In this document: piece by piece, positions 1 through 64,000 of the stretch | Position numbering within the stretch: position 1 is the stretch's first letter | Layout: the number at the start of each line of letters is the position of its first letter | IMG/VR virus record: IMGVR_UViG_3300028654_000015 | Span: 1 to 64,000 of that record | Strand: one strand, 5' to 3' | Length of the DNA stretch: 64,000 nt | DNA from: a virus | Translations under genes and position numbers: made by a program | Notes under the pieces: generated by a model | The model's input: the letters and a program-made list of their open reading frames with translations, nothing else | Database searches by the model: none | What the model was told of the DNA's origin: nothing

Positions 1-101
1 TAGGTCTTATTGTAATGTTGTCTTTCATAGTGATCATTACACTGCTTGCAGTAGCACCAATAGCATTAACGATTGCATTTTTGATTCATTTTCTACCATA
101 A
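1..101 (+). CDS. C-terminal part of a membrane protein (truncated by window edge)
   Basis: An open frame runs from the first bases of the window to TAA at 99-101. The roughly 32 visible residues are almost entirely hydrophobic (for example FIVIITLLAVAPIALTIAF), so this is most likely the last transmembrane segment of a small phage membrane protein. The start lies outside the window. It sits 6 bases upstream of the next gene in a compact small-gene array. No family can be named. Confidence 0.45.
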   Translation, partial: GLIVMLSFIVIITLLAVAPIALTIAFLIHFLP

Positions 102-107
102 TGTGAT

Positions 108-374
108 ATGAAACATAACTATGAGATTAGAATACTACCTAATGAAATTCTAATACAATATAGAGAAGTTGATGATATACTAAACCCATTGAAATTTCGA
201 CCTATTCAGGAATGGTTATTGACTCATTTTTCTACTTTAAAAGATATTTTATATCAAGTATTAGAATTTGAAGATGGTGTGTTCAACCACGACATGATAG
301 AAGTAATAACGGTCAATAATACTAGATATGCACTTAAGCAATATATTAGAAATCATGGTAATAGTTGGTTATGA
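108..374 (+). CDS. YGNxW-family small protein, copy 1
   Basis: 88 residues, first of eleven paralogues in this window. Family hallmarks are visible: a central TLKDILYQV motif (about residues 44-52) and a C-terminal LKQYIRNHGNSWL ending. There is no signal peptide or membrane segment. The N-terminal half is variable and beta-rich looking. The stop TGA overlaps the next family member's ATG (ATGA), implying translational coupling. I do not recognise the family and can assign no function; repeated duplication suggests an early accessory role under diversifying selection (inference). Confidence 0.85.
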   Translation: MKHNYEIRILPNEILIQYREVDDILNPLKFRPIQEWLLTHFSTLKDILYQVLEFEDGVFNHDMIEVITVNNTRYALKQYIRNHGNSWL

Positions 375-652
375 GTGATATTATAATATATCTAAATGCT
401 AATGTGTTTCCTGGAAGACTAGATATTCTAGATATTACTGTAAAGTATGGTAATAATATAGATGAATTAACATATCTGACCGAATGGCCAGAAGAACTAC
501 CAACCACACCAAAAGATCTTTTGTATCATTTATATAATACTATTCCTGGGTTTAATGTTGATGACATCAAACTTCATTGGACACACAGTCATATCATAGT
601 AACAATGAAACAGCATATACAATTACATGGTAATAAATGGATTGTACTATGA
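371..652 (+). CDS. YGNxW-family small protein, copy 2
   Basis: 93 residues from the ATG at 371, which overlaps the previous stop as ATGA; an upstream in-frame TTG at 365 is less likely. It has the family central motif (TPKDLLYHLY) and the C-terminal MKQHIQLHGNKW signature followed by three extra residues. Its own TGA overlaps an ATG at 649 of the next gene. Function unknown. It is one of five family members in the first 2.2 kb. Confidence 0.85.
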   Translation: MSDIIIYLNANVFPGRLDILDITVKYGNNIDELTYLTEWPEELPTTPKDLLYHLYNTIPGFNVDDIKLHWTHSHIIVTMKQHIQLHGNKWIVL

Positions 653-849
653 TCAATCAAAAGGTACGATTGTATTGTGTACAATGTGATAAGAAAAAAC
701 TATGTCGTGTTTTAGATGATCCTGCTAGATTTCATGCTGGATATGTTTTTGTGAAAATTGAATGTGAGTCATGTGGAATACGAGGTAAAATAACTACAGA
801 ACAATTAGAAGAAAAAGAAGAACACTGGAACCAAATACAATCGATATAG
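649..849 (+). CDS. Small zinc-ribbon protein
   Basis: 66 residues from ATG 649 (ATGA overlap with the upstream stop); an in-frame ATG at 637 would add four residues inside the previous gene. Two CxxC pairs (YCVQC near the N-terminus and CESC about 25 residues later) make a four-cysteine zinc ribbon, followed by a charged helix rich in Glu. Such small zinc ribbons are common in T4-like accessory regions and may bind nucleic acid or protein; the actual role is unknown. It interrupts the YGNxW array without belonging to it. Confidence 0.75.
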   Translation: MINQKVRLYCVQCDKKKLCRVLDDPARFHAGYVFVKIECESCGIRGKITTEQLEEKEEHWNQIQSI

Positions 850-851
850 TT

Positions 852-1130
852 ATGGATTTTATTATTGAAATATTTCACCACAAAACTCCTGTCCCAGGGA
901 GATCAGAAATTGAGATATTTGTATTGCAAAAAGAAGAGCATGATAACGACTATCATACTATTACAACTATAGATAGTGAAAAAATAACTCTTATGGAATT
1001 ATTATATCAAATTAGAGATACTTACAATGAACGATTTGTATTAGAGAATATTATTATGAACTTAAGATACCAAAGCATTAAATTATCTTTAGTTGAATAT
1101 GTTAGATTATATGGCAATAAGTGGATATGA
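852..1130 (+). CDS. YGNxW-family small protein, copy 3
   Basis: 92 residues. Central motif TLMELLYQIRD and C-terminus LVEYVRLYGNKWI match the family. The start is two bases after the previous stop. The stop TGA overlaps the next ATG at 1127 (ATGA). The variable N-terminal half shares little with its neighbours, while the motif spacing is kept, suggesting one fold with a variable surface. Function unknown. Confidence 0.85.
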   Translation: MDFIIEIFHHKTPVPGRSEIEIFVLQKEEHDNDYHTITTIDSEKITLMELLYQIRDTYNERFVLENIIMNLRYQSIKLSLVEYVRLYGNKWI

Positions 1131-1393
1131 AATTTTCTATCAGAATACAACGAACACAAATAGAAGTGGTGTGGTGTATCAACAAGGTTCCTATGCATTC
1201 TTTTTTCCTAAGAAATTCTACATTAAAAGAGATTTTATATAGAATGAAAGATAAAATTAGAAACGATTATGACTTTAAAGATTTTGTGATACTTGTTGAA
1301 AATTGGGAAATACAACACAAAATTTCAACATCTTCAATAGCAGTAGTCCCATTAGATGATTACATAAAACAATTTGGAAATACATGGGTTTAA
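1127..1393 (+). CDS. YGNxW-family small protein, copy 4
   Basis: 88 residues from ATG 1127, overlapping the previous TGA; a GTG at 1121 formed from the upstream Trp codon is an alternative start. Central motif TLKEILYRMKDK and C-terminal LDDYIKQFGNTWV are both present. It ends with TAA and is followed by a gap before the next gene, so it probably closes a first co-transcribed run of five genes. Function unknown. Confidence 0.85.
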   Translation: MKFSIRIQRTQIEVVWCINKVPMHSFFLRNSTLKEILYRMKDKIRNDYDFKDFVILVENWEIQHKISTSSIAVVPLDDYIKQFGNTWV

Positions 1394-1461
1394 CAGTTAT
1401 ACATTTATCTCGATATATGCTATTATATAGATAGCAGATTTTATTAATTTATGGATATTTT

Positions 1462-1596
1462 ATGACACACGATTTACTTATTATAGTTATTTTTGGAGTA
1501 CTTAGTTATATTTGGAGCAGGTCACTTATTGAATTTTTTGGATACTTTTTTGTTTTGAATTTACTCTTATATCTTGTTGAAAGAGTTATTCTTTAA
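1462..1596 (+). CDS. 44-residue membrane mini-protein
   Basis: A short ORF from ATG 1462 to TAA 1594-1596. The translation is very hydrophobic with one or two membrane-spanning stretches (LLIIVIFGVLSYIW and FFGYFFVLNLLLYLV) around a short polar SRS turn. It is in a 227-base gap between two family members. There is no convincing Shine-Dalgarno, so the call rests on hydrophobicity and position. It could be an early inner-membrane peptide; function unknown. Confidence 0.45.
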   Translation: MTHDLLIIVIFGVLSYIWSRSLIEFFGYFFVLNLLLYLVERVIL

Positions 1597-1602
1597 TATA
1601 GA
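1574..1602 (+). promoter_or_regulatory. Candidate sigma70-type promoter
   Basis: TTGTTG (1574-1579), a 17-base spacer, then TATAGA (1597-1602), with the next gene's ATG at 1621. Spacing is ideal but hexamer matches are partial, and A+T-rich sequence produces such matches by chance. Confidence 0.3.
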
Positions 1603-1620
1603 AAATTCTCATTATATATT

Positions 1621-1908
1621 ATGCCTCAATATATTATGAATCGATATAGTATCGAAATAATTATATTCGATGATCACGTTTTAAATATTAGTGACGCAAC
1701 TATACGAGCATATGATAATTTTTGTACACATAAGATATTAGAAGTTGATCGGTATAGACATACTCTTAAAGATATATTATATGCATTAAGATTTCAATGT
1801 CCCTCATTTGAGGTAAATAATATTTTTGTACAAGTGCCAGAAAAGGGACAATTTGCACTACGTGAATATATTAGATTATATGGAAACGAGTGGCCTATAA
1901 TTATATAA
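1621..1908 (+). CDS. YGNxW-family small protein, copy 5
   Basis: 95 residues. Central motif TLKDILYALRF and C-terminal LREYIRLYGNEW, followed by four extra residues. An internal ATG at 1636 (MNRYSIEI) aligns better with the N-termini of other members and may be the true start. No Shine-Dalgarno is obvious. The gene overlaps the next one by 19 bases, and the next start codon (GTG 1890) is built from this gene's conserved Trp codon. Function unknown. Confidence 0.8.
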   Translation: MPQYIMNRYSIEIIIFDDHVLNISDATIRAYDNFCTHKILEVDRYRHTLKDILYALRFQCPSFEVNNIFVQVPEKGQFALREYIRLYGNEWPIII

Positions 1909-2189
1909 TAAAAATACATCATACTATTGAAGATGTTGAAATTGGCATGACTTATCTTGGTGGAACATATGGTGATGTCTATGAATGTATTTCTGTTATA
2001 AGTAGAAAAGATATTACATTTAAAAATTTACTATACCATATCAAAGATATATTTAAAAAAGATATACCCAATTTTAAAATAGAACCAGAAGCATGGCAAG
2101 TTTATATAATAGAATTTGGTGCAACCACACCTTCAGCAGTATTTACATTAACACAATATGTAAAAAAGTATGGTAATCAGTGGATATAA
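1890..2189 (+). CDS. YGNxW-family small protein, copy 6
   Basis: 99 residues with a GTG start at 1890. No ATG occurs in frame until 1947, and the GTG-initiated N-terminus MAYNYIIKIHH resembles that of copy 10 (MALTNYIYSIH), supporting the choice. Central motif TFKNLLYHIKD and C-terminal LTQYVKKYGNQWI are intact. It ends directly against the 3' end of a convergent minus-strand operon. Function unknown. Confidence 0.8.
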   Translation: MAYNYIIKIHHTIEDVEIGMTYLGGTYGDVYECISVISRKDITFKNLLYHIKDIFKKDIPNFKIEPEAWQVYIIEFGATTPSAVFTLTQYVKKYGNQWI

Positions 2190-2366
2190 TCATACCCCTC
2201 GTACAAATAAAATGTAATAAACTACATAAAACCAACCAAAGAATCCATTTATTATCATCCAAAGAATATCATGATATGCTTGCCATGATATAAATCCTGC
2301 AACTAAGTTGCCTATCCCTATTGCGCCCAAACCAGTATTAAAATAAGTATTCATAAAAGTATCCAT
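2190..2366 (-). CDS. 58-residue membrane protein
   Basis: Minus-strand ORF from ATG at 2366 to TGA at 2190. The N-terminus is short and polar; two hydrophobic stretches follow (LGAIGIGNLVAGFISW and MIINGFFGWFYVVYYILF), with a short basic C-terminus, suggesting a two-pass inner-membrane protein. It is the last gene of a four-gene leftward operon and meets the rightward array tail to tail. No clear Shine-Dalgarno is visible. Function unknown. Confidence 0.55.
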   Translation of the reverse strand: MDTFMNTYFNTGLGAIGIGNLVAGFISWQAYHDILWMIINGFFGWFYVVYYILFVRGV

Positions 2367-2383
2367 TATATTAAAGTTATTAT

Positions 2384-2620
2384 TTACGCGTGACTTTCTT
2401 CAAACATTTTTTCAGACCTAACTATATCATGTGCTTGTTGGTAAATATCATGACCTAAAGTAGCACCCAAAAATATTCTAAGCATAGAACTGGTGTAGTA
2501 AATAGCATCTGTGCTATTTGTTCTAAATGCTTCTAATATATTAGATTCGATGCATACCAATTGTTTTTGAGTCAATGATATGCCTTCCGGAAATTCTATT
2601 AGACCATATTCTGTTTTCAT
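2384..2620 (-). CDS. Hypothetical protein (minus-strand operon)
   Basis: 78 residues, mostly helical, no membrane segment or known motif. The ATG at 2620 is preceded by an AAGGT ribosome-binding sequence. It lies one base from the gene at 2622 and is clearly co-transcribed. The opposite-strand ORF at 2580-2774 is a shadow. Function unknown. Confidence 0.75.
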   Translation of the reverse strand: MKTEYGLIEFPEGISLTQKQLVCIESNILEAFRTNSTDAIYYTSSMLRIFLGATLGHDIYQQAHDIVRSEKMFEESHA

Positions 2621-2621
2621 T

Positions 2622-2834
2622 TTATACCTTTTTTGCTACAATTCTTTTAATTTTATAATCTCTACCATCTTTCATCAGAAAAGATATAGCATTAATTCTA
2701 TTGGAATCACAATCGAAAAAATTTTGTTTTTCATGAAAATGTCCAAGTTGGGTATTAAGATCATTCATAATTGAAATATTGCCGTACTTATCGTGCAATA
2801 TGTTTAGTTTTTCTATTAGTGTGGAAATATTCAT
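2622..2834 (-). CDS. Hypothetical protein (minus-strand operon)
   Basis: 70 residues. The N-terminal half (STLIEKLNILHDKYGNISIM) is a helix-strand pattern often seen in small phage proteins, and the C-terminus is basic (DYKIKRIVAKKV). A good AAGGA ribosome-binding site precedes ATG 2834. It is the second gene of the leftward operon. No family recognised. Confidence 0.75.
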   Translation of the reverse strand: MNISTLIEKLNILHDKYGNISIMNDLNTQLGHFHEKQNFFDCDSNRINAISFLMKDGRDYKIKRIVAKKV

Positions 2835-2844
2835 TTTATTCCTT

Positions 2845-3033
2845 TTAAATTAAGTTATATGTTAGATTCTGTGTCAGTTCTTCTAAGAAATCTTTTGTGT
2901 ATGTGATATGATTTCTAACATATACCAGATCTTCAAAGTTTAAATTTGTATTGTTTCCAAGATTGAGAGAATCTATAGTCGATTCTACTGAATCAAGTTC
3001 GTCCATTAGTTGTCTTAGTTCTTTCGATATCAT
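2845..3033 (-). CDS. Hypothetical acidic helical protein (minus-strand operon)
   Basis: 62 residues, acidic and helical (KELRQLMDELDSVESTIDSL), possibly a short coiled coil. An AGGAAC ribosome-binding sequence lies before ATG 3033. It is the first gene of the leftward four-gene operon, so its promoter should lie in the 3034-3252 divergent region. Function unknown. Confidence 0.75.
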   Translation of the reverse strand: MISKELRQLMDELDSVESTIDSLNLGNNTNLNFEDLVYVRNHITYTKDFLEELTQNLTYNLI

Positions 3034-3252
3034 AATTGTTCCTTATGTTTATAAAATATACATATATCATAACACTACTATATTTCCATGACATGACTAC
3101 AATCATGAAACACTAGATAGTGTTATTAATACCTTGATATTATTGATTATAATAGATAAGAAATATTCTTAGAGGATCTACTATGGTTAGTAATTGACGA
3201 TAGTTTTTTGATTTGTTACACTTATACATTGTATATTTTGAATTATTAATGT
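3034..3252. promoter_or_regulatory. Divergent promoter/operator region
   Basis: This 219-base non-coding gap separates a leftward operon from a rightward one. It contains a perfect 16-base palindrome (AACACTA GA TAGTGTT, 3109-3124), with the same AACACTA half-site again at 3071-3077, and TTGACG-N17-TACACT at 3194-3222 facing right. A+T-rich -10-like sequences face left near 3040-3060. The palindrome plus repeated half-site would suit a dimeric regulator that controls both directions (inference). Confidence 0.5.
3194..3222 (+). promoter_or_regulatory. Sigma70-type promoter, rightward
   Basis: TTGACG at 3194-3199, exactly 17 bases, then TACACT at 3217-3222. The predicted start would be about 3229, giving a leader of about 24 bases to ATG 3253. 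The -35 hexamer is nearly consensus. It would drive the second YGNxW gene run by host RNA polymerase. Confidence 0.5.
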
Positions 3253-3564
3253 ATGCCACTACCAATACATGTAGAAGTTATCATCAATGAATTATTAGAT
3301 TCGTTCAGAAAAACAGATATCATCACAGAAAGAACTGCAACAAATTGTATTAAATTATATTTCGAAAAAAGTAAATATCTAGATGATGGAAAATTATTAA
3401 ATAAATTGATGAAACTTATAGAAATAATAGAAAACAAATATCATTTAAAAAATGAAAATTTGCATGTGAGTTTAAATGGACCTTCTGTATTTTACAATAT
3501 GACAAAATATCAAAATTTGTTTGCTAAATCAAACTATCATGAAATAGAACTAAGTATTATATGA
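3253..3564 (+). CDS. Hypothetical protein heading the second small-gene run
   Basis: 103 residues, lysine-rich and helical, without the LK[DE]xLY or GNxW signatures, so not a family member although it heads the second array. Helical stretches cover most of the first 70 residues (LLNKLMKLIEIIENKY). Its stop overlaps the next start as ATGA at 3561, so it is translationally coupled to copy 7. Function unknown. Confidence 0.75.
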   Translation: MPLPIHVEVIINELLDSFRKTDIITERTATNCIKLYFEKSKYLDDGKLLNKLMKLIEIIENKYHLKNENLHVSLNGPSVFYNMTKYQNLFAKSNYHEIELSII

Positions 3565-3818
3565 CCTTTATAGATCAAAATAAATATACTATATGTCTTT
3601 CAATGGACCGAATAATATTTGTTACACATCACAGACCGCCAGCAGAGATGTTCTATAAATCAGACATATCTTTGAGGGATTTATTATATGGTCATAAAAG
3701 AAGATTAAAAACTACAATAGTACCAGATAACTGGAAAGTCATTATAGAAGATACAACAATAACAGTAGAACTAACATTACGAGAATATGTTCAAAGATAT
3801 GGCAATAGATGGATTTAA
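3561..3818 (+). CDS. YGNxW-family small protein, copy 7
   Basis: 85 residues from ATG 3561 (ATGA overlap). Central motif SLRDLLYGHKRR and C-terminal LREYVQRYGNRWI. The invariant Trp codon supplies the ATG of the next gene (agATGGat), giving a 10-base overlap. Function unknown. Confidence 0.85.
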   Translation: MTFIDQNKYTICLSMDRIIFVTHHRPPAEMFYKSDISLRDLLYGHKRRLKTTIVPDNWKVIIEDTTITVELTLREYVQRYGNRWI

Positions 3819-4144
3819 AAAATCTGATGACCTTTTCAAATATAATAAATCACAATCAAACTCTAGAAACAACAACTTTTCGATTAACTAGAAAAAGAGA
3901 CGATTGGATTGTTAAACTAGAATATTATGATGAAGCATTACAAGAATATAAAGAACTATTAGATATTTCAATAAACTCTATAACACTGAAAGATGCTCTG
4001 AAAAAGATTAAATATGTGTTTGAGTTGCCCCAGATACATCCAATGAATTGGATTATGGTATATCCATCTAAATTGGACGAAGAATGTGATGACGAGTTAG
4101 AATTACAATACTATGTAAAAAGATTTGGTAATACCTGGCAATGA
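3809..4144 (+). CDS. YGNxW-family small protein, copy 8
   Basis: 111 residues, the longest family member. The start ATG at 3809 lies inside the Trp codon of copy 7; an in-frame ATG at 3827 is an alternative. The central motif is degenerate (TLKDALKKIKYVF, lacking the usual Tyr) and the C-terminus is LQYYVKRFGNTWQ. The stop overlaps ATG 4141. Function unknown. Confidence 0.8.
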   Translation: MDLKNLMTFSNIINHNQTLETTTFRLTRKRDDWIVKLEYYDEALQEYKELLDISINSITLKDALKKIKYVFELPQIHPMNWIMVYPSKLDEECDDELELQYYVKRFGNTWQ

Positions 4145-4413
4145 ATGTCATATTAATAGCACAACGAAAAACTTCAGTAAATGTATTCATTTGGATACCG
4201 TCAGCCGATCCTGCTCTTGAACCAGAGAAAGGTTATTGGACAAATCTATATACTCTGTTAGATAAAAATATAACATTAAAAGAAGTTCTTTATATGATAT
4301 ATAAAAATCCTGAAGTAAAATTTTTTGATATTACATCCATTACAGTAGGAGATGGACTGTCACAACTTAAATTAAAAGATTATATACAAATATATGGCAA
4401 TTCATGGCGTTAA
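4141..4413 (+). CDS. YGNxW-family small protein, copy 9
   Basis: 90 residues. Central motif TLKEVLYMIYK and C-terminal LKDYIQIYGNSWR. ATG 4141 overlaps the previous TGA. The next gene begins at 4404 within this gene's Trp codon, with the same 10-base overlap as between copies 7 and 8, so the junction itself was probably duplicated. Function unknown. Confidence 0.85.
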   Translation: MNVILIAQRKTSVNVFIWIPSADPALEPEKGYWTNLYTLLDKNITLKEVLYMIYKNPEVKFFDITSITVGDGLSQLKLKDYIQIYGNSWR

Positions 4414-4652
4414 CTAATTACATATACTCAATACATATTAAAGATTCTTATATACTAGTCGATCATATCGTTGATATCTATTATACAACTCTATGGCAAG
4501 AATCAAAATTGGTTAGTCTTAAAGATACCTTGTATAGAATAAAAAATCATAATCTAAATTACTTTAATTGGGAAACAATTTATCTAGTTAAAGACAAGAA
4601 TACATGGAATCTAAAAAGATATATCAAAGAATTCGGAAATACTTGGATATAA
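4404..4652 (+). CDS. YGNxW-family small protein, copy 10
   Basis: 82 residues, the shortest copy. Central motif SLKDTLYRIKNH and C-terminal LKRYIKEFGNTWI. Its ATG is formed across the Trp codon of copy 9. It ends with TAA and is followed by a 51-base gap. Function unknown. Confidence 0.85.
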   Translation: MALTNYIYSIHIKDSYILVDHIVDIYYTTLWQESKLVSLKDTLYRIKNHNLNYFNWETIYLVKDKNTWNLKRYIKEFGNTWI

Positions 4653-4703
4653 TTATACTTATTTGTTGAAAAGTATATATTACTATGATAAAGTATTAAA
4701 TTC

Positions 4704-5012
4704 ATGCGTAAACTCAAAGCAGAAATAGACCCGAAACAAACAAACTTCGAAATTTTTGTGAATACGTGGACTAATATAGGCGAAGTATATGCATCTTATT
4801 GTAACGTGGTACCAATATTTGAATTTGACACATCAGAGTGTGATTTAAAAACAGTTTTATATAATATAAAACAGAAAAATCAAGGATATATTCCTGTAGA
4901 TACCATTGTTTTACATATTGGTAATAATATGAATAGTAATAGATATCGAGTGAAAGATTATATAAAAAATTGGGGAAATATCTGGACCAGATTTCAAACA
5001 TATGGAAAATAA
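4704..5012 (+). CDS. YGNxW-family small protein, copy 11
   Basis: 102 residues. Central motif DLKTVLYNIKQK; the C-terminal signature is the diverged VKDYIKNWGNIW followed by a unique eight-residue tail. A TATGAT -10-like sequence lies at 4684-4689. It overlaps the next gene by 11 bases. The last recognisable member of the array, and the most diverged at its end. Function unknown. Confidence 0.8.
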   Translation: MRKLKAEIDPKQTNFEIFVNTWTNIGEVYASYCNVVPIFEFDTSECDLKTVLYNIKQKNQGYIPVDTIVLHIGNNMNSNRYRVKDYIKNWGNIWTRFQTYGK

Positions 5013-5211
5013 AAAGACAGAACTTACTTCTATTGATAAAAAAGATTTGGAATTACTTCTAGCAATACAAGAATGGGCAACAGAAGCAATGAATATTTTA
5101 AGTTTGAATTTGAATGAATTTTCAGAGAAAGAATTGCAGAATGTAATTGAATATCAAACTGTCAATAAACTTTTAAAAATTTACGAAAAATATAATAAAA
5201 ATGTCAGTTAA
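5002..5211 (+). CDS. Hypothetical small helical protein
   Basis: 69 residues, charged and almost wholly helical, with no membrane segment. It overlaps both neighbours (11 bases each), which makes co-translation likely. It does not carry the YGNxW signature. No family recognised. Confidence 0.7.
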   Translation: MENKKTELTSIDKKDLELLLAIQEWATEAMNILSLNLNEFSEKELQNVIEYQTVNKLLKIYEKYNKNVS

Positions 5212-5704
5212 TCCAGATCCATTTAAAACAGATATTTCCATTGATCCAGACTTAAAAGAAATAGCAGAAAAAGTTAGATCAAAATTATTTGCATCGAATA
5301 AAACTTCTATAAAACCTTATATGGAATCTGCAATTCATACCGGCGGATTTAACAAAATAGAAAAAGTATATCATTCTCCTAGTGGCGAAACGAAAGAACA
5401 TGGAGGATATAATTCTGTAGAGTTTGTGTTTTTAATAGATGAAAATCTTGATACTCATGTGATGGAAGACAAATTACGTATATTGTCAAACTTTCTTCTA
5501 AATTTATATGGAAGACAAGGTATTAATTTAACTTTTGATGTAACACCTAGGAACAAATCGTATACAAAAGATGTCATTTATGTTATACGATGTATAATAA
5601 CAGATAAAACTAGAGTAATATTACCACCTAGTATAGTGAGTAGTATCAGAACAATATTCAAAAAAATCTACGAATATTTCGTACCAAAGAAAAATATCAC
5701 TTGA
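5201..5704 (+). CDS. Hypothetical protein, 167 residues
   Basis: A soluble protein with an acidic N-terminal helix, a central glycine/His patch (HTGGFNKIEKVYH, then KEHGGYNSVEF) and alternating strands and helices to a basic C-terminus. It overlaps the preceding gene by 11 bases. The mixed alpha/beta pattern suggests a folded domain, but no catalytic motif can be named. Function unknown. Confidence 0.75.
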   Translation: MSVNPDPFKTDISIDPDLKEIAEKVRSKLFASNKTSIKPYMESAIHTGGFNKIEKVYHSPSGETKEHGGYNSVEFVFLIDENLDTHVMEDKLRILSNFLLNLYGRQGINLTFDVTPRNKSYTKDVIYVIRCIITDKTRVILPPSIVSSIRTIFKKIYEYFVPKKNIT

Positions 5705-5729
5705 TGATTTCTATCCATAATGTTATAGT
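5701..5729 (+). promoter_or_regulatory. Sigma70-type promoter with start codon at predicted transcription start
   Basis: TTGATG (5701-5706), 17 bases, TATAGT (5724-5729). The expected transcription start is about 5736, exactly the A of the metallophosphoesterase ATG. No Shine-Dalgarno precedes that ATG, so the mRNA may be leaderless. Confidence 0.5.
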
Positions 5730-5735
5730 GTAATA

Positions 5736-6332
5736 ATGACTACCTGGTTTACAGCAGATACGCATTTTAATCATAACAATATTCGCTTCTATTGCGGCAG
5801 ACCCTTTGAAACAGTAGAACAAATGAATAATACTATGATTACCAACTGGAACGCAGTTATACAACCAAGGGATGTTGTATATCATATTGGTGATTTTGGG
5901 TTTGGTAATGTTCACTATTTAAATGGACTTGCACAAAAATTACATGGTACTATCAATATAATTCTTGGTAATCACGATAAAGAAGTAAAAAAAGATCCAC
6001 TATGTAATAGATTTGGTTTCATTAAAGATATGCATATTTTGAAAACCAAACATGATAATAAAACATATGAATTGTTCTTGTTTCATTATGCATGTAGAAC
6101 TTGGTATAAATCAAATCACGGATGTATTCATCTATTCGGACACTCTCATGGTAAAATGCCTCCATATGGACTTTCAATGGATGTTGGTGTTGATACTAAT
6201 AATTTCTTTCCATATTCATTAGAACAAATTTTACAAAAGATGAACACGTTTTCTCCAAAACTTGATTATGATCCTAACTATAATGGAAAAACATACCAAG
6301 AAATACCACAAGTAAAAGAAGAAGATGCTTAG
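5736..6332 (+). CDS. Calcineurin-like metallophosphoesterase
   Basis: 198 residues. All metallophosphoesterase motifs are visible in order: D8xH10 (ADTHFNH), GDFGF (D53), GNHD (N79, H80), a lone His at about 117 (LFHYA) and GHSHG (H136, H138). These bind a two-metal centre that hydrolyses phosphomono- or diesters. Homologues of this size are common in phages; the substrate is not known, with nucleotides, 2',3'-cyclic phosphates or nucleic acid ends all possible. It overlaps the next gene by 8 bases and probably forms a unit with a nucleotidyltransferase and a deaminase. Confidence 0.9.
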   Translation: MTTWFTADTHFNHNNIRFYCGRPFETVEQMNNTMITNWNAVIQPRDVVYHIGDFGFGNVHYLNGLAQKLHGTINIILGNHDKEVKKDPLCNRFGFIKDMHILKTKHDNKTYELFLFHYACRTWYKSNHGCIHLFGHSHGKMPPYGLSMDVGVDTNNFFPYSLEQILQKMNTFSPKLDYDPNYNGKTYQEIPQVKEEDA

Positions 6333-6906
6333 TATAATACCGAACAACAGATTTCATTTTAAACTACCAACTTTTCAATATTCGAATTGTTGGATTGCAG
6401 GAGGATGTCTTCGTTCTTCTTTGCTGAACGAAACCCCAAATGATATTGATATATTTGGACCTGATGAAAATTCAATTCAAAATTTTATTGATTTAAATTT
6501 AAATAATGCAAAACTGATACACAAATCTAAAGTACTAGAATCATATATTCTAAATGGGCTCAAAATACAAGTAGTGAAAAGAAAATATTATAATAGTATT
6601 GAAGAGTGTTTAACTGGTTTTGATTATACTATATGTCAATTTGCATTTGATGGTGTTACTTATTTCTCAACACCAGAAGCGGTCATAGATACATATGCTC
6701 ATAAATTGGTTATCAATAAATTAGATAAAGATTTTGTAATAGATTCATTAAGAAGAATGACCAAATATATAAAATATGGGTTTACTATCTGTGATGGTGG
6801 ACTAAAAAATATAGTAGAATCAATTAGATCATTAAAAGATGAAGAAGTTAAAAATCAAATAGAATTCTATCCAAATGGGGGACCTAGAATTAATAGGTTC
6901 GATTAA
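6325..6906 (+). CDS. Nucleotidyltransferase-fold protein
   Basis: 193 residues. The N-terminal part carries the pol-beta nucleotidyltransferase signature: GGCLRSSL (26-33), then NDIDIF with D40 and D42 as metal ligands, resembling the head domain of CCA-adding/poly(A) polymerases. A third carboxylate may be in FDYT. The C-terminal half is helical, as in phage homologues of this type. It could transfer a nucleotide to RNA or protein; the acceptor is unknown. It overlaps the metallophosphoesterase gene and abuts the deaminase. Confidence 0.75.
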   Translation: MLSIIPNNRFHFKLPTFQYSNCWIAGGCLRSSLLNETPNDIDIFGPDENSIQNFIDLNLNNAKLIHKSKVLESYILNGLKIQVVKRKYYNSIEECLTGFDYTICQFAFDGVTYFSTPEAVIDTYAHKLVINKLDKDFVIDSLRRMTKYIKYGFTICDGGLKNIVESIRSLKDEEVKNQIEFYPNGGPRINRFD

Positions 6907-7275
6907 ATGCAAACCAAAGATTATAGATTTTTTAATCTTGCAAAAAAGATATCATATAAAAGTACTCATGATCAGCATAGATTAGGAGCAGTAATAGTAA
7001 AGAAAAATAAAATTATTTCTGTAGGATTTAATCAAGCGAAAACTCACACAAAGTCAAAACACCCAATGAGAACTATACATGCAGAATTTGATGCAATCTT
7101 AAATGTACCTAGAAATGAACTACAAAACGCACATGTCTATGTTTATAGAGAAACAAAAGATGGTAAACTTGCCGCATCTAAACCTTGCAAATTCTGTCAT
7201 CAAATGTTAAAAAGTCTTGGTATACAAAAAGTTTATTATACTTCTATTAATGGATATCATTCTTACGAATTATGA
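6907..7275 (+). CDS. Cytidine/deoxycytidylate deaminase family protein
   Basis: 122 residues with the zinc deaminase motifs HAE (58-60, catalytic Glu60) and PCKFC (93-97). The HAE...PCxxC order is that of cytidine/dCMP deaminases. T4 dCMP deaminase is longer (193 residues), and this protein lacks an obvious allosteric insertion, so the substrate may be cytidine, dCMP or another base. It likely feeds dTMP synthesis. The ATG immediately follows the preceding stop, and its own TGA overlaps the next ATG at 7272. Confidence 0.85.
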   Translation: MQTKDYRFFNLAKKISYKSTHDQHRLGAVIVKKNKIISVGFNQAKTHTKSKHPMRTIHAEFDAILNVPRNELQNAHVYVYRETKDGKLAASKPCKFCHQMLKSLGIQKVYYTSINGYHSYEL

Positions 7276-7484
7276 AAGAAAATAAAAAATTTCCAGTAAC
7301 TATTACATTAAATTTTCAGAATGAAGACGAAAAAGAAGACTTTCTTTCTGGTCTTTCTGATGGATGGGGAGAGAACTATTGTGATTTAGACCATACAAAT
7401 AAAAGAAAACATCATTACAAAAATATAGATTTTAATGTTAAGTATGTCTATAATCCTGAAAGAGATGAAGAAATATTCTCATAA
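7272..7484 (+). CDS. Hypothetical small acidic protein
   Basis: 70 residues. An N-terminal strand (FPVTITLNF) is followed by an acidic helix (EDEKEDFLSGLSDGW) and a Cys/His/Asp-containing stretch. It overlaps the deaminase stop (ATGA) and the next gene by 20 bases. No known motif. Confidence 0.7.
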   Translation: MKENKKFPVTITLNFQNEDEKEDFLSGLSDGWGENYCDLDHTNKRKHHYKNIDFNVKYVYNPERDEEIFS

Positions 7485-7830
7485 TTTCATTAGAGATGTA
7501 ATTTGGTATTTGTCTATAAGACATCTTTATGATTTTCCAGGTAGAATAATAGAAGTAATATCTGACAATTCTGGTATTGATGGATTGCGAGCATTTCATA
7601 TTTTTGATAGTCAAGGGAAAAACGTGCCAACAAGACATCCTAAGTTATTGAAATCATTGCTCACCACAAAATCATGTGTAAATTTGCACATAAAAACCTT
7701 TGCAGAAGACCGAGCAAGTGGTATACTACCTAGAGAAGAGTTTCTTTCATATAGTCATCTAATAAATGCCCCAGATTGGTTTATAAATGCAGTTGAGAAT
7801 CAAAAAGTAAAATATTATGGGAATGTTTGA
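7465..7830 (+). CDS. Hypothetical protein
   Basis: 121 residues using ATG 7465, which has a good GAAAGAG ribosome-binding sequence; an upstream in-frame ATG at 7435 has none. The protein is soluble and mixed alpha/beta. It ends with KYYGNV, which superficially recalls the YGNxW tail but lacks the Trp and the central motif. It overlaps the next gene by 14 bases. Function unknown. Confidence 0.7.
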   Translation: MKKYSHNFIRDVIWYLSIRHLYDFPGRIIEVISDNSGIDGLRAFHIFDSQGKNVPTRHPKLLKSLLTTKSCVNLHIKTFAEDRASGILPREEFLSYSHLINAPDWFINAVENQKVKYYGNV

Positions 7831-8062
7831 TTATATAAATTATACAACAAAATGTCCTTCGTGCGGAGAAGAATTAAAAGGATTTCAATCCAAAGATGGA
7901 CCTTGTACTCTTTCGACACTTGAACCATATGACGTTAAAAATTTTTATACATCTTGTAGTAACTGTCATACCTGGGTAGAAGCATCAGTAGATGCAGAAG
8001 TTGAAAAAATTGTTAAGAAATGCGAGATAACTTTTATTACTGATCAACAGAAATTTAAATAA
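7817..8062 (+). CDS. Zinc-ribbon protein (MGMFDY type)
   Basis: 81 residues starting MGMFDYINY, a beginning shared by a common family of small phage zinc-ribbon proteins. Two CxxC pairs (CPSC at about 13-16 and CSNC at about 47-50) form the zinc site, followed by an acidic strand-helix tail. The role is unknown; possibly a binding adaptor. It overlaps the upstream gene by 14 bases. Confidence 0.75.
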   Translation: MGMFDYINYTTKCPSCGEELKGFQSKDGPCTLSTLEPYDVKNFYTSCSNCHTWVEASVDAEVEKIVKKCEITFITDQQKFK

Positions 8063-8063
8063 T

Positions 8064-8300
8064 ATGTTAAAAAAACTAGGATTACTATTCTGTCCAAAAT
8101 ACAGGGTACAATGGTACCATGATCAATTAAAAGAATGGAAGACTTATGATGATTTTTTTCGTTTTTCATCTGCGGTTCATTGTATATCTAAAATGATTAT
8201 TGATAGAGATACCGTAGATAAATGGCGAATCATTAATATTCGTAAAAAACCATATAAAGTAATACATTCTTGTATGAGAAATAGAAAAGCATTTAGATAA
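8064..8300 (+). CDS. Hypothetical basic protein
   Basis: 78 residues, strongly basic (many Lys/Arg) with several aromatic residues (FCPKYRVQWYHDQLKEW). The pattern of strands around a helix, with high charge, would suit nucleic-acid binding, but no motif is diagnostic. The stop overlaps the next ATG by one base. Confidence 0.65.
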   Translation: MLKKLGLLFCPKYRVQWYHDQLKEWKTYDDFFRFSSAVHCISKMIIDRDTVDKWRIINIRKKPYKVIHSCMRNRKAFR

Positions 8301-8530
8301 TGACAAATAGATTCGCCCCAACAGTAAAATTCGTCAAACATTCAGACCCAAAGATAGGAACTTTCTGGGAACTTCACTATTTAAATCATGAAGAAAAACC
8401 AAGATTGATTCTACTAGATAAAAGTAATATAAAAGACTACGAAAAATTAGCAGAATCTAAGCATATAGACATAATTCCATATTCGGATTGTGAAAATTTT
8501 AGTTTTAAACTCACATTAGATGAAGAATAA
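8300..8530 (+). CDS. Hypothetical protein
   Basis: 76 residues, no recognised domain; strand-rich N-terminus (FVKHSDPKIGTFWELHYL) and an acidic end. It shares one base with the preceding stop codon. It precedes a 35-base gap containing a perfect palindrome. Function unknown. Confidence 0.65.
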   Translation: MTNRFAPTVKFVKHSDPKIGTFWELHYLNHEEKPRLILLDKSNIKDYEKLAESKHIDIIPYSDCENFSFKLTLDEE

Positions 8531-8534
8531 CTCA

Positions 8535-8550
8535 AGTTTTTATAAAAACT
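8535..8550. promoter_or_regulatory. Perfect 16-base palindrome between genes
   Basis: AGTTTTTATAAAAACT, each 8-base arm the exact reverse complement of the other, just upstream of a TATTAT box (8556-8561) and ATG 8566. It could be an operator or a weak bidirectional terminator; there is no G+C stem, so efficient termination is unlikely. Confidence 0.35.
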
Positions 8551-8565
8551 GTCGATATTATTAGT

Positions 8566-8844
8566 ATGAGAGTCTTAATTGGGGACGAAATAGTAGTAAA
8601 GAACGCGAAAGTGACTAAAATTTTGCAAAAAAATTCACTAGTTACAGAGCATAAAGGCAATCCTATTGATTTTTTTCTAGAAGACCCGATTCATGGTAAG
8701 ATTCTATGCAGTTGTAAGCAAAATTGGGTAAATTCTATAAAAGTAAATGATATTTTTCATGGAATTCTGATTGTACAGAAGCGAGGATTTGATATTCTGG
8801 TTGCAAAAAAGATTAAATCACATAAAATAGATAAAACTATATGA
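8566..8844 (+). CDS. Hypothetical beta-rich protein
   Basis: 92 residues, alternating short strands rich in Val/Ile/Lys (VVKNAKVTKILQKNSLVTEHKG) reminiscent of a small beta-barrel, followed by a basic C-terminus. No Shine-Dalgarno; a TATTAT box lies five bases before the ATG, so initiation could be leaderless. The stop overlaps the next ATG (ATGA). Confidence 0.65.
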   Translation: MRVLIGDEIVVKNAKVTKILQKNSLVTEHKGNPIDFFLEDPIHGKILCSCKQNWVNSIKVNDIFHGILIVQKRGFDILVAKKIKSHKIDKTI

Positions 8845-9149
8845 AACATATAGAAATTTGGTACGAAGTAAACCAATATAATCTAAATCAATGGGGAGAG
8901 TACTTCAGAGATGGTACTCCATTCGAAATGGGCTGGTATCATTGTGAAACTGAACATAATGATATCGAAGAAGAACCTATTGGACCTTTTCATTCATGCA
9001 AAGAAGCAATATCAGATGCGATAAAACAACATGGTGTTAAAGAAGAAGAAATAAAAATTATAGAAGACTACCAAATAGGACCTATAGAAATTATTATAAA
9101 GGAATTGACTAATGGACAACAACAAGACCCCGGAACCACAAATTCTTAA
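8841..9149 (+). CDS. Hypothetical acidic protein
   Basis: 102 residues, acidic, with a GPFHSCKEAISDA segment (strand-helix) of a kind seen in small phage proteins that fold around a CEAxxD helix. It overlaps the next gene by 38 bases. Function unknown. Confidence 0.65.
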   Translation: MKHIEIWYEVNQYNLNQWGEYFRDGTPFEMGWYHCETEHNDIEEEPIGPFHSCKEAISDAIKQHGVKEEEIKIIEDYQIGPIEIIIKELTNGQQQDPGTTNS

Positions 9150-9375
9150 TGTAACTGGTATTCATTCACAAGAAAGTGTGCATGAAACCCCTGCACAACA
9201 GCCACAACTCTTACCAGTGAATCGTGTTTTGCTATTAGAATTGACTAGACTTGAACATCAACTAAGAAAGAGAAAAACAGGTAATATTAAGAGAAAGAGT
9301 AATATACTAAGACGAATTAACAAACTACGAGTATCTCTTTCTATGCAACAATTAACTTTAAAAGACTTTATTTAA
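9112..9375 (+). CDS. Hypothetical basic protein with coiled-coil region
   Basis: 87 residues. The first 35 are Pro/Gln/Thr-rich and probably disordered; the rest is a basic helical segment (LLELTRLEHQLRKRKTGNIKRKSNILRRINKLR). Such an architecture often binds nucleic acid or a protein partner. It overlaps its upstream neighbour by 38 bases. No family named. Confidence 0.6.
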   Translation: MDNNKTPEPQILNVTGIHSQESVHETPAQQPQLLPVNRVLLLELTRLEHQLRKRKTGNIKRKSNILRRINKLRVSLSMQQLTLKDFI

Positions 9376-9376
9376 T

Positions 9377-9568
9377 ATGACAACATTTGAAACTAAGAAA
9401 TTTGCGAAAGAATCTCTTGGATCTATTGTGGAACTTAAAAATGGAAAAAGAGTACTTCATATAGAAAATGATTTACCAATCATACGAGTATTTGATTTTT
9501 CATCTCATAAGATACTTTGTATTAATATTAAAGATGTAAAAAAGATTATTAATAAAATAGTAGAATGA
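9377..9568 (+). CDS. Hypothetical beta-rich protein
   Basis: 63 residues of alternating strands (GSIVELKNGKRVLHIEN, then IIRVFDFSSHKILCINI), consistent with a small SH3- or Sm-like barrel, though not provable by eye. One base separates it from the previous stop, and its TGA overlaps the next ATG at 9565. Confidence 0.6.
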   Translation: MTTFETKKFAKESLGSIVELKNGKRVLHIENDLPIIRVFDFSSHKILCINIKDVKKIINKIVE

Positions 9569-9768
9569 ACGAAGTCGCTCACAAAATTCCTATTTGTCCT
9601 AAATGCAATATAGGAACAAAAAGAATCTTTCTTAGATCAGAAAAAACATGCATTGGTTGGCTTCCATGCTACAATGAGAACGGATATCTTATGAATAACG
9701 ACCCAAATGTTACTACAGATGTCTATTATTGTGGGAAATGTGAAACTGAATTCGAGGTGAAACACTAG
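9565..9768 (+). CDS. Zinc-ribbon protein
   Basis: 67 residues. CPKC near residue 11 and CGKC near residue 57 form a four-cysteine zinc ribbon; a further Cys-containing segment (TCIGWLPCYN) lies between. It is followed directly by a second unrelated zinc-ribbon gene. Role unknown. Confidence 0.7.
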   Translation: MNEVAHKIPICPKCNIGTKRIFLRSEKTCIGWLPCYNENGYLMNNDPNVTTDVYYCGKCETEFEVKH

Positions 9769-9769
9769 T

Positions 9770-9943
9770 ATGACAACTACAGGATGGATTTGCAAATGTC
9801 CTAAGTGTGGATGGATAGGAATGTCTACCGATGATAATTCTGATTGTTTCTTTACTGGTTCTGATTATGACGACCCACATTGTGTTTCTTGTTTTAATAA
9901 TGGAGAAGGTATAGTAGTAACCCTAATAGATCTAGAAGAGTAA
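9770..9943 (+). CDS. 57-residue zinc-ribbon protein
   Basis: Short ORF from ATG 9770 to TAA 9941-9943. The translation has CKCPKCGW at the N-terminus and HCVSC near residue 40, giving two cysteine pairs of a zinc ribbon, with an acidic tail. Spacing of one base to each neighbour makes it a confident member of this operon. Function unknown. Confidence 0.7.
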   Translation: MTTTGWICKCPKCGWIGMSTDDNSDCFFTGSDYDDPHCVSCFNNGEGIVVTLIDLEE

Positions 9944-9944
9944 T

Positions 9945-10178
9945 ATGAATTGGAAAGTTTTATATAGAGCCGCTACTGAAGAACCTATTAGTGAATTTGT
10001 TGTAAAATTTCGGATATGGTTAGGATTAAAAATTTTTCCAAAACCTATAAGAGATTTAGCGGTCCCGTTGTTGGAAACTACTACAAATCTCTTACATAAA
10101 GCAATGAAAGAAAATAAAAATGGTAATTTTATTATCGATGTAGTATTACACGATTCAAATGAAAAAGACTCTAAATAA
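9945..10178 (+). CDS. Hypothetical protein
   Basis: 77 residues. A moderately hydrophobic amphipathic segment (FVVKFRIWLGLKIFPKPIRDLAVPLL) could be membrane-associated but is too charged for a clear transmembrane helix. One base separates it from the zinc-ribbon gene. Function unknown. Confidence 0.65.
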   Translation: MNWKVLYRAATEEPISEFVVKFRIWLGLKIFPKPIRDLAVPLLETTTNLLHKAMKENKNGNFIIDVVLHDSNEKDSK

Positions 10179-10186
10179 AATTAGAG

Positions 10187-10387
10187 ATGAATACCATAGA
10201 AGAATGTCAAAATATTATAGATCATTACAAGAGAAGTCTGCGTAACTATCGTAATCTATTAGATAATACTAAAGATAGAGATCTAATACGAAGTCTTGAA
10301 TCTTCTATCGATGCTTGTTTATTGAGTATCGAACGTGCTCAATCAAAATATGATTCTATTTTGTTCTCTGAATCGTTTCAACACTAG
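10187..10387 (+). CDS. Hypothetical small helical protein
   Basis: 66 residues, two predicted amphipathic helices (TIEECQNIIDHYKRSLRNYR and a second acidic/basic helix), with an apparent helical hairpin. AGAG just upstream of the ATG can serve as a ribosome-binding site. It overlaps by four bases the 3' end of the convergent GNAT gene. Function unknown. Confidence 0.65.
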   Translation: MNTIEECQNIIDHYKRSLRNYRNLLDNTKDRDLIRSLESSIDACLLSIERAQSKYDSILFSESFQH

Positions 10388-10773
10388 ATTTTAATACCCT
10401 GTGCTTTGAAGAATTCATAACCAGCCTCATTCCAAGGTGCAATTGAATTTCTAGACATAATTCTTTTGAGTCTATTCTTTGCTTTTTTGTACAATAAAGT
10501 ACCGAGACCTTTTCTTCGGTGTGTTCTTCTAGTATATACCCACAATTCTGTTCTGTTTGAGATTGTAAATGTTGCTGGTGCAATAGCAGACCAACCTACA
10601 AGTTTATCATTCATATAGCACAAAAATACTTCTGCACTTGCATATCTTTGTGGTTCTTTAGATATCTTGGAAAGTAATTGTCTCATTCCATATCTACAAT
10701 TTATGGTAAGATTCATCAACTCTCTTCGTTGCTTAGAATTCAGAGCAATTAGAAACTTTCTTTGGATTTTCAT
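10384..10773 (-). CDS. GNAT-family N-acetyltransferase
   Basis: 129 residues, minus strand. The acetyl-CoA-binding motif A is visible: an ELWVYTR strand leading into RRKGLGTLLY (86-95), the R/QxxGxG/A pyrophosphate loop, then helix and a C-terminal NEAGYEFFKAQGI motif typical of GNATs. It transfers an acetyl group from acetyl-CoA to an unknown amine (protein, tRNA or small molecule). It stands alone on the minus strand between early and late blocks, with a one-mismatch late promoter upstream, so it may be expressed late. Confidence 0.8.
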   Translation of the reverse strand: MKIQRKFLIALNSKQRRELMNLTINCRYGMRQLLSKISKEPQRYASAEVFLCYMNDKLVGWSAIAPATFTISNRTELWVYTRRTHRRKGLGTLLYKKAKNRLKRIMSRNSIAPWNEAGYEFFKAQGIKI

Positions 10774-10789
10774 ATGATTGTTTGTCTAT

Positions 10790-10797
10790 TATTTATC
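10790..10797 (-). promoter_or_regulatory. Late promoter candidate for the GNAT gene
   Basis: GATAAATA on the minus strand, one mismatch from the T4 late consensus TATAAATA, 16 bases upstream of ATG 10773. Confidence 0.35.
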
Positions 10798-10865
10798 CGG
10801 GCATCAAAAACATTGAATTTTGTTGGGGTTTATGCTATTTTTACCTTTTATATTAAAATAAATTC

Positions 10866-11249
10866 ATGGGATTATTCCAAACATATTTGACCAAAGTATA
10901 TAATTCTTGGTCTACTAATTTGCCCCAAGATCCTAAAAGCGGAACACACTATCAATATAGTTCATTTATCCAATATAAATTGGATCATACTATAACGATG
11001 ATGCGTAATAAAATACAAGGATTTGAAGATCCTTCTATGAAGAAATTGAGTGCCGCTGAGACTTTAGAGGTAATTCTATATTTAAATGATACCATTAATT
11101 TCTATAGAAGATTATTTGAAGAAGCAAATGAACAATTTGAAACAAGTGTGTTAGATTTAAAAGCACAGATTTCATTACTAAGAAGCGAAGTTAGTATATT
11201 AAACAATCATGTAACTGAGATAAAACAATCAAAAAATGACCATAAATAA
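10866..11249 (+). CDS. Hypothetical protein with C-terminal coiled coil, first gene of the late block
   Basis: 127 residues. The N-terminal half is globular; residues from about 80 to 120 form a heptad-like helix (FEEANEQFETSVLDLKAQISLLRSEVSILNNHV), so it probably oligomerises. It lies directly upstream of gp5 and ends with the TAA contained in a CATAAATA box. A minor baseplate or assembly protein would fit its position, but there is no identifiable T4 counterpart. Confidence 0.65.
   Translation: MGLFQTYLTKVYNSWSTNLPQDPKSGTHYQYSSFIQYKLDHTITMMRNKIQGFEDPSMKKLSAAETLEVILYLNDTINFYRRLFEEANEQFETSVLDLKAQISLLRSEVSILNNHVTEIKQSKNDHK
11241..11248 (+). promoter_or_regulatory. Late promoter candidate for gp5
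   Basis: CATAAATA, one mismatch from TATAAATA, 27 bases upstream of the gp5 ATG at 11276; spacing resembles the perfect late promoters elsewhere in this window. Confidence 0.45.
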
Positions 11250-11275
11250 ATCTATAATATTTTATCTTATAGATT

Positions 11276-12211
11276 ATGGATTTTTTAGGGAAGCAGGGAT
11301 TTTACAATTGGATTGGTGTAGTCGAGGACAGACACGATCCCCTAAAACTTGGGCGTGTAAGAGTAAGAATTGTTGGGTATCATACAAAAGATAAACAACA
11401 GATGCCCACAAATGAATTACCTTGGGCGCAAGTTCTTTTCCCTGCTGATACAGGAAGAAACGTAGTTGGTCTAAAAGAAAGAGATTGGGTAGGTGGTTTC
11501 TTTTTAGATGATGATAGAGCGCAAGAACCTGTAGTGCTAGGTAAATTTGCGGGGATACCAGAAGAAATTTCAAATCCTACAATAGGGTATATGGATCCTA
11601 CTCCCGATCCAGATTTAACTCCTCAGAAACAACCAAGACCACCAGAGATGTCACCTATACCTGCTGATGTATCTGGTTCAGATAATAGTGGTAGTAGTTT
11701 ATTTTCAAATGCATCTTCTTTACCTGGTGATAATACTGCTTTTGGACAATTATCGAGTCAATTCAGTACAAGCAATTATAAATTCGATGTTAATAATGAT
11801 GGTGTATATAATGCAATAGACGCAAAAACATTATCACAAAGTATTCAGGCAAGTAATAAATTACCATCTTCATCGTCTTCTATTTCTAATAACAATTCAT
11901 CTGGCCCTATAAGTAGATATCCATTAGATACACTATTAAAAGAACCTGATAGTAGCAGATTAGCAAGAGCAGAAAAATTATCATTAACTATTGTTGCAAA
12001 AAAATTAGCGAATCTTGTAAATTCTGGTACAGCAACACATCCTGGTAGTGGGGTTGGTACTGATGCTCCACATATTACAGAACCATTTTCTGAACCACCT
12101 ACACCATATGATGCGAAGTATCCATTCAATCATGTATATGATAGTGAATCTGGACATGTACATGAAATAGATGACACACCACAAAAAGAAAGATTGCATC
12201 AATATCATTGA
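11276..12211 (+). CDS. gp5: Baseplate hub/spike protein gp5, N-terminal part (ends at in-frame UGA)
   Basis: 311 residues before TGA 12209-12211. Residues 14-36 (GVVEDRHDPLKLGRVRVRIVGYH) match the T4 gp5 OB-fold almost word for word, so this is the piece that docks on gp27. The central lysozyme domain of T4 gp5 is absent; instead a Ser/Pro/Asn-rich linker contains an EF-hand/dockerin-like loop DVNNDGVYNAID (171-182). Near the end, DSESGHVHEIDDTPQKER matches the T4 segment that leads into the C-terminal needle. The reading frame then hits UGA, yet the homology continues in the same frame beyond it. This may be readthrough, a genuine split gene or a sequence error. Confidence 0.85.
   Translation: MDFLGKQGFYNWIGVVEDRHDPLKLGRVRVRIVGYHTKDKQQMPTNELPWAQVLFPADTGRNVVGLKERDWVGGFFLDDDRAQEPVVLGKFAGIPEEISNPTIGYMDPTPDPDLTPQKQPRPPEMSPIPADVSGSDNSGSSLFSNASSLPGDNTAFGQLSSQFSTSNYKFDVNNDGVYNAIDAKTLSQSIQASNKLPSSSSSISNNNSSGPISRYPLDTLLKEPDSSRLARAEKLSLTIVAKKLANLVNSGTATHPGSGVGTDAPHITEPFSEPPTPYDAKYPFNHVYDSESGHVHEIDDTPQKERLHQYH
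12209..12211 (+). other. In-frame UGA inside gp5
   Basis: Translation through this codon gives QYH-stop-SGSFVEVHPNG, which aligns without a gap to T4 gp5 LVHPTGTYEEVSPSG: the stop replaces exactly one residue. A single base change from AGA or CGA (Arg) would produce it. There is no ATG near the stop in the downstream frame until 12344. No indel is needed, so a frameshift is not the explanation. Confidence 0.8.
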
Positions 12212-12343
12212 TCTGGTTCTTTTGTAGAAGTACATCCAAATGGAACAAAAGTAACAAAAGTAGTAAAAAAGAATTTCGAATTAGTAACAGACAATCATTT
12301 TTTCAATACAGCAAAAAATGCAACAATAACTGCTAATAAAGAC

Positions 12344-13201
12344 ATGTATTTAAAAAGTAAAGAATACATGAACATAGAATCAGACATTGATATGAATCAT
12401 GATGTTGGTCGTGATTCTAATTCATCTATAGCAAGAAATGTAAACACTAGGGTAAATAATGATGTATTCATTGTAATCGGTAAAGATGGAAAAATAGTTA
12501 TAAAAGGAAATCTAGATTTATCAGTTACAGGTGATATCAAAATAAAAGCGGGTGGCAATTTCTTGGTAGATGCTGCTAATATTCGAACTACTGCTGCTAT
12601 CGAAAATGTTGTTGCAGCCGGTATAGCCACAATTACAGATGCGCCTATTACTTCTTTAGGTGGAGAACTTGCTGGTGATATTAGAGCAGTATCAGCATTA
12701 AGTATTGGTGCAGGTCCTCTTCCACCAATACCATCTACCGTAACCGAAAGTAATGATGCAGATGATATTAGTAGTACTATTCAAGCATTCATCACACCAA
12801 AACCAGGATTTATTCTTTCTGGTCCTGCTGGTGATATCTATAAACCAATATCTGATAGTGATGGTAAATTAGTTACAATTAGTAATCAAGCATCTGCATC
12901 TCATGAATTATATGAAGCATTACCAACTGGTGCATTACAAACATTAAATGTACAATTTAAAAATGCAGATAATTCTATCACTACATGGAATGTAGTAAGA
13001 CCTGTACACACATTGGGCAGATTCATAGAAAGTGGTAGATTTTCTTCCAATCCTGGAGAAGAAATGCAGATCTATAGATTCTCTCAACCAGGTTCTTCTT
13101 ATCCAAAACAGATGTTTTTAAAAATGGGTACTAAACAATATCTGATATTAGATTCTAGTGTAAGACATGCTTCTTTTGGAGGGCCGTTGCTTGGTTACTA
13201 A
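12344..13201 (+). CDS. gp5: Baseplate spike protein gp5, C-terminal needle part
   Basis: 285 residues from the first ATG; coding homology actually starts right after the UGA at 12212 (330 codons open). It resembles T4 gp5C: the VHPNGTKVTKV lead-in, then repeating strands (VFIVIGKDGKIVIKGNLDLSVTGDIKIKAGG) like the VxG repeats of the triple-stranded beta-helix needle. About 170 further residues have no T4 match. T4 gp5 is cleaved near this region, so two polypeptides are tolerable in the virion, but an independent start at 12344 lacks a good Shine-Dalgarno and would lose about 44 conserved residues. I favour readthrough of one 641-codon gene. Confidence 0.7.
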   Translation: MYLKSKEYMNIESDIDMNHDVGRDSNSSIARNVNTRVNNDVFIVIGKDGKIVIKGNLDLSVTGDIKIKAGGNFLVDAANIRTTAAIENVVAAGIATITDAPITSLGGELAGDIRAVSALSIGAGPLPPIPSTVTESNDADDISSTIQAFITPKPGFILSGPAGDIYKPISDSDGKLVTISNQASASHELYEALPTGALQTLNVQFKNADNSITTWNVVRPVHTLGRFIESGRFSSNPGEEMQIYRFSQPGSSYPKQMFLKMGTKQYLILDSSVRHASFGGPLLGY

Positions 13202-13532
13202 AAGCGCAATAAAACTATTAATCGTATATCAAGTCTTAGATGCTTTGCTTACTTATTGGGGTATTAAGACATTAGGGCATGGTATAAACATTGAGGGAAA
13301 CCCTTTAATCAGACAACTAATGTCTCATATTGGGGTAATCATGACCTTAGTTCTGGTTAAAAGCATAGTAATTCTATATTTGTCTAGTTTTCTACGGATT
13401 GATAAGCATCCAATCGTATCAAAACTCTTAATTTTTATTATTTGTGCTTTCTATACCTTTGTTGTTGGAACTTGGTTACTTCTATTTGTTACTCATATAT
13501 TAGGGATTTCTTCTTCTATATTTGCGCTATAA
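13191..13532 (+). CDS. DUF5658-like small membrane protein
   Basis: 113 residues from TTG 13191, chosen because GGAGG sits eight bases upstream (13178-13182, inside the gp5 tail); an ATG at 13167 is the alternative. Three to four hydrophobic segments (LLIVYQVLDALLTYWGI, IGVIMTLVLVKSIVILYL, LLIFIICAFYTFVVGTWLLLF) and the N-terminal pattern DALLTYWGI...EGNPL are typical of DUF5658 membrane proteins, which are found in phages and bacteria with unknown role. It is unusual amid baseplate genes; a lysis or membrane-modifying role is possible (inference). Confidence 0.65.
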   Translation: MVTKSAIKLLIVYQVLDALLTYWGIKTLGHGINIEGNPLIRQLMSHIGVIMTLVLVKSIVILYLSSFLRIDKHPIVSKLLIFIICAFYTFVVGTWLLLFVTHILGISSSIFAL

Positions 13533-13535
13533 ATA
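13528..13535 (+). promoter_or_regulatory. Late promoter (perfect TATAAATA) before gp25
   Basis: Exact T4-type late promoter octamer, 36 bases upstream of the gp25 ATG at 13572; recognised in T4 by host RNA polymerase with gp55/gp33/gp45. It overlaps the stop codon of the membrane protein gene. Confidence 0.7.
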
Positions 13536-13571
13536 TCTTAGTCAATTGGAAATACTAATATTAAGATATAA

Positions 13572-13964
13572 ATGCCTGCTGTTTCTAAACTTTATAGTGA
13601 TCTAGACCTCGACTTTTTACCTCATCCCGTTAATGGTGATGTGAATACACTAACTGATAGCGACTCAGTAAAAAGAGCAGTCCGAAATCTAGTATTAACT
13701 AATATATGGGAACGACCTTTTCAGCCAAATTTAGGTTCTGGTATTGTTCAATACCTATTTGAAAATATAAGTCCTTTGACCAAAGTATCAATAGAATCAG
13801 CAGTCAAGGACGTATTACGTGCATATGAACCTAGAATCACAGTAATAAGTGTGGTTGCTAATGTGAATAATGATCAAAATGGATATGATTGCACAATAAC
13901 ATTTGCAGTTGATAATCAAAGTGAAATTGTTTCTATCGATCTATTTTTAGAGAGAATCCGATAA
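13572..13964 (+). CDS. gp25: Baseplate wedge protein gp25
   Basis: 130 residues, against 132 in T4. It has the gp25/TssE features: N-terminal SKLYSDLDLDF, then DSVKRAVRNLVLTNIWERPFQPNLGSG, the conserved nucleation motif for the sheath, and a C-terminal strand region. Gp25 joins the wedge core with gp6 and gp53 and starts sheath polymerisation. It is followed after one base by gp6, the usual partner. Confidence 0.95.
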   Translation: MPAVSKLYSDLDLDFLPHPVNGDVNTLTDSDSVKRAVRNLVLTNIWERPFQPNLGSGIVQYLFENISPLTKVSIESAVKDVLRAYEPRITVISVVANVNNDQNGYDCTITFAVDNQSEIVSIDLFLERIR

Positions 13965-13965
13965 A

Positions 13966-15771
13966 ATGGCACTACCATCAAATTCTAGAATAACAGAACT
14001 TGATTTTTTACAAATCAAACAGAACTTAATTACATATCTACAAGGCCAGCAACAATTCAAAGATTATAATTTTTCTGGATCTTCTATTAATATTCTATTA
14101 GATATTCTAGCATTGAATACTGCATATCAAGCATTCTATCTTAACATGGTAGGATCAGAAATGTTCTTAGATTCTGCACAATTAAGAAATAGTGTTGTCT
14201 CTCGTGCTAAACAATTAGGCTATACTACTAGATCAGTTCAATCAGCAAGAGCAACTGTTAATGTTACAATAGATCCTACTCAAGGTCCATTAACATCTAC
14301 TCCTTCTACTATTTTAATACCAACTTCTCAAGAATTTTCAACAGTGGTAGATTCTAAAACTTATTTCTTTACTCCTGTTCAGTCTGTATTAATTACACCT
14401 ACACTTGGTGTATATTCAGCACAAAATATTGAACTAATAGAAGGTCAAAGATTGTCGTTTAGTTGGACTGTCGATAATACATTACCAATCAAACAAAGAT
14501 TTATTATACCAAATGCAAATATTGATACTTCTGTATTAGTAGTAAAAGTACAAGAGTCAGTAACAAATTCTTCTATAGAAATATTCACACTTAATGATGA
14601 TATTAATGTAGCAAGTCCTACTTCTAAAGTTTACTTTCTACAAGAAGCAAACGACGGAGAATATGAAATATATTTTGGTGATGGTAATATTGGAGTATCA
14701 CCTCAAAACGGAAACATTGTAATTGCTGAATATGTAGTTAGCAGTGGTGATGCAGTTCTTGGTGCAACGTCTTTTGCAGCAGTAAATAAATTGGCAGGAT
14801 ATAATTCATATACTATAAACACTGTTGTTGCAGCGGAAAATTATTTTGATCAAGAATCGATAGATTCTATTAAACTATTAGCACCCTTAAATTATGAAGC
14901 ACAAAATAGAGCAGTAACAAAGAGTGACTATGAAACATTAATAAAAAAAGATATACCTAGTATTCAATATGTAAGAGTGTGGGGTGGAGAAGATAACGTA
15001 CCACCTGAATATGGTAAAGTATTTGTTGCTCTAAAACCTAGTACTGGTCTTTCTTTATCTGAAGATCAGAAAGCAGATATAATCAATACTTATATCAAAC
15101 CTAGAAATATTATTTCTATTGAAGTAGATATAGTAGAACCAGATTATCTCTTTATAGAAGTAGATGCAATTGTAAATTTCAATTCAAAGATAACCACATT
15201 AGATTCTTCAGATATTAGTAATTTAGTAACTTCTGCTATCGAATCATTTGCTACTTCAACATTAAATGGGTTTGATAGCAATTTTAGATATTCAAAATTA
15301 ATTCAAGCAATAGATAATGCAGACGAATCTATTGTAGGAAATTTAACTGATATTAAAATAAAATATAGAATATTTCCACCTTTTAATGTGCCCAAAAATT
15401 TCACCATTATTACAAATAATGCATTTAGTACTGGCGACTCATTGAATAATATATCTTCGATCAATTCAAGTGGGTTTTATTATAAAGGAATACTCACTTA
15501 TATAAGTGATGATGGTAGGGGCAATCTTTACTTATATCGTATAGTAAATAATCAAAAAATATTGATAGAATCAAATGTAGGAACCGTAAACTACGTTGCT
15601 GGTAGTATTCAATTAAACGGACTTATTGTTCAAAATATACCAAATAGTTTGGATTATATTGACTTTATTATAACCCCATCAAAAGATGATATTATATCTT
15701 TGCGAGAACAAATTTTATTATTAGATAGTTCTGATATTTCTGTAACTGTAAATGATGTTAATATAAGTTAA
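13966..15771 (+). CDS. gp6: Baseplate wedge protein gp6
   Basis: 601 residues, against 660 in T4. The N-terminal ITELDFLQIKQNLITYLQGQQQFKDYNFSGS with INILLDILALNTAYQAFYLNM and the later DYETLIKKDIPSIQYVRVWGGED are the standard gp6/J-like wedge signatures. Gp6 dimers form the continuous ring of the baseplate inner core and drive the hexagon-to-star change. The stop overlaps the next ATG by one base. Confidence 0.95.
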   Translation: MALPSNSRITELDFLQIKQNLITYLQGQQQFKDYNFSGSSINILLDILALNTAYQAFYLNMVGSEMFLDSAQLRNSVVSRAKQLGYTTRSVQSARATVNVTIDPTQGPLTSTPSTILIPTSQEFSTVVDSKTYFFTPVQSVLITPTLGVYSAQNIELIEGQRLSFSWTVDNTLPIKQRFIIPNANIDTSVLVVKVQESVTNSSIEIFTLNDDINVASPTSKVYFLQEANDGEYEIYFGDGNIGVSPQNGNIVIAEYVVSSGDAVLGATSFAAVNKLAGYNSYTINTVVAAENYFDQESIDSIKLLAPLNYEAQNRAVTKSDYETLIKKDIPSIQYVRVWGGEDNVPPEYGKVFVALKPSTGLSLSEDQKADIINTYIKPRNIISIEVDIVEPDYLFIEVDAIVNFNSKITTLDSSDISNLVTSAIESFATSTLNGFDSNFRYSKLIQAIDNADESIVGNLTDIKIKYRIFPPFNVPKNFTIITNNAFSTGDSLNNISSINSSGFYYKGILTYISDDGRGNLYLYRIVNNQKILIESNVGTVNYVAGSIQLNGLIVQNIPNSLDYIDFIITPSKDDIISLREQILLLDSSDISVTVNDVNIS

Positions 15772-17429
15772 TGGACCAAACAATATTTCCCATAGGAATA
15801 ATTTCTCCTTTCACTCCCATTGGAAGTTGTATATTATTGCCTGGTCCTATCACAAGAAATATACAATCTATAGTAACATCTGAAGCATTTGGATATCCGA
15901 GTGTTGGTAATATTACTTTAACTGGATATTCAATACCTTCACAAGAAGCATTTGGTCCAAAAATTGTAGTTAATGCCCAAGTTAGATTTCCTGTAGTAAG
16001 CCCTGTATTACAAGACGAATTTCCTGCTTTTGTAGCAGAAGATCATCCATTATTTTTGCAATTTATGGGGGCATATTATGAATGGATGGAAAATGCTGGA
16101 CAAGCAATATATCAAACAAAAAATCTATTAAACATACAAGATATAGATACTACAGTTGATGATTTTATTGATTTTTTCAATAGTGAATTCCTAGTAAATT
16201 TTCCAAAGAAAATCACAGCAAACACGCCTTTAGTATTAAAAAATATAAAACAATATTATAGAGCAAGAGGAACCGAAAAATCTTTTGAATTCTTTTTTAA
16301 TGTATTGTTTGGTGAAAAGGTTTCGTTTTATTATCCTAGAACAGATATATTAAAAGTATCAGATGGTAAATGGGTACAACCAAAAACATTAAGAGTATCT
16401 TCTATTCAAGGAGACCCATTTCAACTCTTAGGTAGAAAAATCCACGGGAAAACTAATAATGCTACTGCATTTGTTGAGCAGGTATATAGTGTACAAGAAG
16501 GTTTCATAACAATCTATGAACTATATTTGAATATATCAAGTATTACTGGGGAATTTGACGCGGCAGAAATTTTAGATACATTAGACAATAGCGGAATAGT
16601 TTGTCAAATATCATCTCTCCCTGTTGCGATTACTATTATAAATGGTGGAGCAGGATATCAAGTAGAACAAGAAGTTATTATAATGGGAAGTGGAGATGGT
16701 GCTACAGCAAAAATAACTTCGGTTGATACATTAGGTGCTATTCAAAATGTTGAAATTACAAATTATGGGGCTGCATATGTTGGTGTAACTAATGTGATAT
16801 TTCCTATCTATCCAGGAGTAACTAGTCAAGCACATGGTTCAGTGGTAATTGGTGCTTTAACAAACTATACAGGATATTATCTAAATGAAGATGGACAACT
16901 ATCAACTACAAAGTTTCTGCAAGATGGATATTATTATCAGCAATTTTCCTATGTAGTGCAATTATCTGAATCATTAGTTAGTTATGCTGATGCATTAAAA
17001 AAAGAATTACATCCTGCTGGTTTTATATTCTTTGGTAATTTCTTATCTGAAAGTGAAGTCAATGCACAAGTAAAAATTCCAGAGGGTGCTGAAGAAGATT
17101 TAGAATTATTAGAAGAACCATCAAATATTGTGAAATGTGAATACACAGTAGATAGCGAAACATTGCTATTGGATGCATTTCAACAAGATGAAAATTCATA
17201 TCATCTTGGACCATCATATCGTAGTATTGAAAGAGACAAATTCAAATACAAACCATATCAAGCATATAATGCTGCACCTGATGTGGCTGTAGGAGCCAAT
17301 TCGACATATTGGGACACCTATGCAAACTATCAAATAAAACACTTCAAAGATTATATCGTTGGAGATTTTAAAAATAAGCCATGGAAACAAACAAAAATAC
17401 AACCGGAACCAGGGTTTAGAACCGAGTAG
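15771..17429 (+). CDS. Baseplate wedge-region structural protein (gp7 position)
   Basis: 552 residues, between gp6 and gp8 where T4 has gp7 (1032 residues), but with no visible T4 gp7 similarity. Its core (HPLFLQFMGAYYEWMEN, DIDTTVDDFIDFFNSEFL, YYRARGTEKSFEFFFNVLFGE) is typical of a structural protein in aquatic T4-like phages. Residues about 37-67 hold two EAFG repeats (SEAFG and SIPSQEAFGPKI) shared with the repeat protein at 49426. A GxGYxxE beta module follows. Probably a wedge component linking gp6 and gp8; ends with TAG. Confidence 0.75.
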   Translation: MDQTIFPIGIISPFTPIGSCILLPGPITRNIQSIVTSEAFGYPSVGNITLTGYSIPSQEAFGPKIVVNAQVRFPVVSPVLQDEFPAFVAEDHPLFLQFMGAYYEWMENAGQAIYQTKNLLNIQDIDTTVDDFIDFFNSEFLVNFPKKITANTPLVLKNIKQYYRARGTEKSFEFFFNVLFGEKVSFYYPRTDILKVSDGKWVQPKTLRVSSIQGDPFQLLGRKIHGKTNNATAFVEQVYSVQEGFITIYELYLNISSITGEFDAAEILDTLDNSGIVCQISSLPVAITIINGGAGYQVEQEVIIMGSGDGATAKITSVDTLGAIQNVEITNYGAAYVGVTNVIFPIYPGVTSQAHGSVVIGALTNYTGYYLNEDGQLSTTKFLQDGYYYQQFSYVVQLSESLVSYADALKKELHPAGFIFFGNFLSESEVNAQVKIPEGAEEDLELLEEPSNIVKCEYTVDSETLLLDAFQQDENSYHLGPSYRSIERDKFKYKPYQAYNAAPDVAVGANSTYWDTYANYQIKHFKDYIVGDFKNKPWKQTKIQPEPGFRTE

Positions 17430-17487
17430 ATAATCCAAATAGATGAAAATAACTTTTAAATTTTACACATAAATAAAAAATAGAAAT

Positions 17488-19146
17488 ATGGTTGCGATAA
17501 TTACAGAACAATTTAGACTAAATCAAGCAAAAGATTTTCTAGATAATTTTACTGATGTTAGTAAAAATCTATACTTCTTTATTGCTAGATCTAGACCCTG
17601 GCCTACAGATATAGTCAATCATATCAATGAAAATTCACCACCTGCACCACAAGATGATGTAAGTGAATTATATGGCATTTGGGACAATATACTTGGATTA
17701 AAAAAGATAGATTCGAGTGATACTACCCTAGTAATTCCAAGATTCAACTGGGATAGTACTGGTAATACAATCTATAAACCATATGATGATCAAGACGCAG
17801 ATCTATTCAATCACCCAACACAAAGTGAAGTATCAGCAGCAAATTTAGGTGGATATACAGCAGGTTCTTTTTTCATCATAACTGATGAATTGAACATTTT
17901 TAAATGCCTTAATAATAACAATGGTGCTAAGAGTACAGTAAAACCAACACTCCCATTAAGTTCTCCTTGGATCGTGTCAACATCTGATGGTTATCAATGG
18001 AAGTTTATGGCTTCTGTTTCACCTGCAAATTCGAATAAATTCTTGTCTGATTTGTGGGTACCTGTTCATACATTAGGTAATGTTCCTACTGATGGTAGCA
18101 CACAATGGTCTGTTGAACAAAGTGCAGTCGATGGGGCAATCGATAATTTTATTATTAATAATGTTGGTTCTGGTTATGCATATGTATTAACTGGTACTTT
18201 AATTGGTGCTGGTTCGAATACTGCATCTTTGCCAGCAGGAGCATCTAGTATTACTGGAGCATATGTTGGGTGTCAGATCTTTATTACAGGAGGAACTGGT
18301 TTTCCTTCTTCTCCTAGAACAATTACTGCATATAATGGTTCCACCAAAATTGCAACACTAGATTCTTCATGGTCTGCTGATAATACTACAACATTTGAAA
18401 TTTGGCCCGGCGTTGTTGTTTCAGGAAATGGAACTGGTGCCACTGCAAAATTGATTATTAACACATCAGGACCGAATGTAGGAAAAATTAAACAAGTATT
18501 GGTAACAAATGCTGGTTCGAATTATACATACGCTACTGCTTCAATAAATGGTGGTGGAGGTGCAGGAGCATCTATCAGACCTGTAGTTTCTCCAAAAGGG
18601 GGAAATGGCAAAGACATCGAAAAAGAACTTGGGGCATTTTTTAATATGTATGATGTCAGACTTCCTTATGATGATGGTTCTGGGGATATTCCACTTTATA
18701 ATGATTATCGTATTATAGGAATAGTTATAGATGTTTTGAATAGTAATTCTACATTAGCAAGCGCATCAACTAGAATTGGAGTGAAATCTCTTAATATTAT
18801 TGGTGAAACTGCTGGTATTGGTGGAGACTTTCAACCAGACGAACTATTAACAGGAGTACTAGGACCAAACACTGCACAAGCAGCAGCAGTTGAATATATT
18901 TCAAGTGGTATAGGAACTGGTTCTTTACGTTTTTGGCAAGATTCTATTACTGGATACAATTCATTTCTAGATGGTATGGTAGTCACTGGTTCTATTAGTG
19001 GTGCAACTGGTACTATTGCTGTATCTGGTGTTGTTGACCGAGAAGTTCTAAAAAATAGTGGAGAAATAATTTATATAGAATATAAAAGACCAATCGTTAG
19101 AGATGCAGGTCAAACAGAAATTCATAAGTGCATCATAGAATTTTAA
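17488..19146 (+). CDS. gp8: Baseplate wedge protein gp8 (enlarged)
   Basis: 552 residues against 334 in T4. N-terminal TEQFRLNQAKDFL and YFFIARSRPWP, the VIPRFNW segment, DGYQWKFMASV, and the very end (GEIIYIEYKRPIVRDAGQTEIHKCIIEF) all match T4 gp8. About 200 residues of glycine-rich beta modules (GSGYAY..., GATAKL..., SGATGTI...) are inserted in the second half. A CATAAATA box at 17468-17475 lies close to the ATG, possibly a late promoter. Gp8 dimers link the wedge to the gp10/gp7 periphery. Confidence 0.9.
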   Translation: MVAIITEQFRLNQAKDFLDNFTDVSKNLYFFIARSRPWPTDIVNHINENSPPAPQDDVSELYGIWDNILGLKKIDSSDTTLVIPRFNWDSTGNTIYKPYDDQDADLFNHPTQSEVSAANLGGYTAGSFFIITDELNIFKCLNNNNGAKSTVKPTLPLSSPWIVSTSDGYQWKFMASVSPANSNKFLSDLWVPVHTLGNVPTDGSTQWSVEQSAVDGAIDNFIINNVGSGYAYVLTGTLIGAGSNTASLPAGASSITGAYVGCQIFITGGTGFPSSPRTITAYNGSTKIATLDSSWSADNTTTFEIWPGVVVSGNGTGATAKLIINTSGPNVGKIKQVLVTNAGSNYTYATASINGGGGAGASIRPVVSPKGGNGKDIEKELGAFFNMYDVRLPYDDGSGDIPLYNDYRIIGIVIDVLNSNSTLASASTRIGVKSLNIIGETAGIGGDFQPDELLTGVLGPNTAQAAAVEYISSGIGTGSLRFWQDSITGYNSFLDGMVVTGSISGATGTIAVSGVVDREVLKNSGEIIYIEYKRPIVRDAGQTEIHKCIIEF

Positions 19147-19158
19147 TAAGAAAATAAC

Positions 19159-22100
19159 ATGGCAATTGATCTTTCCCAGCCACCATATAATGACGATTTC
19201 GATGAAACTAAAAAGTTTTATCGAATTCTATTTCGTCCTAGTCGAGCAGTACAAGTACGTGAACTGAATCAACTTCAGTCAATGATTCAAAAACAAATTG
19301 AAAGAATGGGAAATCATATCTTTCAAAATGGAGCACAAGTTCTTCCTGGTAGTGAACAAGGTGTAAAATACATTAACAATAATGGGTGGATCAAAATCCC
19401 AAGAACTGCGAATGCAGATAATGCAACACAACTGCAAACATACTGGATGGGAAAAACAATTAAAAGTACAAGTGGTGCTAGTAATATTACTGCTACTGTA
19501 ATTGGATTTCGTGAACCAGATTCTATAGATGAAGCCAGATTATATATTACATATCTGAGTGCAGATACAATTGACGGTCAAAGTTCTACTTTTTCTGATG
19601 GACAAAACATAACAACTGTAGAAATAACACCAATCACTGCAACCTTAGTTGCTTCTGGTTCGAATGGCTTTATTTCTTCTGTCGTAGTAGAACAAGGTGT
19701 ATATTTCTTCAACGGTGATTTTGTTTTAGTTGATCAACAAACCGTATTTTTAATTCCAGATAATACAGAAGATCAAGCATCTTGGACAAATCAACCTACT
19801 GCATTAGTTGGGTTAGAAATATCAGAAGTAATTATTACAGCACAAGATGATTCTAGTTTGTTTGATAATGCAACTGGTACTCCTAACTTTTCTGCTCCTG
19901 GTGCTGATAGATTAAACATAGATGCAACCTTAATTCAAGCATCATTAAATACTATTGATCCAAATTTTATTGAACTAGTAAAAGTAGTAAATGGTACTGT
20001 ACAACTTCGTGTAAGTGATACAGAATATTCTGTTATTGCAGATACATTAGCAAGAAGAACTTTCGATCAATCAGGTGATTATACTGTTTTACCATTTCAA
20101 GCACAAGTTAAAGATTTCTTAAATGAAAATGGCAATGGTGGGGCTCATATTGAAAAAGAATTTTACTATCCCACTCAAGCAGCAGCACAGCAAGCATCTA
20201 TAGATATATTTGAAATTTCTTCTCCTGGCGAAGGATCTTTACATCCTACTGTTGCAGGTGCATGGATACCAGCAGCATCTTATGATGAATTTCTTGCAAA
20301 CTGTCGTGCAAAATTATCTATAGTAATTGATCCAGGTAAAGCATACGTAAAGGGTTATGAAATTTCAAAAATTGCTACTAATATAGTAGATATTGATAGA
20401 GCCCGTTCATTAAAGTTCAAAAATAATCAAACAATTTTTACACCACTTGGTACATTCATTTATACCGATGATATGTTTGGTACACCAGATCTATTAAATT
20501 ATGATCTTATTGAATTGCATTCAGATCCAGTTGTTACTAACGGTGTAAGTCCTAATGCAAAGATTGGTAGTGCAAGAATTCTTAGTGTACAATTTTTTAA
20601 TGGATTAAATGGGACCGCATCTGGCATTTATCAACTGTTTCTATTTGATATTGAAATGGATTCTACGCATGATTTCTCTGCTGTAAAAGGAATATATGCA
20701 GGGAGTCCTACATTTACTTGCAATCCAGTACTATCTACGTTTCAATTAACTGGTAGTGTTGCATCTGGTACAAATCAATTGGTTGGTACTGGTACTTCAT
20801 GGAGAAATGATCAAACACAAAGATTATCTCTTGGTGATTGGGTACAAGTTGGTCTTGGGGCAGCCTCAAAATATTATAAAGTAACACAAGACCCAGATAC
20901 AGATAATATTTTAAAAGTAAGTCCGAATCCAGCAACAGATAGTCACACATGGGTAGATGGTGCTGTAATATCGTATCTGTCTATATCATTACAAAGCAAT
21001 AGTCCCGATCCTTCTCTATTGTTCAAATTGCCAGACGAATATGTATATACTGTTCGTGGTAGTGATCAAGATATTGTTAACCCATCAGATATTGAAACTG
21101 TATATATTTCTAAGAGAGTTATTGCAGATGGTAATCCTCCAAATTCTACTTCTGATGGTGGAGGAGATCTTAATTTCACATTAACAGATCCTAATGAAGA
21201 ATTTCAAGCATTCTCTACAGAAGATTATGTTGTCATTAGAGAAGATACCGGAGACTGGATTGAATTACTACCATATGTTTCTGGTACACCGGGAGCAGGA
21301 CAAGCAGAAGTTAGACCTGTAGGAAACACACTTACAATTTATACAGGCGTACCTGGTGTAAATTTTTATGTTGTTGCATCTATTATCAGAGATGGCGGTT
21401 TTGCAGGAAAAGAAAAAGCAAAAACATTGATCAAAGGTTCTTTCGATAATACTGGTACCTACAATGGTTCATATGTAGAAACAGCAAGTTCAGATGTTAC
21501 CTTAATATCATTGGGAAAAGCAGATGTACTAAGAATCACTCGTGTTGTTATGTCGCCTGATTATACTACATCACCTAGCAACCAACTAACATTACCTTCT
21601 GGTCATGTTGATATTACTGGCGCATATACATTAGATAGTGGACAACGAGATTATTATTATGATATAGGTTCTGCTATTCTAAGACAAGGCAACACAAGAC
21701 CACAAGGAAAAATTAGAGTTGAATTTGATTATTTTCAGCATGGTAATACTGGAAATTATTTCTCTGTAGATTCATATCCATTTCAAGGTGGTGGGGCAAA
21801 TATGAACTATGAAGAAATTCCTGTATTTTCTTCATCAAATGGTATTCAATATCCATTAGCAAGTTGTATTGATTTTCGTCCAAGAGTAAATGAACCAGGA
21901 GGAATACAAAGTGGATTTTCTACATACTTAGAACCACCACGAGATAATTTCAGAGCAGATTATCATTTCTATCAAGCAAGAATTGATAAATTATATTTGG
22001 ACAAAACTGGTGTATTTGCTACGAATAAAGGAACACCAGATCAAAATCCTCAAACTCCTACAGAACCAGCAACAGGAATGACAACTCATATTTTAACATT

Positions 22101-25100
22101 GAGTCCATATACTGCTTCCCCTGCTGCATGTAATATTTCTCTGGTGAATAATAGACGTTATACAATGAGAGATATTGGTAAGTTAGAAAATAGAATTTCT
22201 AATTTAGAATTCTATACTTCTTTATCTTTACTAGAAAAGAATACAAATGATCTTTTCATACCAAATGCACTTGGACAAAATAAAACAAAACAAGGGTTTC
22301 TTGTTGATAACTTTAGTACATTTGATGTTGCTGATCTGACTAATCCAGATTATCATGCAGCAATAGATACAACTAATAAAGAAATGAGACCAATGATCTA
22401 TCAATCAAATGTAGAATTGATTGAAAAGAATTCTTTGATTTCTAATCCTTTATCATTAATAACTGCAAGAACAAGTTCACATTATCAAGCAACAGGTGAA
22501 ATTTTTACTTTACCATATACACAAGTTGTAATGGCAGAGCAAGTATTGGCAAGTAAAGTTTCTAACATTAATCCGTATGATGTATTTACATATTCTGGAT
22601 CCATTAAATTAGATCCATGGAGTGATGAATGGATTGATACCACACAATTACTACCAGTGAATGTTCAAGATTCTGGTGCATATGATGCAATCGCTGGAAG
22701 TTTTGGTCCAACTGGAACCATGATTAACTACAGTGCCACATTAAATAATTTCGTTGGTCTTGATACAACAAGTACACCAGTAGGACAGACTTCAGTACTT
22801 CAAGCAGGTGGAAAAATAGTAGGTCAAGCAAGACAGAATGGACAAAATTACACAAAAACTGCATCTGGTTTAGTAGTATCAGTTCCACCTGGCTATGCTA
22901 ATTCTGGTTCTTTAGTAAGTGTTGGTGCTAATACTATTACTAGCCAACAGATTCAAACAACTGTAACTGCTAATGTACAGCAAACATCTATAGGTTTACA
23001 ACAATCAATACAAGATTTAGGGTTTACAAATCCAGTAGATTTAGGCGATAAAGTTATTGATACTTCAGTAGCAGCATTTATTCGTTCTAGGGATGTTAAT
23101 TTCACAGGCCAAGCATTAATACCAAATGGTAGAGTATATCCTTTCTTTGATAATGTTGATGTTAGTGCTTATTGTAAGCCAACTGGTGGTAGTTATGGAG
23201 ATCCATTAGTATGTGATAATTTCGGAACTGTATCTGGAATATTTACAATACCAAATGATATCAATACTGGTGTTCGTTTTAAAACTGGTACTAGAACTTT
23301 TAGATTAACAACATCTTCTACAAATCAACAGCAACCTGCACCTGCATCCTGGGCAGATGCACAATATGTTGCACAAGGAACAGTTCAGACAAAACAAGAT
23401 ACAACATATTCTACTAGAGCATATACAATTGATAGTAAGATTGTAACTCAAACTGGAAATACTGTTGCATTATCTTCTAGTTCCATTACTGGTACTCAAA
23501 CTTCCACACAAGATCCTATTGCAGAAAGTTTCTTCGTTTATGATGATGGTGGTTGTTTTATAACTGATATTGATATATTCTTTTATAAGAGACCGACAGA
23601 CACAAACAAACCAAGACCACCAGTAAAACTACAACTTCGATCTTTAGATGATGGTGGAAATCCATCTATTAATATTCTTCCTTTTGGTGAAGTTATTAAA
23701 CAAGCATATGAGGTAGTAACAAACGTAATAGATCTCACTCAAGGTACATTAACGATTGCTGGTAATGCAGTAAATGGTACTGTTGGTGTCGATGCTGGTC
23801 CATGGACGTCTTCAACTTCTGTTAAAGATTCAGATGGAAAAGAAATATCTGTTCATAATGCATCTGATAGAACTATTACAGAAAATACACCATTATCATT
23901 AAGTACAACACCTACTGATGATATGATACCCACAAGATTCACATTCGATGCTCCCATATATCTAGAACAAAATACAAGTTATTGTTTTGTATTAATTTCT
24001 GATAGCAGTGATTACAATGTATGGGTAGCACAATCTGGTCCAGATGTTACTGGTAGAGATGGAGTAGATACATTTAGAGATGCTGGTGCAGTTAATACTA
24101 ATATAGGTACAAATAATCCTATAACAAAAGATCCATATATTGCTGGTGTATATTTCAAATCTCAAAATTCAATCTCATGGACAGCAGATCAAACAATAGA
24201 TATTAAATTTGCAATACATAAAGCAGCATTTGATACCTCTATTAATGGAGAAATTGATTTTATAAATGAAGTTCTACCAACAAGAACTTTAACATTAGAC
24301 CCTCTACAAACATTGAGTGGTTCTTCTTTAGTTCGTGTTTATCATCCTTCACATGGTATGGTTGTTAGTACACCTCCTACTATGGTAGTATTCTCTGGTA
24401 TAACTGGTGGGAACGGAATAACTTTAGGTAATTTGAATAGTACTTCTGGTTTACCAATCGTAGCGGCAGAAATGGATTACTATGTCGTGAATGCTGGTGC
24501 TAATGCATCATCTTCTGGTCATACTGGTGGTAATGCAGTAACAGCAACAGAAAACAAAAGATTCGAAGAATTTATATTTTTAACAACACCATTAGTATTA
24601 CCAAATACAAATGTAGGATGGAATACACAATTAACTGAAAGTGCTGGTGTTAATGATGACTTTAATACTCCATATGTGGTAGAACAAAGAGTAAATACTG
24701 TACCAAATACAAAAATCATTCTTAGTAAACCTGCACAAGTATCTTCCTCAATTAATGAACAAAGACCCACAGATATTCCTACAGGACCATCTCAAGTAAC
24801 ATCTGTTGGACTTGGTGATAATCGTTCTCTTCAATTAAGAGCAGTATTATCTAGTTCTAATGTAAACCTATCACCAGTAATTGATACATCTAGATTTAGT
24901 ATGGTATTAACAGATAATCGATTGGACAATCCTGGTGGATTATCTAGCGATTCGCACAATATTAATTCTACGTTTGATATTTTTGCATGTCTACCTAGTA
25001 CAGATGCACCATCAGTTATAGCAAGTTATCTCGCAAGCAAAATATTTTTCAGCACATCTACTGGAATATTAACTGGCACTGCATTTTCAAATTCTAGTAC

Positions 25101-25962
25101 AACTGTCACTGGTGTTGGTAGTAGATTCTTGGCGGAATTAAATGTTGGTGATACTATTAAAGATCCTATCACAGGAGAAGAAAGAACAGTTGTAGAAGTT
25201 ATAAGCAATACGTCTTTAACAACTGATATCGCATTTAGTTCACTAGCATCTAGTACATTATTGGTAAATCCTCCACCATTAAAAATCAAAACAGCAGATT
25301 CTAATATTGCTATTCATTTGAGTAAATTAAATGTTGGTAAACTTGCAACATTAACTGGTGCAACTGGTGATAGAAACTTTACAGATGTTGTTATATTAGA
25401 TGTATCATATACACCATCTAATACAACACCAGATTCAGATCTACCATCATCTAATCCATCTTTATGTTCTATTACTTTTGATTATCGTCCGACTCATGCA
25501 GCAGGACTAGATACTTCTACCTCTATGGCCCTAACTCAGAAAGATCATTTCATTGATGAAATCTCACCTATAGGTGGAAGTTGTTCTGCAAAATATATAG
25601 CACAACCAATTATACTTGCTAGTCCAGCAAATTCTTTGAAAGTATTATTTGATGCTAATAGAGATGTTACAAATGAAATTGATGTATATTACAAATTAGT
25701 ACCACCAAATAGTAATGCAGCATCTATTACAAATTCAAATTGGACTCTTGCACAGTATAATTTAGATCCTGATGGTTCTGGTAATTTGCAAGATTTTACT
25801 CCTTCTCCAAATGCAAATTATTCTGATTTTAGTTCATATGAAGTGAATGTTTTGAATTTACCTAGTTTCATTGGTGCACAAATAAAAATTGTATTGAGAG
25901 GTGGAAACCCTGCAACTCCTCCAAGAATAAAGAACTTCCAATTAATTACATTGGAGGAATAA
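19159..25962 (+). CDS. Giant DUF4815-type virion structural protein
   Basis: 2267 residues, the largest gene here. It starts MAIDLSQPPYNDDFDETKKFYRILF and PSRAVQVRELNQLQSMIQKQIERMGNHIF, the DUF4815 signature seen in cyanophage and pelagiphage structural proteins. The rest is glycine/serine/threonine-rich beta structure, including NNRRYTMRDIGKLENRISNLEFYTSLSLLE at about residues 1000-1030 (a short coiled coil) and tandem CFVLISDS/FYKRPTD carbohydrate-binding-like stretches. By position it is the peripheral baseplate/fibre-attachment component, filling the place of T4 gp9/gp10. It has no T4 sequence match. Confidence 0.8.
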   Translation: MAIDLSQPPYNDDFDETKKFYRILFRPSRAVQVRELNQLQSMIQKQIERMGNHIFQNGAQVLPGSEQGVKYINNNGWIKIPRTANADNATQLQTYWMGKTIKSTSGASNITATVIGFREPDSIDEARLYITYLSADTIDGQSSTFSDGQNITTVEITPITATLVASGSNGFISSVVVEQGVYFFNGDFVLVDQQTVFLIPDNTEDQASWTNQPTALVGLEISEVIITAQDDSSLFDNATGTPNFSAPGADRLNIDATLIQASLNTIDPNFIELVKVVNGTVQLRVSDTEYSVIADTLARRTFDQSGDYTVLPFQAQVKDFLNENGNGGAHIEKEFYYPTQAAAQQASIDIFEISSPGEGSLHPTVAGAWIPAASYDEFLANCRAKLSIVIDPGKAYVKGYEISKIATNIVDIDRARSLKFKNNQTIFTPLGTFIYTDDMFGTPDLLNYDLIELHSDPVVTNGVSPNAKIGSARILSVQFFNGLNGTASGIYQLFLFDIEMDSTHDFSAVKGIYAGSPTFTCNPVLSTFQLTGSVASGTNQLVGTGTSWRNDQTQRLSLGDWVQVGLGAASKYYKVTQDPDTDNILKVSPNPATDSHTWVDGAVISYLSISLQSNSPDPSLLFKLPDEYVYTVRGSDQDIVNPSDIETVYISKRVIADGNPPNSTSDGGGDLNFTLTDPNEEFQAFSTEDYVVIREDTGDWIELLPYVSGTPGAGQAEVRPVGNTLTIYTGVPGVNFYVVASIIRDGGFAGKEKAKTLIKGSFDNTGTYNGSYVETASSDVTLISLGKADVLRITRVVMSPDYTTSPSNQLTLPSGHVDITGAYTLDSGQRDYYYDIGSAILRQGNTRPQGKIRVEFDYFQHGNTGNYFSVDSYPFQGGGANMNYEEIPVFSSSNGIQYPLASCIDFRPRVNEPGGIQSGFSTYLEPPRDNFRADYHFYQARIDKLYLDKTGVFATNKGTPDQNPQTPTEPATGMTTHILTLSPYTASPAACNISLVNNRRYTMRDIGKLENRISNLEFYTSLSLLEKNTNDLFIPNALGQNKTKQGFLVDNFSTFDVADLTNPDYHAAIDTTNKEMRPMIYQSNVELIEKNSLISNPLSLITARTSSHYQATGEIFTLPYTQVVMAEQVLASKVSNINPYDVFTYSGSIKLDPWSDEWIDTTQLLPVNVQDSGAYDAIAGSFGPTGTMINYSATLNNFVGLDTTSTPVGQTSVLQAGGKIVGQARQNGQNYTKTASGLVVSVPPGYANSGSLVSVGANTITSQQIQTTVTANVQQTSIGLQQSIQDLGFTNPVDLGDKVIDTSVAAFIRSRDVNFTGQALIPNGRVYPFFDNVDVSAYCKPTGGSYGDPLVCDNFGTVSGIFTIPNDINTGVRFKTGTRTFRLTTSSTNQQQPAPASWADAQYVAQGTVQTKQDTTYSTRAYTIDSKIVTQTGNTVALSSSSITGTQTSTQDPIAESFFVYDDGGCFITDIDIFFYKRPTDTNKPRPPVKLQLRSLDDGGNPSINILPFGEVIKQAYEVVTNVIDLTQGTLTIAGNAVNGTVGVDAGPWTSSTSVKDSDGKEISVHNASDRTITENTPLSLSTTPTDDMIPTRFTFDAPIYLEQNTSYCFVLISDSSDYNVWVAQSGPDVTGRDGVDTFRDAGAVNTNIGTNNPITKDPYIAGVYFKSQNSISWTADQTIDIKFAIHKAAFDTSINGEIDFINEVLPTRTLTLDPLQTLSGSSLVRVYHPSHGMVVSTPPTMVVFSGITGGNGITLGNLNSTSGLPIVAAEMDYYVVNAGANASSSGHTGGNAVTATENKRFEEFIFLTTPLVLPNTNVGWNTQLTESAGVNDDFNTPYVVEQRVNTVPNTKIILSKPAQVSSSINEQRPTDIPTGPSQVTSVGLGDNRSLQLRAVLSSSNVNLSPVIDTSRFSMVLTDNRLDNPGGLSSDSHNINSTFDIFACLPSTDAPSVIASYLASKIFFSTSTGILTGTAFSNSSTTVTGVGSRFLAELNVGDTIKDPITGEERTVVEVISNTSLTTDIAFSSLASSTLLVNPPPLKIKTADSNIAIHLSKLNVGKLATLTGATGDRNFTDVVILDVSYTPSNTTPDSDLPSSNPSLCSITFDYRPTHAAGLDTSTSMALTQKDHFIDEISPIGGSCSAKYIAQPIILASPANSLKVLFDANRDVTNEIDVYYKLVPPNSNAASITNSNWTLAQYNLDPDGSGNLQDFTPSPNANYSDFSSYEVNVLNLPSFIGAQIKIVLRGGNPATPPRIKNFQLITLEE

Positions 25963-26207
25963 TGAAAAAATTTATTCCTGTAGAAAATCATACTGGATTG
26001 TTTAGAGATTCTAAAAGCAAAGCCATCATCAATTTCAATGAAGAGAAAAAGGCAATAAAAGATAAAGTTAAAACTTTAACTAGACTAAAACTAGAAGCAG
26101 AAAAGGTCAAAAATGACCGAATAAATACAATAGACGAACGAGTATCCAATTTAGAAGATAAGATAGATAAAATTTTAGAAATATTAACAAAAAATGTCAC
26201 TGATTAA
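25962..26207 (+). CDS. Small coiled-coil virion-associated protein
   Basis: 81 residues. N-terminal VENHTGLFRDSKSKAIINF then a long basic/acidic heptad helix (KLEAEKVKNDRINTIDERVSNLEDKIDKILEIL). The ATG overlaps the stop of the giant gene (GGAGGAATAATG, strong Shine-Dalgarno). Small coiled-coil proteins of this kind follow DUF4815 genes in aquatic T4-like phages; likely a fibre trimerisation or attachment accessory. Confidence 0.75.
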   Translation: MKKFIPVENHTGLFRDSKSKAIINFNEEKKAIKDKVKTLTRLKLEAEKVKNDRINTIDERVSNLEDKIDKILEILTKNVTD

Positions 26208-26394
26208 CGTACCAGACACATATAGTTTTGATTTATGGAGATTGGCAGAGAATCTAATTGCTCAATATGAAGGCGATTTGACTTTACTTAATACTGTTAT
26301 TAAAACAGATCTAGTATCTGCAATTAATGAAGTAAATGGTAATGTATCGAATCTAGGAAAAAGTGTTCTCGTATTAGCAATAGCAATGGCTTAA
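26194..26394 (+). CDS. Small fibre-region protein
   Basis: 66 residues, overlapping the coiled-coil gene by 14 bases. Contains TDLVSAINEVNGNVSNLGKS, a short stretch common in phage fibre proteins, and a hydrophobic C-terminus (VLVLAIAMA). Probably a structural accessory of the fibre/baseplate; function unproven. Confidence 0.65.
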   Translation: MSLINVPDTYSFDLWRLAENLIAQYEGDLTLLNTVIKTDLVSAINEVNGNVSNLGKSVLVLAIAMA

Positions 26395-26407
26395 AGGATA
26401 GAAAGAT

Positions 26408-26746
26408 ATGGCAAATGTTTTTAAAAATGCAATAGTACCAAACGTAGGAAATACTTGGACAGCAGCATATACTGCTCCCGCAGGCAAAGCATCATACATG
26501 ATACAATTAGATATTGCATGTACTGGTAATACTGGTGTTCAGGTTTCTGTTCGTGTATTTGATTTTTCTACTTCACAATATGCATATATTGTAAGATATG
26601 CACCAGTACCAGAAGGAAGTTCAATTCAAATAATTGATGGACAAAAGATTGTATTAGAAGCACAAGATTCTGTTGAAATTATGTGTGAAAGTGCTGGACA
26701 ATTTGTTGATGCAGTTGGAAGTTTAATTGAAGATATAAATTCATAA
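26408..26746 (+). CDS. Small beta-sandwich virion protein
   Basis: 112 residues of predicted beta structure (NTWTAAYTAPAGKASYMIQLDIACTG...VSVRVFD...VEIMCES), a jelly-roll or Ig-like pattern. It sits between the fibre-region mini-genes and the collar protein with a 13-base gap after a purine-rich RBS (AAAGGATAGAAAG). Probably a decoration or fibre-adaptor protein. Confidence 0.65.
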   Translation: MANVFKNAIVPNVGNTWTAAYTAPAGKASYMIQLDIACTGNTGVQVSVRVFDFSTSQYAYIVRYAPVPEGSSIQIIDGQKIVLEAQDSVEIMCESAGQFVDAVGSLIEDINS

Positions 26747-26757
26747 AGAGATAATTC

Positions 26758-29277
26758 ATGGCGTACCTTGGCAACGCAGTTACACAACTTATTTACGCCG
26801 CGAATCATCGTGACGATATAACACCAGATGGTGTATCGTCTTCTTTTTCTCTTTCTCAACAAGTACCTGGTGGTTATGAAGAAAATGTAACAGTTTTTAG
26901 ACGTAGATATTTAAAAGATATTTTAGTTGAAAATTCAAATCAACTTTCTATTAATGGATCTCTTTCTCAATTAAGTTGTTCTAATGCATCAATAGCAGCA
27001 GCCCTATCAATTGTACAACCTCCTATAACTGGTGTGCAACCAGCAGACAATATCATATTATCTGGATGTACAAATTCTGGTAATAATTCTGTATTTCCTA
27101 TTCTTGCGAATGGTGTTGTATATAATGGTTCTACTATAACTATATCATTAGATGGTGCCTTAATTACTGAGAGTGGTGGGTCAATAACAGTAACGAGAGG
27201 ATATCTAGGCTTTTGGGAAGTTTTAAATCCAGGTATTGAATATACAATTGGTGGTGCAATAAACACTGCAAATTATAATAAAATAATTACATTATCAGAA
27301 GTACCACAAATAGATGATGAGTTATATGTAATTCATCGTGCAGATGCTACATATAATTTCGTACCAACTGCAAAAAGTGTTGGGCCTGATCAACTACAAG
27401 ACAATTTACGAAATTTTAATTGTGATCGTTTTACTGGAAATGGTTCTACTGTTACATATACTTTGTCTGAAGATGCAGTTTCTTCTAAAGCATTAATGGT
27501 GACTGTAAATGGAGTCCAGAGTGACGGTGATGATACGGATGCATCATTCGTTGGAGATTGGCAATTAAATAATGACAATATTTCTATTACATTTCATTCT
27601 GCTCCAGCAAATCTTGCAAAAATTCGTGTATTAAATCTTGGCTTTTCTACAATTAGTAGACGTGCAACACTATCACCAGGTCAAGTTGGTTCTATTGCCC
27701 CGCATTCTATTACTTCACTACAACTTGCAAGCAATTGCGTTCTTGCTGCAAATTTAAATCCTAGTTCTGTAACTAATAATGCACTAGGACCAAATTCTGT
27801 TTCTGGTTCCAAAATTCTTCTTAATAATAACGAAGGATTGAATTGGTTACAATTAGACAATAGTACAGTACAACCAGTATTACAATTAACAAATTCAAAT
27901 AATACATATTTGTATAGTCCTGGTTATATTAGACTATACGGAATAGGTAGCATCAATCTTGCGTTGGGTGGTGGTGATGTTTTAGTTCTTCAATCGAATC
28001 AATTGAGTCCTTCAGTTCCCAATGTAATAGATTTGGGTGCTACTTCTCATGAATTTAAAGATCTACATCTAACAGGACAAGTAAATGCAAATACACTCAA
28101 TACTATAAGTGATGCATCAGTTGGAGGAAATTTAAGTGTAACTGGTACAATCAATAGTGTTAATATTTCAAATTTAAATACACAAGTGCAGCAACTCTTA
28201 CCAGCAGGATCCATTGTTATGACTGGTGCTTCTTCTGCTCCTACTGGTTGGTTATTGTGTGATGCTGGTGTATATGCTCAAGCAACATATCCTGCATTAT
28301 ATACTGCAATAGGTTCAACCTATAATATAGGCGGGGAAGGTGCTGGTAATTTTAGGGTGCCTGATTTTAGACAAAGATTTGCATTAGGTAAAGCAAGTTC
28401 TGGTACTGGTAGCACACTTGGTCAAGTAGGTGGCGCAATAGATCATACACATACATCTGCCGCACATACACATGATTTATCAAATCATTTTCATAATTTA
28501 CCTGCTCACTATCATGGTATGGGTTCTGGCGCAGATTTAAATATTATAAGTTCTGGTACGCATAATACAAATATAGATATTTCACACGGTCATACTGCTG
28601 GTAGTGGTACCAATACTACTAGTACATCGAGTACTGGTTTGCATGGTGGTATAAGTGGAAATGTAAAAACAGACTTTGTAACAACTACTATGACAGATCC
28701 TAGTCATGCTCATACCGTAGGCGATACAGGACATGCTCACGGAGTGAACGATAGTGGACATGCACACGGAATATTAGGAAGAGATAGTGGATCAACTGCT
28801 TCAACTGCTAGATTTAATCATTCAGTTTCTAGTTCTTCTGCTAGTGATAATACAATTCTATCGAATGGTTCTACTACTGGGATTAGTATACAATCTAGTA
28901 CTACTGGAGTGACAGTACAAAGTCATACTACCGGAATTACACTATCAAGTAGCGATCAATTGAATTTAGATCCTGCCCAAGGGCCTGCCGCCTCTGTACA
29001 ACATAGACATACAATTAATATGACAGATCCTGGACATTTTCATCCAGTATTCGTTGATGCTTTAGGTTCTACTATAAAAACTGATACAAGTGGAGTGCAT
29101 TTACATTCTTCTGGTAGTTTCTCTGGTAGTATTGGCAATGTAAGTTCTGGTAATGACGGAAATTCTACAATATTATCTGGCACCCCATCAACTAATTCAA
29201 CAGGTAGTGGAGGTGCAGCCGCAACCACTTCAAATAATCCTCCATTTTTGGTTGTCAATTATATAATAAAGACATAA
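26758..29277 (+). CDS. Short tail fibre-like protein with phage tail-collar domain
   Basis: 839 residues. The N-terminal part holds two copies of the 'PDG-x-[ST]-x-x-F-x-L' beta module. A Phage_Collar domain starts near residue 475 (LPAGSIVMTGASSAPTGWLLCDAG ... FRVPDFRQRFALG) and is followed by a His-rich region with many HxH motifs (THTSAAHTH, NHFHNLPAHYH, GHAHG repeats), like the metal-binding needle of T4 gp12. This should be the receptor-binding short fibre, with trimer chains clamping metal ions through the His rows. Length and His count exceed those of gp12 (527 residues). Confidence 0.85.
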   Translation: MAYLGNAVTQLIYAANHRDDITPDGVSSSFSLSQQVPGGYEENVTVFRRRYLKDILVENSNQLSINGSLSQLSCSNASIAAALSIVQPPITGVQPADNIILSGCTNSGNNSVFPILANGVVYNGSTITISLDGALITESGGSITVTRGYLGFWEVLNPGIEYTIGGAINTANYNKIITLSEVPQIDDELYVIHRADATYNFVPTAKSVGPDQLQDNLRNFNCDRFTGNGSTVTYTLSEDAVSSKALMVTVNGVQSDGDDTDASFVGDWQLNNDNISITFHSAPANLAKIRVLNLGFSTISRRATLSPGQVGSIAPHSITSLQLASNCVLAANLNPSSVTNNALGPNSVSGSKILLNNNEGLNWLQLDNSTVQPVLQLTNSNNTYLYSPGYIRLYGIGSINLALGGGDVLVLQSNQLSPSVPNVIDLGATSHEFKDLHLTGQVNANTLNTISDASVGGNLSVTGTINSVNISNLNTQVQQLLPAGSIVMTGASSAPTGWLLCDAGVYAQATYPALYTAIGSTYNIGGEGAGNFRVPDFRQRFALGKASSGTGSTLGQVGGAIDHTHTSAAHTHDLSNHFHNLPAHYHGMGSGADLNIISSGTHNTNIDISHGHTAGSGTNTTSTSSTGLHGGISGNVKTDFVTTTMTDPSHAHTVGDTGHAHGVNDSGHAHGILGRDSGSTASTARFNHSVSSSSASDNTILSNGSTTGISIQSSTTGVTVQSHTTGITLSSSDQLNLDPAQGPAASVQHRHTINMTDPGHFHPVFVDALGSTIKTDTSGVHLHSSGSFSGSIGNVSSGNDGNSTILSGTPSTNSTGSGGAAATTSNNPPFLVVNYIIKT

Positions 29278-29290
29278 GTAGGTTTTTGTC

Positions 29291-29797
29291 ATGGGCAGAT
29301 ATATTGGGACATCACCTACATACGGAGCATTCGAAAAACAATTATTAATTCCTGATGGAGTTACAAATACTTTTCTATTGACATATCAAGTAGGAAGTGA
29401 AGGTTCACTTCTTGTTGTATATGGTGGTGTTGTACAAGAACCACAAGATTCATATTCTCTTGCTGGTGGTGGTACACACATTGAATTCTCATTTATACCA
29501 GATGTAGGGCAAGATCTATTCATTGTATATCTTGGTAAAGAACTACAAGTAGCACCTTCTGTTGGTGGAGGGGTAAATTTTGTAGATGAAGAACTTCCAA
29601 CAGGCGCAATTAATGGAATTAATATGGTATATACTACTGCCAACAATTTCATTACTACATCAGTAAAGATTTACTATAATGGATTAAGAATAAGTGCTCT
29701 TTTAAGTGATTTTACTATTACAGGTTCTAATCAGTTTACATTAAGTTTTGCTCCTCAAGTTGGAGATATCTTAGTAGTAGATTATAGAATCTCATAA
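29291..29797 (+). CDS. Fibre-associated protein of two tandem beta modules
   Basis: 168 residues built from two copies of a module of about 75 residues: first LIPDGVTNTFLLTYQVG...DLFIVYLGKEL, second LPTGAINGINMVYTTANNF...DILVVDYRIS. The same module ends the fibre at 29890-31212. The protein likely caps or joins fibres. Confidence 0.7.
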   Translation: MGRYIGTSPTYGAFEKQLLIPDGVTNTFLLTYQVGSEGSLLVVYGGVVQEPQDSYSLAGGGTHIEFSFIPDVGQDLFIVYLGKELQVAPSVGGGVNFVDEELPTGAINGINMVYTTANNFITTSVKIYYNGLRISALLSDFTITGSNQFTLSFAPQVGDILVVDYRIS

Positions 29798-29817
29798 TTG
29801 ATTGGAAATAGTCTTAT

Positions 29818-29825
29818 AATAAATA
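29818..29825 (+). promoter_or_regulatory. Late promoter candidate before fibre gene
   Basis: AATAAATA, one mismatch from TATAAATA, 64 bases upstream of ATG 29890 in a 92-base gap. Confidence 0.35.
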
Positions 29826-29889
29826 CTCGTGAATAATAAAAAAATGATTAAAGTTGAAAAATGATAACTTTAAATAAGGGTTACTTTAC

Positions 29890-31212
29890 ATGTCAATAAT
29901 TCAAATTCGTGGTTCTCAGATTAAATCTGGTACCATTACTGATACACAAATATCTGCATCCGCTGCAATTGCCACAAGCAAATTAGCAGATGGTGCGATT
30001 TTCATCAAATCTGATGGATCTGTTGCATTTACAGCCGATCAGTCGATGGGTGGTAACAAACTAACAAATCTTGCTGCACCTATAAGTGCAAATGATGCTG
30101 CACGTCTTACAGACGTTCAAGCAGCCATTAATGGTCTTGATGTCAAACAATCAGTGAGAGTAAAAAGTACAGGTTCTAATATTGTATTAGCATCTGCTCT
30201 TATAAATGGTGCAACATTAGATGGTGTTACTCTTGCTACTGGTGATCGTGTTCTTTTAACAGATCAAACAACTGCAAGTGAAAATGGTATCTATATCGTT
30301 GCTGCTTCTGGTGCTGCATCTCGTTCTACTGATGCAAACGTAAGTTCAGAAGTTACTGCAAACATGTTTACATGGGTAGAAGAAGGTTCTGTATATTCTG
30401 ATACTGGTTGGGTTCTTATTACAAATAACCCTATCACATTAGGAACTACTGCTCTTTCATTCACACAGTTTTCTGGTTCAAGTGCGGTAACTGGTGCTGC
30501 TAACGTCGGAGCATCTGGTGTTGGTGTATATGATGGAATGGCTGGATCTACTTTAGATTTCAGAAAAATTCATTCGGCAAGTGGAAAAGTAACAGTAACA
30601 CTAAACAGTCAAATGATTGATCTTGATATTGGTGCTGGAACAATTGTCAATGTTGATATTTCTTCATCTGCTGCAATTGCTAGAAGCAAACTTGCTTCTG
30701 GTACTGCAAATTATGTTGTTATCAATGACGGTTCTGGTGTAATGTCAGAAGAACAACATCTTGCAATTAGTCGTGGTGGTACAAATAGCGGAACTGCTCT
30801 TAACAATAACAGAGTGATGATATCATCTTCTGGTGCTATTGTTGAACAGTCTGCAATTACAGCAAATCGTGCATTAGCATCCGATAGTAACGGATTACCT
30901 GTTGCATCAACTACTACTGATACTGAACTTGGATACGTACATGGTGTAACCAGTGCAATTCAAACACAACTTAATACCAAACTTGCCGCGAGCAATTTTG
31001 TAGTAAGAGAAGTACCAAGTGGTTCAATAAATGGTTCTAATACATCATTTACACTTGCTAATACTCCAACTTCTGGTACCGAAATGGTATTCTTGAATGG
31101 TCTACTTCAAGAATCTGGTGCTGGTAATGATTATACAATTTCAGGTGGAACAATAACATATTTGGCTGCACCTTCAACTGGTGACAGTTTGCTAGTGTCA
31201 TACATGAAATAA
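29890..31212 (+). CDS. Tail fibre protein
   Basis: 440 residues. The N-terminus SIIQIRGSQIKSGTITDTQIS is a fibre repeat start also used by the following 1294-residue fibre. Then a domain common to many phage fibres (GDRVLLTDQTTASENGIYIV...WVLITNNPITLGTTALSFTQF), a short HYP-type linker, and the C-terminal beta module (REVPSGSINGSNTSFTLANTP). The RBS is AAGGG. A strong terminator follows. Likely trimeric, host-recognition or connecting fibre. Confidence 0.8.
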   Translation: MSIIQIRGSQIKSGTITDTQISASAAIATSKLADGAIFIKSDGSVAFTADQSMGGNKLTNLAAPISANDAARLTDVQAAINGLDVKQSVRVKSTGSNIVLASALINGATLDGVTLATGDRVLLTDQTTASENGIYIVAASGAASRSTDANVSSEVTANMFTWVEEGSVYSDTGWVLITNNPITLGTTALSFTQFSGSSAVTGAANVGASGVGVYDGMAGSTLDFRKIHSASGKVTVTLNSQMIDLDIGAGTIVNVDISSSAAIARSKLASGTANYVVINDGSGVMSEEQHLAISRGGTNSGTALNNNRVMISSSGAIVEQSAITANRALASDSNGLPVASTTTDTELGYVHGVTSAIQTQLNTKLAASNFVVREVPSGSINGSNTSFTLANTPTSGTEMVFLNGLLQESGAGNDYTISGGTITYLAAPSTGDSLLVSYMK

Positions 31213-31223
31213 ATAATTTCATA

Positions 31224-31251
31224 ACAGAGAGTGGAGAAATCCACTCTCTGT
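31224..31251 (+). terminator. Rho-independent terminator after fibre gene
   Basis: Perfect 12-bp stem ACAGAGAGTGGA / TCCACTCTCTGT with a GAAA tetraloop, followed by TTATAT. It ends the baseplate/fibre transcript; the next fibre gene then needs its own promoter or partial readthrough. Confidence 0.85.
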
Positions 31252-31289
31252 TTATATCATGAACATAGTGTCTTTGACTTGGAATATAA

Positions 31290-34200
31290 ATGACGCAAAC
31301 TACAGTTACCGGCAAACAAATCAAAGACGATACCGTATATCGTGAAGATCTTAATACAGATCTTACCGGACATGCTCTCATAACAAAAGTAATTGCTGGA
31401 ACTGGAATCTCAATAACATATACTGGCGTCGATGCTGGTACTGGTGATGTTACTATAAATGCAACAGGAACTTCTGGTGTTACTACTATTGGGACCATAG
31501 ATTCCCAAACCAAAAGTGCTAACGGATTAGTTATATCTGGTGTTAATCTTTATGCACAATCAGCAGATGCTTCAAATCCTGGATTAATTACTATTTCTGC
31601 TCAAACTATTGCTGGAAATAAAACATTTACTGGTAATATAATTCTAACTAATAACGTAGCATTACAGATTAAAGATTCTGGTGGCACTGCTCAAACAATA
31701 TTAAATTATGATGGATCTAATGTTGTATCATTAAATAATGCAACATCTAGTGCAAAAATTCAGATTAAAGTTTCTAGTGGAGGAAGCACTGAATTTCTAT
31801 TAGCAGGTAATAGACAATGGTATATTGATTCTAGTGGTCAATTACAAATTGATGCTTCGAATCCTGGTGGTAATTTAGTATTGAATACTGCTACTAGAGG
31901 TATTGTTATTGGTAATAGTACTGCTTCATCTTTTGGTACAAATACAGCAACAACTATTTTCAGAGATCCTTCAAGTGGTACTCATATTGGACTTGGTAAC
32001 TTTGGTGTTCATGCACAACCAGCATCTTTGAAAGTTATTAAAGATAGAAGTTCTTCTTGGGCAGGTGGTACTGCATCACTTGCAAATGATGAAATATTTA
32101 GAATTGATACACGTGGATGTGATAATAATGCAACCTATAGAGAAGCAGCAAGAATTGCATTTTTTGCAGATGCTAATGCTTTAACTTCATCAGTTCCAGG
32201 AAGAATTGAATTGTATACTACATCATCTAGTGGAGGAAATCCAGTTAGAAGATGGTATGTTGATTCATCTGGTATATTGCAACAAGATAGTTCAAATGGT
32301 GGAGATATTGCTTTTAATAAATCTGGTGGCGCATTAATAAATTTTACGACTACTGCATTATCGGGAACAGGTACAACACAATCTGGTGCAACTGCCCTAG
32401 CATATGGATTCGATGAAATTACTACAATAACTGGTGGTAGTGCTGAAGCATTTGTATTACCAACTGCGGTTGCTGGTAAAGAAGTAAGAGTCTGGAATAG
32501 ACATGCTACTGCTACTGCAAAAATATTTCCTGCATCGGGTGCTGCAATTGATGGTTTAGGATCAAATGCAGTATATTCTTTGGGACCAAATAATTGTGTA
32601 TCTTTCAATGCAAAATCTTCTACACAATGGTATACATTCGGACTTGAAGCATCTGTTGGTGGTATGGTATCTGGTATAGGTACTATTGATACTCAAACAA
32701 AAAGTTCTGATGGTTTAGTAATCTCTGGTGTAAATTTATACGCACAAACTGCTGATGCAACACATCCAGGGATGGTTAGTACTGTAGCACAAACATTTAC
32801 TGGAGGAAAAACAGTAGTAGGAGTTGCTACTGGTACTCAAGATCTTTTTATTGGTAAATCTTTCGCAGACAATGCTGGTGATGCACCTTGTCATACTTTG
32901 ACAACTGGAGGAGGAACAGTATTAGCAAGATTTGGGGGACAAAATTCAAACACCCCAACTGCATTCGTTACTTCTGCTGTAGGTTTAGGACTTATCGCTG
33001 GTAATGCTGCGGTTCCTTCGACTAGTAGTTCTTCGCAAATATATATTACAAGTAGTAATATAGCATTTCAAACAAATGTTTCTGCTAATGGTACCTTTAC
33101 ATTTGCGAATGCAGTCAATCTACAATGGAAAACATCCGGAGGAACTGCAACTAATATACTAAGTCTAGATGGTTCGAATAATGTATTTTTGAATGCACCA
33201 ACTGGACAAGAAATAGATTTCAAAATTGCTACAAACAGAGTTTGGTATATTGATTCATCTGGTAATAAAATACAAGATGGAACCAATGGTGGCGCATTAA
33301 TATTCAATAAGTCTAGCGGAATCATTCGACAGGGTACTGCTTCTAGTGCAGATAACAATTATATCTCTTTGAATGGTGGTGGTGCTGATAGTGATAATAC
33401 TAGAGGGGCATTCGTATTAGCATACGGTAATAATAACGGAAATACTGGATCATTATTACTACAAACTGGAAATGCAAGTGGAGCAGCACTTAGATTATAT
33501 GCAAATGCATCAGCCGGCCAAATATTCTTCTATACTGGTGGAGGAACATTAAGATGGCGCATAAATGATGCAGGCCAAATATTTCAAGATAGTTCTAATG
33601 GTGGTGATGTTGTATTTAATATTTCCAATGGAATTATTAGACAAGGCACATCATCTAGTTCAGATACAAATACAATTTATATCTACCCTTCAGGCCAAGG
33701 TGGAGGAGGTAATACTTCAAGAGCACCTTATATCTATCTAGCAGGAAATCAAGGAACAGATACAGGACAATTACAATTATGGGCAGGAAATGTTTCTGGT
33801 AGCAAAGCCATATTAGGAACTGTTGGTAGTCAAAATGTAGAATTATGGACGAACAATGCACGTAGATGGTTTGTTGATAGTTCTGGAAATTTTGTTATAA
33901 ATTCTAATTCTGGTGCCAATATTGGTACTGCTTCACTTCATGTAAATGATATATTTGCTTATAACATTGGAGTTGGAGCAAGTGATTCTACTTCTCTAGG
34001 TTTTTATACTAATGGAGTAACTAGATGGAATATTAACTCTAGTGGAAATCTACTACCATCATCAAATAGTTCTTATAATATTGGTAGTGCAACATTGCAT
34101 GTAAATGATATATTTGCTTATAACATTGGAGTTGGAGCAAGTGATTCTACTTCTCTAGGTTTTTATACTAATGGTTTAAATAGATGGAGCGTAGATACAT

Positions 34201-35174
34201 CTGGAAATCTCACCCAAGATGGTTCACATGGTGCAGATTTTGTATTAAATAAATCTGCTGGAATAATAAGACAAGGTACCTCTTCTGGTTCTGATAATGC
34301 TGTTAATCAATTTACTGGTGGCGGGGCAGCAAATGATAATACTCGTGGAGGTTTCATAAATCTCTATGGACACAATCACGCGACACATCCTGGACAAGTA
34401 GATATATCAACAAGTAATAGTGCATCTGCTGCAATAAACTTACTAGCCCCAGGAACTAGTGGCAGTATAACATTCAGTATTAATGGTACACAAAAATGGC
34501 AAGTTAGTTCTGGTGGTTCATTTACACCAATATCAAATAATAGCGTAAACTTTGGTACTTCTTCTATACATACTCAAAATATGTATACTTATGCAGTAGG
34601 AACAGGAGATAGTACTGCTCTGAATCTCATAACAAATAATACAACAAGATGGACTCTAGATACTGCTGGGAAAGTAATTACAAGGGCAGGTCTTGCTTCT
34701 TCTATGCAAGGAAGAGGAATGAGTATTATTAATCATAATACGACTGAAACTGGTAATACTGCTGCAACAGAAACAACCCTATTTACTTTCAGTGTACCAG
34801 CGAACACTTTAGGAACTGACGGAGATTCTTTAAGATTTATGGTAGCAGGAACTTTTGCTACAAGTGTTAGTACAAATAAAGATATAAAAGTTAAATTTGG
34901 TAGTACCACAATTTTAGATACTGGTTCATTGGCTATAACTTCTGCTGCAAATTGGATCATAGAAGGAAGAATTATTAGAACTGGTGGAACAGGACAAAAA
35001 TGTATAGTTAGAATTTCGACTTCTTCTAGTGTTTTAGTAGGTACTGTTAGTTATACTTTATCATCAGAAACATTATCTGGAGCATTATCTCTTGCTGTAA
35101 CTGGTAATGGGACAAATGCTAATGATGTATTAGGTGAAATGTATCAACTTGAATGGTTAGGTTCATCGACATAA
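31290..35174 (+). CDS. Long tail fibre protein with tandem repeats
   Basis: 1294 residues. N-terminal TVTGKQIKDDTVYREDLNTD resembles the preceding fibre. The bulk is a repeat of the type WYIDSSG-x-LxQDSSNGGDIVFNKSxGIIRQGT, present many times, typical of beta-helical fibre shafts. Residues about 850-1000 hold a 53-residue duplication (77 identical bases). The last about 150 residues (NTTETGNTAATETTLFTFSVPANTL...) form a predicted jelly roll and are probably the receptor-binding tip. No chaperone-type self-cleaving end is seen. Confidence 0.8.
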   Translation: MTQTTVTGKQIKDDTVYREDLNTDLTGHALITKVIAGTGISITYTGVDAGTGDVTINATGTSGVTTIGTIDSQTKSANGLVISGVNLYAQSADASNPGLITISAQTIAGNKTFTGNIILTNNVALQIKDSGGTAQTILNYDGSNVVSLNNATSSAKIQIKVSSGGSTEFLLAGNRQWYIDSSGQLQIDASNPGGNLVLNTATRGIVIGNSTASSFGTNTATTIFRDPSSGTHIGLGNFGVHAQPASLKVIKDRSSSWAGGTASLANDEIFRIDTRGCDNNATYREAARIAFFADANALTSSVPGRIELYTTSSSGGNPVRRWYVDSSGILQQDSSNGGDIAFNKSGGALINFTTTALSGTGTTQSGATALAYGFDEITTITGGSAEAFVLPTAVAGKEVRVWNRHATATAKIFPASGAAIDGLGSNAVYSLGPNNCVSFNAKSSTQWYTFGLEASVGGMVSGIGTIDTQTKSSDGLVISGVNLYAQTADATHPGMVSTVAQTFTGGKTVVGVATGTQDLFIGKSFADNAGDAPCHTLTTGGGTVLARFGGQNSNTPTAFVTSAVGLGLIAGNAAVPSTSSSSQIYITSSNIAFQTNVSANGTFTFANAVNLQWKTSGGTATNILSLDGSNNVFLNAPTGQEIDFKIATNRVWYIDSSGNKIQDGTNGGALIFNKSSGIIRQGTASSADNNYISLNGGGADSDNTRGAFVLAYGNNNGNTGSLLLQTGNASGAALRLYANASAGQIFFYTGGGTLRWRINDAGQIFQDSSNGGDVVFNISNGIIRQGTSSSSDTNTIYIYPSGQGGGGNTSRAPYIYLAGNQGTDTGQLQLWAGNVSGSKAILGTVGSQNVELWTNNARRWFVDSSGNFVINSNSGANIGTASLHVNDIFAYNIGVGASDSTSLGFYTNGVTRWNINSSGNLLPSSNSSYNIGSATLHVNDIFAYNIGVGASDSTSLGFYTNGLNRWSVDTSGNLTQDGSHGADFVLNKSAGIIRQGTSSGSDNAVNQFTGGGAANDNTRGGFINLYGHNHATHPGQVDISTSNSASAAINLLAPGTSGSITFSINGTQKWQVSSGGSFTPISNNSVNFGTSSIHTQNMYTYAVGTGDSTALNLITNNTTRWTLDTAGKVITRAGLASSMQGRGMSIINHNTTETGNTAATETTLFTFSVPANTLGTDGDSLRFMVAGTFATSVSTNKDIKVKFGSTTILDTGSLAITSAANWIIEGRIIRTGGTGQKCIVRISTSSSVLVGTVSYTLSSETLSGALSLAVTGNGTNANDVLGEMYQLEWLGSST
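33939..34015 (+). repeat. 77-bp direct repeat, copy A (in long tail fibre)
   Basis: Identical base for base to 34098-34174 (from CATGTAAATGATATATTTGC to ACTAATGG), offset 159 bases, equal to 53 codons in frame. Encodes HVNDIFAYNIGVGASDSTSLG. Confidence 0.85.
34098..34174 (+). repeat. 77-bp direct repeat, copy B (in long tail fibre)
   Basis: Second copy of the 33939-34015 sequence; identity of synonymous positions indicates recent duplication or ongoing gene conversion within the fibre shaft. Confidence 0.85.
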
Positions 35175-35196
35175 AATATAATAAATATAGGAATAT

Positions 35197-35418
35197 ATGA
35201 CACAAATAACAATTCCACTAAAAGATGATGCTCTACAAACAGAAATAGAAGCAGCATTTGCAGATTCATATTCCAATCCTGATTCTTTATCTGCTTCTGA
35301 TTTAGTAGCATTAAATATTTCAAATTATGTTCGCCAAATATTAAACAACTATAGACAAAAAGTAGCAGTCCAAAGTGCTCTAAATGGTGTGGTTGTAGCA
35401 GATTCATTGACTGAATAA
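35197..35418 (+). CDS. Small hypothetical virion-region protein
   Basis: 73 residues, mainly helical with an acidic middle (DDALQTEIEAAFADSYSNPDSLSASDLVALNI) and a basic helix after it. TAGGA precedes the ATG. It lies between the long fibre and a small beta protein; the function is unknown, possibly a fibre chaperone or adaptor by position. Confidence 0.65.
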   Translation: MTQITIPLKDDALQTEIEAAFADSYSNPDSLSASDLVALNISNYVRQILNNYRQKVAVQSALNGVVVADSLTE

Positions 35419-35440
35419 TAAAGACCTCAAAAGCCAAGTT

Positions 35441-35448
35441 AATAAATA
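35441..35448 (+). promoter_or_regulatory. Late promoter candidate with hairpin at ribosome-binding site
   Basis: AATAAATA, 29 bases upstream of ATG 35478. The flanking arms ACCTCAAA (35424-35431) and TTTGAGGT (35464-35471) could pair and cover the GAGG ribosome-binding site in longer transcripts that start upstream, but not in those from this promoter (inference). Confidence 0.35.
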
Positions 35449-35477
35449 ATCTTGAAAGAATAATTTGAGGTAATAAT

Positions 35478-35723
35478 ATGCCTGTTTCAACTGCAAGATT
35501 ATCATATGCGATACCAAGTTTTAGCGATTCTGTAGATCTAACACAGCATGTTCTTGGCATTTATGTTGGAACTGGTGGAAATCTAAAAGTGACATTACTA
35601 AAAGATGTCGATGGGACATCAGTTTTGTTAAAAAACATACCAAATGGTACCTTTTTAGATATTGGGGTTAAGCGTATCTGGTTGACAGGTAGTACTGCTT
35701 CTGACGTGGTTGGCTTTTTATAA
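35478..35723 (+). CDS. Small beta-rich virion protein
   Basis: 81 residues. The pattern HVLGIYVGTGGNLKVTLLKD...VLLKNIPNGTFLDIGVKRIWLTGSTASDVVGFL resembles a widespread small phage structural protein of unknown function, often encoded near holin or fibre genes. A TTTGAGGT ribosome-binding sequence precedes it. All-beta fold expected. Confidence 0.7.
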   Translation: MPVSTARLSYAIPSFSDSVDLTQHVLGIYVGTGGNLKVTLLKDVDGTSVLLKNIPNGTFLDIGVKRIWLTGSTASDVVGFL

Positions 35724-35738
35724 TTCTTATATTTGTTT

Positions 35739-36206
35739 ATGTTCAGTAAACTTTTAGGATTACTAAATCGCGCACGAGAGGTATTCGAATTGCAAGATAT
35801 TAAAGCACTATTATTGAAACTATCAATTTTACTTTTAGGTATCTTTGCGCCTTTGCATCAAATATTAATAAGTCTTTTATTTCTTGTTCTATTAGATTTT
35901 ATAACTGGTATTCTTGCTGCAATTAAAAAGAAACAGAAAATAACAAGTTCTAGACTTTCAAGAACTATTTCAAAATTATTAGTATATTGTACGACTGTTG
36001 GTGCAGTACATATAACAAATTCAATGTTGTTATTTGGTGAGAATTTTTTACCACTAGAATCTTTTGTTGTAGGTTTTATAGCAGTTACAGAATTGAAATC
36101 TATATTTGAAAATCTTAATAGAATTAGTAGACAACCATTTCTATCTGATTTGATCGGTAAATTATCAAATGAAGGTAGAAAAAAGAAAAAAGATAGGAAA
36201 AGATAA
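35739..36206 (+). CDS. Holin-like membrane protein
   Basis: 155 residues from ATG 35739 (an in-frame TTG at 35733 would add two). Hydrophobic segments LILLGIFAPLHQILISLLFLVLLDFITGILAA and LVYCTTVGAVHITNSMLLF..FVVGFIAVTEL, with a lysine-rich C-terminus, fit the LLDFITGILAAIKK pattern of the phage holin family 4/toxin-secretion holin type. It would make the membrane lesion for lysis. T4 places its holin t elsewhere, so this neck-adjacent position is unusual, and no endolysin is visible in this window. Confidence 0.65.
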   Translation: MFSKLLGLLNRAREVFELQDIKALLLKLSILLLGIFAPLHQILISLLFLVLLDFITGILAAIKKKQKITSSRLSRTISKLLVYCTTVGAVHITNSMLLFGENFLPLESFVVGFIAVTELKSIFENLNRISRQPFLSDLIGKLSNEGRKKKKDRKR

Positions 36207-37199
36207 ATGTCAGGTCTTCCTCAAACTAGAGATGATTTAATTAATTGGTGTCTAAGAGAATTAGGTGCACCAGTTCTGCAAATTAATATTGACGATCAAC
36301 AAATTCAAGATCGTATCGATGAAGGTTTATCTTATTTCCATGATTATCATTTTGATGGTGTAGAACACATATACGTTCCACATAAATTAACTGCATCTAC
36401 TTTAACATTTGCAGCCGCATTACCAGCAGTACCGAATTCATTTAAAACTGGTGAAATAATAGTAGGACAAACTTCTGGTGCAACTGGTACATTTTATGAT
36501 CAACCAGTAGCAGGTGCAAATATGTATATTCGCTTTCGATATGCATTAAACTCTGTACAATTTCAAGATGGTGAAACTATAGTAGGAATGACAAGTACAT
36601 TTAGTGCTGTATTAGCAGCAACTAATTCTATAGTATTAGGTGATCTTGATAATGAGTATATTACTATGCCAAGTAATGTTATATCACTTTTCAATTTAGT
36701 TTCTTTTAATACTAGTCCATCTAATAGTTCTGGTATGTTTGATGTAAGATATCAATTTGCATTGAATGATATGTATAATCTTCTTCAAACAGATGTGATT
36801 TCATATGTAATGTTCAAAGAAAGTATTTCTCTTTGGCAATTCATTTTTAATGGTGAAAAAAATATTAGATATAATAGAATTAGTAATAAAGTACGTCTAG
36901 ATGTAGATTGGCAAAATGCAATGTCACCAGATATGTATATTCTATTTGAAGGATGGGGAACTATAGATCCTGAAGCATATCCTGGTGTATATAAGAATCT
37001 TTTTGTTCGTAAATATTGTACTGCACTATTAAAAAGACAATGGGGAACTAATCTTAAGAAACTTGCAAATGTACCATTACTAAATGGTATATTGTTAAAT
37101 GGTCAAAAAATATATGATGAAGCAAATCAAGAAATAGAAACATTAGAAAAAAGAATTGATCGTGAATGGCAGTTGCCTCCAACTATGTTGGTAATGTAG
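36207..37199 (+). CDS. gp13: Neck protein gp13
   Basis: 330 residues, T4 gp13 309. N-terminal TRDDLINWCLRELGAPVLQINIDDQQIQDRIDEGLSYFHDYHFDGVE is diagnostic, and YPGVYKNLFVRKYCTALLKRQWGTNLKKL matches the C-terminal half. Two glycine-rich modules (GEIIVGQTSGATG and GETIVGMTSTFSA) are inserted near residues 80-130. Gp13 and gp14 form the neck that closes the filled head and attaches the tail. The start directly follows the holin stop; ends with TAG. Confidence 0.92.
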   Translation: MSGLPQTRDDLINWCLRELGAPVLQINIDDQQIQDRIDEGLSYFHDYHFDGVEHIYVPHKLTASTLTFAAALPAVPNSFKTGEIIVGQTSGATGTFYDQPVAGANMYIRFRYALNSVQFQDGETIVGMTSTFSAVLAATNSIVLGDLDNEYITMPSNVISLFNLVSFNTSPSNSSGMFDVRYQFALNDMYNLLQTDVISYVMFKESISLWQFIFNGEKNIRYNRISNKVRLDVDWQNAMSPDMYILFEGWGTIDPEAYPGVYKNLFVRKYCTALLKRQWGTNLKKLANVPLLNGILLNGQKIYDEANQEIETLEKRIDREWQLPPTMLVM

Positions 37200-37277
37200 G
37201 GCAATCTCCATTATTTTATTATGTTTCCAACCCTACCTAAATATGTATAAGGTAGTAAAATCTTAGGAACAATATAA

Positions 37278-38144
37278 GTGACCACAAATCGATATCTAAA
37301 CTTATATCAGCAAACATCAGAACAAAATCTAGTAGAAGATATTTTGATTGAATCCATAAAAATGTGGGGAATCGATACCTATTATCTTCCAAGAGCACTT
37401 CAAAAAGAAGACCTTATATATGGCGAAGATGTTGTTTCTAAATTTAAAGATTATTTTACTATAGAAGTTTATATTAAAAATGTTGATGGATTTCAAGGTA
37501 AAGGAGATCTCTTCAGAAAATTTGGTCTAGAAATTCAAGATCAAGCGACATTAATAATTTCTAGAAGAAGATTTAATGAAGAGTGTGCACAAGACATTGA
37601 TCCTCCTCGTCCTAGAGAAGGAGACTTAATGTTTTTTCCATTGAACGGTGCTTTAATGGAAATCAAATTTGTTAGTAATGAAAAAATGGCATTCTATCCA
37701 TTAGGTGAGTGGTATACATATCAAATTGATATACAACAATTTAACTATTCGCACGAAGATATAGTTACTGGTATACCAGAAATAGATCAAGTACAGCCAG
37801 ATTATACATATCAAATTGATTTGACTTTAGGTGTTGGTTCTGGTGTGTATCAAGTAAACGAAGAGATATATCAAGGTACTTCTCTTGGTGCTGCTACTGC
37901 AAAAGCAATTGTTATAAACCACGACACTCTTTCTAATAAACTTAGAATTAGAGATATAGTAGGCTCTTTTGCAGATGCTATTAATGTTATAGGTAATACT
38001 AGTGCTGCATCTTACGCAATTAGTGTAGTAGATCCTACAGATATATTAGCAGATGCTAGTGCTACAAATAAACCAGCAGAAGTTGAAGCATTAACTATCT
38101 TAGATACTAGTGAATATAACCCATTTTCAAATTCAAACGAGTAA
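37278..38144 (+). CDS. gp14: Neck protein gp14
   Basis: 288 residues, T4 gp14 256, with a GTG start at 37278 and AGGAAC ribosome-binding site nine bases before. NLVEDILIESIKMWGIDTYYLPRALQKEDLIYGED aligns with T4 gp14, and REGDLMFFPLNGALMEIKFV with the next conserved region; the C-terminal third has two repeats (YQGTSLGAATA, VIGNTSAASYA). Works with gp13 at the neck. Confidence 0.9.
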   Translation: MTTNRYLNLYQQTSEQNLVEDILIESIKMWGIDTYYLPRALQKEDLIYGEDVVSKFKDYFTIEVYIKNVDGFQGKGDLFRKFGLEIQDQATLIISRRRFNEECAQDIDPPRPREGDLMFFPLNGALMEIKFVSNEKMAFYPLGEWYTYQIDIQQFNYSHEDIVTGIPEIDQVQPDYTYQIDLTLGVGSGVYQVNEEIYQGTSLGAATAKAIVINHDTLSNKLRIRDIVGSFADAINVIGNTSAASYAISVVDPTDILADASATNKPAEVEALTILDTSEYNPFSNSNE

Positions 38145-38147
38145 GTT

Positions 38148-38978
38148 ATGTTTGGTGTGCCATTTGATAATAAAACTCTGAGAACAATAGTTGTTGCATT
38201 TGAAAATATGTTTTCAAACATAATTATTTTGCGTACTGATTCTGGCGGAAATGAAATAAAAAGATTAGCAGTTCCAATTACTCATGGTCCTAGAGATAGA
38301 TATTTGGTTAGATTAAAAGATGACCCTACTTTACAAAGACCTATTGATTTGGTTTTACCAAGAATGTCATATCAAGTAGAAAGTATTGAATATGATGGCA
38401 AAAGAAAACTCAATACTATGGGTAAAAATTTCAAATCAATCTCTGGTGATAATTCACAACTACTAAGAGAATATAATCCAGTACCATATAATATAAATTT
38501 TTCGTTATCTATTATTTCAAAAACAGAAGAAGATGGAAATCAAATATTAGGACAAATATTACCATTTTTTACTCCAGATTATACTATAACTATAATGAGC
38601 ATTCCTCAGGTAGGGCTGAAAGATGATATTCCATATGTGTTAAAAGGTGTAGCACTATCTGATAATTTTGATGATGAATGGCAAACAAGAAGAGATATTA
38701 TCTGGACTCTTGCATTCACTGCTAAAGCATATTTCTATGGTCCAGTTAGTAAAGATCCAGTCATTACAAAAACTCAGGAAGATTATCTTGCAACTGGTGG
38801 TGATATAAATGATCCAGCAGTTAGAGCAAAAACTCCCAGAGTGTTTAGAATTACTACAGAACCAAATCCATTGGATGCTGCACCAGATAGTGATTATACT
38901 ATTACAGAAACAAAACAAGCCTTTGATGATGGCAAAAAATTCAATCCAGAAACCCTGGAAGATGAAGATATTACATAA
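38148..38978 (+). CDS. gp15: Tail terminator/sheath stabiliser gp15
   Basis: 276 residues, T4 gp15 272. N-terminal MFGVPFDNKTLRTIVVAFENMFSN, then RDRYLVRLKDDP and RPIDLVLPRMSYQVESIEYDGKRKLN are standard gp15 signatures. Gp15 caps the tube and sheath as a hexamer and binds the neck. Three bases separate it from gp14. Acidic C-terminal tail. Confidence 0.93.
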   Translation: MFGVPFDNKTLRTIVVAFENMFSNIIILRTDSGGNEIKRLAVPITHGPRDRYLVRLKDDPTLQRPIDLVLPRMSYQVESIEYDGKRKLNTMGKNFKSISGDNSQLLREYNPVPYNINFSLSIISKTEEDGNQILGQILPFFTPDYTITIMSIPQVGLKDDIPYVLKGVALSDNFDDEWQTRRDIIWTLAFTAKAYFYGPVSKDPVITKTQEDYLATGGDINDPAVRAKTPRVFRITTEPNPLDAAPDSDYTITETKQAFDDGKKFNPETLEDEDIT

Positions 38979-38990
38979 TAGTGAAATTAT

Positions 38991-39479
38991 ATGAATGATA
39001 TTATAAAAAAGATTGAAGAAAGTAATCCCCTAATTGCAACAGAGAGTGATTTTCGTACTGTTGGCGTTTCTGTACAAAGAATTACAGATCAACCAAAAGT
39101 GTCAGCAAAAGTTGAAAGTAATTTGCCAGCAGTTGCGCCAAAAAAAGAAACAATTGCTGATGAGAGACAAATAGATTTTGAACAAATTAGAGATAATTTA
39201 TATGCAAATATGAAAATCTCGAAAGAAGCATTGGAACATCTTCTTCAAATTGCTCAAAGTAGTCAACATCCAAGAGCATATGAAGTATTAGCATTGTTAT
39301 TAAAAACTAGTACAGATCTTAATAGAGATTTGATGAAAATACATAGTGAAAAGCATGGAATTGAAAACAACAAACACAATAAAAATACACCACAAGGACC
39401 AGTAACAAATAATAATTTATTTGTTGGTACTGCTGATCAATTGGATGAATTTCTTGCTCAAATAATTAAAAAAGACTAA
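38991..39479 (+). CDS. gp16: Small terminase subunit gp16
   Basis: 162 residues, T4 gp16 164. The central coiled-coil region (KISKEALEHLLQIAQSSQHPRAYEVLALLLKTSTDLNRDLMKIH) matches the gp16 oligomerisation helices. It regulates gp17 and selects DNA for packaging. The ATG of gp17 follows immediately after its stop, with no gap. Confidence 0.9.
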   Translation: MNDIIKKIEESNPLIATESDFRTVGVSVQRITDQPKVSAKVESNLPAVAPKKETIADERQIDFEQIRDNLYANMKISKEALEHLLQIAQSSQHPRAYEVLALLLKTSTDLNRDLMKIHSEKHGIENNKHNKNTPQGPVTNNNLFVGTADQLDEFLAQIIKKD

Positions 39480-41246
39480 ATGGCTACATATTCCGATATT
39501 AATAAAGGTCAAAATCAATACATTCTAGCCAATGGCTCGGAAATGAAATACTATGACAATAATCCCAATCTAAAAGCAGCATATGTTCAATTACAATTCA
39601 CCCAACACCAAATAGAAGAAAGAATTAAATGTGCTAAAGACCCTATCTATTTTATTGAAAATTATGTAAAAATCATGACATTAGATGGTGGTATTGAACC
39701 ATTTAAAATGTGGCCTTTTCAAAAGAAACTAGTTGATGCTATACATAACAATAGATTCGTTATTTCGAAAGTTGCAAGACGTGCTGGTAAAACTACTACA
39801 GTAGTTTCTTATATTCTTTGGATGGTTCTTTTTCATCCATCTCAAACTGTTGCAATATTAGCAAATAAAGCATCAACTGCAAAAGAAATCTTAAGTATAT
39901 TACAAAGATCATACGAACGTATACCTCTCTGGATGCAACAAGGTGTAAAAGTATGGAATAAAGGTAATATTGATTTAGAGAATTCATCAAGAATTCTAAC
40001 TGCACCGACATCATCAGATGCTCTTAGAGGTTATGGTGTTAATTTTCTACTATTAGATGAATTTGCTCTAGTACCAAACAATATTGCTGAAGAATTCATG
40101 ACTTCTGTATATCCCACAATATCTTCCGGTACTAAATCTAAGATTGCAATTATTTCTACACCATTAGGGATGAATTTATTTTATCGTATGTGGACGGATG
40201 CAATCCATAAAAGAAATCTATATTTTCCTATAGAATTCCACTGGGCAGAAGTACCAGGTAGAGATGAAAAATGGAAAGAAGATCAAATCAAACAGATGGG
40301 GCAACAAAAGTTTGATCAAGAATATGAAACTAAATTTTTAGGTTCTTCTAATACATTAATAAGTGGTATAAAATTATCAGAACTAACTTGGTTTCCTCCT
40401 CTCCAACAAATTGGTTGTTTAGATGTATATGAAAGACCAATAAATGATCATGTATATTTTACTATTGTAGATTGTGCGAGAGGTCAAAATTTAGACTATT
40501 CTGCATTTACAGTAATAGATGCTACTCAATCACCATATAAAATGGTTGCAAAATATAGAAATAAAGAAATAGATCCTTATATGTTTCCAGAAGTGATACA
40601 TAATGTATCAAAAACTTACAATGAAGCATATGCACTGGTTGAATCGAATGATATTGGAAAACAAGTTGTAGATATATTACATACTGAACTAGAATATGAA
40701 AACGTATTCTCAGTTATGAATATGGGTAGGGCAGGTCAAAAATTATCTGCTGGTTATAGAAAGGGTGCAAAACTTGGAGTCGCTACTAGTGTGGCAATAA
40801 AAAGAATTGGGTGTGCCAATCTCAAGGCCCTAATAGAATCTGACCAACTATTGATTAATGACTTTAATATCTATGAAGAATTGACAACATTTGTGGCAAG
40901 TAAAGACTCATTTGCTGCTGAAGAAGGTAGTAATGATGATTTAACTATGACATTGGTTTTATTTGGATGGCTAACTTCACAACAACTATTCAAAGAACTT
41001 ACTAATGGTGATATTAGAAAAAGAATGGCAGAAGAGAAATCCAAGATTGACCAAGAGAAATTAATGCCTTTTGGAATACTACCACAAGATACCCATAATC
41101 GAGTAGAAATGGACGTACACGGTACTAGATGGGTAGAGGTAGCACCCAGGGACTTAAAAGATCAATTTAGATTTTTTAACGATATAGACTTTACTGTTGG
41201 GTCTAATGACGATGACGATGATGGATACGGTGGAAACAGTCTATAA
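39480..41246 (+). CDS. gp17: Large terminase subunit gp17
   Basis: 588 residues, T4 gp17 610. ATPase domain: Walker A ARRAGKTT (99-106), Walker B FLLLDEFA with D193 and E194, a coupling motif ISTP. Nuclease domain: the TIVDCARGQNLDYSAF acidic site and later Asp residues of the RNase H-like fold. It translocates DNA into the prohead through gp20. Ends with a D-rich tail. Confidence 0.96.
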   Translation: MATYSDINKGQNQYILANGSEMKYYDNNPNLKAAYVQLQFTQHQIEERIKCAKDPIYFIENYVKIMTLDGGIEPFKMWPFQKKLVDAIHNNRFVISKVARRAGKTTTVVSYILWMVLFHPSQTVAILANKASTAKEILSILQRSYERIPLWMQQGVKVWNKGNIDLENSSRILTAPTSSDALRGYGVNFLLLDEFALVPNNIAEEFMTSVYPTISSGTKSKIAIISTPLGMNLFYRMWTDAIHKRNLYFPIEFHWAEVPGRDEKWKEDQIKQMGQQKFDQEYETKFLGSSNTLISGIKLSELTWFPPLQQIGCLDVYERPINDHVYFTIVDCARGQNLDYSAFTVIDATQSPYKMVAKYRNKEIDPYMFPEVIHNVSKTYNEAYALVESNDIGKQVVDILHTELEYENVFSVMNMGRAGQKLSAGYRKGAKLGVATSVAIKRIGCANLKALIESDQLLINDFNIYEELTTFVASKDSFAAEEGSNDDLTMTLVLFGWLTSQQLFKELTNGDIRKRMAEEKSKIDQEKLMPFGILPQDTHNRVEMDVHGTRWVEVAPRDLKDQFRFFNDIDFTVGSNDDDDDGYGGNSL

Positions 41247-41257
41247 AAGACCAAAAA

Positions 41258-41265
41258 TATAAATA
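41258..41265 (+). promoter_or_regulatory. Late promoter (perfect TATAAATA) before gp18
   Basis: Exact late consensus 51 bases upstream of gp18 ATG 41317; gp18 also has a strong AAGGAG ribosome-binding site, consistent with very high late expression. Confidence 0.75.
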
Positions 41266-41316
41266 TTTGAAGTTAGTATAGTTGCTAGTTTTGCCAACTT
41301 AAGGAGACACAATTCA

Positions 41317-43446
41317 ATGGCTTTTCAAATTTCTCCCGGTGTAAATTGGACCGAAATCGATCAGAGCACAATAGTACCATCTGTACCTACTACAAACGGT
41401 GGATTTGTAGGAGTATTTCAATGGGGACCACTAGATAAGATTGTTCTAGTAGGAAGCGAACTTAATTTAGTAAGTAATTTTGGCAAACCAAATGAAGAAG
41501 TCGCATCTTCATTTTATGCAGCATCAAATTTTCTTGCCTACTCAAATAGTCTTCAAGTAGTTAGAGTTGCGAGTGAAGCATTTGCTGATGTTTCTTTCAC
41601 TGTTAGTACTATAGGTACTGCAATGACCGGCGTTGGTTTCATAAACGGAACAATACCTCTTCGTGAAGGTTGTACTATCACTCATAATTCTGATATTAGA
41701 ATTGTTGTTTCTATTACATCTGATACTGCTGCTGTTCTTAATTCAGCATTCCCATCAGATTTAGTTTCTGCTAACGTAGATGCACATATTTACGTTGGTG
41801 CATTGAATGCAACAGCAGAAGATGGAACTGGTTCTGGAAATCCTGGGATTGGTGCTCTTATTAAAAATGAAGATGACTATAATGCAAACTATTCAAATGG
41901 TTCTGCAAATGTTGGTCTTTGGGCAGCAAGATGTGCTGGTAAATTAGGAAATTCATTAGAAGTTTCAATTTGTCCAAGTGCTAATGCATTTAATCAAACC
42001 CTTGTTGGTACAGTATCAAGTTCTAGTAATGTATTAACAGGAATTGGAACATCATTTCTTAGTCGTGTTACTCGTGGTTCTATCATTATAGATTCTGTTT
42101 CTGGTCAGCAAAGAAAAGTTATTGGTGTATCGAGTGATACCCAATTAAGTGTTGATTCCGCATTTTCACCAGCACTATCTGGTGCTACTGTAGTAGCAAG
42201 ATGGGAATTTGCCGATGCTATTGGTATTGCACCTGGTACTTCAAGTTATGCAGTATCTAGAGGCGGTCTCAATGATGAACTACACGTAGTTGTAGTCGAT
42301 AGTAATGGTCTATGGTCAGGTATACAAGGAACCGTTCTAGAAAGACATTCATTCTTATCAAAAGGATCTGATGCTAAAGCAGAAGATGGTAGTAACATTT
42401 ATTATCCTTCAAACATAAATGGTGAATCATCTTATGTTTGGTGGACAGATCATCTTCCAGCAGGATTAAACTGGGGAAGTGCTGTAAGTGGTGTAACATT
42501 CACTGCAATCAATCAGCCAATCAGATCTGAACTTTCTGGTGGAAGAGATGTAAATACTGGTGCTGATATCGACGGTGCAAAATTAAATGGTTGGGATTTA
42601 TTTGCAAATGCTGATTCAGTAGATGTAGAACTTCTTATCACTGGTGATGCTTCTGCAACTGTAGCAAGTTATGTAATAGATAATATCTGCGAAGAAAGAT
42701 TAGATTGTGTTGCTTTTATTTCTCCTCCTATGTCTGCTGTTGTAAATAACAACGGCAATGAAGTTGATGATTCTATTTCTTTTAGAAATTCACTACCATC
42801 TACTTCATATGCAGTAATGGATAGCGGATGGAAACTTCAATACGACAAATACAACGACACAAATCGTTGGGTACCACTAAACGGTGATATTGCTGGCTTG
42901 TGTGCAAGAACTGATCAGGTTTCTGATCCTTGGTTCTCACCTGCTGGTATCAATCGTGGTAATATTAAAAATGTTATTAAACTAGCCTATAGTCCATATA
43001 AAGCACAGAGAGATATGTTGTATCTTTCAAGCATTAACCCTGTTATTAATTTACCAGGACAAGGCACTGTTCTTTATGGTGATAAAACTTTACTTGGAAA
43101 ACCAAGTGCATTTGACAGAATCAATGTTCGTAGATTGTTTATCGTACTAGAAAAATCAATTTCTCGTGCATCACAATCTTCATTATTCGAACTTAACGAT
43201 ACATTCACTCGTGCTAACTTCAGAGGATTGGTTGAACCATTCCTTCAGAATGTGCAGTCTAGACGTGGTATATATGCATTCAAAGTTGTATGTGATACTA
43301 CAAATAATACCCCAGACGTTATCGATGCTAATGAGTTTGTTGGTGACATTTATATTCAACCAGCAAAAAGCATCAATTTCATTCAGTTGAATTTTATTGC
43401 AACTAGAACTGGCGTAGACTTTTCTGAATCAGTTGGTTCGGCTTAA
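41317..43446 (+). CDS. gp18: Tail sheath protein gp18
   Basis: 709 residues, T4 gp18 659. N-terminal ISPGVNWTEIDQSTIVPSVPTTNGGFVGVFQWGP is diagnostic, and the C-terminal LFELNDTFTRANFRGLVEPFLQNVQSRRGIYAFKVVCDTTNN forms the inner domain that contacts the tube and next subunits. Contractile sheath, stacked as hexameric rings. Codon use shows many CGT and ATC codons, as for a highly expressed gene. Confidence 0.96.
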   Translation: MAFQISPGVNWTEIDQSTIVPSVPTTNGGFVGVFQWGPLDKIVLVGSELNLVSNFGKPNEEVASSFYAASNFLAYSNSLQVVRVASEAFADVSFTVSTIGTAMTGVGFINGTIPLREGCTITHNSDIRIVVSITSDTAAVLNSAFPSDLVSANVDAHIYVGALNATAEDGTGSGNPGIGALIKNEDDYNANYSNGSANVGLWAARCAGKLGNSLEVSICPSANAFNQTLVGTVSSSSNVLTGIGTSFLSRVTRGSIIIDSVSGQQRKVIGVSSDTQLSVDSAFSPALSGATVVARWEFADAIGIAPGTSSYAVSRGGLNDELHVVVVDSNGLWSGIQGTVLERHSFLSKGSDAKAEDGSNIYYPSNINGESSYVWWTDHLPAGLNWGSAVSGVTFTAINQPIRSELSGGRDVNTGADIDGAKLNGWDLFANADSVDVELLITGDASATVASYVIDNICEERLDCVAFISPPMSAVVNNNGNEVDDSISFRNSLPSTSYAVMDSGWKLQYDKYNDTNRWVPLNGDIAGLCARTDQVSDPWFSPAGINRGNIKNVIKLAYSPYKAQRDMLYLSSINPVINLPGQGTVLYGDKTLLGKPSAFDRINVRRLFIVLEKSISRASQSSLFELNDTFTRANFRGLVEPFLQNVQSRRGIYAFKVVCDTTNNTPDVIDANEFVGDIYIQPAKSINFIQLNFIATRTGVDFSESVGSA

Positions 43447-43461
43447 TAGGAGTAATTACAA

Positions 43462-44022
43462 ATGGCATTTTCAATAGATGATATCAAGGCCAAATTAGAG
43501 TTTGACGGAACACGTCCTTCGCTATTTAATATAGCATTGACATTACCAGATTCTCTTCAATATGGCAATAAGGGACTTTTTAATTCTAAATTAGAATTCC
43601 TATGTCATGCTGCATCAATACCAGTAACAACTGTTGCTGCTATCGAGGTTCCATATTTCGGTCGCAAAATAAAGATTGCAGGAAATAGAACATATCCAGA
43701 ATGGACAATTACAATTTTCAATGATGAAGATTTTGCCCTTCGTGATGCATTTGAAGCGTGGTTGAATGCAATAAATGATGCTCGTGGAAACATTAGAAAT
43801 AGTGGTGTAGATTCTAGACCAGGTACTTATAAAACAAACGCATTAGTAAGAGCATTACCAAAAGATGATGCATCTGAAAGAATCAGACGTTATAAATTCG
43901 AAGGTATGTTTCCAACTGAAGTATCTCCAATTGAATTGAACTGGGCGACAGAAAATGAGATTGCCTCATTCACTGTAAACCTAGCATATGACATTTGGAC
44001 CATTGATACTGCTCAAGAATAA
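43462..44022 (+). CDS. gp19: Tail tube protein gp19
   Basis: 186 residues, T4 gp19 163. Features: RPSLFNIALTLPDSLQYGNK, SIPVTTVAAIEVPYFGRKIKIAGNRTYPEWTITIFNDEDFALRDAFEAWLNAIND, and C-terminal beta strand NWATENEIASFTVNLAYDIW. It builds the inner tube through which DNA passes. GGAG precedes the ATG. A second, diverged gp19-family gene is at 57319. Confidence 0.95.
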   Translation: MAFSIDDIKAKLEFDGTRPSLFNIALTLPDSLQYGNKGLFNSKLEFLCHAASIPVTTVAAIEVPYFGRKIKIAGNRTYPEWTITIFNDEDFALRDAFEAWLNAINDARGNIRNSGVDSRPGTYKTNALVRALPKDDASERIRRYKFEGMFPTEVSPIELNWATENEIASFTVNLAYDIWTIDTAQE

Positions 44023-44106
44023 GTCTTTTACTCGAACCTAAATAATTGAGACAAACCTTTTAGTGTCCAAGTTGATGCTAAATTGTATTATAATGTTAGG
44101 AAATCA

Positions 44107-45753
44107 ATGGCTTTCAACTTGTTTGGATTTTCAATCCAAAAGACTAAAGAAGAAAAAGAAAAGAAAGCGGCCGAGAGTTTCGTAGCCCAAACCAATACAG
44201 ACGGTGCTTTAACCGTTGAAGGTGCTGGTGCATATGGTACCTATATTGATCTCGATGGTACTGTAAAAGATGAATTCGAACTTATAACTCGATATAGAGA
44301 AATGTCTTTATATCCAGAGTGTGATTATGCAATTGATGATATAGTAAATGAAGCAATAGTACTAGATGGACAATCAGAAGCGATACAACTAGATCTAAGT
44401 GAACTAGATTTAGATGATAATATCAAAGATAAAATCCTCCAAAAATTTGTAAAAGTTAAAAAACTTATACATTGGAAAAATGATGCGTATGAAGTTTTTA
44501 GAAAATGGTATGTAGATGGTCGTTTATATTATCATGTAATATTACCAGATGATAAAACAGATACTAGTGGTAAACTAGTCAAAAATGTAAAGGATGGTAT
44601 ATTAGAAGTTCGGTATATAGATCCTAGACAAATCAGAAAAATAAGGGTCGCGCAAAGAATTAGAAATCCTAAAGGTATTGAAATTCTTGAAGTAATAGAA
44701 GAATATTTTATATACAATCAAAGAGGTATTAAGTACCAAGGTTCTTCTACGATTACACCAATGCAAGCACAAACGGTTGAAGGTGTTAAAATTTCTCCAG
44801 ATTCGGTAATCTATGTACATTCTGGTATTGTTGATAAGTTCTCTTCTACAATACTTTCAAATTTACACAAAGCAATCAAACCATGTAATCAATTAAAAAT
44901 GATGGAAGATGCTTTAGTGATCTATCGTATTGTTAGAGCACCAGAACGAAGAATCTTCTATATTGACATTGGTAATTTGCCAAAAAGTAAAGGTGAAGAT
45001 TATCTCAGAACTGTAGCAGAAAGATATCGTCAAAGACAATTATATGATATTAATACTGGTGAAGCGAGAGATGATAGAAGATTTCTAACAATGATGGAAG
45101 ACTATTGGCTTCCAGTTAAAGATGGTGCATCTAATACAAAAATAGACACTCTACCAGGTGGAGAAAATCTTGACCAAATGGCAGACGTTGAATATTTTGA
45201 AAAGAAATTATACAAATCATTGAACGTCCCTATTTCTAGAATGGATAGTAGTTCTGGTTTTATATTAGGAAGATCTCAAGAAATTACTAGGGACGAAATC
45301 AAATTTGCAAAATTAATTCATAGATTAAGAAACAGATTTGCCCAACTATTTCTAAAATTACTAGAAATGGAATTGGTCCTTACTAATATAATGACCACGG
45401 ATGAATGGGAAGAATATAAAGATAACATCAAATTCAAATATGCTAATGATAACCATTATGCTGAAGTAGTAGAAAATGAGGTATTAAAAGGTAGATTGGA
45501 ATTATTATCTAAAGTAGATCCAGATGCTACAGTATATTCGAAAAAATATGTCTCTGTAGAATGGATTAGAAAACATATTCTAAAACAAACAGAAGATGAA
45601 CAAAAACTCTTAGATAAAGAAATTGCGAAAGAAAAAGGAAAATATGATGATCTTTTACCAGAACTAGAAGAACCAAAAAGTAACAATTTTGATGATTTTC
45701 ATGGATTGAATGACAAAAAACCAAAGCCAACTCCCGCTAAAAAGAAACAATAA
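44107..45753 (+). CDS. gp20: Portal vertex protein gp20
   Basis: 548 residues from ATG 44107 (AGGAA five bases upstream); a further in-frame TTG at 44083 would add eight residues. T4 gp20 is 524. The core motifs SGIVDKFSSTILSNLHKAIKPCNQLKMMEDALVIYRIVRAPERRIFYIDIGNLPKSK and SFLTMMEDYWLPVKDG match the portal family. Dodecameric portal for packaging and initiation of head assembly. C-terminal tail is lysine/proline-rich. Confidence 0.95.
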   Translation: MAFNLFGFSIQKTKEEKEKKAAESFVAQTNTDGALTVEGAGAYGTYIDLDGTVKDEFELITRYREMSLYPECDYAIDDIVNEAIVLDGQSEAIQLDLSELDLDDNIKDKILQKFVKVKKLIHWKNDAYEVFRKWYVDGRLYYHVILPDDKTDTSGKLVKNVKDGILEVRYIDPRQIRKIRVAQRIRNPKGIEILEVIEEYFIYNQRGIKYQGSSTITPMQAQTVEGVKISPDSVIYVHSGIVDKFSSTILSNLHKAIKPCNQLKMMEDALVIYRIVRAPERRIFYIDIGNLPKSKGEDYLRTVAERYRQRQLYDINTGEARDDRRFLTMMEDYWLPVKDGASNTKIDTLPGGENLDQMADVEYFEKKLYKSLNVPISRMDSSSGFILGRSQEITRDEIKFAKLIHRLRNRFAQLFLKLLEMELVLTNIMTTDEWEEYKDNIKFKYANDNHYAEVVENEVLKGRLELLSKVDPDATVYSKKYVSVEWIRKHILKQTEDEQKLLDKEIAKEKGKYDDLLPELEEPKSNNFDDFHGLNDKKPKPTPAKKKQ

Positions 45754-45756
45754 ATA
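45749..45756 (+). promoter_or_regulatory. Late promoter candidate before the core-peptide gene
   Basis: AATAAATA, one mismatch, overlapping the gp20 stop and 30 bases upstream of ATG 45787; AAAAGGGG gives that gene a strong ribosome-binding site. Confidence 0.4.
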
Positions 45757-45786
45757 CTAATATAGAGAATAAAAGGGGTCATTTAT

Positions 45787-45960
45787 ATGTCAAAATCCAA
45801 TAAAAATCTATTGAAGAAGTTAATCGATTCTATCAGTAAGGGTAAAGGTAGTTCTGCTAAATCTTTAGTTTCTGAACTATTAGCATCAAAAATTCATTCA
45901 AAACTGAATGAAAAAGAAAAAGATTTGTCAAAGACTATTTTCAAAAAAGAATCTAAGTAA
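45787..45960 (+). CDS. Prohead core protein, gp67-like
   Basis: 57 residues, ATG 45787 to TAA 45958-45960. Extremely lysine- and serine-rich (MSKSNKNLLKKLIDSISKGKGSS..., ending FKKESK), helical. Its position between gp20 and gp21 is that of T4 genes 67 and 68, whose small basic/acidic products are core components degraded by gp21. Sequence similarity is too weak to be sure which. Confidence 0.7.
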   Translation: MSKSNKNLLKKLIDSISKGKGSSAKSLVSELLASKIHSKLNEKEKDLSKTIFKKESK

Positions 45961-45963
45961 AAA

Positions 45964-46617
45964 ATGAAACTAATAGTAGAAAAAATAGAAAATGTTGAAT
46001 TTCTAACTGAAGCCACAAAGGATGGTAAAAAGAACCATTTCATTAAGGGTGTCTTCATGCAAGCAGGCATTAAAAATAGAAATGGAAGAATTTATCCTAT
46101 TCATATTCTACAAAAAGAAGTTTCCAGATATCAAAAAGAAGCAATAGAACAAGGTAGAGCAGTTGGTGAGTTGAATCACCCAGATAGTCCACAAATTAAT
46201 CTTGATAGAGTATCCCATAAAATTATTTCATTAGAACAAAGTGGGAATGATTTTATTGGAAAAGCAAAAATTCTTGATACACCAAATGGTCAAATTGTTA
46301 AAAATCTATTAGATGAAGGAATTTCATTAGGTGTTTCTTCTCGTGGTATGGGTTCTCTAAAACAGATAGATATGAACACAATGGAAGTACAAGAAGATTT
46401 CTATCTAGCAACTGCTGCTGATATTGTAGCAGATCCATCTGCCCCAAGTGCTTTTGTAGAAGGTATTCTTGAAGGAAAAGAATGGGTAAGAGTTGGCAAC
46501 GAAATTGTTGAAAAACATATTCATAGAATGCAAGAAACAATCAAAGCAGCACCTAAAAGTAAAAGAACAGACGTAGCAATCAAAGAATTTGATTCATTTT
46601 TAAAAAATCTAAAATAA
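45964..46617 (+). CDS. gp21: Prohead protease gp21
   Basis: 217 residues, T4 gp21 212. Catalytic serine protease signature: GELNHP with H72, and GVSSRGMGS with the Ser at 125/126. It cleaves gp22, gp23 and the core after L/I-x-E motifs once the prohead is complete, then destroys itself. Three bases after the core peptide gene. Confidence 0.95.
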   Translation: MKLIVEKIENVEFLTEATKDGKKNHFIKGVFMQAGIKNRNGRIYPIHILQKEVSRYQKEAIEQGRAVGELNHPDSPQINLDRVSHKIISLEQSGNDFIGKAKILDTPNGQIVKNLLDEGISLGVSSRGMGSLKQIDMNTMEVQEDFYLATAADIVADPSAPSAFVEGILEGKEWVRVGNEIVEKHIHRMQETIKAAPKSKRTDVAIKEFDSFLKNLK

Positions 46618-46633
46618 AAATGGACTCGTTTCT

Positions 46634-46972
46634 ATGTCTAGCATATCAAATGAACAAGTTACCAATCAAAATGGATATAATTTTTGTGTAACTTTCGATT
46701 ACACTAGTGACTCATCCACGGTTTATAGTGGAATCCAAGCAGAATATTTAAATTATTTTGATCAATTAGGTTGGATTAGTATTGATCTACTAATAAATCC
46801 TATAAATGATTCCCTCTTATCATTTAGAATTACCAAAAATTTTAAATGTGGACAATGTAATGGAGGCATGCCTACTAATGCTTTTTTAATAGCATCTATA
46901 CAAATAGATTTAGATACTATTATTAGTAATTATGAAGCAGAAATCGCACAACAAAATAATGAAGGGCAATAA
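46634..46972 (+). CDS. Small inserted virion-region protein
   Basis: 112 residues between gp21 and the large beta-helix protein, both structural. Beta-strand-rich beginning (NGYNFCVTFDYTSDSSTVYSG) and a CGQCNGGM motif. The stop overlaps the next ATG by one base. First of five genes that interrupt the otherwise conserved gp21-gp22 junction. Function unknown; probably a partner of the next gene. Confidence 0.65.
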   Translation: MSSISNEQVTNQNGYNFCVTFDYTSDSSTVYSGIQAEYLNYFDQLGWISIDLLINPINDSLLSFRITKNFKCGQCNGGMPTNAFLIASIQIDLDTIISNYEAEIAQQNNEGQ

Positions 46973-49422
46973 TGACTACCTCATGGATTTCTAAAGCAAC
47001 AGGAAATTGGTCTTCTTCATCTACTTGGGGGAAAGTAGATTCTACTTCTATAAATGATACAGAAGCAGCAACATCAAATACTACTACTGCTTTTGTATAT
47101 TCTGCAACATTTACTCCTGGAGCAATTACGATAGACGGAATCGCATTAAAATTTTCGAAGGGGCAAGGCACCCCAACTGGCACAGTCACTTTAGAATTGT
47201 ATAATAATACAGATAGTGTAGTAGTACAAGATGTAACTGTAAACGTATCAGACTTTCCTAATGTTGGTAATCCTATAGGTTGGCACTTTTTCAAATTTTC
47301 TTCGAGCGCCACTTTAATTGCAGGGAAAGCATATAAAGTTGGTATCAAAACTTCTACTAATAATCAATTAGCAGTATTTAGAACTGCAACTGCTGGTGAT
47401 TGGGCCAGAATGCTACGCACAACAACTACAGGCAATCCGGCAGCAGGAGATAATATTCATATTATAGGCGAACATACTGGTGCAGGGACACAAAATACAT
47501 TCACTGTTACTATGGATAGCACTGCTACTACCATATATGGCAACACTACCTCACCATCTGCACTTACTATAGGACAAAATGCAACTCTTAGTTATGGCAC
47601 TTCTGCATCTACAAATTATTATTTAAAATATTCTGGCACATTTAATGTTTATGCTGGTGGAACTTTTAATATAGGAACATCTGGTACGCCCATACCAAGT
47701 ACTTCTTCAGCGGTACTTGAAATGGCATCTGCGACAAATGTTGACACAGGATTACAAATTTTACATGCTAGTACTTTTAATAGTTATGGGGCAACAAAAA
47801 CAACATTATCTACTTTTTTAACTGCTGATGCTGCGGCAAGTGCAACATCTTTGACAGTTGGTTCTACATCTGGATGGGCATCTAATGATCAAATAGTTAT
47901 AGCATCAACATCAAATTTAGGTTCAGATAGTGAACTAAGAACAGTTTCTACAGTTCCAACAGGTACTACATTAACTGTGCCTGCTCTAACTTATGCACAT
48001 TCTGGAACTTCTCCTACACAAGCAGAAGTTGGTAATTTAACAAGAAATGTAAAAATTCGAGGTATTTCTACTTCATTACAAGGCTATTTGTATTTTGAAA
48101 TAAATGCAACTGCTACATTACAATATACAGAAATATATCAGATGGGTTCTTCTACTGCTGGTTCTAGAGGTATTAATATCAATACCACTACTGGTTCTTT
48201 TTCTATGCAGTATTGTAGTATGTATAATTTTGAAGTTGCATCTTCATATGGATGGTACATTTCTGGTACAACTACAAATAATATAACAATTTCAAACAAT
48301 ATTTCTTATAATATATACACTTCACATTTATATTTTGCTACAACTTCTGGTACTAATATTACCGTAAATAATAATTTAATGATTTATAGTCCTAGTGCAA
48401 CATATCTAGTTCAATTATTGACTCTAAATTTTACGATGAATAATAATACAATTGTTGGTGCAACTGGAACGGCCGCAGTATTTTTTAACCAAAATAACGC
48501 ATCGTTAGGTTCCTTCTCTGGTAATACTATACATTCAAATAATAGTATTGGATTAAGTATATCACCTTATAATGTAAGTGGAACTATACAAAATTTAACT
48601 GTTTGGAGAAGCAGTTCATATGGTTTACAAATTTCTGGAGTATCTGACTTAGTATTCGATACTCTTGTTGCATTTGGCAATGGAACAGCAAACATTTATA
48701 CCTCTTCTGTTAGTGCAAATGCAGGAACAATACAAATCAATAATTCTACTATTGATGCTGGTACTGATGCATGTCCAATAGGAATTCTATTTGATGCTCC
48801 TACAGGTATGATGTCAATGATTAATACAACATTTGGAAAAACTACTACACATTCTACTGGTGATTTCAAAATTCTAAATGCAGCATCATCATTATTTTTA
48901 ACTATGAATAATTGTTTATTAAATTCCGCGAATCAACTAGTGAACCAAACAAATTTAAGTGGATCTTCTTATATAAGATCATCTAAAAATAATCAAACTG
49001 TAGGTAGTCATAAACAATATAAAATGGCAGGTACAATTTCTATTGATACTGTTATCTATGATGTTTTGCCATCAGAAAGATTAACTCCAAATAATGCATC
49101 AACAAAACTACAAAGTTCTGTAGTAAAAATACCAGTGGCAAATGGTGGAACACTATCTGTAAATGTAAAAGTAAGACAGTCAGTTGTTGGTGATGGTACT
49201 GCTTACAACGGAAATTTTGCTAGGTTGGTTGTTAAACAAAATGTTGCAGCAGGAATTGCAAATGATACAGTATTAGCAACAGCAACCTCTGGCGCAAACG
49301 GTTCATTTCAAACTCTTTCTGGTACTACAATTTCTGTAACAGATGATGCAGTTCTTTCTTTTTATGTCGATTGTGATGGTACTACTGGTTGGGTAAATCT
49401 TGATACTTGGAGCACTAGTTAA
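46972..49422 (+). CDS. Large beta-helix/G8-like virion protein
   Basis: 816 residues, Ser/Thr/Asn-rich. N-terminal WISKATGNWSSSSTWGK and ATAGDWARMLR resemble a carbohydrate-facing domain; NPAAGDNIHIIGEHTGAGTQNTFTVTM plus LTVGSTSGWASNDQIVIASTSNL recall G8/polysaccharide-lyase-like beta-helices; NNITISNNISYNIYTSHLYF is classic right-handed beta-helix rung sequence. The last 120 residues form a separate beta domain. Likely an external decoration or glycan-binding/depolymerase protein (inference); no catalytic triad identified. Confidence 0.7.
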   Translation: MTTSWISKATGNWSSSSTWGKVDSTSINDTEAATSNTTTAFVYSATFTPGAITIDGIALKFSKGQGTPTGTVTLELYNNTDSVVVQDVTVNVSDFPNVGNPIGWHFFKFSSSATLIAGKAYKVGIKTSTNNQLAVFRTATAGDWARMLRTTTTGNPAAGDNIHIIGEHTGAGTQNTFTVTMDSTATTIYGNTTSPSALTIGQNATLSYGTSASTNYYLKYSGTFNVYAGGTFNIGTSGTPIPSTSSAVLEMASATNVDTGLQILHASTFNSYGATKTTLSTFLTADAAASATSLTVGSTSGWASNDQIVIASTSNLGSDSELRTVSTVPTGTTLTVPALTYAHSGTSPTQAEVGNLTRNVKIRGISTSLQGYLYFEINATATLQYTEIYQMGSSTAGSRGININTTTGSFSMQYCSMYNFEVASSYGWYISGTTTNNITISNNISYNIYTSHLYFATTSGTNITVNNNLMIYSPSATYLVQLLTLNFTMNNNTIVGATGTAAVFFNQNNASLGSFSGNTIHSNNSIGLSISPYNVSGTIQNLTVWRSSSYGLQISGVSDLVFDTLVAFGNGTANIYTSSVSANAGTIQINNSTIDAGTDACPIGILFDAPTGMMSMINTTFGKTTTHSTGDFKILNAASSLFLTMNNCLLNSANQLVNQTNLSGSSYIRSSKNNQTVGSHKQYKMAGTISIDTVIYDVLPSERLTPNNASTKLQSSVVKIPVANGGTLSVNVKVRQSVVGDGTAYNGNFARLVVKQNVAAGIANDTVLATATSGANGSFQTLSGTTISVTDDAVLSFYVDCDGTTGWVNLDTWSTS

Positions 49423-49425
49423 TCC

Positions 49426-50952
49426 GTGGCATTTCAAAAAAGTGGTACATTGAAATATTGGTCTGATGGACAACCCTTCGTTGGTGTCAGAAGCAAAACT
49501 ATTACATGTCAAGGTGTAAAATATTGGTCAAATGGTCAACCAGGAGAGCCAGTATTTGACGTAGACCAATTCATAACTTGCACTGGTATTGCATCTGCTC
49601 AAGCATTTGGTACCGCATTAATTAATAGATATGTAAATGTTTCTGGTCATAGTATTTCCTCATCTCAAGCATTTGGTAGTGATACTATTGTTTTATATCT
49701 AAATGTTTCTGGTCATAGCATTACAAGTTCAGAAGCATTCGGGACTGCTTTAATTAATAGAAATATATTATGTACTGGTATTGCTTCATCCCAAACATTC
49801 GGGACTGCTTTAATTAATAGAAATATATTATGTACTGGTATTGCTTCATCCCAAGCATTCGGTAGTGATATTATAGTACTATATGAAAAGCCTATAGGTA
49901 TTATTTCTCAAGAAGCATTCGGTACTGCTTTAATTAATAGAAATATATTATGTACTGGTATTGCTTCATCCCAAGCATTCGGTACTGCTTTAGTTACTGA
50001 ATATATAAATGTTTCTGGTCATAGCATTGCAAGTTCAGAAGTATTCGGTACTGCGTTAATTAATAGAAATATTATATGTACGGGTATTGCATCTGCTCAA
50101 GCATTCGGTACTGCTTTAGTTACTGAGTATATAGTACCATCTGGTATTGCATCTGCTCAAGCACTTGGTACCGATTTAATTATTCTATATGAAAAACCAA
50201 CATCTATAGCAAGTGCGGAAGCATTTGGTACTGCTTTAATTGTAGAATATTTAAATGTATCTGGACACAGTATAGCCTCTGGTCAAGCACTTGGTATACC
50301 TTCAGTTTCAGAATCAGTAACAGTTTTTGCAATACCATCTCAAGAAGCATTTGGTACTGCTTTAATTAATAGAAATATTTTTTGTACTTCAATAAATTCA
50401 TCTGAACAGTTTGGTAGTACAACTATAGTTTTATATTTAAAACCAACTACGATAAGTACACAAGAAATAGTATATTCACCAGATGTCTATCAAATTATAC
50501 AAACTGCTGGTATTATATCACAAGAACATATTGGTGATGATTTAATCATTCTATATGAAATACCCAATACAATACCTTCGCAAGAAGCATTTGGTACCTC
50601 TATAATAGTATTATACTTAGTACCAACAACTATATCATCAGAAGAAATTGTATCACCCGCTATTATATTTGCAGAAGATATTACTGATACATCTATACCC
50701 TCTGCTGAAGCATTCGGACTTTCACAACTAAATCTTACTCTATTTGCTACTGATATTATATCATTAGAAGCATTTGAAATTCCAATCATAACAAGAATAT
50801 TGGGTATGACTGGAGTTAGTATTCCAAGTGAAGAAGCATTCGGTCCCAAAATTTGGGTGGTCAATTGTGGCAAACCTGGTGATAAGAGATCACAAATCTA
50901 CTCAAATCGTGGAAGAAACACATTTCCAAAATCTTATAGATATACTACATAA
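49426..50952 (+). CDS. EAFG-repeat virion protein
   Basis: 508 residues with a GTG start at 49426, four bases after the previous stop. After about 45 residues with two KYWS-x-GQP motifs, it consists of 21 units of about 20 residues of the pattern I-x-S-x-[EQ]-A-F-G-x-x-x-[IL]; three units are nearly identical at DNA level. The final unit (SIPSEEAFGPKIW) matches the unit in the 15771-17429 baseplate protein (SIPSQEAFGPKIV). The C-terminus is basic (KRSQIYSNRGRNTFPKSYRY). Probably a fibrous, surface-exposed protein; function unknown. Confidence 0.75.
   Translation: MAFQKSGTLKYWSDGQPFVGVRSKTITCQGVKYWSNGQPGEPVFDVDQFITCTGIASAQAFGTALINRYVNVSGHSISSSQAFGSDTIVLYLNVSGHSITSSEAFGTALINRNILCTGIASSQTFGTALINRNILCTGIASSQAFGSDIIVLYEKPIGIISQEAFGTALINRNILCTGIASSQAFGTALVTEYINVSGHSIASSEVFGTALINRNIICTGIASAQAFGTALVTEYIVPSGIASAQALGTDLIILYEKPTSIASAEAFGTALIVEYLNVSGHSIASGQALGIPSVSESVTVFAIPSQEAFGTALINRNIFCTSINSSEQFGSTTIVLYLKPTTISTQEIVYSPDVYQIIQTAGIISQEHIGDDLIILYEIPNTIPSQEAFGTSIIVLYLVPTTISSEEIVSPAIIFAEDITDTSIPSAEAFGLSQLNLTLFATDIISLEAFEIPIITRILGMTGVSIPSEEAFGPKIWVVNCGKPGDKRSQIYSNRGRNTFPKSYRYTT
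49741..49860 (+). repeat. 60-bp tandem DNA repeat inside the EAFG gene
   Basis: Bases 49741-49800 and 49801-49860 differ at a single position (49795 A versus 49855 G). A third copy at 49921-49980 differs from the second at one base (49923). Period 60 bases = 20 codons. Confidence 0.9.
49921..49980 (+). repeat. Third copy of the 60-bp repeat
   Basis: 59 of 60 bases identical to 49801-49860, one diverged unit apart. Points to recent expansion by slippage or recombination. Confidence 0.85.
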
Positions 50953-50960
50953 TATAAATA
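50953..50960 (+). promoter_or_regulatory. Late promoter (perfect TATAAATA)
   Basis: Exact octamer immediately after the EAFG gene stop, 34 bases upstream of ATG 50995, with AAAGGA as ribosome-binding site. Confidence 0.7.
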
Positions 50961-50994
50961 CTAAAGAGATATATTCTTATAAAGGAACATCACA

Positions 50995-51402
50995 ATGGCC
51001 AATGCACTTTATGATCTTGGACGACAAGCATTCCTCGAAGGCTCAATTGCTTGGTTGACTGATTCTATCAAAGCAGTTCTCGTAGATACTACACTCTATA
51101 CTGTAAACCTTGCTACCCATCAATTTTTGAGTAGCATTGCTTCAGGTGCTCGTGTTTCTACTTCTGGTAACTTTACAACCAAAACATCGTCTGCTGGTGT
51201 TGCTGATGCTGATGACGTTACTTTTTCTCTTGTAACTGGTGCACAGGTAGAAGCAATAGTAATCTATAAAGATACTGGTTCTCCTGCTACTTCACCACTT
51301 ATTGCATACATTGATACTGCTACAGGACTTCCTGTAACACCCAATGGTGGTAATATTACAGTTCAATGGGATAATGGTTCAAACAGAATCTTTAAACTCT
51401 AA
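50995..51402 (+). CDS. Conserved phage virion protein (MANALYD type)
   Basis: 135 residues. Start MANALYDLGRQAFLEGSIAWLTDSIKAVLVD and DDVTFSLVTGAQVEAIVIYKDTG...TVQWDNGSNRIFKL are recognisable from a widespread small virion protein of tailed phages, of unknown exact site. Predicted all-beta. It has its own perfect late promoter, which suggests a high copy number, for example head decoration (inference). Confidence 0.75.
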   Translation: MANALYDLGRQAFLEGSIAWLTDSIKAVLVDTTLYTVNLATHQFLSSIASGARVSTSGNFTTKTSSAGVADADDVTFSLVTGAQVEAIVIYKDTGSPATSPLIAYIDTATGLPVTPNGGNITVQWDNGSNRIFKL

Positions 51403-51428
51403 TTGATACTCAAAATATACGGAATTAA

Positions 51429-51779
51429 ATGTCCATAGATGTCCGTAAATTTCTTATTAAAATGCCATATGACGAATTCGATTTAGATTTCGATTTCGGT
51501 GGCCCTTTAACTGAACTTCCACCAGGCACTACTCACATAGTATCTAATACTCTATCTGCAATTAAGTGGCCTAGAACACAGCCAACTAATGCATCAGATG
51601 CAACCAGTGAGATTCTGTTTTCCAATATAGGTGTTATTCTCTCACCAGAGAACACTTCATTAAGAATTCGTATCCAAGGTGGCACAGATGGATATGACTA
51701 TAAGATAACAATAAGAGTAGTATTCGATGACGCATCAAGATTGGAAAATGAGTTCTATATAAGAGTGCGTCAGGAATAA
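51429..51779 (+). CDS. Small beta-sandwich virion protein (fibre/tail adaptor type)
   Basis: 116 residues. N-terminal VRKFLIKMPYDEFDLDFDF, middle SDATSEILFSNIGVILSPENTSLRIRIQGG and end YDYKITIRVVFDDASRLENEFYIRVRQE resemble small phage fibre-adaptor/head-decoration proteins that often pair with the preceding gene's family. 26 bases after that gene. Role inferred from position only. Confidence 0.6.
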   Translation: MSIDVRKFLIKMPYDEFDLDFDFGGPLTELPPGTTHIVSNTLSAIKWPRTQPTNASDATSEILFSNIGVILSPENTSLRIRIQGGTDGYDYKITIRVVFDDASRLENEFYIRVRQE

Positions 51780-51796
51780 GAGAAAAACACAAATAA

Positions 51797-51804
51797 TATA
51801 AATA
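51797..51804 (+). promoter_or_regulatory. Late promoter (perfect TATAAATA) before gp22
   Basis: Exact octamer 34 bases upstream of the gp22 ATG at 51839; a CAGGAG ribosome-binding sequence follows. Confidence 0.75.
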
Positions 51805-51838
51805 TTCGTAGTCAAATATTTGATCAGGAGATTATCCA

Positions 51839-53188
51839 ATGTCAAGCAAGAGAAAGACACTTAAAGAACTGCGTGAAGGTCATGAAGAGAATCTTCCTAC
51901 TCATGCTTCAGATGCAGGAAAAGAGGTTCCAGATTCCCTAAAAGGAAAACTTGGAAAGCGTCCCGCAAAAGCAGAACTTGATGGTATCGCTGTAGCAAAT
52001 GCATCAGCAAAACACGGCAATGCACAAGGTGCACAATTGCCTTCAGAAGAAGATCTAGAAAAAGAAAGAGAAGCAATCCCACATGCTGAATTAGTAAAGA
52101 CTGATGCTAAAAGAGGCAAATCTCCTATTCATGAAGCAGAATATCTTGATCGTGATAAAGATCTTTTGTTCAAGGAAAATGAAGATAATCCAGATATGGC
52201 TGACACAGGAAAACTTCATAGTGAAGCACCACATCATGATGCAAATTTACCAACTCATGCTAGTGCTGCGAGTTCAGAAGTTCCAGATTCTATGAAAGGA
52301 AAACTTGGTGATCGTAAACCTGCTCTTGAGCATGATATGAGCGATATGGATGATAAAAAAGATGAGATGAACGAAGGAATGGATTCCGAAAAAGAAGAAA
52401 TGGAAGACGAAAAAGATAGTGAAAAGAAAGAGAAAGAAGTAGATAAAAAAGAGATGAATGAACATCTTGCTGCTCTTACTCGTGGAGAAATTCTTCCTGA
52501 AGAATTCAAAACAAAAGCACAAACTCTTTTCGAGGCAGCAGTTCATGCTTCAGTAAAACGAAGAAGTGATGTTCAAAAGAAAAAGTTAAATGATAAGTAC
52601 AAGAAAGCAGTTGCTTCTAAAAATAAAGAAATAACTGAAGCACTTGTAGAAAAAGTTGATGCATACCTCGACTACATTGTAGAAGAGTGGATGGAAGAAA
52701 ATAAAGTTGCAGTTGAGTCTGGTTTAAAAACAGAAATTGTTGAGAAATTCATTGGTGGTCTAAAAGGACTATTTGAATCTCATTATATTGAAATTCCAGA
52801 AACAAAAGAAGATCTTCTTGAAGTAGAACTAAAAAAGAGTGCAGAACTAGAAAAATCACTCAATGAAGAAATTGAAAGAGGAATTGCTTCAAAGAAGAAA
52901 ATCGATTCTTTTGAAAAGAATGCAGTTGTGCGTTCTATTTCTGAAGATTTGAGTGATGTCCAAGTATCAAAGTTACAAAAACTTTGTGAAGGAATCTCTT
53001 TTGAAAGTGCTGAACATTTTGCTCAGAAGGCAAAAACCATTAAAAATCATTATTTCCCTAAACCAACAACCAAGAATGCAGAGGCAACTAATTCTGGATT
53101 GGTAGAAGGATCTGATGTTGGAAATGAAGCAAGTGCGCCAGAGATGGTTGCGTTGGCTGAAGCAATGTCAAAAATCGTGAAAAGATAA
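51839..53188 (+). CDS. gp22: Prohead core scaffold gp22
   Basis: 449 residues, T4 gp22 269. Highly charged, with central acidic run (residues about 166-206, DDKKDEMNEGMDSEKEEMED) and long helices. Conserved LTRGEILPEEFKTKAQTLFEAAVHA matches the scaffold core; LFE and others are candidate gp21 cut sites. Residues 15-41 and 132-158 are duplicates (LPTHAS...VPDS-KGKLG). Gp22 scaffolds the prohead and is degraded to peptides. Located directly before gp23. Confidence 0.88.
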   Translation: MSSKRKTLKELREGHEENLPTHASDAGKEVPDSLKGKLGKRPAKAELDGIAVANASAKHGNAQGAQLPSEEDLEKEREAIPHAELVKTDAKRGKSPIHEAEYLDRDKDLLFKENEDNPDMADTGKLHSEAPHHDANLPTHASAASSEVPDSMKGKLGDRKPALEHDMSDMDDKKDEMNEGMDSEKEEMEDEKDSEKKEKEVDKKEMNEHLAALTRGEILPEEFKTKAQTLFEAAVHASVKRRSDVQKKKLNDKYKKAVASKNKEITEALVEKVDAYLDYIVEEWMEENKVAVESGLKTEIVEKFIGGLKGLFESHYIEIPETKEDLLEVELKKSAELEKSLNEEIERGIASKKKIDSFEKNAVVRSISEDLSDVQVSKLQKLCEGISFESAEHFAQKAKTIKNHYFPKPTTKNAEATNSGLVEGSDVGNEASAPEMVALAEAMSKIVKR

Positions 53189-53193
53189 GTAAA

Positions 53194-53201
53194 TATAAAT
53201 A
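53194..53201 (+). promoter_or_regulatory. Late promoter (perfect TATAAATA) before gp23
   Basis: Exact octamer 33 bases upstream of the gp23 ATG at 53235, with AAGGAG as ribosome-binding site; expected to be the strongest late promoter. Confidence 0.8.
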
Positions 53202-53234
53202 ATTTAGTTAGTTTAATTACTAAGGAGTCAAACA

Positions 53235-54542
53235 ATGTATCTTTCTGAAGACCTTCAAAAGAAATGGGAATCGGTGCTAGAGCATCAGGATCTTCCCAAA
53301 TTAAATTCACATAAGAAAGCAGTTCTTTCGGTTCTTCTTGAGAACCAAGAAAGAGAAACTCGCAACGATGGAACAACCCGTTCTGGACTTCTCCAAGAAA
53401 GTTCGCCAGCAAATGCTAGTGCAGGGTTTCCAAATAACAACGCAAATCTAAAAGGTTATGATCCAGTTTTGATCTCTTTGATCAGACGTGCTCTTCCTAA
53501 CCTAATCGCATTTGACGTGTGTGGCGTTCAGCCAATGAAGGCTCCCACGGGATTGATTTTTGCAATGAAGTCACGTTATACCTCACAAGGTGGAAACGAA
53601 GCATTATTCTTCGAAGCAGACAGTTCTTTCTCTGGTAATCTTCAAGATGCTAACTCATCTCCTCTTGATCCATTTGGTCCTCCTACACCAGGTCGTCCTC
53701 TCACCACATCTGATGGTGAAGCATTGGGTGACGGTACTGCAACCTCTACCAAGCCTGCTCAATTCCCAGAAATGGCGTTCAGCATTGACAAGGTAACAGT
53801 TGAAGCAAAGACTCGTGCTCTTAAAGCAGAGTACACAATGGAAATCGCGCAAGATCTTAAAGCAGTACACGGACTTGATGCTGAAGCAGAACTTGCGAAT
53901 ATTCTTTCAGCAGAAATTCTTGCTGAAATCAACCGAGAAATTATCCGTACTATTTACAACAACGCAGTACTTGGTGCACAGAATGATGTTGCAACCCCTG
54001 GTACTTTTGACCTTGATGTAGATTCAAACGGACGTTGGTCAGTTGAAAAGTACAAAGGTTTGATGGTTCAGATCGAAAGAGATGCTAACGCAATTGCGAA
54101 AGCAACTCGTAGAGGTCGTGGTAACTTCCTGATTTGCGATTCTGATACTGCTTCTGCTCTTTCAGTTGCAGGTCTTCTCGACATCGGAAGTGCTCTCAAA
54201 GATAATCTAAATGTTGATGATACTGGTAACACTTTTGTCGGTGTTCTTAACGGACGTTTCAAAGTGTTTATCGATCCATATGCAGTACTTGGTAGCAACT
54301 TCTATGTTTGCGGATTCAAGGGTGCAAATCAATACGATGCTGGTCTCTTTTACTGCCCTTACGTACCTCTTCAGATGGTTCGTGCTGTTGGTGAAGAAAC
54401 TTTCCAACCTAAAATTGGATTCAAGACTCGTTATGGTATCGTAACTAACCCATTTGGTAATGCAAATGGTAACTCAGACGGTTCTCTTGCACAAAGAGCA
54501 AACGTCTATTATCGTGCCGTGAAAGTACTTCATTTACTTTAG
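53235..54542 (+). CDS. gp23: Major capsid protein gp23
   Basis: 435 residues, T4 gp23 521 (including its 65-residue propeptide). RRALPNLIAFDVCGVQPM (84-101) is the universal gp23 signature; MEIAQDLKAVHGLDAEAELANIL (202-224) and MVRAVGEETFQPKIGFKTRYGIVTNPF also match. SGLLQESSPANA gives a candidate gp21 cleavage site after E55. HK97 fold, hexamers of the capsid. Codons such as CTT, CGT and AAC are preferred, unlike neighbouring small genes. Ends with TAG and a strong terminator. No gp24 vertex gene follows. Confidence 0.97.
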   Translation: MYLSEDLQKKWESVLEHQDLPKLNSHKKAVLSVLLENQERETRNDGTTRSGLLQESSPANASAGFPNNNANLKGYDPVLISLIRRALPNLIAFDVCGVQPMKAPTGLIFAMKSRYTSQGGNEALFFEADSSFSGNLQDANSSPLDPFGPPTPGRPLTTSDGEALGDGTATSTKPAQFPEMAFSIDKVTVEAKTRALKAEYTMEIAQDLKAVHGLDAEAELANILSAEILAEINREIIRTIYNNAVLGAQNDVATPGTFDLDVDSNGRWSVEKYKGLMVQIERDANAIAKATRRGRGNFLICDSDTASALSVAGLLDIGSALKDNLNVDDTGNTFVGVLNGRFKVFIDPYAVLGSNFYVCGFKGANQYDAGLFYCPYVPLQMVRAVGEETFQPKIGFKTRYGIVTNPFGNANGNSDGSLAQRANVYYRAVKVLHLL

Positions 54543-54573
54543 AAGTAATTTCAATAACTTAGAAATAAGTTTT

Positions 54574-54601
54574 AAAAATGGGTCCTTCGGGACCCATTTT
54601 T
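54574..54601 (+). terminator. Rho-independent terminator after gp23
   Basis: Stem AAAAATGGGTCC / GGACCCATTTTT with a TTCG tetraloop, 12 bp, ending in T's. It closes the late morphogenesis block. The ATG inside it (54578) is not a gene start. Confidence 0.92.
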
Positions 54602-54611
54602 ATTGGTTCTA

Positions 54612-54640
54612 TTGACGGAAAGAAAAACTTGTGTTATTCT
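54612..54640 (+). promoter_or_regulatory. Sigma70-type promoter before homing endonuclease gene
   Basis: TTGACG (54612-54617), 17 bases, TATTCT (54635-54640). The predicted start is 54647, the ATG itself, as at 5736 and 63241. It gives the endonuclease early expression independent of the late gp23 transcript. Confidence 0.5.
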
Positions 54641-54646
54641 AATAAC

Positions 54647-56002
54647 ATGAGAAAACCCAAACAATATTATAATTCTATCACTAAAAAGATGATAGAAAAT
54701 GATGTGGAAAATAATCTATCTCAATATGAGATTGCCAATAAGTATGGCATTACTAGACAATTTGTTAGAGATTTGTTTCATAAATTTGGAATTACAATAT
54801 CAAATAGAAGAACACAACCACCAATAGATAAAGATATTCTAATAAAAGAAAATCATAAAAATCTATTAACCTTAAAACAAATTTCAGCAAAATATAATAG
54901 AACATATAAATCTATAAAGGATATGTTTAAGAAATATAACATATCACCCAAGAATAATGTAATTCATAAAAATATTATAAAAAGAGAAGAAATATTAAAT
55001 TCGATAGAACTAAATCAATTATATGGAAAATTAACAAAAATAGAAGTACAAAAACAATTAAATATTGGACAAAAATATTTGGATGAAGCACTAAAAGAAA
55101 AAAATATAGAGAGGAAATTCTTTAATAGATCTTCACAAGAAAAAGAACTTGAGGCACATTTGAAAGCAGTAATGCCAAATGAAACTATATTATCAAATGT
55201 TAAAAACATAATTTCAAAAGAAATAGATATATTTGTTCCTAATAAAAATGTTGGTATAGAATTGCATGGGTTATATTGGCATAATCCTATAGTAAAAAAT
55301 ATTGGTAAGAAATATCATTACGATAAAGCCACAGAAGCACACCATAAAGATATACTATTGCTTCAGTTCTTTGAAGACGAATGGATATTAAAGAAAGAAA
55401 TATGCAAATCTATTATATTAACAAATCTTGGAATATACCAAAAATTGTATGCGAGAAAATGTAGTATTAAAATAATCACAAACCAAGAAACGAAAGAATT
55501 TTGTGAACATAACCATCTTCAAGGTCACACAAATGCTAGTGTTTGTCTTGGATTATATTATAATACAACCTTAGTTTCTATAATGTCTTTTGGACGACCA
55601 AGATTTCATAAATCGGCACCAAAAGATCAATGGGAATTATTGCGATTTTGTTCTATATTGAACACCAAAGTTATTGGTGGTGCATCTAAATTATTTTCTT
55701 ATTTTATTAATAATTTTAAACCGAAGCATATATATTCATATTCAGATAGAAGAATATCAAAAGGAGATTTATATACGAAACTAAATTTCAAATTAGAAAA
55801 GATAACAGAACCGAATTATAGTTATATTGTAGGCAAACAAAGATCAAATAGAATGAATTGGCAAAAAAACAAATTGAAAACTAAATTAAAAATATTCGAT
55901 CCAAACTTAACAGAAATCGAAAATATGGTTCTTAACAAGTACTTTCCAATATACGATGCAGGAAATATATTATGGTCATGGTCAAATGAAAATAAATCTT
56001 AA
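54647..56002 (+). CDS. Free-standing homing endonuclease, Vsr-like (EDxHD superfamily)
   Basis: 451 residues from ATG 54647; a longer frame starting at 54578 would begin inside the gp23 terminator. Two helix-turn-helix-like repeats lead (about 22-43 and 72-95), then a nuclease core: KEIDIFVP (191-198), GIELHGLYWH (203-212), AHHKD and FEDEW (242-246), as in Vsr-like homing enzymes (I-Bth0305I/ Hef type). Mobile genes like this spread by cutting allelic sites, commonly next to gp23. It overlaps the RNA ligase gene by 17 bases. Codon use is very A-rich, unlike gp23. Confidence 0.8.
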   Translation: MRKPKQYYNSITKKMIENDVENNLSQYEIANKYGITRQFVRDLFHKFGITISNRRTQPPIDKDILIKENHKNLLTLKQISAKYNRTYKSIKDMFKKYNISPKNNVIHKNIIKREEILNSIELNQLYGKLTKIEVQKQLNIGQKYLDEALKEKNIERKFFNRSSQEKELEAHLKAVMPNETILSNVKNIISKEIDIFVPNKNVGIELHGLYWHNPIVKNIGKKYHYDKATEAHHKDILLLQFFEDEWILKKEICKSIILTNLGIYQKLYARKCSIKIITNQETKEFCEHNHLQGHTNASVCLGLYYNTTLVSIMSFGRPRFHKSAPKDQWELLRFCSILNTKVIGGASKLFSYFINNFKPKHIYSYSDRRISKGDLYTKLNFKLEKITEPNYSYIVGKQRSNRMNWQKNKLKTKLKIFDPNLTEIENMVLNKYFPIYDAGNILWSWSNENKS

Positions 56003-57074
56003 TACACTAGACCCTCTAAACTTTCGAATAACTAAACATATAATTGCTAATGAAGAGTGTACATTTGTTACTCCTCTATCCATAATGGCCGACTGGACTG
56101 CCCACAACTTACATCTAAGATCTTCTATCTGGAATTCACAAGGTGAATTAATTTCTGCGAGTTACCCAAAGTTTTTTAATCTAGAAGAAAAACCAAATAT
56201 TACACCATTTGACGGAAATTTAACTAATTGTTCTATCGTAGACAAAGTAGATGGATCTGCCCTAATATTTTCTAGATACAAGGGGCAACAAATACTTCGC
56301 ACTAGAGGTAATATCGATGCATATAATATGCCCAATGGTGATGATTTAATATATTTTGAACAATATATTTTACCCAAAATTCCAAAAGATGATACACTAA
56401 ATGCTTCTTATATTTTTGAATGGACCTCTCCAAGAAATAGAATTGTGGTAGATTATGGCAATCAACCAAGATTTCAATTGACTAATATAATATCTCATAC
56501 AGACTATTCACTAACATCACAGAATGAATTGGATACATTAGCATTCGAAAGAAAATACGATAGACCAATGAGAATTAGATTCGAATGTAATAGTATAGAA
56601 TTGTTAATTAACGATATTAAAGGATGGAAAAATAGTGAAGGTATTTGTTTATATTACAATAATGATCAAAATATAAGAAAAATCAAATCAACATGGTATT
56701 TAAAATGTCATGCAATGAAATCTCAATGTAATATGAAAACCATGCTAGAATTATATGATGTATATGAAAGACCAGATAAGAAAACATTCCATGAAAGATT
56801 TGATAAAGAGTTTGATTTTGAAATCTCTACTATAGCAAAACCTTTGATTAATCAACTATATGAAGCAGAGACAAAAACCAAAGAATCGAGAAATGAAGTA
56901 ATTCAGTTTACTATAGAAAATTCTAGTTTAAACGATAAAGACTTTGCTATGTTGGTGAATAAGAAATACCAACTAGAAAACTATACAAAGCCATTAGCAT
57001 TCGCATTAAGAAAAAAGAAATCAATAGATCTTATTGTACTAAACATGATGAAACATGAATTATCTACAATATAA
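55986..57074 (+). CDS. rnlA: RNA ligase, Rnl1-like (T4 gp63 family)
   Basis: 362 residues from ATG 55986 (ATG 55956 is an alternative inside the endonuclease gene); T4 Rnl1 is 374. Motif I KVDGS with adenylated Lys87, preceded by FNLEEKP, later a FEWTSPRNRIVVDY motif IIIa/IV region and EGICLYYNN...IKSTWYLK motif V, which supplies the second Lys. It repairs tRNA cut by host anticodon nucleases such as PrrC in T4. A polynucleotide kinase partner is not in this window. Confidence 0.88.
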   Translation: MKINLNTLDPLNFRITKHIIANEECTFVTPLSIMADWTAHNLHLRSSIWNSQGELISASYPKFFNLEEKPNITPFDGNLTNCSIVDKVDGSALIFSRYKGQQILRTRGNIDAYNMPNGDDLIYFEQYILPKIPKDDTLNASYIFEWTSPRNRIVVDYGNQPRFQLTNIISHTDYSLTSQNELDTLAFERKYDRPMRIRFECNSIELLINDIKGWKNSEGICLYYNNDQNIRKIKSTWYLKCHAMKSQCNMKTMLELYDVYERPDKKTFHERFDKEFDFEISTIAKPLINQLYEAETKTKESRNEVIQFTIENSSLNDKDFAMLVNKKYQLENYTKPLAFALRKKKSIDLIVLNMMKHELSTI

Positions 57075-57309
57075 AGAAGATAATAAAAACATAAATTTAC
57101 TAACCAATGAAGTTAAGAGTCTTTTAAAACTTTATAGACCAGATCTAGATTCTGGCCAAATAGTATGGCATTTAATATCTGGACTTATAACTGGTTATAT
57201 AGTCAATGATGAATATATCGTATTTACTAGAATCTCTAAAGATCTAGGGTTTAGTAATGTAGAACACTTAAAGAGAGCCCTACAGCCAAATTTTACTTGG
57301 AAACCATAA
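57055..57309 (+). CDS. Hypothetical protein overlapping the RNA ligase gene
   Basis: 84 residues; ATG 57055 overlaps the RNA ligase end by 20 bases. Helical with VWHLISGLITGYIVNDEYIVFTRISKDLGFSNVEHLKRAL, perhaps a small helix-turn-helix-like fold. A CATAAATA box at 57305-57312 overlaps its stop, but is only seven bases from the next ATG and is doubtful as a promoter. Function unknown. Confidence 0.65.
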   Translation: MNYLQYKEDNKNINLLTNEVKSLLKLYRPDLDSGQIVWHLISGLITGYIVNDEYIVFTRISKDLGFSNVEHLKRALQPNFTWKP

Positions 57310-57318
57310 ATACTATGC

Positions 57319-57873
57319 ATGGTAGATATAAGAGCATTTTCTTCACCTTTAAAGTATCAAGTTTCGATTACAAGATGTCCAAATACGACATTTTTCGTAC
57401 AATCGGTGACTCTGCCCGGTCTCACAATAGGTACTGCAACGGCTGGCACCCCCTTCAGTAAACTATTCTTTCAAGGAGACCACTTAACCTGGGGTACCTT
57501 CGATCTAACCTTCAAATTAGATGCAGAATGGAGTAATTGGTATGAAATTCAAAATTGGATAATAGGTCAAGGGTTTCCACGTAATTTTGGTGAATACCAA
57601 GCATTGAAGTCCGGAACCGATAAAAATCTTGATAATGGACCATTAGTACCGCCTAAAAAACAACAATTGAAAAGAAAAGATGGCGATATTTACTCTCAAA
57701 TTATATTAGAGATATTAACAAGTAAGAACAATCCAATTGTTGAATTCCAATTTAAAGATGCATTTCCAGTTGCGCTAAGTCCCTTGGAACTAGATTCTAC
57801 TAAAGAAGATGTTGAATTTTTAACTGCTTCTGTTACATTTAAGTATACGTACTACACAGTTATACGTCCTTAA
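57319..57873 (+). CDS. Tail tube protein paralogue (gp19 family)
   Basis: 184 residues. SSPLKYQVSITRCPNTTFFVQSVTLPGLTIG at the start and DHLTWGTFDLTFKLDAEWSNWYEIQNWIIGQGFPRNFGEYQ parallel the gp19 pattern (compare gp19 SIPVTTVAAIEVP and WTITIFNDEDF). Overall identity to the gp19 at 43462 is low. It may be a minor tube or tube-initiation component, as T4 gp54 is, or a second tube protein. It lies outside the late block with no ribosome-binding site. Confidence 0.8.
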   Translation: MVDIRAFSSPLKYQVSITRCPNTTFFVQSVTLPGLTIGTATAGTPFSKLFFQGDHLTWGTFDLTFKLDAEWSNWYEIQNWIIGQGFPRNFGEYQALKSGTDKNLDNGPLVPPKKQQLKRKDGDIYSQIILEILTSKNNPIVEFQFKDAFPVALSPLELDSTKEDVEFLTASVTFKYTYYTVIRP

Positions 57874-57886
57874 TAGTAATTTCATT

Positions 57887-58066
57887 ATGAATGAATACGA
57901 ATATAGAGACCAGCATCATCCGTGGTGCAATAAACAAACGGGACCTATTGAAGAATGTCATTTTTGTTCGAAAAAAGGTAAAGACTTCTTTGGAAAATAT
58001 CCATTAGAAGAAGATGGTGATATAGATGTTCACAAATATTTTACTGATGTAATAGAACGTAAATAA
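57887..58066 (+). CDS. 59-residue protein with Cys/His cluster
   Basis: Short ORF ATG 57887 to TAA 58064-58066. The order HHPWC...ECHFC (residues 10-27) gives a Cys/His cluster, presumably a zinc-binding site, followed by an acidic tail. It sits between the tube paralogue and the HExxH protein with a three-base gap to the next gene. Function unknown. Confidence 0.6.
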   Translation: MNEYEYRDQHHPWCNKQTGPIEECHFCSKKGKDFFGKYPLEEDGDIDVHKYFTDVIERK

Positions 58067-58068
58067 CT

Positions 58069-58407
58069 ATGGCAAAGAAAATAATTAGACCTAAGAAAAT
58101 AAAAATCAATGAAAGCGAATACAAGATAGTATCTCGTTCTAAATCTTGGGAACGCAAACATAAAGCACTTGGTCAAATTCATTATGATAAGCATCTCATA
58201 GAACTATTCAAAAATCAACCATCAGATGAACTAATTGATAGCACCATACATGAAATCATGCATGGTATTATCAAAGAACATGAAGTCAAATTAGATGGTA
58301 GAAAAGAAGAAGCATTAGTAACAGGTCTAGCAAATGGGCTTACACAAGTTTTTAGAGACAATCCAAATCTTCTTATTTGGTTCTATAACAAGATTCAAAA
58401 GCCATAA
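58069..58407 (+). CDS. Predicted small metallopeptidase (HExxH)
   Basis: 112 residues, basic N-terminus. HEIMH (61-65) is a zinc metallopeptidase motif, with EEALVTGLANGL (80-91) on the following helix, whose Glu supplies the third ligand, as in small ImmA/SprT-like phage peptidases. Strands before it fit a minimal zincin. It may cut a host or phage regulator; the substrate is unknown. It is in the early small-gene cluster. Confidence 0.7.
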   Translation: MAKKIIRPKKIKINESEYKIVSRSKSWERKHKALGQIHYDKHLIELFKNQPSDELIDSTIHEIMHGIIKEHEVKLDGRKEEALVTGLANGLTQVFRDNPNLLIWFYNKIQKP

Positions 58408-58410
58408 GAT

Positions 58411-58647
58411 ATGAAGGTTCCAAATTGGTTAATGACCATCAAAGAAGGTGATGAGTTAATTTTGTATTTTCCCTATACAGGGGATCTAGTTAATGCTAAA
58501 GTATTAACCAAACAAGATCACATGAATGGATTTTGTGCGAAATATAAAATAAAAGACTTAAATTTTAGTAAATGGTTGTTCTATGCAGATTATGCAAATG
58601 ATGATGCAAATTCTATGAAGTGGTTAGCATATGAAGTCTCAAAATGA
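58411..58647 (+). CDS. Hypothetical protein
   Basis: 78 residues with strands at the start (GDELILYFPYTGDLVNAKVLTKQ, barrel-like) and aromatic C-terminus. Overlaps the next gene by 17 bases; its TGA is within it. Function unknown. Confidence 0.65.
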   Translation: MKVPNWLMTIKEGDELILYFPYTGDLVNAKVLTKQDHMNGFCAKYKIKDLNFSKWLFYADYANDDANSMKWLAYEVSK

Positions 58648-58828
58648 AAAAATGATTGCATGGAATCCTAAAACTGTCATAGGAATGGGAGATAAATGTA
58701 GAGTGCTAGATGGTACATTTACTGGCATTCTTAATGATCGTTTAATAGTTTTTGTTGACCCATATACACTTAGAGATGAAACTATAGAAGAATCTAGAAA
58801 AAGATTGGTAAATCATAATGAAGATTAA
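58631..58828 (+). CDS. Hypothetical small beta-barrel-like protein
   Basis: 65 residues (alternative ATG at 58652). MGDKCRVLDGTFTGILNDRLIVFVDPYTLRDETIEESRKR is a KOW/SH3-like barrel pattern with a C-terminal helix. Function unknown. Two bases separate it from the SLOG gene. Confidence 0.6.
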   Translation: MKSQNEKMIAWNPKTVIGMGDKCRVLDGTFTGILNDRLIVFVDPYTLRDETIEESRKRLVNHNED

Positions 58829-58830
58829 AC

Positions 58831-59211
58831 ATGAAGTTAATAATAGCAGGTTCTAGAAATTATAATAATTATAATTTCATCAAAGAATCAGTTCAAAATA
58901 TAATGAGAGAGTCTTATAATTCTGGTATTGCATTACAGATCGAAAGTATAGTTTCTGGTGGTGCTAATGGTGTTGATAAATTAGGAGAACAGTTTGCTAA
59001 AGAATTCAATATACCATGTATTGTATTTCCTGCTAATTGGTCAAAACATGGTAAAGCGGCAGGACCAATAAGAAACAAAGAAATGGCAGAATTTGCAGAT
59101 ACATTGATAGCATTTCCAGATATGAAAAGTATTGGAACTATTAATATGATTACAACCATGAAAAATTTAAACAAAAAAGTATATGTAGTGGAAATTAAAG
59201 ATGTTAAATGA
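58831..59211 (+). CDS. SLOG-family (YspA-type) nucleotide-binding protein
   Basis: 126 residues. Rossmann-like SLOG features: LIIAGSRNY (3-11) at the first strand, SGGANGVDKLGE (42-53), and the later ADTLIAF strand. These domains sense or process nucleotide-derived ligands and are found in defence-related systems and phages. The gene overlaps the next by 11 bases. A role in sensing or blocking a signalling nucleotide is possible (inference). Confidence 0.75.
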   Translation: MKLIIAGSRNYNNYNFIKESVQNIMRESYNSGIALQIESIVSGGANGVDKLGEQFAKEFNIPCIVFPANWSKHGKAAGPIRNKEMAEFADTLIAFPDMKSIGTINMITTMKNLNKKVYVVEIKDVK

Positions 59212-59365
59212 CCTTGACGAGGAATTGATAAAATATTTGCTTCCAGATATGGAAATAAGAGAATATGCTATAAAACTAGCAAAAGAAGTTCTAGAAGAAA
59301 TACGACTAGATTCTATAAGAATAGAATCAAAGAAAGCATGGCAACAACATGAAAATGGAGATTGA
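59201..59365 (+). CDS. 54-residue helical protein
   Basis: ORF from ATG 59201 (overlaps the SLOG gene) to TGA 59363-59365 (overlaps the next gene by 17 bases). One long charged helix (REYAIKLAKEVLEEIRLDSIRIESKK), weakly similar to the helix in the next gene (SDEILAEINREVIRTI), and a final ENGD, echoing ENGE in that gene. Function unknown. Confidence 0.6.
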   Translation: MLNDLDEELIKYLLPDMEIREYAIKLAKEVLEEIRLDSIRIESKKAWQQHENGD

Positions 59366-59570
59366 ATCATATCAAGAACTACAAGCAATTCATGGATTAG
59401 ATGCACAAAATGAATTGGTGAAAATTCTTTCGGATGAAATTCTTGCAGAAATTAATAGAGAAGTAATTAGAACAATATATAATGAAGAAAGACATGAATA
59501 CTATTATGAATTTCAAAAACAAAAACGTAATGATATAATAATATGGTGTGATCATGAGAATGGAGAATGA
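59349..59570 (+). CDS. Free-standing fragment of the major capsid protein
   Basis: 73 residues. Residues 9-45 (QELQAIHGLDAQ...INREVIRTIYN) match gp23 residues 206-242 with 28 of 37 identical. The matching gp23 stretch is the conserved HGLDAxxEL segment of the capsid fold. The DNA has diverged strongly at synonymous sites, so the peptide has been kept by selection rather than copied recently. The rest is unrelated. It cannot form a capsid protein; a decoy, competitor or regulator of assembly is plausible (inference). Confidence 0.75.
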   Translation: MKMEIESYQELQAIHGLDAQNELVKILSDEILAEINREVIRTIYNEERHEYYYEFQKQKRNDIIIWCDHENGE

Positions 59571-59758
59571 GAATCCATAAAATTATAGACTATATAATGA
59601 GAAGGGCAAATGAAGCATCTTGTTTGGGACAAGAATTTAATAAAGATTTATTATTAGATATAGAATTGAGTAGATTTGATGAATATGCAAATGAATTATT
59701 AAATATATTATATGAAGAAATATCATACAATTGGTATACAAATCATATTGGAGAATAA
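59567..59758 (+). CDS. Hypothetical small acidic protein
   Basis: 63 residues, ATG 59567 overlaps the preceding TGA (ATGA). Helical, acidic (LLLDIELSRFDEYANELLNILYEEISYNW). No match to gp23 is seen. Ends just before uvsY. Function unknown. Confidence 0.6.
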   Translation: MRIHKIIDYIMRRANEASCLGQEFNKDLLLDIELSRFDEYANELLNILYEEISYNWYTNHIGE

Positions 59759-59760
59759 TA

Positions 59761-60198
59761 ATGGCTACCTTAGAAGAACTAGAAAATGAATGGTCTAAAG
59801 ATTGTAAGATAGATAGAACAAATCTAGATGGCGAATCTTTAAAAATACCGGAACTTCACAATAAGTACTACAAACTCTATATAAGAGAACGTGTACAATT
59901 CAAACAAGATGAATTCACTTTAGATGAATTCCTAAAAACAAAAACTCAGTATTACCAAGGTAAACTAGATAAACAAACTCTAGATGAAAATAAGTGGGAA
60001 CCATTTGATTTGATACTAATAAAACAAGATTTAGATCTATATCTAGATGCAGATAAAGATATAATCAAAAGAAAATTGAAAATGCATCTTCAAAAAGAAA
60101 AAGTAGAATTTCTTGAGAGTATAATCAAAACAATCAATAATAGATCCTTTATTATTCGTGATGCTCTCGAATTTATTAAGTTTTCTAGTGGCAAATAA
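59761..60198 (+). CDS. uvsY: Recombination mediator UvsY
   Basis: 145 residues from ATG 59761, which has GGAGAA upstream; an in-frame TTG at 59731 is ignored. T4 UvsY is 137. The N-terminal LEELENEWSKDCKIDRTNL, the YYQGKLDKQ stretch and the C-terminal INNRSFIIRDALEFIKFSSGK match the UvsY layout. It loads UvsX recombinase onto gp32-covered single-stranded DNA for recombination-dependent replication. Next to uvsW. Confidence 0.85.
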   Translation: MATLEELENEWSKDCKIDRTNLDGESLKIPELHNKYYKLYIRERVQFKQDEFTLDEFLKTKTQYYQGKLDKQTLDENKWEPFDLILIKQDLDLYLDADKDIIKRKLKMHLQKEKVEFLESIIKTINNRSFIIRDALEFIKFSSGK

Positions 60199-60242
60199 CA
60201 TCATTTCCAATCTTCTAAATATTGTTGTAGATATATTACAAC

Positions 60243-61742
60243 ATGAAAGAAGAATTGACAGAAGAAATAATTTGGATTCGTAAAAAGAACGAAGTTTATC
60301 TACAGGTAGATGCATCTCCTGGTATTCTTAGAGAGATGCAAGATCATTTCAAATTTAGAGTACCTGGATATCAATTTCATCCAGCATATAAACGTAGACA
60401 ATGGGATGGGTTTCTACGTATCTTTAATACATATGATGGTACTTTATTTCTTGGTTTGATAAATCGACTAGAAGAGTTTTGTAAAACTAGAAATTATAAA
60501 GTAATAATTGAAAAAGAAGTTACAGATAGAGTACTAGCATTTACTCAAGAAGATGCAAAAAACTATTCTTTAACTTTAAAGTTGCCATTCGAACTAAGAG
60601 AAGATCAATTAAAAATCATACATCATTGTATAGTAAATAATAGAGCATTAATTTTATCACCAACTTCATCTGGTAAATCAGCATTAATATATTCACTTGC
60701 AAGATGGTATCATGAAAAAACATTAATTATAGTACCAACATTAGATCTAATATCTCAGACATATGACATGTTTAAAACTTATTCAAAAGATAATAAATTT
60801 GATGTAGAAAAAAATATGCATACTATTTTCTCTGGTCAAGATAAAGATAGTAAAAAACAAATTTTCTTAAGTACCTGGCAAAGTATTCATAAAATGTCAA
60901 AGAAATGGTTTGACCAATTCAATCTTGTTATATTCGATGAAGCACATACAGCACAAGCAAATTGTATTAAAGATATAATGATAAAATTAGAAAATTGCAA
61001 ATATAGATTTGGTCTTACTGGTACATTAGATGGTAGTAAATGTCATGAAATGGTATTATCTGGTTTATTTGGTGAAATATTCTCTGGTTCTACTTCTAGT
61101 GAATTAATGAAGAAAAAGGTTATATCAGATCTACAAATAAATTGTTTAATACTTGAATATTCAGAAGCAGAAAGAAAACAAGTTAAAGAATTAAAATATC
61201 ATGAAGAAATAAAGTTTTTAACACTACATTCAAAAAGAAATAAGTTTATAAAAAACTTAGCAATAAGTATGAAAAATAATACTCTCGTTCTTTTTCAATA
61301 TATCGAACATGGTAAGACATTATTTGAATTAATAAAAGAAGAATTAAAGAAAACAGACCCAAAAAGAAGAGTTTTCTTCATTGCAGGTGAAATTGAAAAA
61401 GATGTTAGAGAAAAGGTAAGACTTCTAACAGAAAAAGAAAAGAATGCTATTATAGTTGCAAGTGTTGCAATATACAGTACTGGTATTAATATTAGAAATT
61501 TAAAAACTCTTATATTTGCATCTCCTACAAAATCTCGAATTAGAACACTACAATCTATAGGTAGAACGCTAAGAATAGGGGATGAATCATCAGAAGCAAT
61601 TATGTACGATATAGTAGATGATCTTACATATAAATCTCACCAAAATTTTGCAACAACTCATTTCTTAGCAAGAGCAAAAATATATAAAAGTGAGAAATAT
61701 CCATTCAAAATCAAAAAAATAATACTAACAAAAGACAAATAA
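60243..61742 (+). CDS. uvsW: Recombination helicase UvsW
   Basis: 499 residues, T4 UvsW 503. N-terminal domain EMQDHFKFRVPGYQFHPAYKRRQWDGFLRIFN is diagnostic; Walker A PTSSGKS (140-146); DEAH (232-235); LTGTL motif III; and motif VI QSIGRTLRIG. A superfamily-2 helicase that remodels forks and branches and removes R-loops. TATATT at 60232-60237 lies six bases before the ATG, so its start may also be leaderless. Confidence 0.95.
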   Translation: MKEELTEEIIWIRKKNEVYLQVDASPGILREMQDHFKFRVPGYQFHPAYKRRQWDGFLRIFNTYDGTLFLGLINRLEEFCKTRNYKVIIEKEVTDRVLAFTQEDAKNYSLTLKLPFELREDQLKIIHHCIVNNRALILSPTSSGKSALIYSLARWYHEKTLIIVPTLDLISQTYDMFKTYSKDNKFDVEKNMHTIFSGQDKDSKKQIFLSTWQSIHKMSKKWFDQFNLVIFDEAHTAQANCIKDIMIKLENCKYRFGLTGTLDGSKCHEMVLSGLFGEIFSGSTSSELMKKKVISDLQINCLILEYSEAERKQVKELKYHEEIKFLTLHSKRNKFIKNLAISMKNNTLVLFQYIEHGKTLFELIKEELKKTDPKRRVFFIAGEIEKDVREKVRLLTEKEKNAIIVASVAIYSTGINIRNLKTLIFASPTKSRIRTLQSIGRTLRIGDESSEAIMYDIVDDLTYKSHQNFATTHFLARAKIYKSEKYPFKIKKIILTKDK

Positions 61743-61763
61743 ATATTAATATAAGGGTACATC

Positions 61764-62174
61764 ATGGCAGATATTAAAGTTATTAAACTATGTTCTGGTG
61801 AAGAAATAATTGGAGTAATAGAATTAAACAGTGAAAATCATGAGGAAACTCTTGTAAGAAATTCCATGAAAATTGTTTATGAATATGACGATAAAAAGAG
61901 GCCACATGTTTTTCTATATGATTGGATACCAGCAGCAGTAGATGAAGTATATCCAATCAAAAATGTATCTATGATGACTGCTCCGTTATCTCCACATGGC
62001 GATTTAGAAGATCTTTATGTTAAAATTTCCATAGAAAGAACTATAGAACATAACGAATTCGATAATACTGAATTAGATTCTATAGAAGATTTAGATGATG
62101 TGAGTAAATCCACAGAGGACCTCATTAAAAAGTTAATGAAAGATGATTTCGAAGATGATGACGATCTACAGTAG
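61764..62174 (+). CDS. Sm-like small protein
   Basis: 136 residues. IKLCSGEEIIGVIEL (6-20) with a later KNVSMMT strand resembles the small beta-barrel of Sm/Hfq-like proteins found after uvsW in aquatic T4-like phages. The C-terminal 40 residues are very acidic (EDLDDVSKSTEDL...DDFEDDDDLQ). An AATAAATA box (61738-61745) overlaps the uvsW stop, with AAGGG as RBS. RNA binding is suspected but unproven. Confidence 0.65.
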   Translation: MADIKVIKLCSGEEIIGVIELNSENHEETLVRNSMKIVYEYDDKKRPHVFLYDWIPAAVDEVYPIKNVSMMTAPLSPHGDLEDLYVKISIERTIEHNEFDNTELDSIEDLDDVSKSTEDLIKKLMKDDFEDDDDLQ

Positions 62175-62639
62175 AAATTCATCAAATTAATGCATTATAA
62201 AATCAATATGTTATAAACATATATTTCATAATTATTATAGTATCTGAACCTGGTATCATATTCTATATAAAACATACAAACCAAGCCAAATGAGGTAAAT
62301 GACAATTATTTTGATTGGAAGAAACTTTTTTCTAGAATATGCATTCTACTACCTGCCAATTTACTATTTCGAAGGGATAGATAGGATCTGAGAGTCCCTA
62401 ACAAACTCCTAACTGACTGTTATCCAGAACCTAATAGACAGTCTACAACTGTTCCAGAAAACATCCTAACGAAAACAAAAAACGGACTTAGTTCCGATCC
62501 TTAAAGTCAATCCAAACCATCCTCCTTCCTGTTTGTGATCTTGTGCGGTTGAGGGAAAACCATTTATTTTTTATGAATATATAAGAGGTATAATCCATTT
62601 GTTGTTATTATGTATATTTTATACTAGAATGATCGTTCT
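62175..62639. other. 465-base non-coding segment with palindromes and stem-loops
   Basis: No ORF longer than about 30 codons: a 30-residue hydrophobic one at 62299-62391 and a 10-residue one on the minus strand behind GGAAGGAGG. It contains a 17-base palindrome ATATGTT ATA AACATAT (62206-62222), a hairpin AGGGA/TCCCT (62373-62399), a second GACTGT/ACAGTC (62415-62443) and CGGA/TCCG (62483-62496) with a T-run on the minus side. Base composition from about 62370 to 62570 is more G+C-rich than surroundings. It may be an ncRNA, a replication origin or a control region. Confidence 0.5.
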
Positions 62640-62640
62640 A
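62625..62640. promoter_or_regulatory. Imperfect palindrome at the gp55 start
   Basis: TAGAATGATCGTTCTA: arms TAGAA/TTCTA around TGATCG, overlapping the A of the gp55 ATG, just behind TATACT (62620-62625). Could be an operator that controls gp55 synthesis. Confidence 0.35.
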
Positions 62641-63197
62641 TGAGTGAAGAAAAAGCGAAAAAAGTCCCCAAAGAAGAGAAACCTCATTACGTGGACAATA
62701 AAGAGTTTCTAAAGCATATGAAATTGCATATAAAAGCAGTTAGACATGCAAAAAAGAATAAACTTCCAATACCACCTATATCAGAGTACATAGGTACATG
62801 TATATTCAAGATAGCCCATAAAATAGCCAATAGACATAATTTTTCTAAGTATCCATTTAGAGAAGAAATGATTTCAGATGGTATAGAAAATACACTTCAA
62901 TATATTAATAATTTTAATCCAAGAAAATCTACAAATCCATATGGCTATGTGACACAAATTATATGGTTTGCTTTTGTAAGACGAATTCAAAAAGAAAAGA
63001 AATATCTTTATACAAAATTTAAGTTATTTGAAAGTAATGCTATAAATCAAATAACAGAAGTTGATATTGGAAAAGCAAATAACAAATATGGCAATGAATA
63101 TTCAGATTCAGTTATGAGAGATTTCGTAGAAAACTTTGAAAAAAGTAAATCCAACAAAGTAAGAACAAAAGAAAAAGATAAAAAGAAATCCAAATAA
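62640..63197 (+). CDS. gp55: Late transcription sigma factor gp55
   Basis: 185 residues, the same as T4 gp55. Conserved parts: ANRHNFSKYPFREEMISDGIENTLQYINNFNPRKSTNPYGYVTQIIWFAFVRRIQKEKK, the minimal sigma region 2 that reads the TATAAATA promoters of this window. The C-terminus is lysine-rich. A TATACT box lies 15 bases upstream of the ATG, with no Shine-Dalgarno. It is the link between early and late expression. Confidence 0.92.
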   Translation: MSEEKAKKVPKEEKPHYVDNKEFLKHMKLHIKAVRHAKKNKLPIPPISEYIGTCIFKIAHKIANRHNFSKYPFREEMISDGIENTLQYINNFNPRKSTNPYGYVTQIIWFAFVRRIQKEKKYLYTKFKLFESNAINQITEVDIGKANNKYGNEYSDSVMRDFVENFEKSKSNKVRTKEKDKKKSK

Positions 63198-63206
63198 TAT
63201 ATACAT

Positions 63207-63234
63207 TTGACTTTATAATGATAACCATTATACT
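63207..63234 (+). promoter_or_regulatory. Sigma70-type promoter, start codon at predicted transcription start
   Basis: TTGACT (63207-63212), 16 bases, TATACT (63229-63234); the expected start is 63241, the A of ATG. Third clear case of this arrangement. Confidence 0.5.
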
Positions 63235-63240
63235 ACCTAA

Positions 63241-63951
63241 ATGTCTAGATTTCATTATTATAGTAAAAGACCTTTCCGTATGCTCTCTGATATAGAGAGA
63301 TTTATTGCATATAGAACTTACGATAAGTACCATATAGTTAATACTGGTTTAGAACCATCATATTATGATATCAGTGAAAGACTTCTACACGCTAATTTCT
63401 CTTTATTAAAAGACTTTGTTGAATGCGAACTTGCAGGATTGCAACTTGCATTTGGTAATGATAAGAAAAAAATACCGATATCTTTTAAAATTAGAAGAAA
63501 GATGCCTGCTCTTATTGAGCGATTATTTTTACCAGAATTTAGATCTAGTTCTCTAGGCATTGATTATATCAATGCTCAAATAAAAATGTATAGCAAACCA
63601 ATAAAATATACAAGTAAAGATTGGAGAAATTCACATCTTAGAGTATGGAATGAAGTTTTTCTTCTTTATTTTTGGTGGGATTTTCGTCTAAATCAGAGAA
63701 AAGAACCAGAAGAACTTTCAGGTTTACATAAACTTTCAGAAAAAATAAGGGAAAAGTATGGTAAAGTTTATGAATTCAAAAAAGTGGAAGGTTCTACTAG
63801 TAGTGAAATGATTTTCGTTGGTGATAAAAAAGAAAGAAAACAATATGATCTATTAATTAGAAAATCTTGGAAAATTGAAGGTGAACAAAGAAAAGAAGAC
63901 GAAGATATGTTGGTTCGTTTAGTTAAAATTAGAGAATATCTCTGGACCTAA
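63241..63951 (+). CDS. Hypothetical protein, 236 residues
   Basis: A basic, soluble protein with many aromatic residues; SRFHYYSKRPFRMLSDIERFIAY at the start and RLLHANFSLLKDFVECELAGLQLAFG in the middle; WWDFRLNQRKEPEELSGLH near residue 150. No membrane segment. It is translated from an apparently leaderless start after gp55. The last ORF of the window; a similar protein occurs in other phages, but I cannot name a function. Confidence 0.75.
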   Translation: MSRFHYYSKRPFRMLSDIERFIAYRTYDKYHIVNTGLEPSYYDISERLLHANFSLLKDFVECELAGLQLAFGNDKKKIPISFKIRRKMPALIERLFLPEFRSSSLGIDYINAQIKMYSKPIKYTSKDWRNSHLRVWNEVFLLYFWWDFRLNQRKEPEELSGLHKLSEKIREKYGKVYEFKKVEGSTSSEMIFVGDKKERKQYDLLIRKSWKIEGEQRKEDEDMLVRLVKIREYLWT

Positions 63952-63992
63952 TATTATGTATGTTTGGGTTTATTTTTAATAAAAATACTATA

Positions 63993-64000
63993 ATGGATCC
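63993..64000 (+). CDS. Possible start of a further gene, cut by window end
   Basis: ATG GAT CC at 63993-64000, with TACTAT five bases ahead of it as at the other leaderless-type starts. Only two codons are visible, so this is weak. Confidence 0.25.

Follow-up and report, generated by a model that had tools for sequence, protein, structure and literature searches.

Among the chief origins of novel host inhibitors and of counter-defence functions in phages are diversified accessory proteins, most of which are single ORFans. The nearest works-like analogue of the family reported here, by way of analogy only, is provided by the T4 internal proteins (Ip1, Ip2, Ip3 and their relatives in Tequatrovirus): a T4-type phage carries several small, non-essential versions in which a shared module is joined to a variable part, and the three versions that were tested differ in the GmrSD enzyme that they block (PMC12373910). 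Three to about ten versions have been described, and the part that they share is an N-terminal packaging signal. Another comparable locus is the 'ORFanage' of S-PM2, a hyperplastic region of a T4-type phage that consists of a cluster of small ORFs without homologues (PMC4503421); in the available part of that article the 33 ORFs are not described as one family, and the words 'paralog' and 'duplication' do not occur.

We describe here an array of small phage ORFs that differs from both. Eleven copies reside together in one phage and, unlike the S-PM2 ORFs, make up a single family, in which the shared part is the C-terminal half, ending in a GNxW motif. The T4 internal proteins show no sequence match to it among the PHROGs, and since their shared part is N-terminal the array proteins do not belong with them: the N-termini of the eleven are not conserved, and the conserved N-terminal capsid-targeting signal is absent. 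We regard the family as real and not previously described; it has been seen in a single phage to date, and its copy number is unusual. Eleven co-resident paralogues with one constant and one variable half constitute a built-in comparison, with which one can ask whether a single scaffold has been retargeted to many partners, and how new binding proteins arise by duplication.

The array lies in a stretch of 64,000 bases (hereafter the window), which forms positions 1-64000 of a linear viral record 78,367 bases long. The phage is a T4-superfamily myovirus, from environmental DNA. Its terminase is about 53% identical to that of Pelagibacter phage Mosig, and its major capsid protein about 60% identical to those of Pelagibacter phage HTVC008M and the Methylophilales Melnitz phages; tail sheath, gene 5 OB-domain protein, DNA helicase and late sigma factor are encoded as well. 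As the genomes of these relatives (Mosig, HTVC008M, Melnitz) are 141-147 kb long, the record probably represents about half a genome, and the missing part may therefore hold additional copies. The array itself begins 107 bases from the contig end, so that eleven copies is a lower bound. It occupies one end of a variable island of small ORFs, located upstream of baseplate gene 5 and ending at the gene 5 OB-domain ORF (Table 1). Phage Melnitz also has an island, of about 30 small ORFs, immediately before that gene; neither this family nor any paralogues occur in it. As in a phage ORFan or hyperplastic island, the small ORFs of the array are clustered and had no homologue beyond the lineage in the searches given below, and the position is as in Melnitz. 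The gene 5 OB domain stands on an ORF of its own, followed by a separate ORF, an arrangement that resembles the split OB-domain/hub genes annotated in Melnitz.

All eleven ORFs lie where the sequence-only reading had placed them, and they are intact and on the same strand, from 108 to 5012. The word 'tandem' holds with a qualification: the array falls into two blocks (108-2189 and 3561-5012) and is interrupted by three single non-family ORFs and a minus-strand cassette (Table 1). One of these ORFs, the zinc-ribbon-like one, has a weak match to PHROG 599 (Lar-like restriction alleviation proteins, E 0.004) and no Pfam match. Copies 1, 3 and 8 end as ATGA overlaps with the next copy, and the start codons of copies 6, 8 and 10 span the invariant Trp codon of the preceding copy. 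These overlapping starts suggest translational coupling of neighbours, and the arrangement would form a clean duplication unit. We rejected the next gene's start codon as the main cause of GNxW retention, given that copies 4, 6, 10 and 11 keep the motif although no family member overlaps their ends. In a paralogue screen of 125 sequence stretches, a non-random sample, this array was the largest tandem cluster of small ORFs.

Table 1. Features of the array, of its surroundings and of other loci in the window
Feature	Coordinates	Strand	Remarks
Copy 1	108-374	+	88 aa; ATGA overlap with copy 2
Copy 2	371-652	+	93 aa
Non-family zinc-ribbon-like ORF inside array	637-849	+	start 637 or 649; CxxC...CxxC, from sequence
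Copy 3	852-1130	+	92 aa; ATGA overlap with copy 4; modelled, pLDDT 89.2
Copy 4	1127-1393	+	88 aa
Non-family ORF inside first block	1462-1596
Copy 5	1621-1908	+	95 aa
Copy 6	1890-2189	+	99 aa; GTG start (1890) across Trp codon of copy 5
Cassette of four small ORFs, splits array	2190-3033	-	2190-2366, 2384-2620, 2622-2834, 2845-3033; ORF 2190-2366 has a predicted-membrane-like sequence
Non-family ORF directly 5' of second block	3253-3564	+
Copy 7	3561-3818	+	85 aa
Copy 8	3809-4144	+	111 aa; ATG (3809) across Trp codon of copy 7; most divergent, leave-one-out E 5.6e-6
Copy 9	4141-4413	+	90 aa
Copy 10	4404-4652	+	82 aa; ATG (4404) across Trp codon of copy 9; modelled, pLDDT 86.5
Copy 11	4704-5012	+	102 aa
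Gene 5 OB-domain ORF, then separate ORF	11276-13201	+	end of small-ORF island at 11276
Late promoter	13528	+	before gene at 13572
Late promoter	41258	+	before tail sheath gene at 41317
Predicted tail protein gene	49426-50952	+	PHROG 13352
Late promoter	50953	+	before gene at 50995
Late promoter	51797	+	before gene at 51839
Late promoter	53194	+	before major capsid gene at 53235
Major capsid gene	53235-54542
Homing endonuclease gene	54578-56002	+	PHROG 3339, E 5e-96
Major capsid fragment ORF	59349-59570	+	PHROG 138

That the copies form one family was borne out by profiles: when each member was searched with a profile built from the other ten, every one was recovered (E 5.6e-6 to 1e-13), with scores of 23-48 bits against about 10 for the best decoy among about 2,900 shuffled ORFs. 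A profile of all eleven, run against the 78,367-base record, matched exactly these eleven and no twelfth copy. The family is nevertheless highly diverged: pairwise identity averages 26% (range 15-39%), and adjacent copies are slightly more alike than others (28% versus 26%, p 0.027). Invariant in all copies are GNxW and the Leu of 'LY', and nothing else; two Tyr residues, that of 'LY' and the one preceding GNxW, are each kept in 10 of 11. The central motif first written as [ST]LK[DE]xLY is looser than that, being strictly present in only five copies. All eleven frames are intact, the other two forward frames containing about 10 stops per 90 codons. The invariant residues use synonymous codons (Gly by GGT, GGC or GGA, Leu by five codons, Asn by AAT or AAC), so the motif is kept at the protein level.

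Splitting the proteins at the TLKD helix into an N-terminal and a C-terminal half revealed a marked contrast. The C-terminal half, from the TLKDxLY helix to GNxW, holds nearly all of the signal: it was recovered at 3.6e-5 to 1.1e-11 and stands about 13 sd above realigned shuffles. By leave-one-out profiles, none of the N-terminal halves was recovered (E 0.29 or worse, not above decoys). Their mean score after realignment was 18.4, compared to 9.1 (sd 4.3) for shuffles, that is, about 2.2 sd higher and reached by 0 of 60 shuffles; this similarity lies mostly within the first 22 residues. The N-terminal half is thus heavily diverged rather than clearly unrelated. The earlier description of fixed ends around a variable N-terminal half is right in that the C-terminal half is constant and the N-terminal half highly divergent, but the N-terminus itself is not fixed. 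To call the remainder 'otherwise unrelated sequences' went too far, both because of this residual similarity and because the two copies modelled share the order of secondary-structure elements over their whole length.

Copies 3 and 10 were modelled from the eleven-row alignment; as both runs use the same sequences, they are not fully independent. Both models were confident (pLDDT 89.2 and pTM 0.78 for copy 3, 86.5 and 0.75 for copy 10), and both displayed the order strand-strand-strand-helix-strand-strand-helix, with GNxW after the last helix. Unrelated folds, which structure prediction might have disclosed, were not seen in these two copies. On these models, each copy seems to be a complete small domain and not an unrelated head joined to a common tail. 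As GNxW directly follows the final helix, in a region modelled with confidence, it may cap the structure rather than mediate an interaction. Foldseek searches with both models gave no E below 0.001. VIA-align returned Z values up to 5.1 and 5.5, within the range reached by common arrangements, and many of the rows were RNase-H-like folds. Members of that superfold (HIV integrase core, HIV RT connection domain, actin-like ATPases) have a similar strand and helix order over about 65-75 residues, but Z is at most 5.5, identity 1-12%, and the family domain is much smaller. No Asp/Glu column is conserved in strand 1 or strand 4 of the eleven-copy alignment, where the conserved columns are hydrophobic; RNase-H-type catalysis is unlikely, because the conserved acids are absent where such enzymes need them. 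The best whole-length match in BFVD was E0YIP6 of Lactococcus phage 949, a protein of 85 aa and unknown function (TM 0.61/0.65, Foldseek probability 1.00). Its E was 0.012 and its identity 13%, and its probable ORF (6408-6665) lacks both TLKDxLY and GNxW; with a similar strand and helix pattern and the motifs absent, we regard it as an analogy only.

Searches for relatives agreed with the initial statement that the family matched none known. Membership of an established family was taken to mean a profile match above the curated or accepted cut-off, common to several members; Pfam, PHROGs, NCBIfam and PADLOC gave scattered weak single-member matches only, the best (E 0.003) below the curated cut-off. 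Against PDB sequences, the best match to the family profile was Cmr5 (E 0.033), which was taken as chance. In a collection of 50,697 phage records, distant blastn of positions 1-7275 found no relative, and tblastn on phages gave a best E of 0.8 for copy 11 and no match for the profile consensus; viral contigs searched with copy 4 alone contained no relative either. Two degenerate DNA patterns spanning the LY helix to the GNxW tail, which catch close relatives only (within the window they match 3 and 5 of the eleven family members themselves), extracted 39 and 18 stretches from IMG/VR, with 0 relatives by profile, and the same kind of pattern extracted two stretches from GTDB genomes, neither of them a relative. 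The profile found no family member in 85 whole viral or phage records (24 + 49 + 12). With gene 5 as anchor, the family was absent from 893 kb around the gene in the 80 closest gp5 contigs (best E 0.47), and neighbouring genes used as anchors (phosphoesterase, deaminase) led to distant phages only. The literature searched for tandem arrays of paralogues in phages held no matching description. The collections may not include the records nearest to this genome, so the family may well be present in sister phages.

The window contains five sites of the T4-type late promoter TATAAATA, compared to 17 expected by chance; all of them are on the plus strand and each lies 41-59 bases before a non-array gene (Table 1), which makes them strongly placed late promoters. 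No such site precedes the array in the 64,000-base window. This argues, without proving, that the array genes are not late genes with their own promoters, although the absence of a consensus promoter would be compatible with expression other than early. Sites resembling sigma-70 promoters were no more frequent than in shuffles.

The explanation that we favour, tentatively and at somewhat below an even chance, is that the array represents a family confined to this lineage and multiplied by duplication, whose members are accessory proteins that are not expressed late and have diversified towards different targets. Repeated tandem duplication in the variable island upstream of gene 5 would have generated a family of small accessory proteins, each copy folding as a single small domain of b-b-b-a-b-b-a order. 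Of this fold, the C-terminal half (TLKDxLY helix, strand pair, last helix and GNxW cap) would be the conserved part, and the N-terminal strands and loops would have diverged to bind different partners. Neighbours that overlap by a few bases would probably be translated jointly, and their expression as late genes is improbable. Each copy would most likely bind and modulate a different host protein, either a defence component or a host enzyme; more broadly, host or phage proteins that differ from copy to copy are the probable targets during infection, and an arms race is a plausible driver of their divergence. The T4 internal proteins Ip1-3, several shared-module proteins in one phage each directed against a different GmrSD nuclease (PMC12373910), offer a precedent. 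We counted in favour of this explanation the family recovered by leave-one-out, the intact frames, the synonymous codons, the shared fold order, the contrast between the two halves, the overlapping starts, the Melnitz-like island, the lack of TATAAATA before the array, and the absence of the family from the 80 gp5 loci; timing, binding, host targets and divergence as selection for different targets are what we infer from them. The charge differences among copies (pI 5.0-9.2, net charge -5.3 to +2.8) suit different targets and are not evidence of them; with these values the strongly acidic composition of DNA-mimic anti-restriction proteins (Ocr/Arn type) is lacking. Two observations weigh against diversification for different targets: drift in a tolerant island would diversify the N-terminal half too, and a C-terminal half common to all eleven fits a shared partner equally well.

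A shared partner would mean that the copies are subunits of a hetero-oligomer, or adaptors that dock by the C-terminal half on one host or phage machine while the N-terminal half specialises in position or cargo. The part conserved in 11 of 11 copies is indeed the C-terminal one, and several copies are coupled in one reading unit, but conservation falls at helix and core-type positions and may reflect the fold alone; we consider this reading rather unlikely. It is improbable that the C-terminal half serves all copies as a docking module by which eleven different N-terminal faces attach to a single host or phage machine; in that case the array would be a set of adaptors, encoded by the phage, that redirect or shield this machine towards many targets simultaneously. 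Drift leads to a decidedly unlikely reading, hyperplastic growth, in which duplicates accumulate in an ORFan island that tolerates them and persist through dosage or a weak redundant benefit, and the N-terminal half drifts without distinct targets. The same place is a small-ORF island in Melnitz too, adjacent copies are the slightly more similar ones, and S-PM2 in culture is reported to have lost a block of 33 ORFans with a rise in fitness (PMC4503421). Such growth accounts for the location and not for the retained motifs (PMC4503421): for eleven frames to stay intact and the motifs to stay invariant at a mean identity of 26%, purifying selection must have acted on every copy for a long time. 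It is quite improbable that the proteins are packaged and injected as T4 internal proteins are, with the C-terminal half as packaging module: a constant module with a variable part, in many versions in one phage, recalls the Ips (PMC12373910), but the Ip signal is N-terminal whereas the N-terminus varies here, and no consensus late promoter precedes the array whereas five other genes have one. Very improbable, finally, are catalysis-free RNase-H-like domains acting on nucleic acid or mimicking a nuclease subunit; the weak structural matches of both models are mostly to such folds, but Z does not exceed 5.5, no Foldseek E falls below 0.001, the acids of strands 1 and 4 are not conserved, and half of the copies are acidic.

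Elsewhere in the window, a small ORF 3' of the capsid region holds a fragment of the major capsid protein: 41 of its residues are 71% identical to residues 202-242 of the capsid gene product, with 73% DNA identity over 90 bases, and it looks like an old partial duplication of that gene. Directly 3' of the major capsid gene lies a homing endonuclease gene, which overlaps the RNA ligase / tail-fibre attachment gene. The predicted tail protein is built from many repeats of the I(A/P)S(S/A)xxAFGTxLI type.

Follow-up and report, generated by a model that had tools for sequence, protein, structure and literature searches.

The DNA analysed here (the window) is a stretch of 64,000 nucleotides belonging to a virus record of 78,367 bp. 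It contains an intact gene for the major capsid protein (MCP, gp23) of 435 aa at 53235..54542 on the plus strand, with the late motif TATAAATA located 41 nt upstream. Directly after it follows a gene that matches homing-endonuclease and Mom-like families (54578-56002; Pfam Mom; PHROG 3339 with an E value of 5e-96) and might give rise to breaks and copying around the MCP gene. Further downstream lies a tight run of plus-strand genes (57319..60198) with gaps of -17 to +13 nt. This run comprises a tail-tube-like gene, small ORFs, a HExxH protein, a SLOG protein, three tiny genes named orfA, orfB and orfC, and uvsY. A single ATAAATAC is found 13 nt ahead of 57319. The late motif is absent from 56800-60300. 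The tail-tube-like gene (57319-57873, PHROG 45) encodes a second protein of this kind besides the tail tube at 43462-44022. A tblastx match of this gene to the MCP gene (57472-57534) was dismissed as chance, the MCP profile being blind to it. The SLOG protein within the small genes (58831-59211) is YspA/DprA-like.

Two other features of the window were noticed. About ten tandem small genes at 108-5012 form one family of strongly expanded paralogues (80-111 aa) with the motifs LKDxLY and C-terminal [YH][GN]N-W (IRxYGNxW). The regions 50806-50952 and 15771-17429 have the motif IPSxEAFGPKI in common (80% over 20 aa); no long gene is present there on the plus strand.

A free-standing gene with a segment of the major capsid protein

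orfB (59349..59570, plus strand) encodes 73 aa with the translation MKMEIESYQELQAIHGLDAQNELVKILSDEILAEINREVIRTIYNEERHEYYYEFQKQKRNDIIIWCDHENGE. It starts with the ATG at 59349 and ends with a TGA whose last base is 59570. It overlaps the upstream orfA by 17 nt and the downstream orfC by 4 nt (ATGA). Residues 5-45 (59361..59483) align ungapped with residues 202-242 of the phage's own MCP (53838..53960, plus strand), with 29 of 41 residues identical (71%). The match has an E value of 5e-16 among all ORFs of the window and of 1.4e-15 in the 78-kb proteome. The Pfam family Gp23 (PF07068) recognizes orfB with 50 bits at a cut-off of 24.4, and PHROG 138 with an E value of 1e-13. The original prediction of a free-standing gene with a piece of the MCP, including its start, stop and overlaps, is thus confirmed, as are the 28 of 37 identities it gave for residues 9-45. 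Its placement at gp23 206-242 holds in the numbering of the own MCP; in T4 gp23 the segment lies at 271-310 (272-312 as counterpart of residues 5-45).

orfB covers 42 of the 376 positions of the Pfam Gp23 model and is no full-length protein with the HK97-type fold. Because of this small coverage and its length of 73 aa, orfB is, judged by its sequence, a carrier of an MCP piece and not an MCP. Given the local composition, the probability that 73 codons stay open by chance is about 3.5e-4. The orfB frame has the highest codon-usage coding score of the six frames, on a level with the neighbouring genes. The coding signal of the non-MCP tail, which has 25 codons only, is low (z 0.8). An assembly artefact or a chance resemblance was also considered, since the locus is present on a single metagenomic contig and a second copy of it was not found. 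An E value of about 1e-15 speaks against chance. The MCP-like stretch is flanked on either side by non-MCP sequence and about one third of its bases differ from the own MCP; these two observations argue against a mis-joined read, so that this explanation is hardly credible.

A second, probable piece of the capsid protein in the same gene run

A gene of 65 aa at 58631..58828 (plus strand) shows similarity to a different part of the MCP. Its residues 29-47 (TFTGILNDRLIVFVDPYTL) match residues 333-351 of the own MCP (TFVGVLNGRFKVFIDPYAV) with 11 of 19 identities, and over the first 17 codons 36 of 51 nt are identical. None of 5000 shuffles gave an equally good match. The E value is 4e-4 in the genome self-comparison and 0.0015 with the MCP profile in all frames of the record. 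The sole Pfam match is Gp23 with an E value of 0.24, which is under the cut-off. By eye the sequence is KOW-like, although Pfam gives no match to a KOW domain. It probably holds a second, different MCP piece; the link is called only probable because of the KOW-like appearance and the Pfam E value.

When the MCP profile was run against six frames of the whole 78-kb record, only the MCP gene, orfB and this ORF scored. The SLOG gene stands between both pieces and no more MCP traces are present in the six frames. A single broken second copy of the MCP gene was rejected as their source because the pieces occur in reversed order, with 333-351 upstream of 202-242. The neighbours of orfB are unsupported as further MCP pieces, and orfA has no significant MCP match. 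orfA (59201..59365, plus strand, 54 aa, ending in WQQHENGD) is possibly a diverged tandem relative of orfB, but their similarity is weak (45 of 3000 and 5 of 2000 shuffles). orfC (59567..59758, plus strand, 63 aa, ending in WYTNHIGE) resembles orfA (EYAxxLxxxxxEEI; 13 of 3000 shuffles), and in the shuffle test no similarity to orfB was found.

Occurrence in other phages

A tblastn search with orfB in 50,697 phage records gave matches in 2,439 records at 2,441 places, so at this sensitivity at most two records have a second place. In about 150 whole records (many of them fragments, some without an MCP) one further free-standing copy was identified on NVVV01000063.1, a T4-like contig of 156 kb that was binned with a Robiginitomaculum MAG. 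This copy (L189:5300-5500) has 52 aa (MKSDIGEYSVEAAQDLEAQYGLDIEAELLKMLQEEIAIEMVKEIKEGRSGKL) and a GTG start that overlaps the nrdA stop. It has an E value of 1.8e-8 among 30,223 small ORFs and a Pfam Gp23 score of 38.5 bits, above the cut-off. That both copies cover the same MCP segment is partly due to the use of orfB as query. When the whole MCP was used as query in 48 records, no further small carrier except Aeh1p187 turned up, apart from gp24 genes. The gene KVP40 36456 was discarded as a free-standing piece, since it is an annotated gp24 gene.

orfB can be described as a free-standing P-domain-helix gene, that is, a tiny ORF that has the counterpart of MCP 202-242 and hardly any of the remaining MCP. 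A comparison of 42,258 small ORFs from the loci examined found such genes only in orfB and the NVVV01000063.1 copy. The two are not grouped in the tree and their flanks and places differ. No relatives reached via uvsY, uvsW, MCP and nrdA contained a free-standing copy except NVVV01000063.1. Searches for orthologues of orfB, orfA, the SLOG protein and the NVVV01000063.1 copy found none, and the tail of orfB alone had no match in the phage records. Free-standing MCP pieces are otherwise very rare. The search for isolated copies in T4-like genomes, which had been suggested together with the prediction, yielded one further copy and no orthologue of orfB. The statement that no gene of this kind had been described was nearly right, the exceptions being the NVVV01000063.1 copy and the family PHROG 12830, which carries a different segment.

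Codon usage, selection and origin of orfB

At the DNA level, orfB and the MCP segment are 67% identical, with 73, 88 and 41% identity at codon positions 1, 2 and 3. For 13 of the 29 identical residues the codon is identical as well, in agreement with the earlier remark that the codons are quite different. To analyze selection, a branch-specific codon model was applied to 39 fragments on a codon tree. It gives the orfB branch an omega of 0.075, or 0.036 with AT-rich equilibrium frequencies. An omega of 1 on this branch is rejected (2dlnL 19.4, and 32.1 with AT-rich frequencies). Wholly neutral evolution of orfB since its divergence from the MCP is therefore rejected, and the claim of selection as a protein stands to this extent (omega 0.04-0.08). 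The step from the codons alone to a selected free peptide does not hold: different codons by themselves are no proof of it, because the data fit equally well if a long evolution within an unsampled MCP preceded a brief neutral phase. Such a two-phase model (MCP-like, then neutral) matches the fit of a single omega; within two log units it leaves room for about 0.4-0.7 neutral substitutions per codon.

The MCP phase in this model must span about 7-12 units, compared with 1-2 for three MCP tips measured alike. The GC3 of the orfB segment is 0.068, the lowest of 64 fragments; the sampled MCPs have a minimum of 0.136 and a median of 0.34. Ordinary genes of this genome have similarly low values (uvsW 0.13, whole orfB 0.12). 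The third positions of orfB have taken over the AT-rich usage of the genome (codon amelioration). Because of the length of the required MCP phase and a GC3 below that of all sampled MCPs, we argue for a long life of orfB as a separate gene, while a late capture from an unsampled MCP is conceivable. In the best tree, orfB is placed beside Pelagibacter phage HTVC008M, which is also its nearest DNA match (78% over 107 nt). An origin from the own MCP was not rejected by the AU test (p = 0.145).

The late capture leads to an explanation of orfB as recombination debris, in which a piece recently taken from an unsampled AT-rich MCP is open and translated by chance and has no function. It would agree with the equal fit of the two-phase model, the rare and scattered occurrence of free-standing pieces and the lack of orthologues, and the homing-endonuclease-like gene adjacent to the MCP gene could promote such events. 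However, it requires both the long MCP phase and an MCP of lower GC3 than any sampled, its fully neutral form is rejected, and accident alone would hardly explain that the run holds a further, probable MCP piece and that another phage carries the orfB segment. We consider debris improbable.

Probably orfB is a true, small gene of the phage that arose by recombination from a piece of an MCP gene. The piece, consisting of a short acidic P-domain helix and the following long helix, would have been copied to a site among consecutive tiny accessory genes, where it has its own start and stop. The protein would then have been maintained, whereas codon choice moved towards the AT-rich pattern of the genome.

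Structural position and possible function

Tyr8 of orfB is located at the counterpart of T4 Ala275. In T4, Ala275 is a head-length residue in a P-domain helix which contacts the adjacent capsomer, and the exchange A275T in gp23 leads to about 80% isometric heads (PMC9958956). When the own MCP is modelled, the segment forms two helices, 202-212 and 216-243; this AlphaFold model is poor (mean pLDDT 47) and served just for rough helix limits. The long helix presumably corresponds to the HK97 spine helix. The segment has 24 near-invariant MCP positions, and orfB keeps 20 of them; the four changed ones include the Ala275 equivalent.

Since MCP positions are retained and the segment lies where capsomers touch each other, a capsid-binding peptide is our best single guess for the function. 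The expressed peptide would still bind the contacts of the capsid element, most likely neighbouring gp23 subunits, and may thereby modulate head assembly or interfere with it in mixed infections. The NVVV01000063.1 copy of the same segment is in line with this, as is the MCP piece probably present in ORF 58631-58828 near orfB. On the other hand, no orthologue of orfB was found in the searches, the late capture fits the codon data equally, the late promoter motif is absent directly upstream of orfB, the non-MCP tail has little coding signal, and the Ala275 equivalent itself is among the changed positions. The whole statement, a small gene captured from an MCP that acts as a capsid-binding modulator, is thus a tentative one, somewhat short of an even chance. 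From the sequence evidence, this reading seems narrowly favoured over a decoy, debris or an exapted helix.

As an exapted helix, the MCP piece would have been adopted, as a ready amphipathic helix, by a small accessory protein with a role unrelated to capsids. At seven sites orfB has residues that are never seen in MCPs, and modelled alone it is one helix (from the single sequence, confident in one of five models). The flanking genes orfA and orfC are short as well; the similarities of orfA to orfB and to orfC are weakly above chance. The number of near-invariant positions kept goes beyond the needs of a generic helix, and we regard an exapted helix as rather unlikely.

orfB could also be a decoy or antagonist of host capsid-sensing defence, which mimics a part of gp23 and occupies a sensor without triggering it. 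Several bacterial defences recognize the capsid protein, and it is a known trigger of CapRel (PMC9712102) and, via its Gol region, of Lit (PMC3014915). The conserved family PHROG 12830 carries a Gol-like MCP segment. As stated in the original prediction, the Lit case involves another segment of gp23 than that of orfB, and no defence or counter-defence gene was identified adjoining orfB. We know of no sensor of the gp23 segment present in orfB. A decoy function is accordingly given a low probability, about that of the exapted helix.

A broader reading, which we consider rather doubtful, is that T4-like phages repeatedly make capsid-mimic small genes from short MCP pieces. The pieces would be the P-domain helices, the Gol region and the stretch near MCP 333-351; their targets would be capsid-sensing immunity or the head assembly of competing phages. 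The new elements are the probable second MCP piece, the NVVV01000063.1 copy and PHROG 12830 with a third MCP segment. Phages seem to re-use bits of the capsid protein now and then as stand-alone small proteins. The size of the T4 head is set by contacts including the element found in orfB, and a gene that supplies this element as a free peptide would make self-mimicry by phages directly testable. Even if the function of orfB should be mundane, it documents a way in which in-frame pieces of core genes give rise to small genes in phages.

Comparison with known systems

Residues 5-45 of orfB align inside the Gp23 MCP families (PF07068, PHROG 138). In contrast to these proteins, orfB has only about 41 of 435 residues, an incomplete HK97 fold and its own gene with its own flanks. 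The capsid vertex protein gp24 also has a homologous segment (1yue, 5vf3), but it is a full-length paralogue of gp23, and orfB is far nearer to gp23 (E 7e-6 versus 0.8). The NVVV01000063.1 copy shares with orfB the short and the long helix in a separate tiny gene; it differs in phage, place and flanks, has 43% identity and is probably not an orthologue.

PHROG 12830 comprises small proteins of Straboviridae of about 128-141 aa, like Aeh1p187 (L207:899-1321, NC_005260), phiAS5 ORF0311 and Merlin284, with further members at the loci L210, L211, L212 and L213. In Aeh1 and Vibrio phage D479 these genes are located near tRNA genes. Their N-terminal domain is conserved, and at the C-terminus they have a stretch (for example PKLIAEEICGVQPMTG) that corresponds to gp23 PQLIAFDICGVQPMTS; we take this to be the Gol region. 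A Cronobacter relative is without this stretch. In the records the family is annotated as 'major head protein', and such labels on tiny ORFs hide chimeras. Like orfB, its members are small stand-alone genes of T4-like phages with a short MCP segment. Unlike orfB, they carry another segment (LIAEEICGVQPMT) fused to an N-terminal domain and are conserved across genera; beyond carrying an MCP segment the sequences are unrelated, and orfB matches PHROG 138 and not 12830. By sequence comparison, there are stand-alone proteins that carry MCP segments, and in this one family they are conserved.

In T4, Gol is likewise a short stretch of gp23 that is active in its own right; it binds EF-Tu and enables Lit (PMC3014915). 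It lies inside gp23 itself and at another segment, whereas orfB would be a candidate free peptide. A stand-alone Gol-like peptide, as in PHROG 12830, would be a testable ligand of Lit or EF-Tu.
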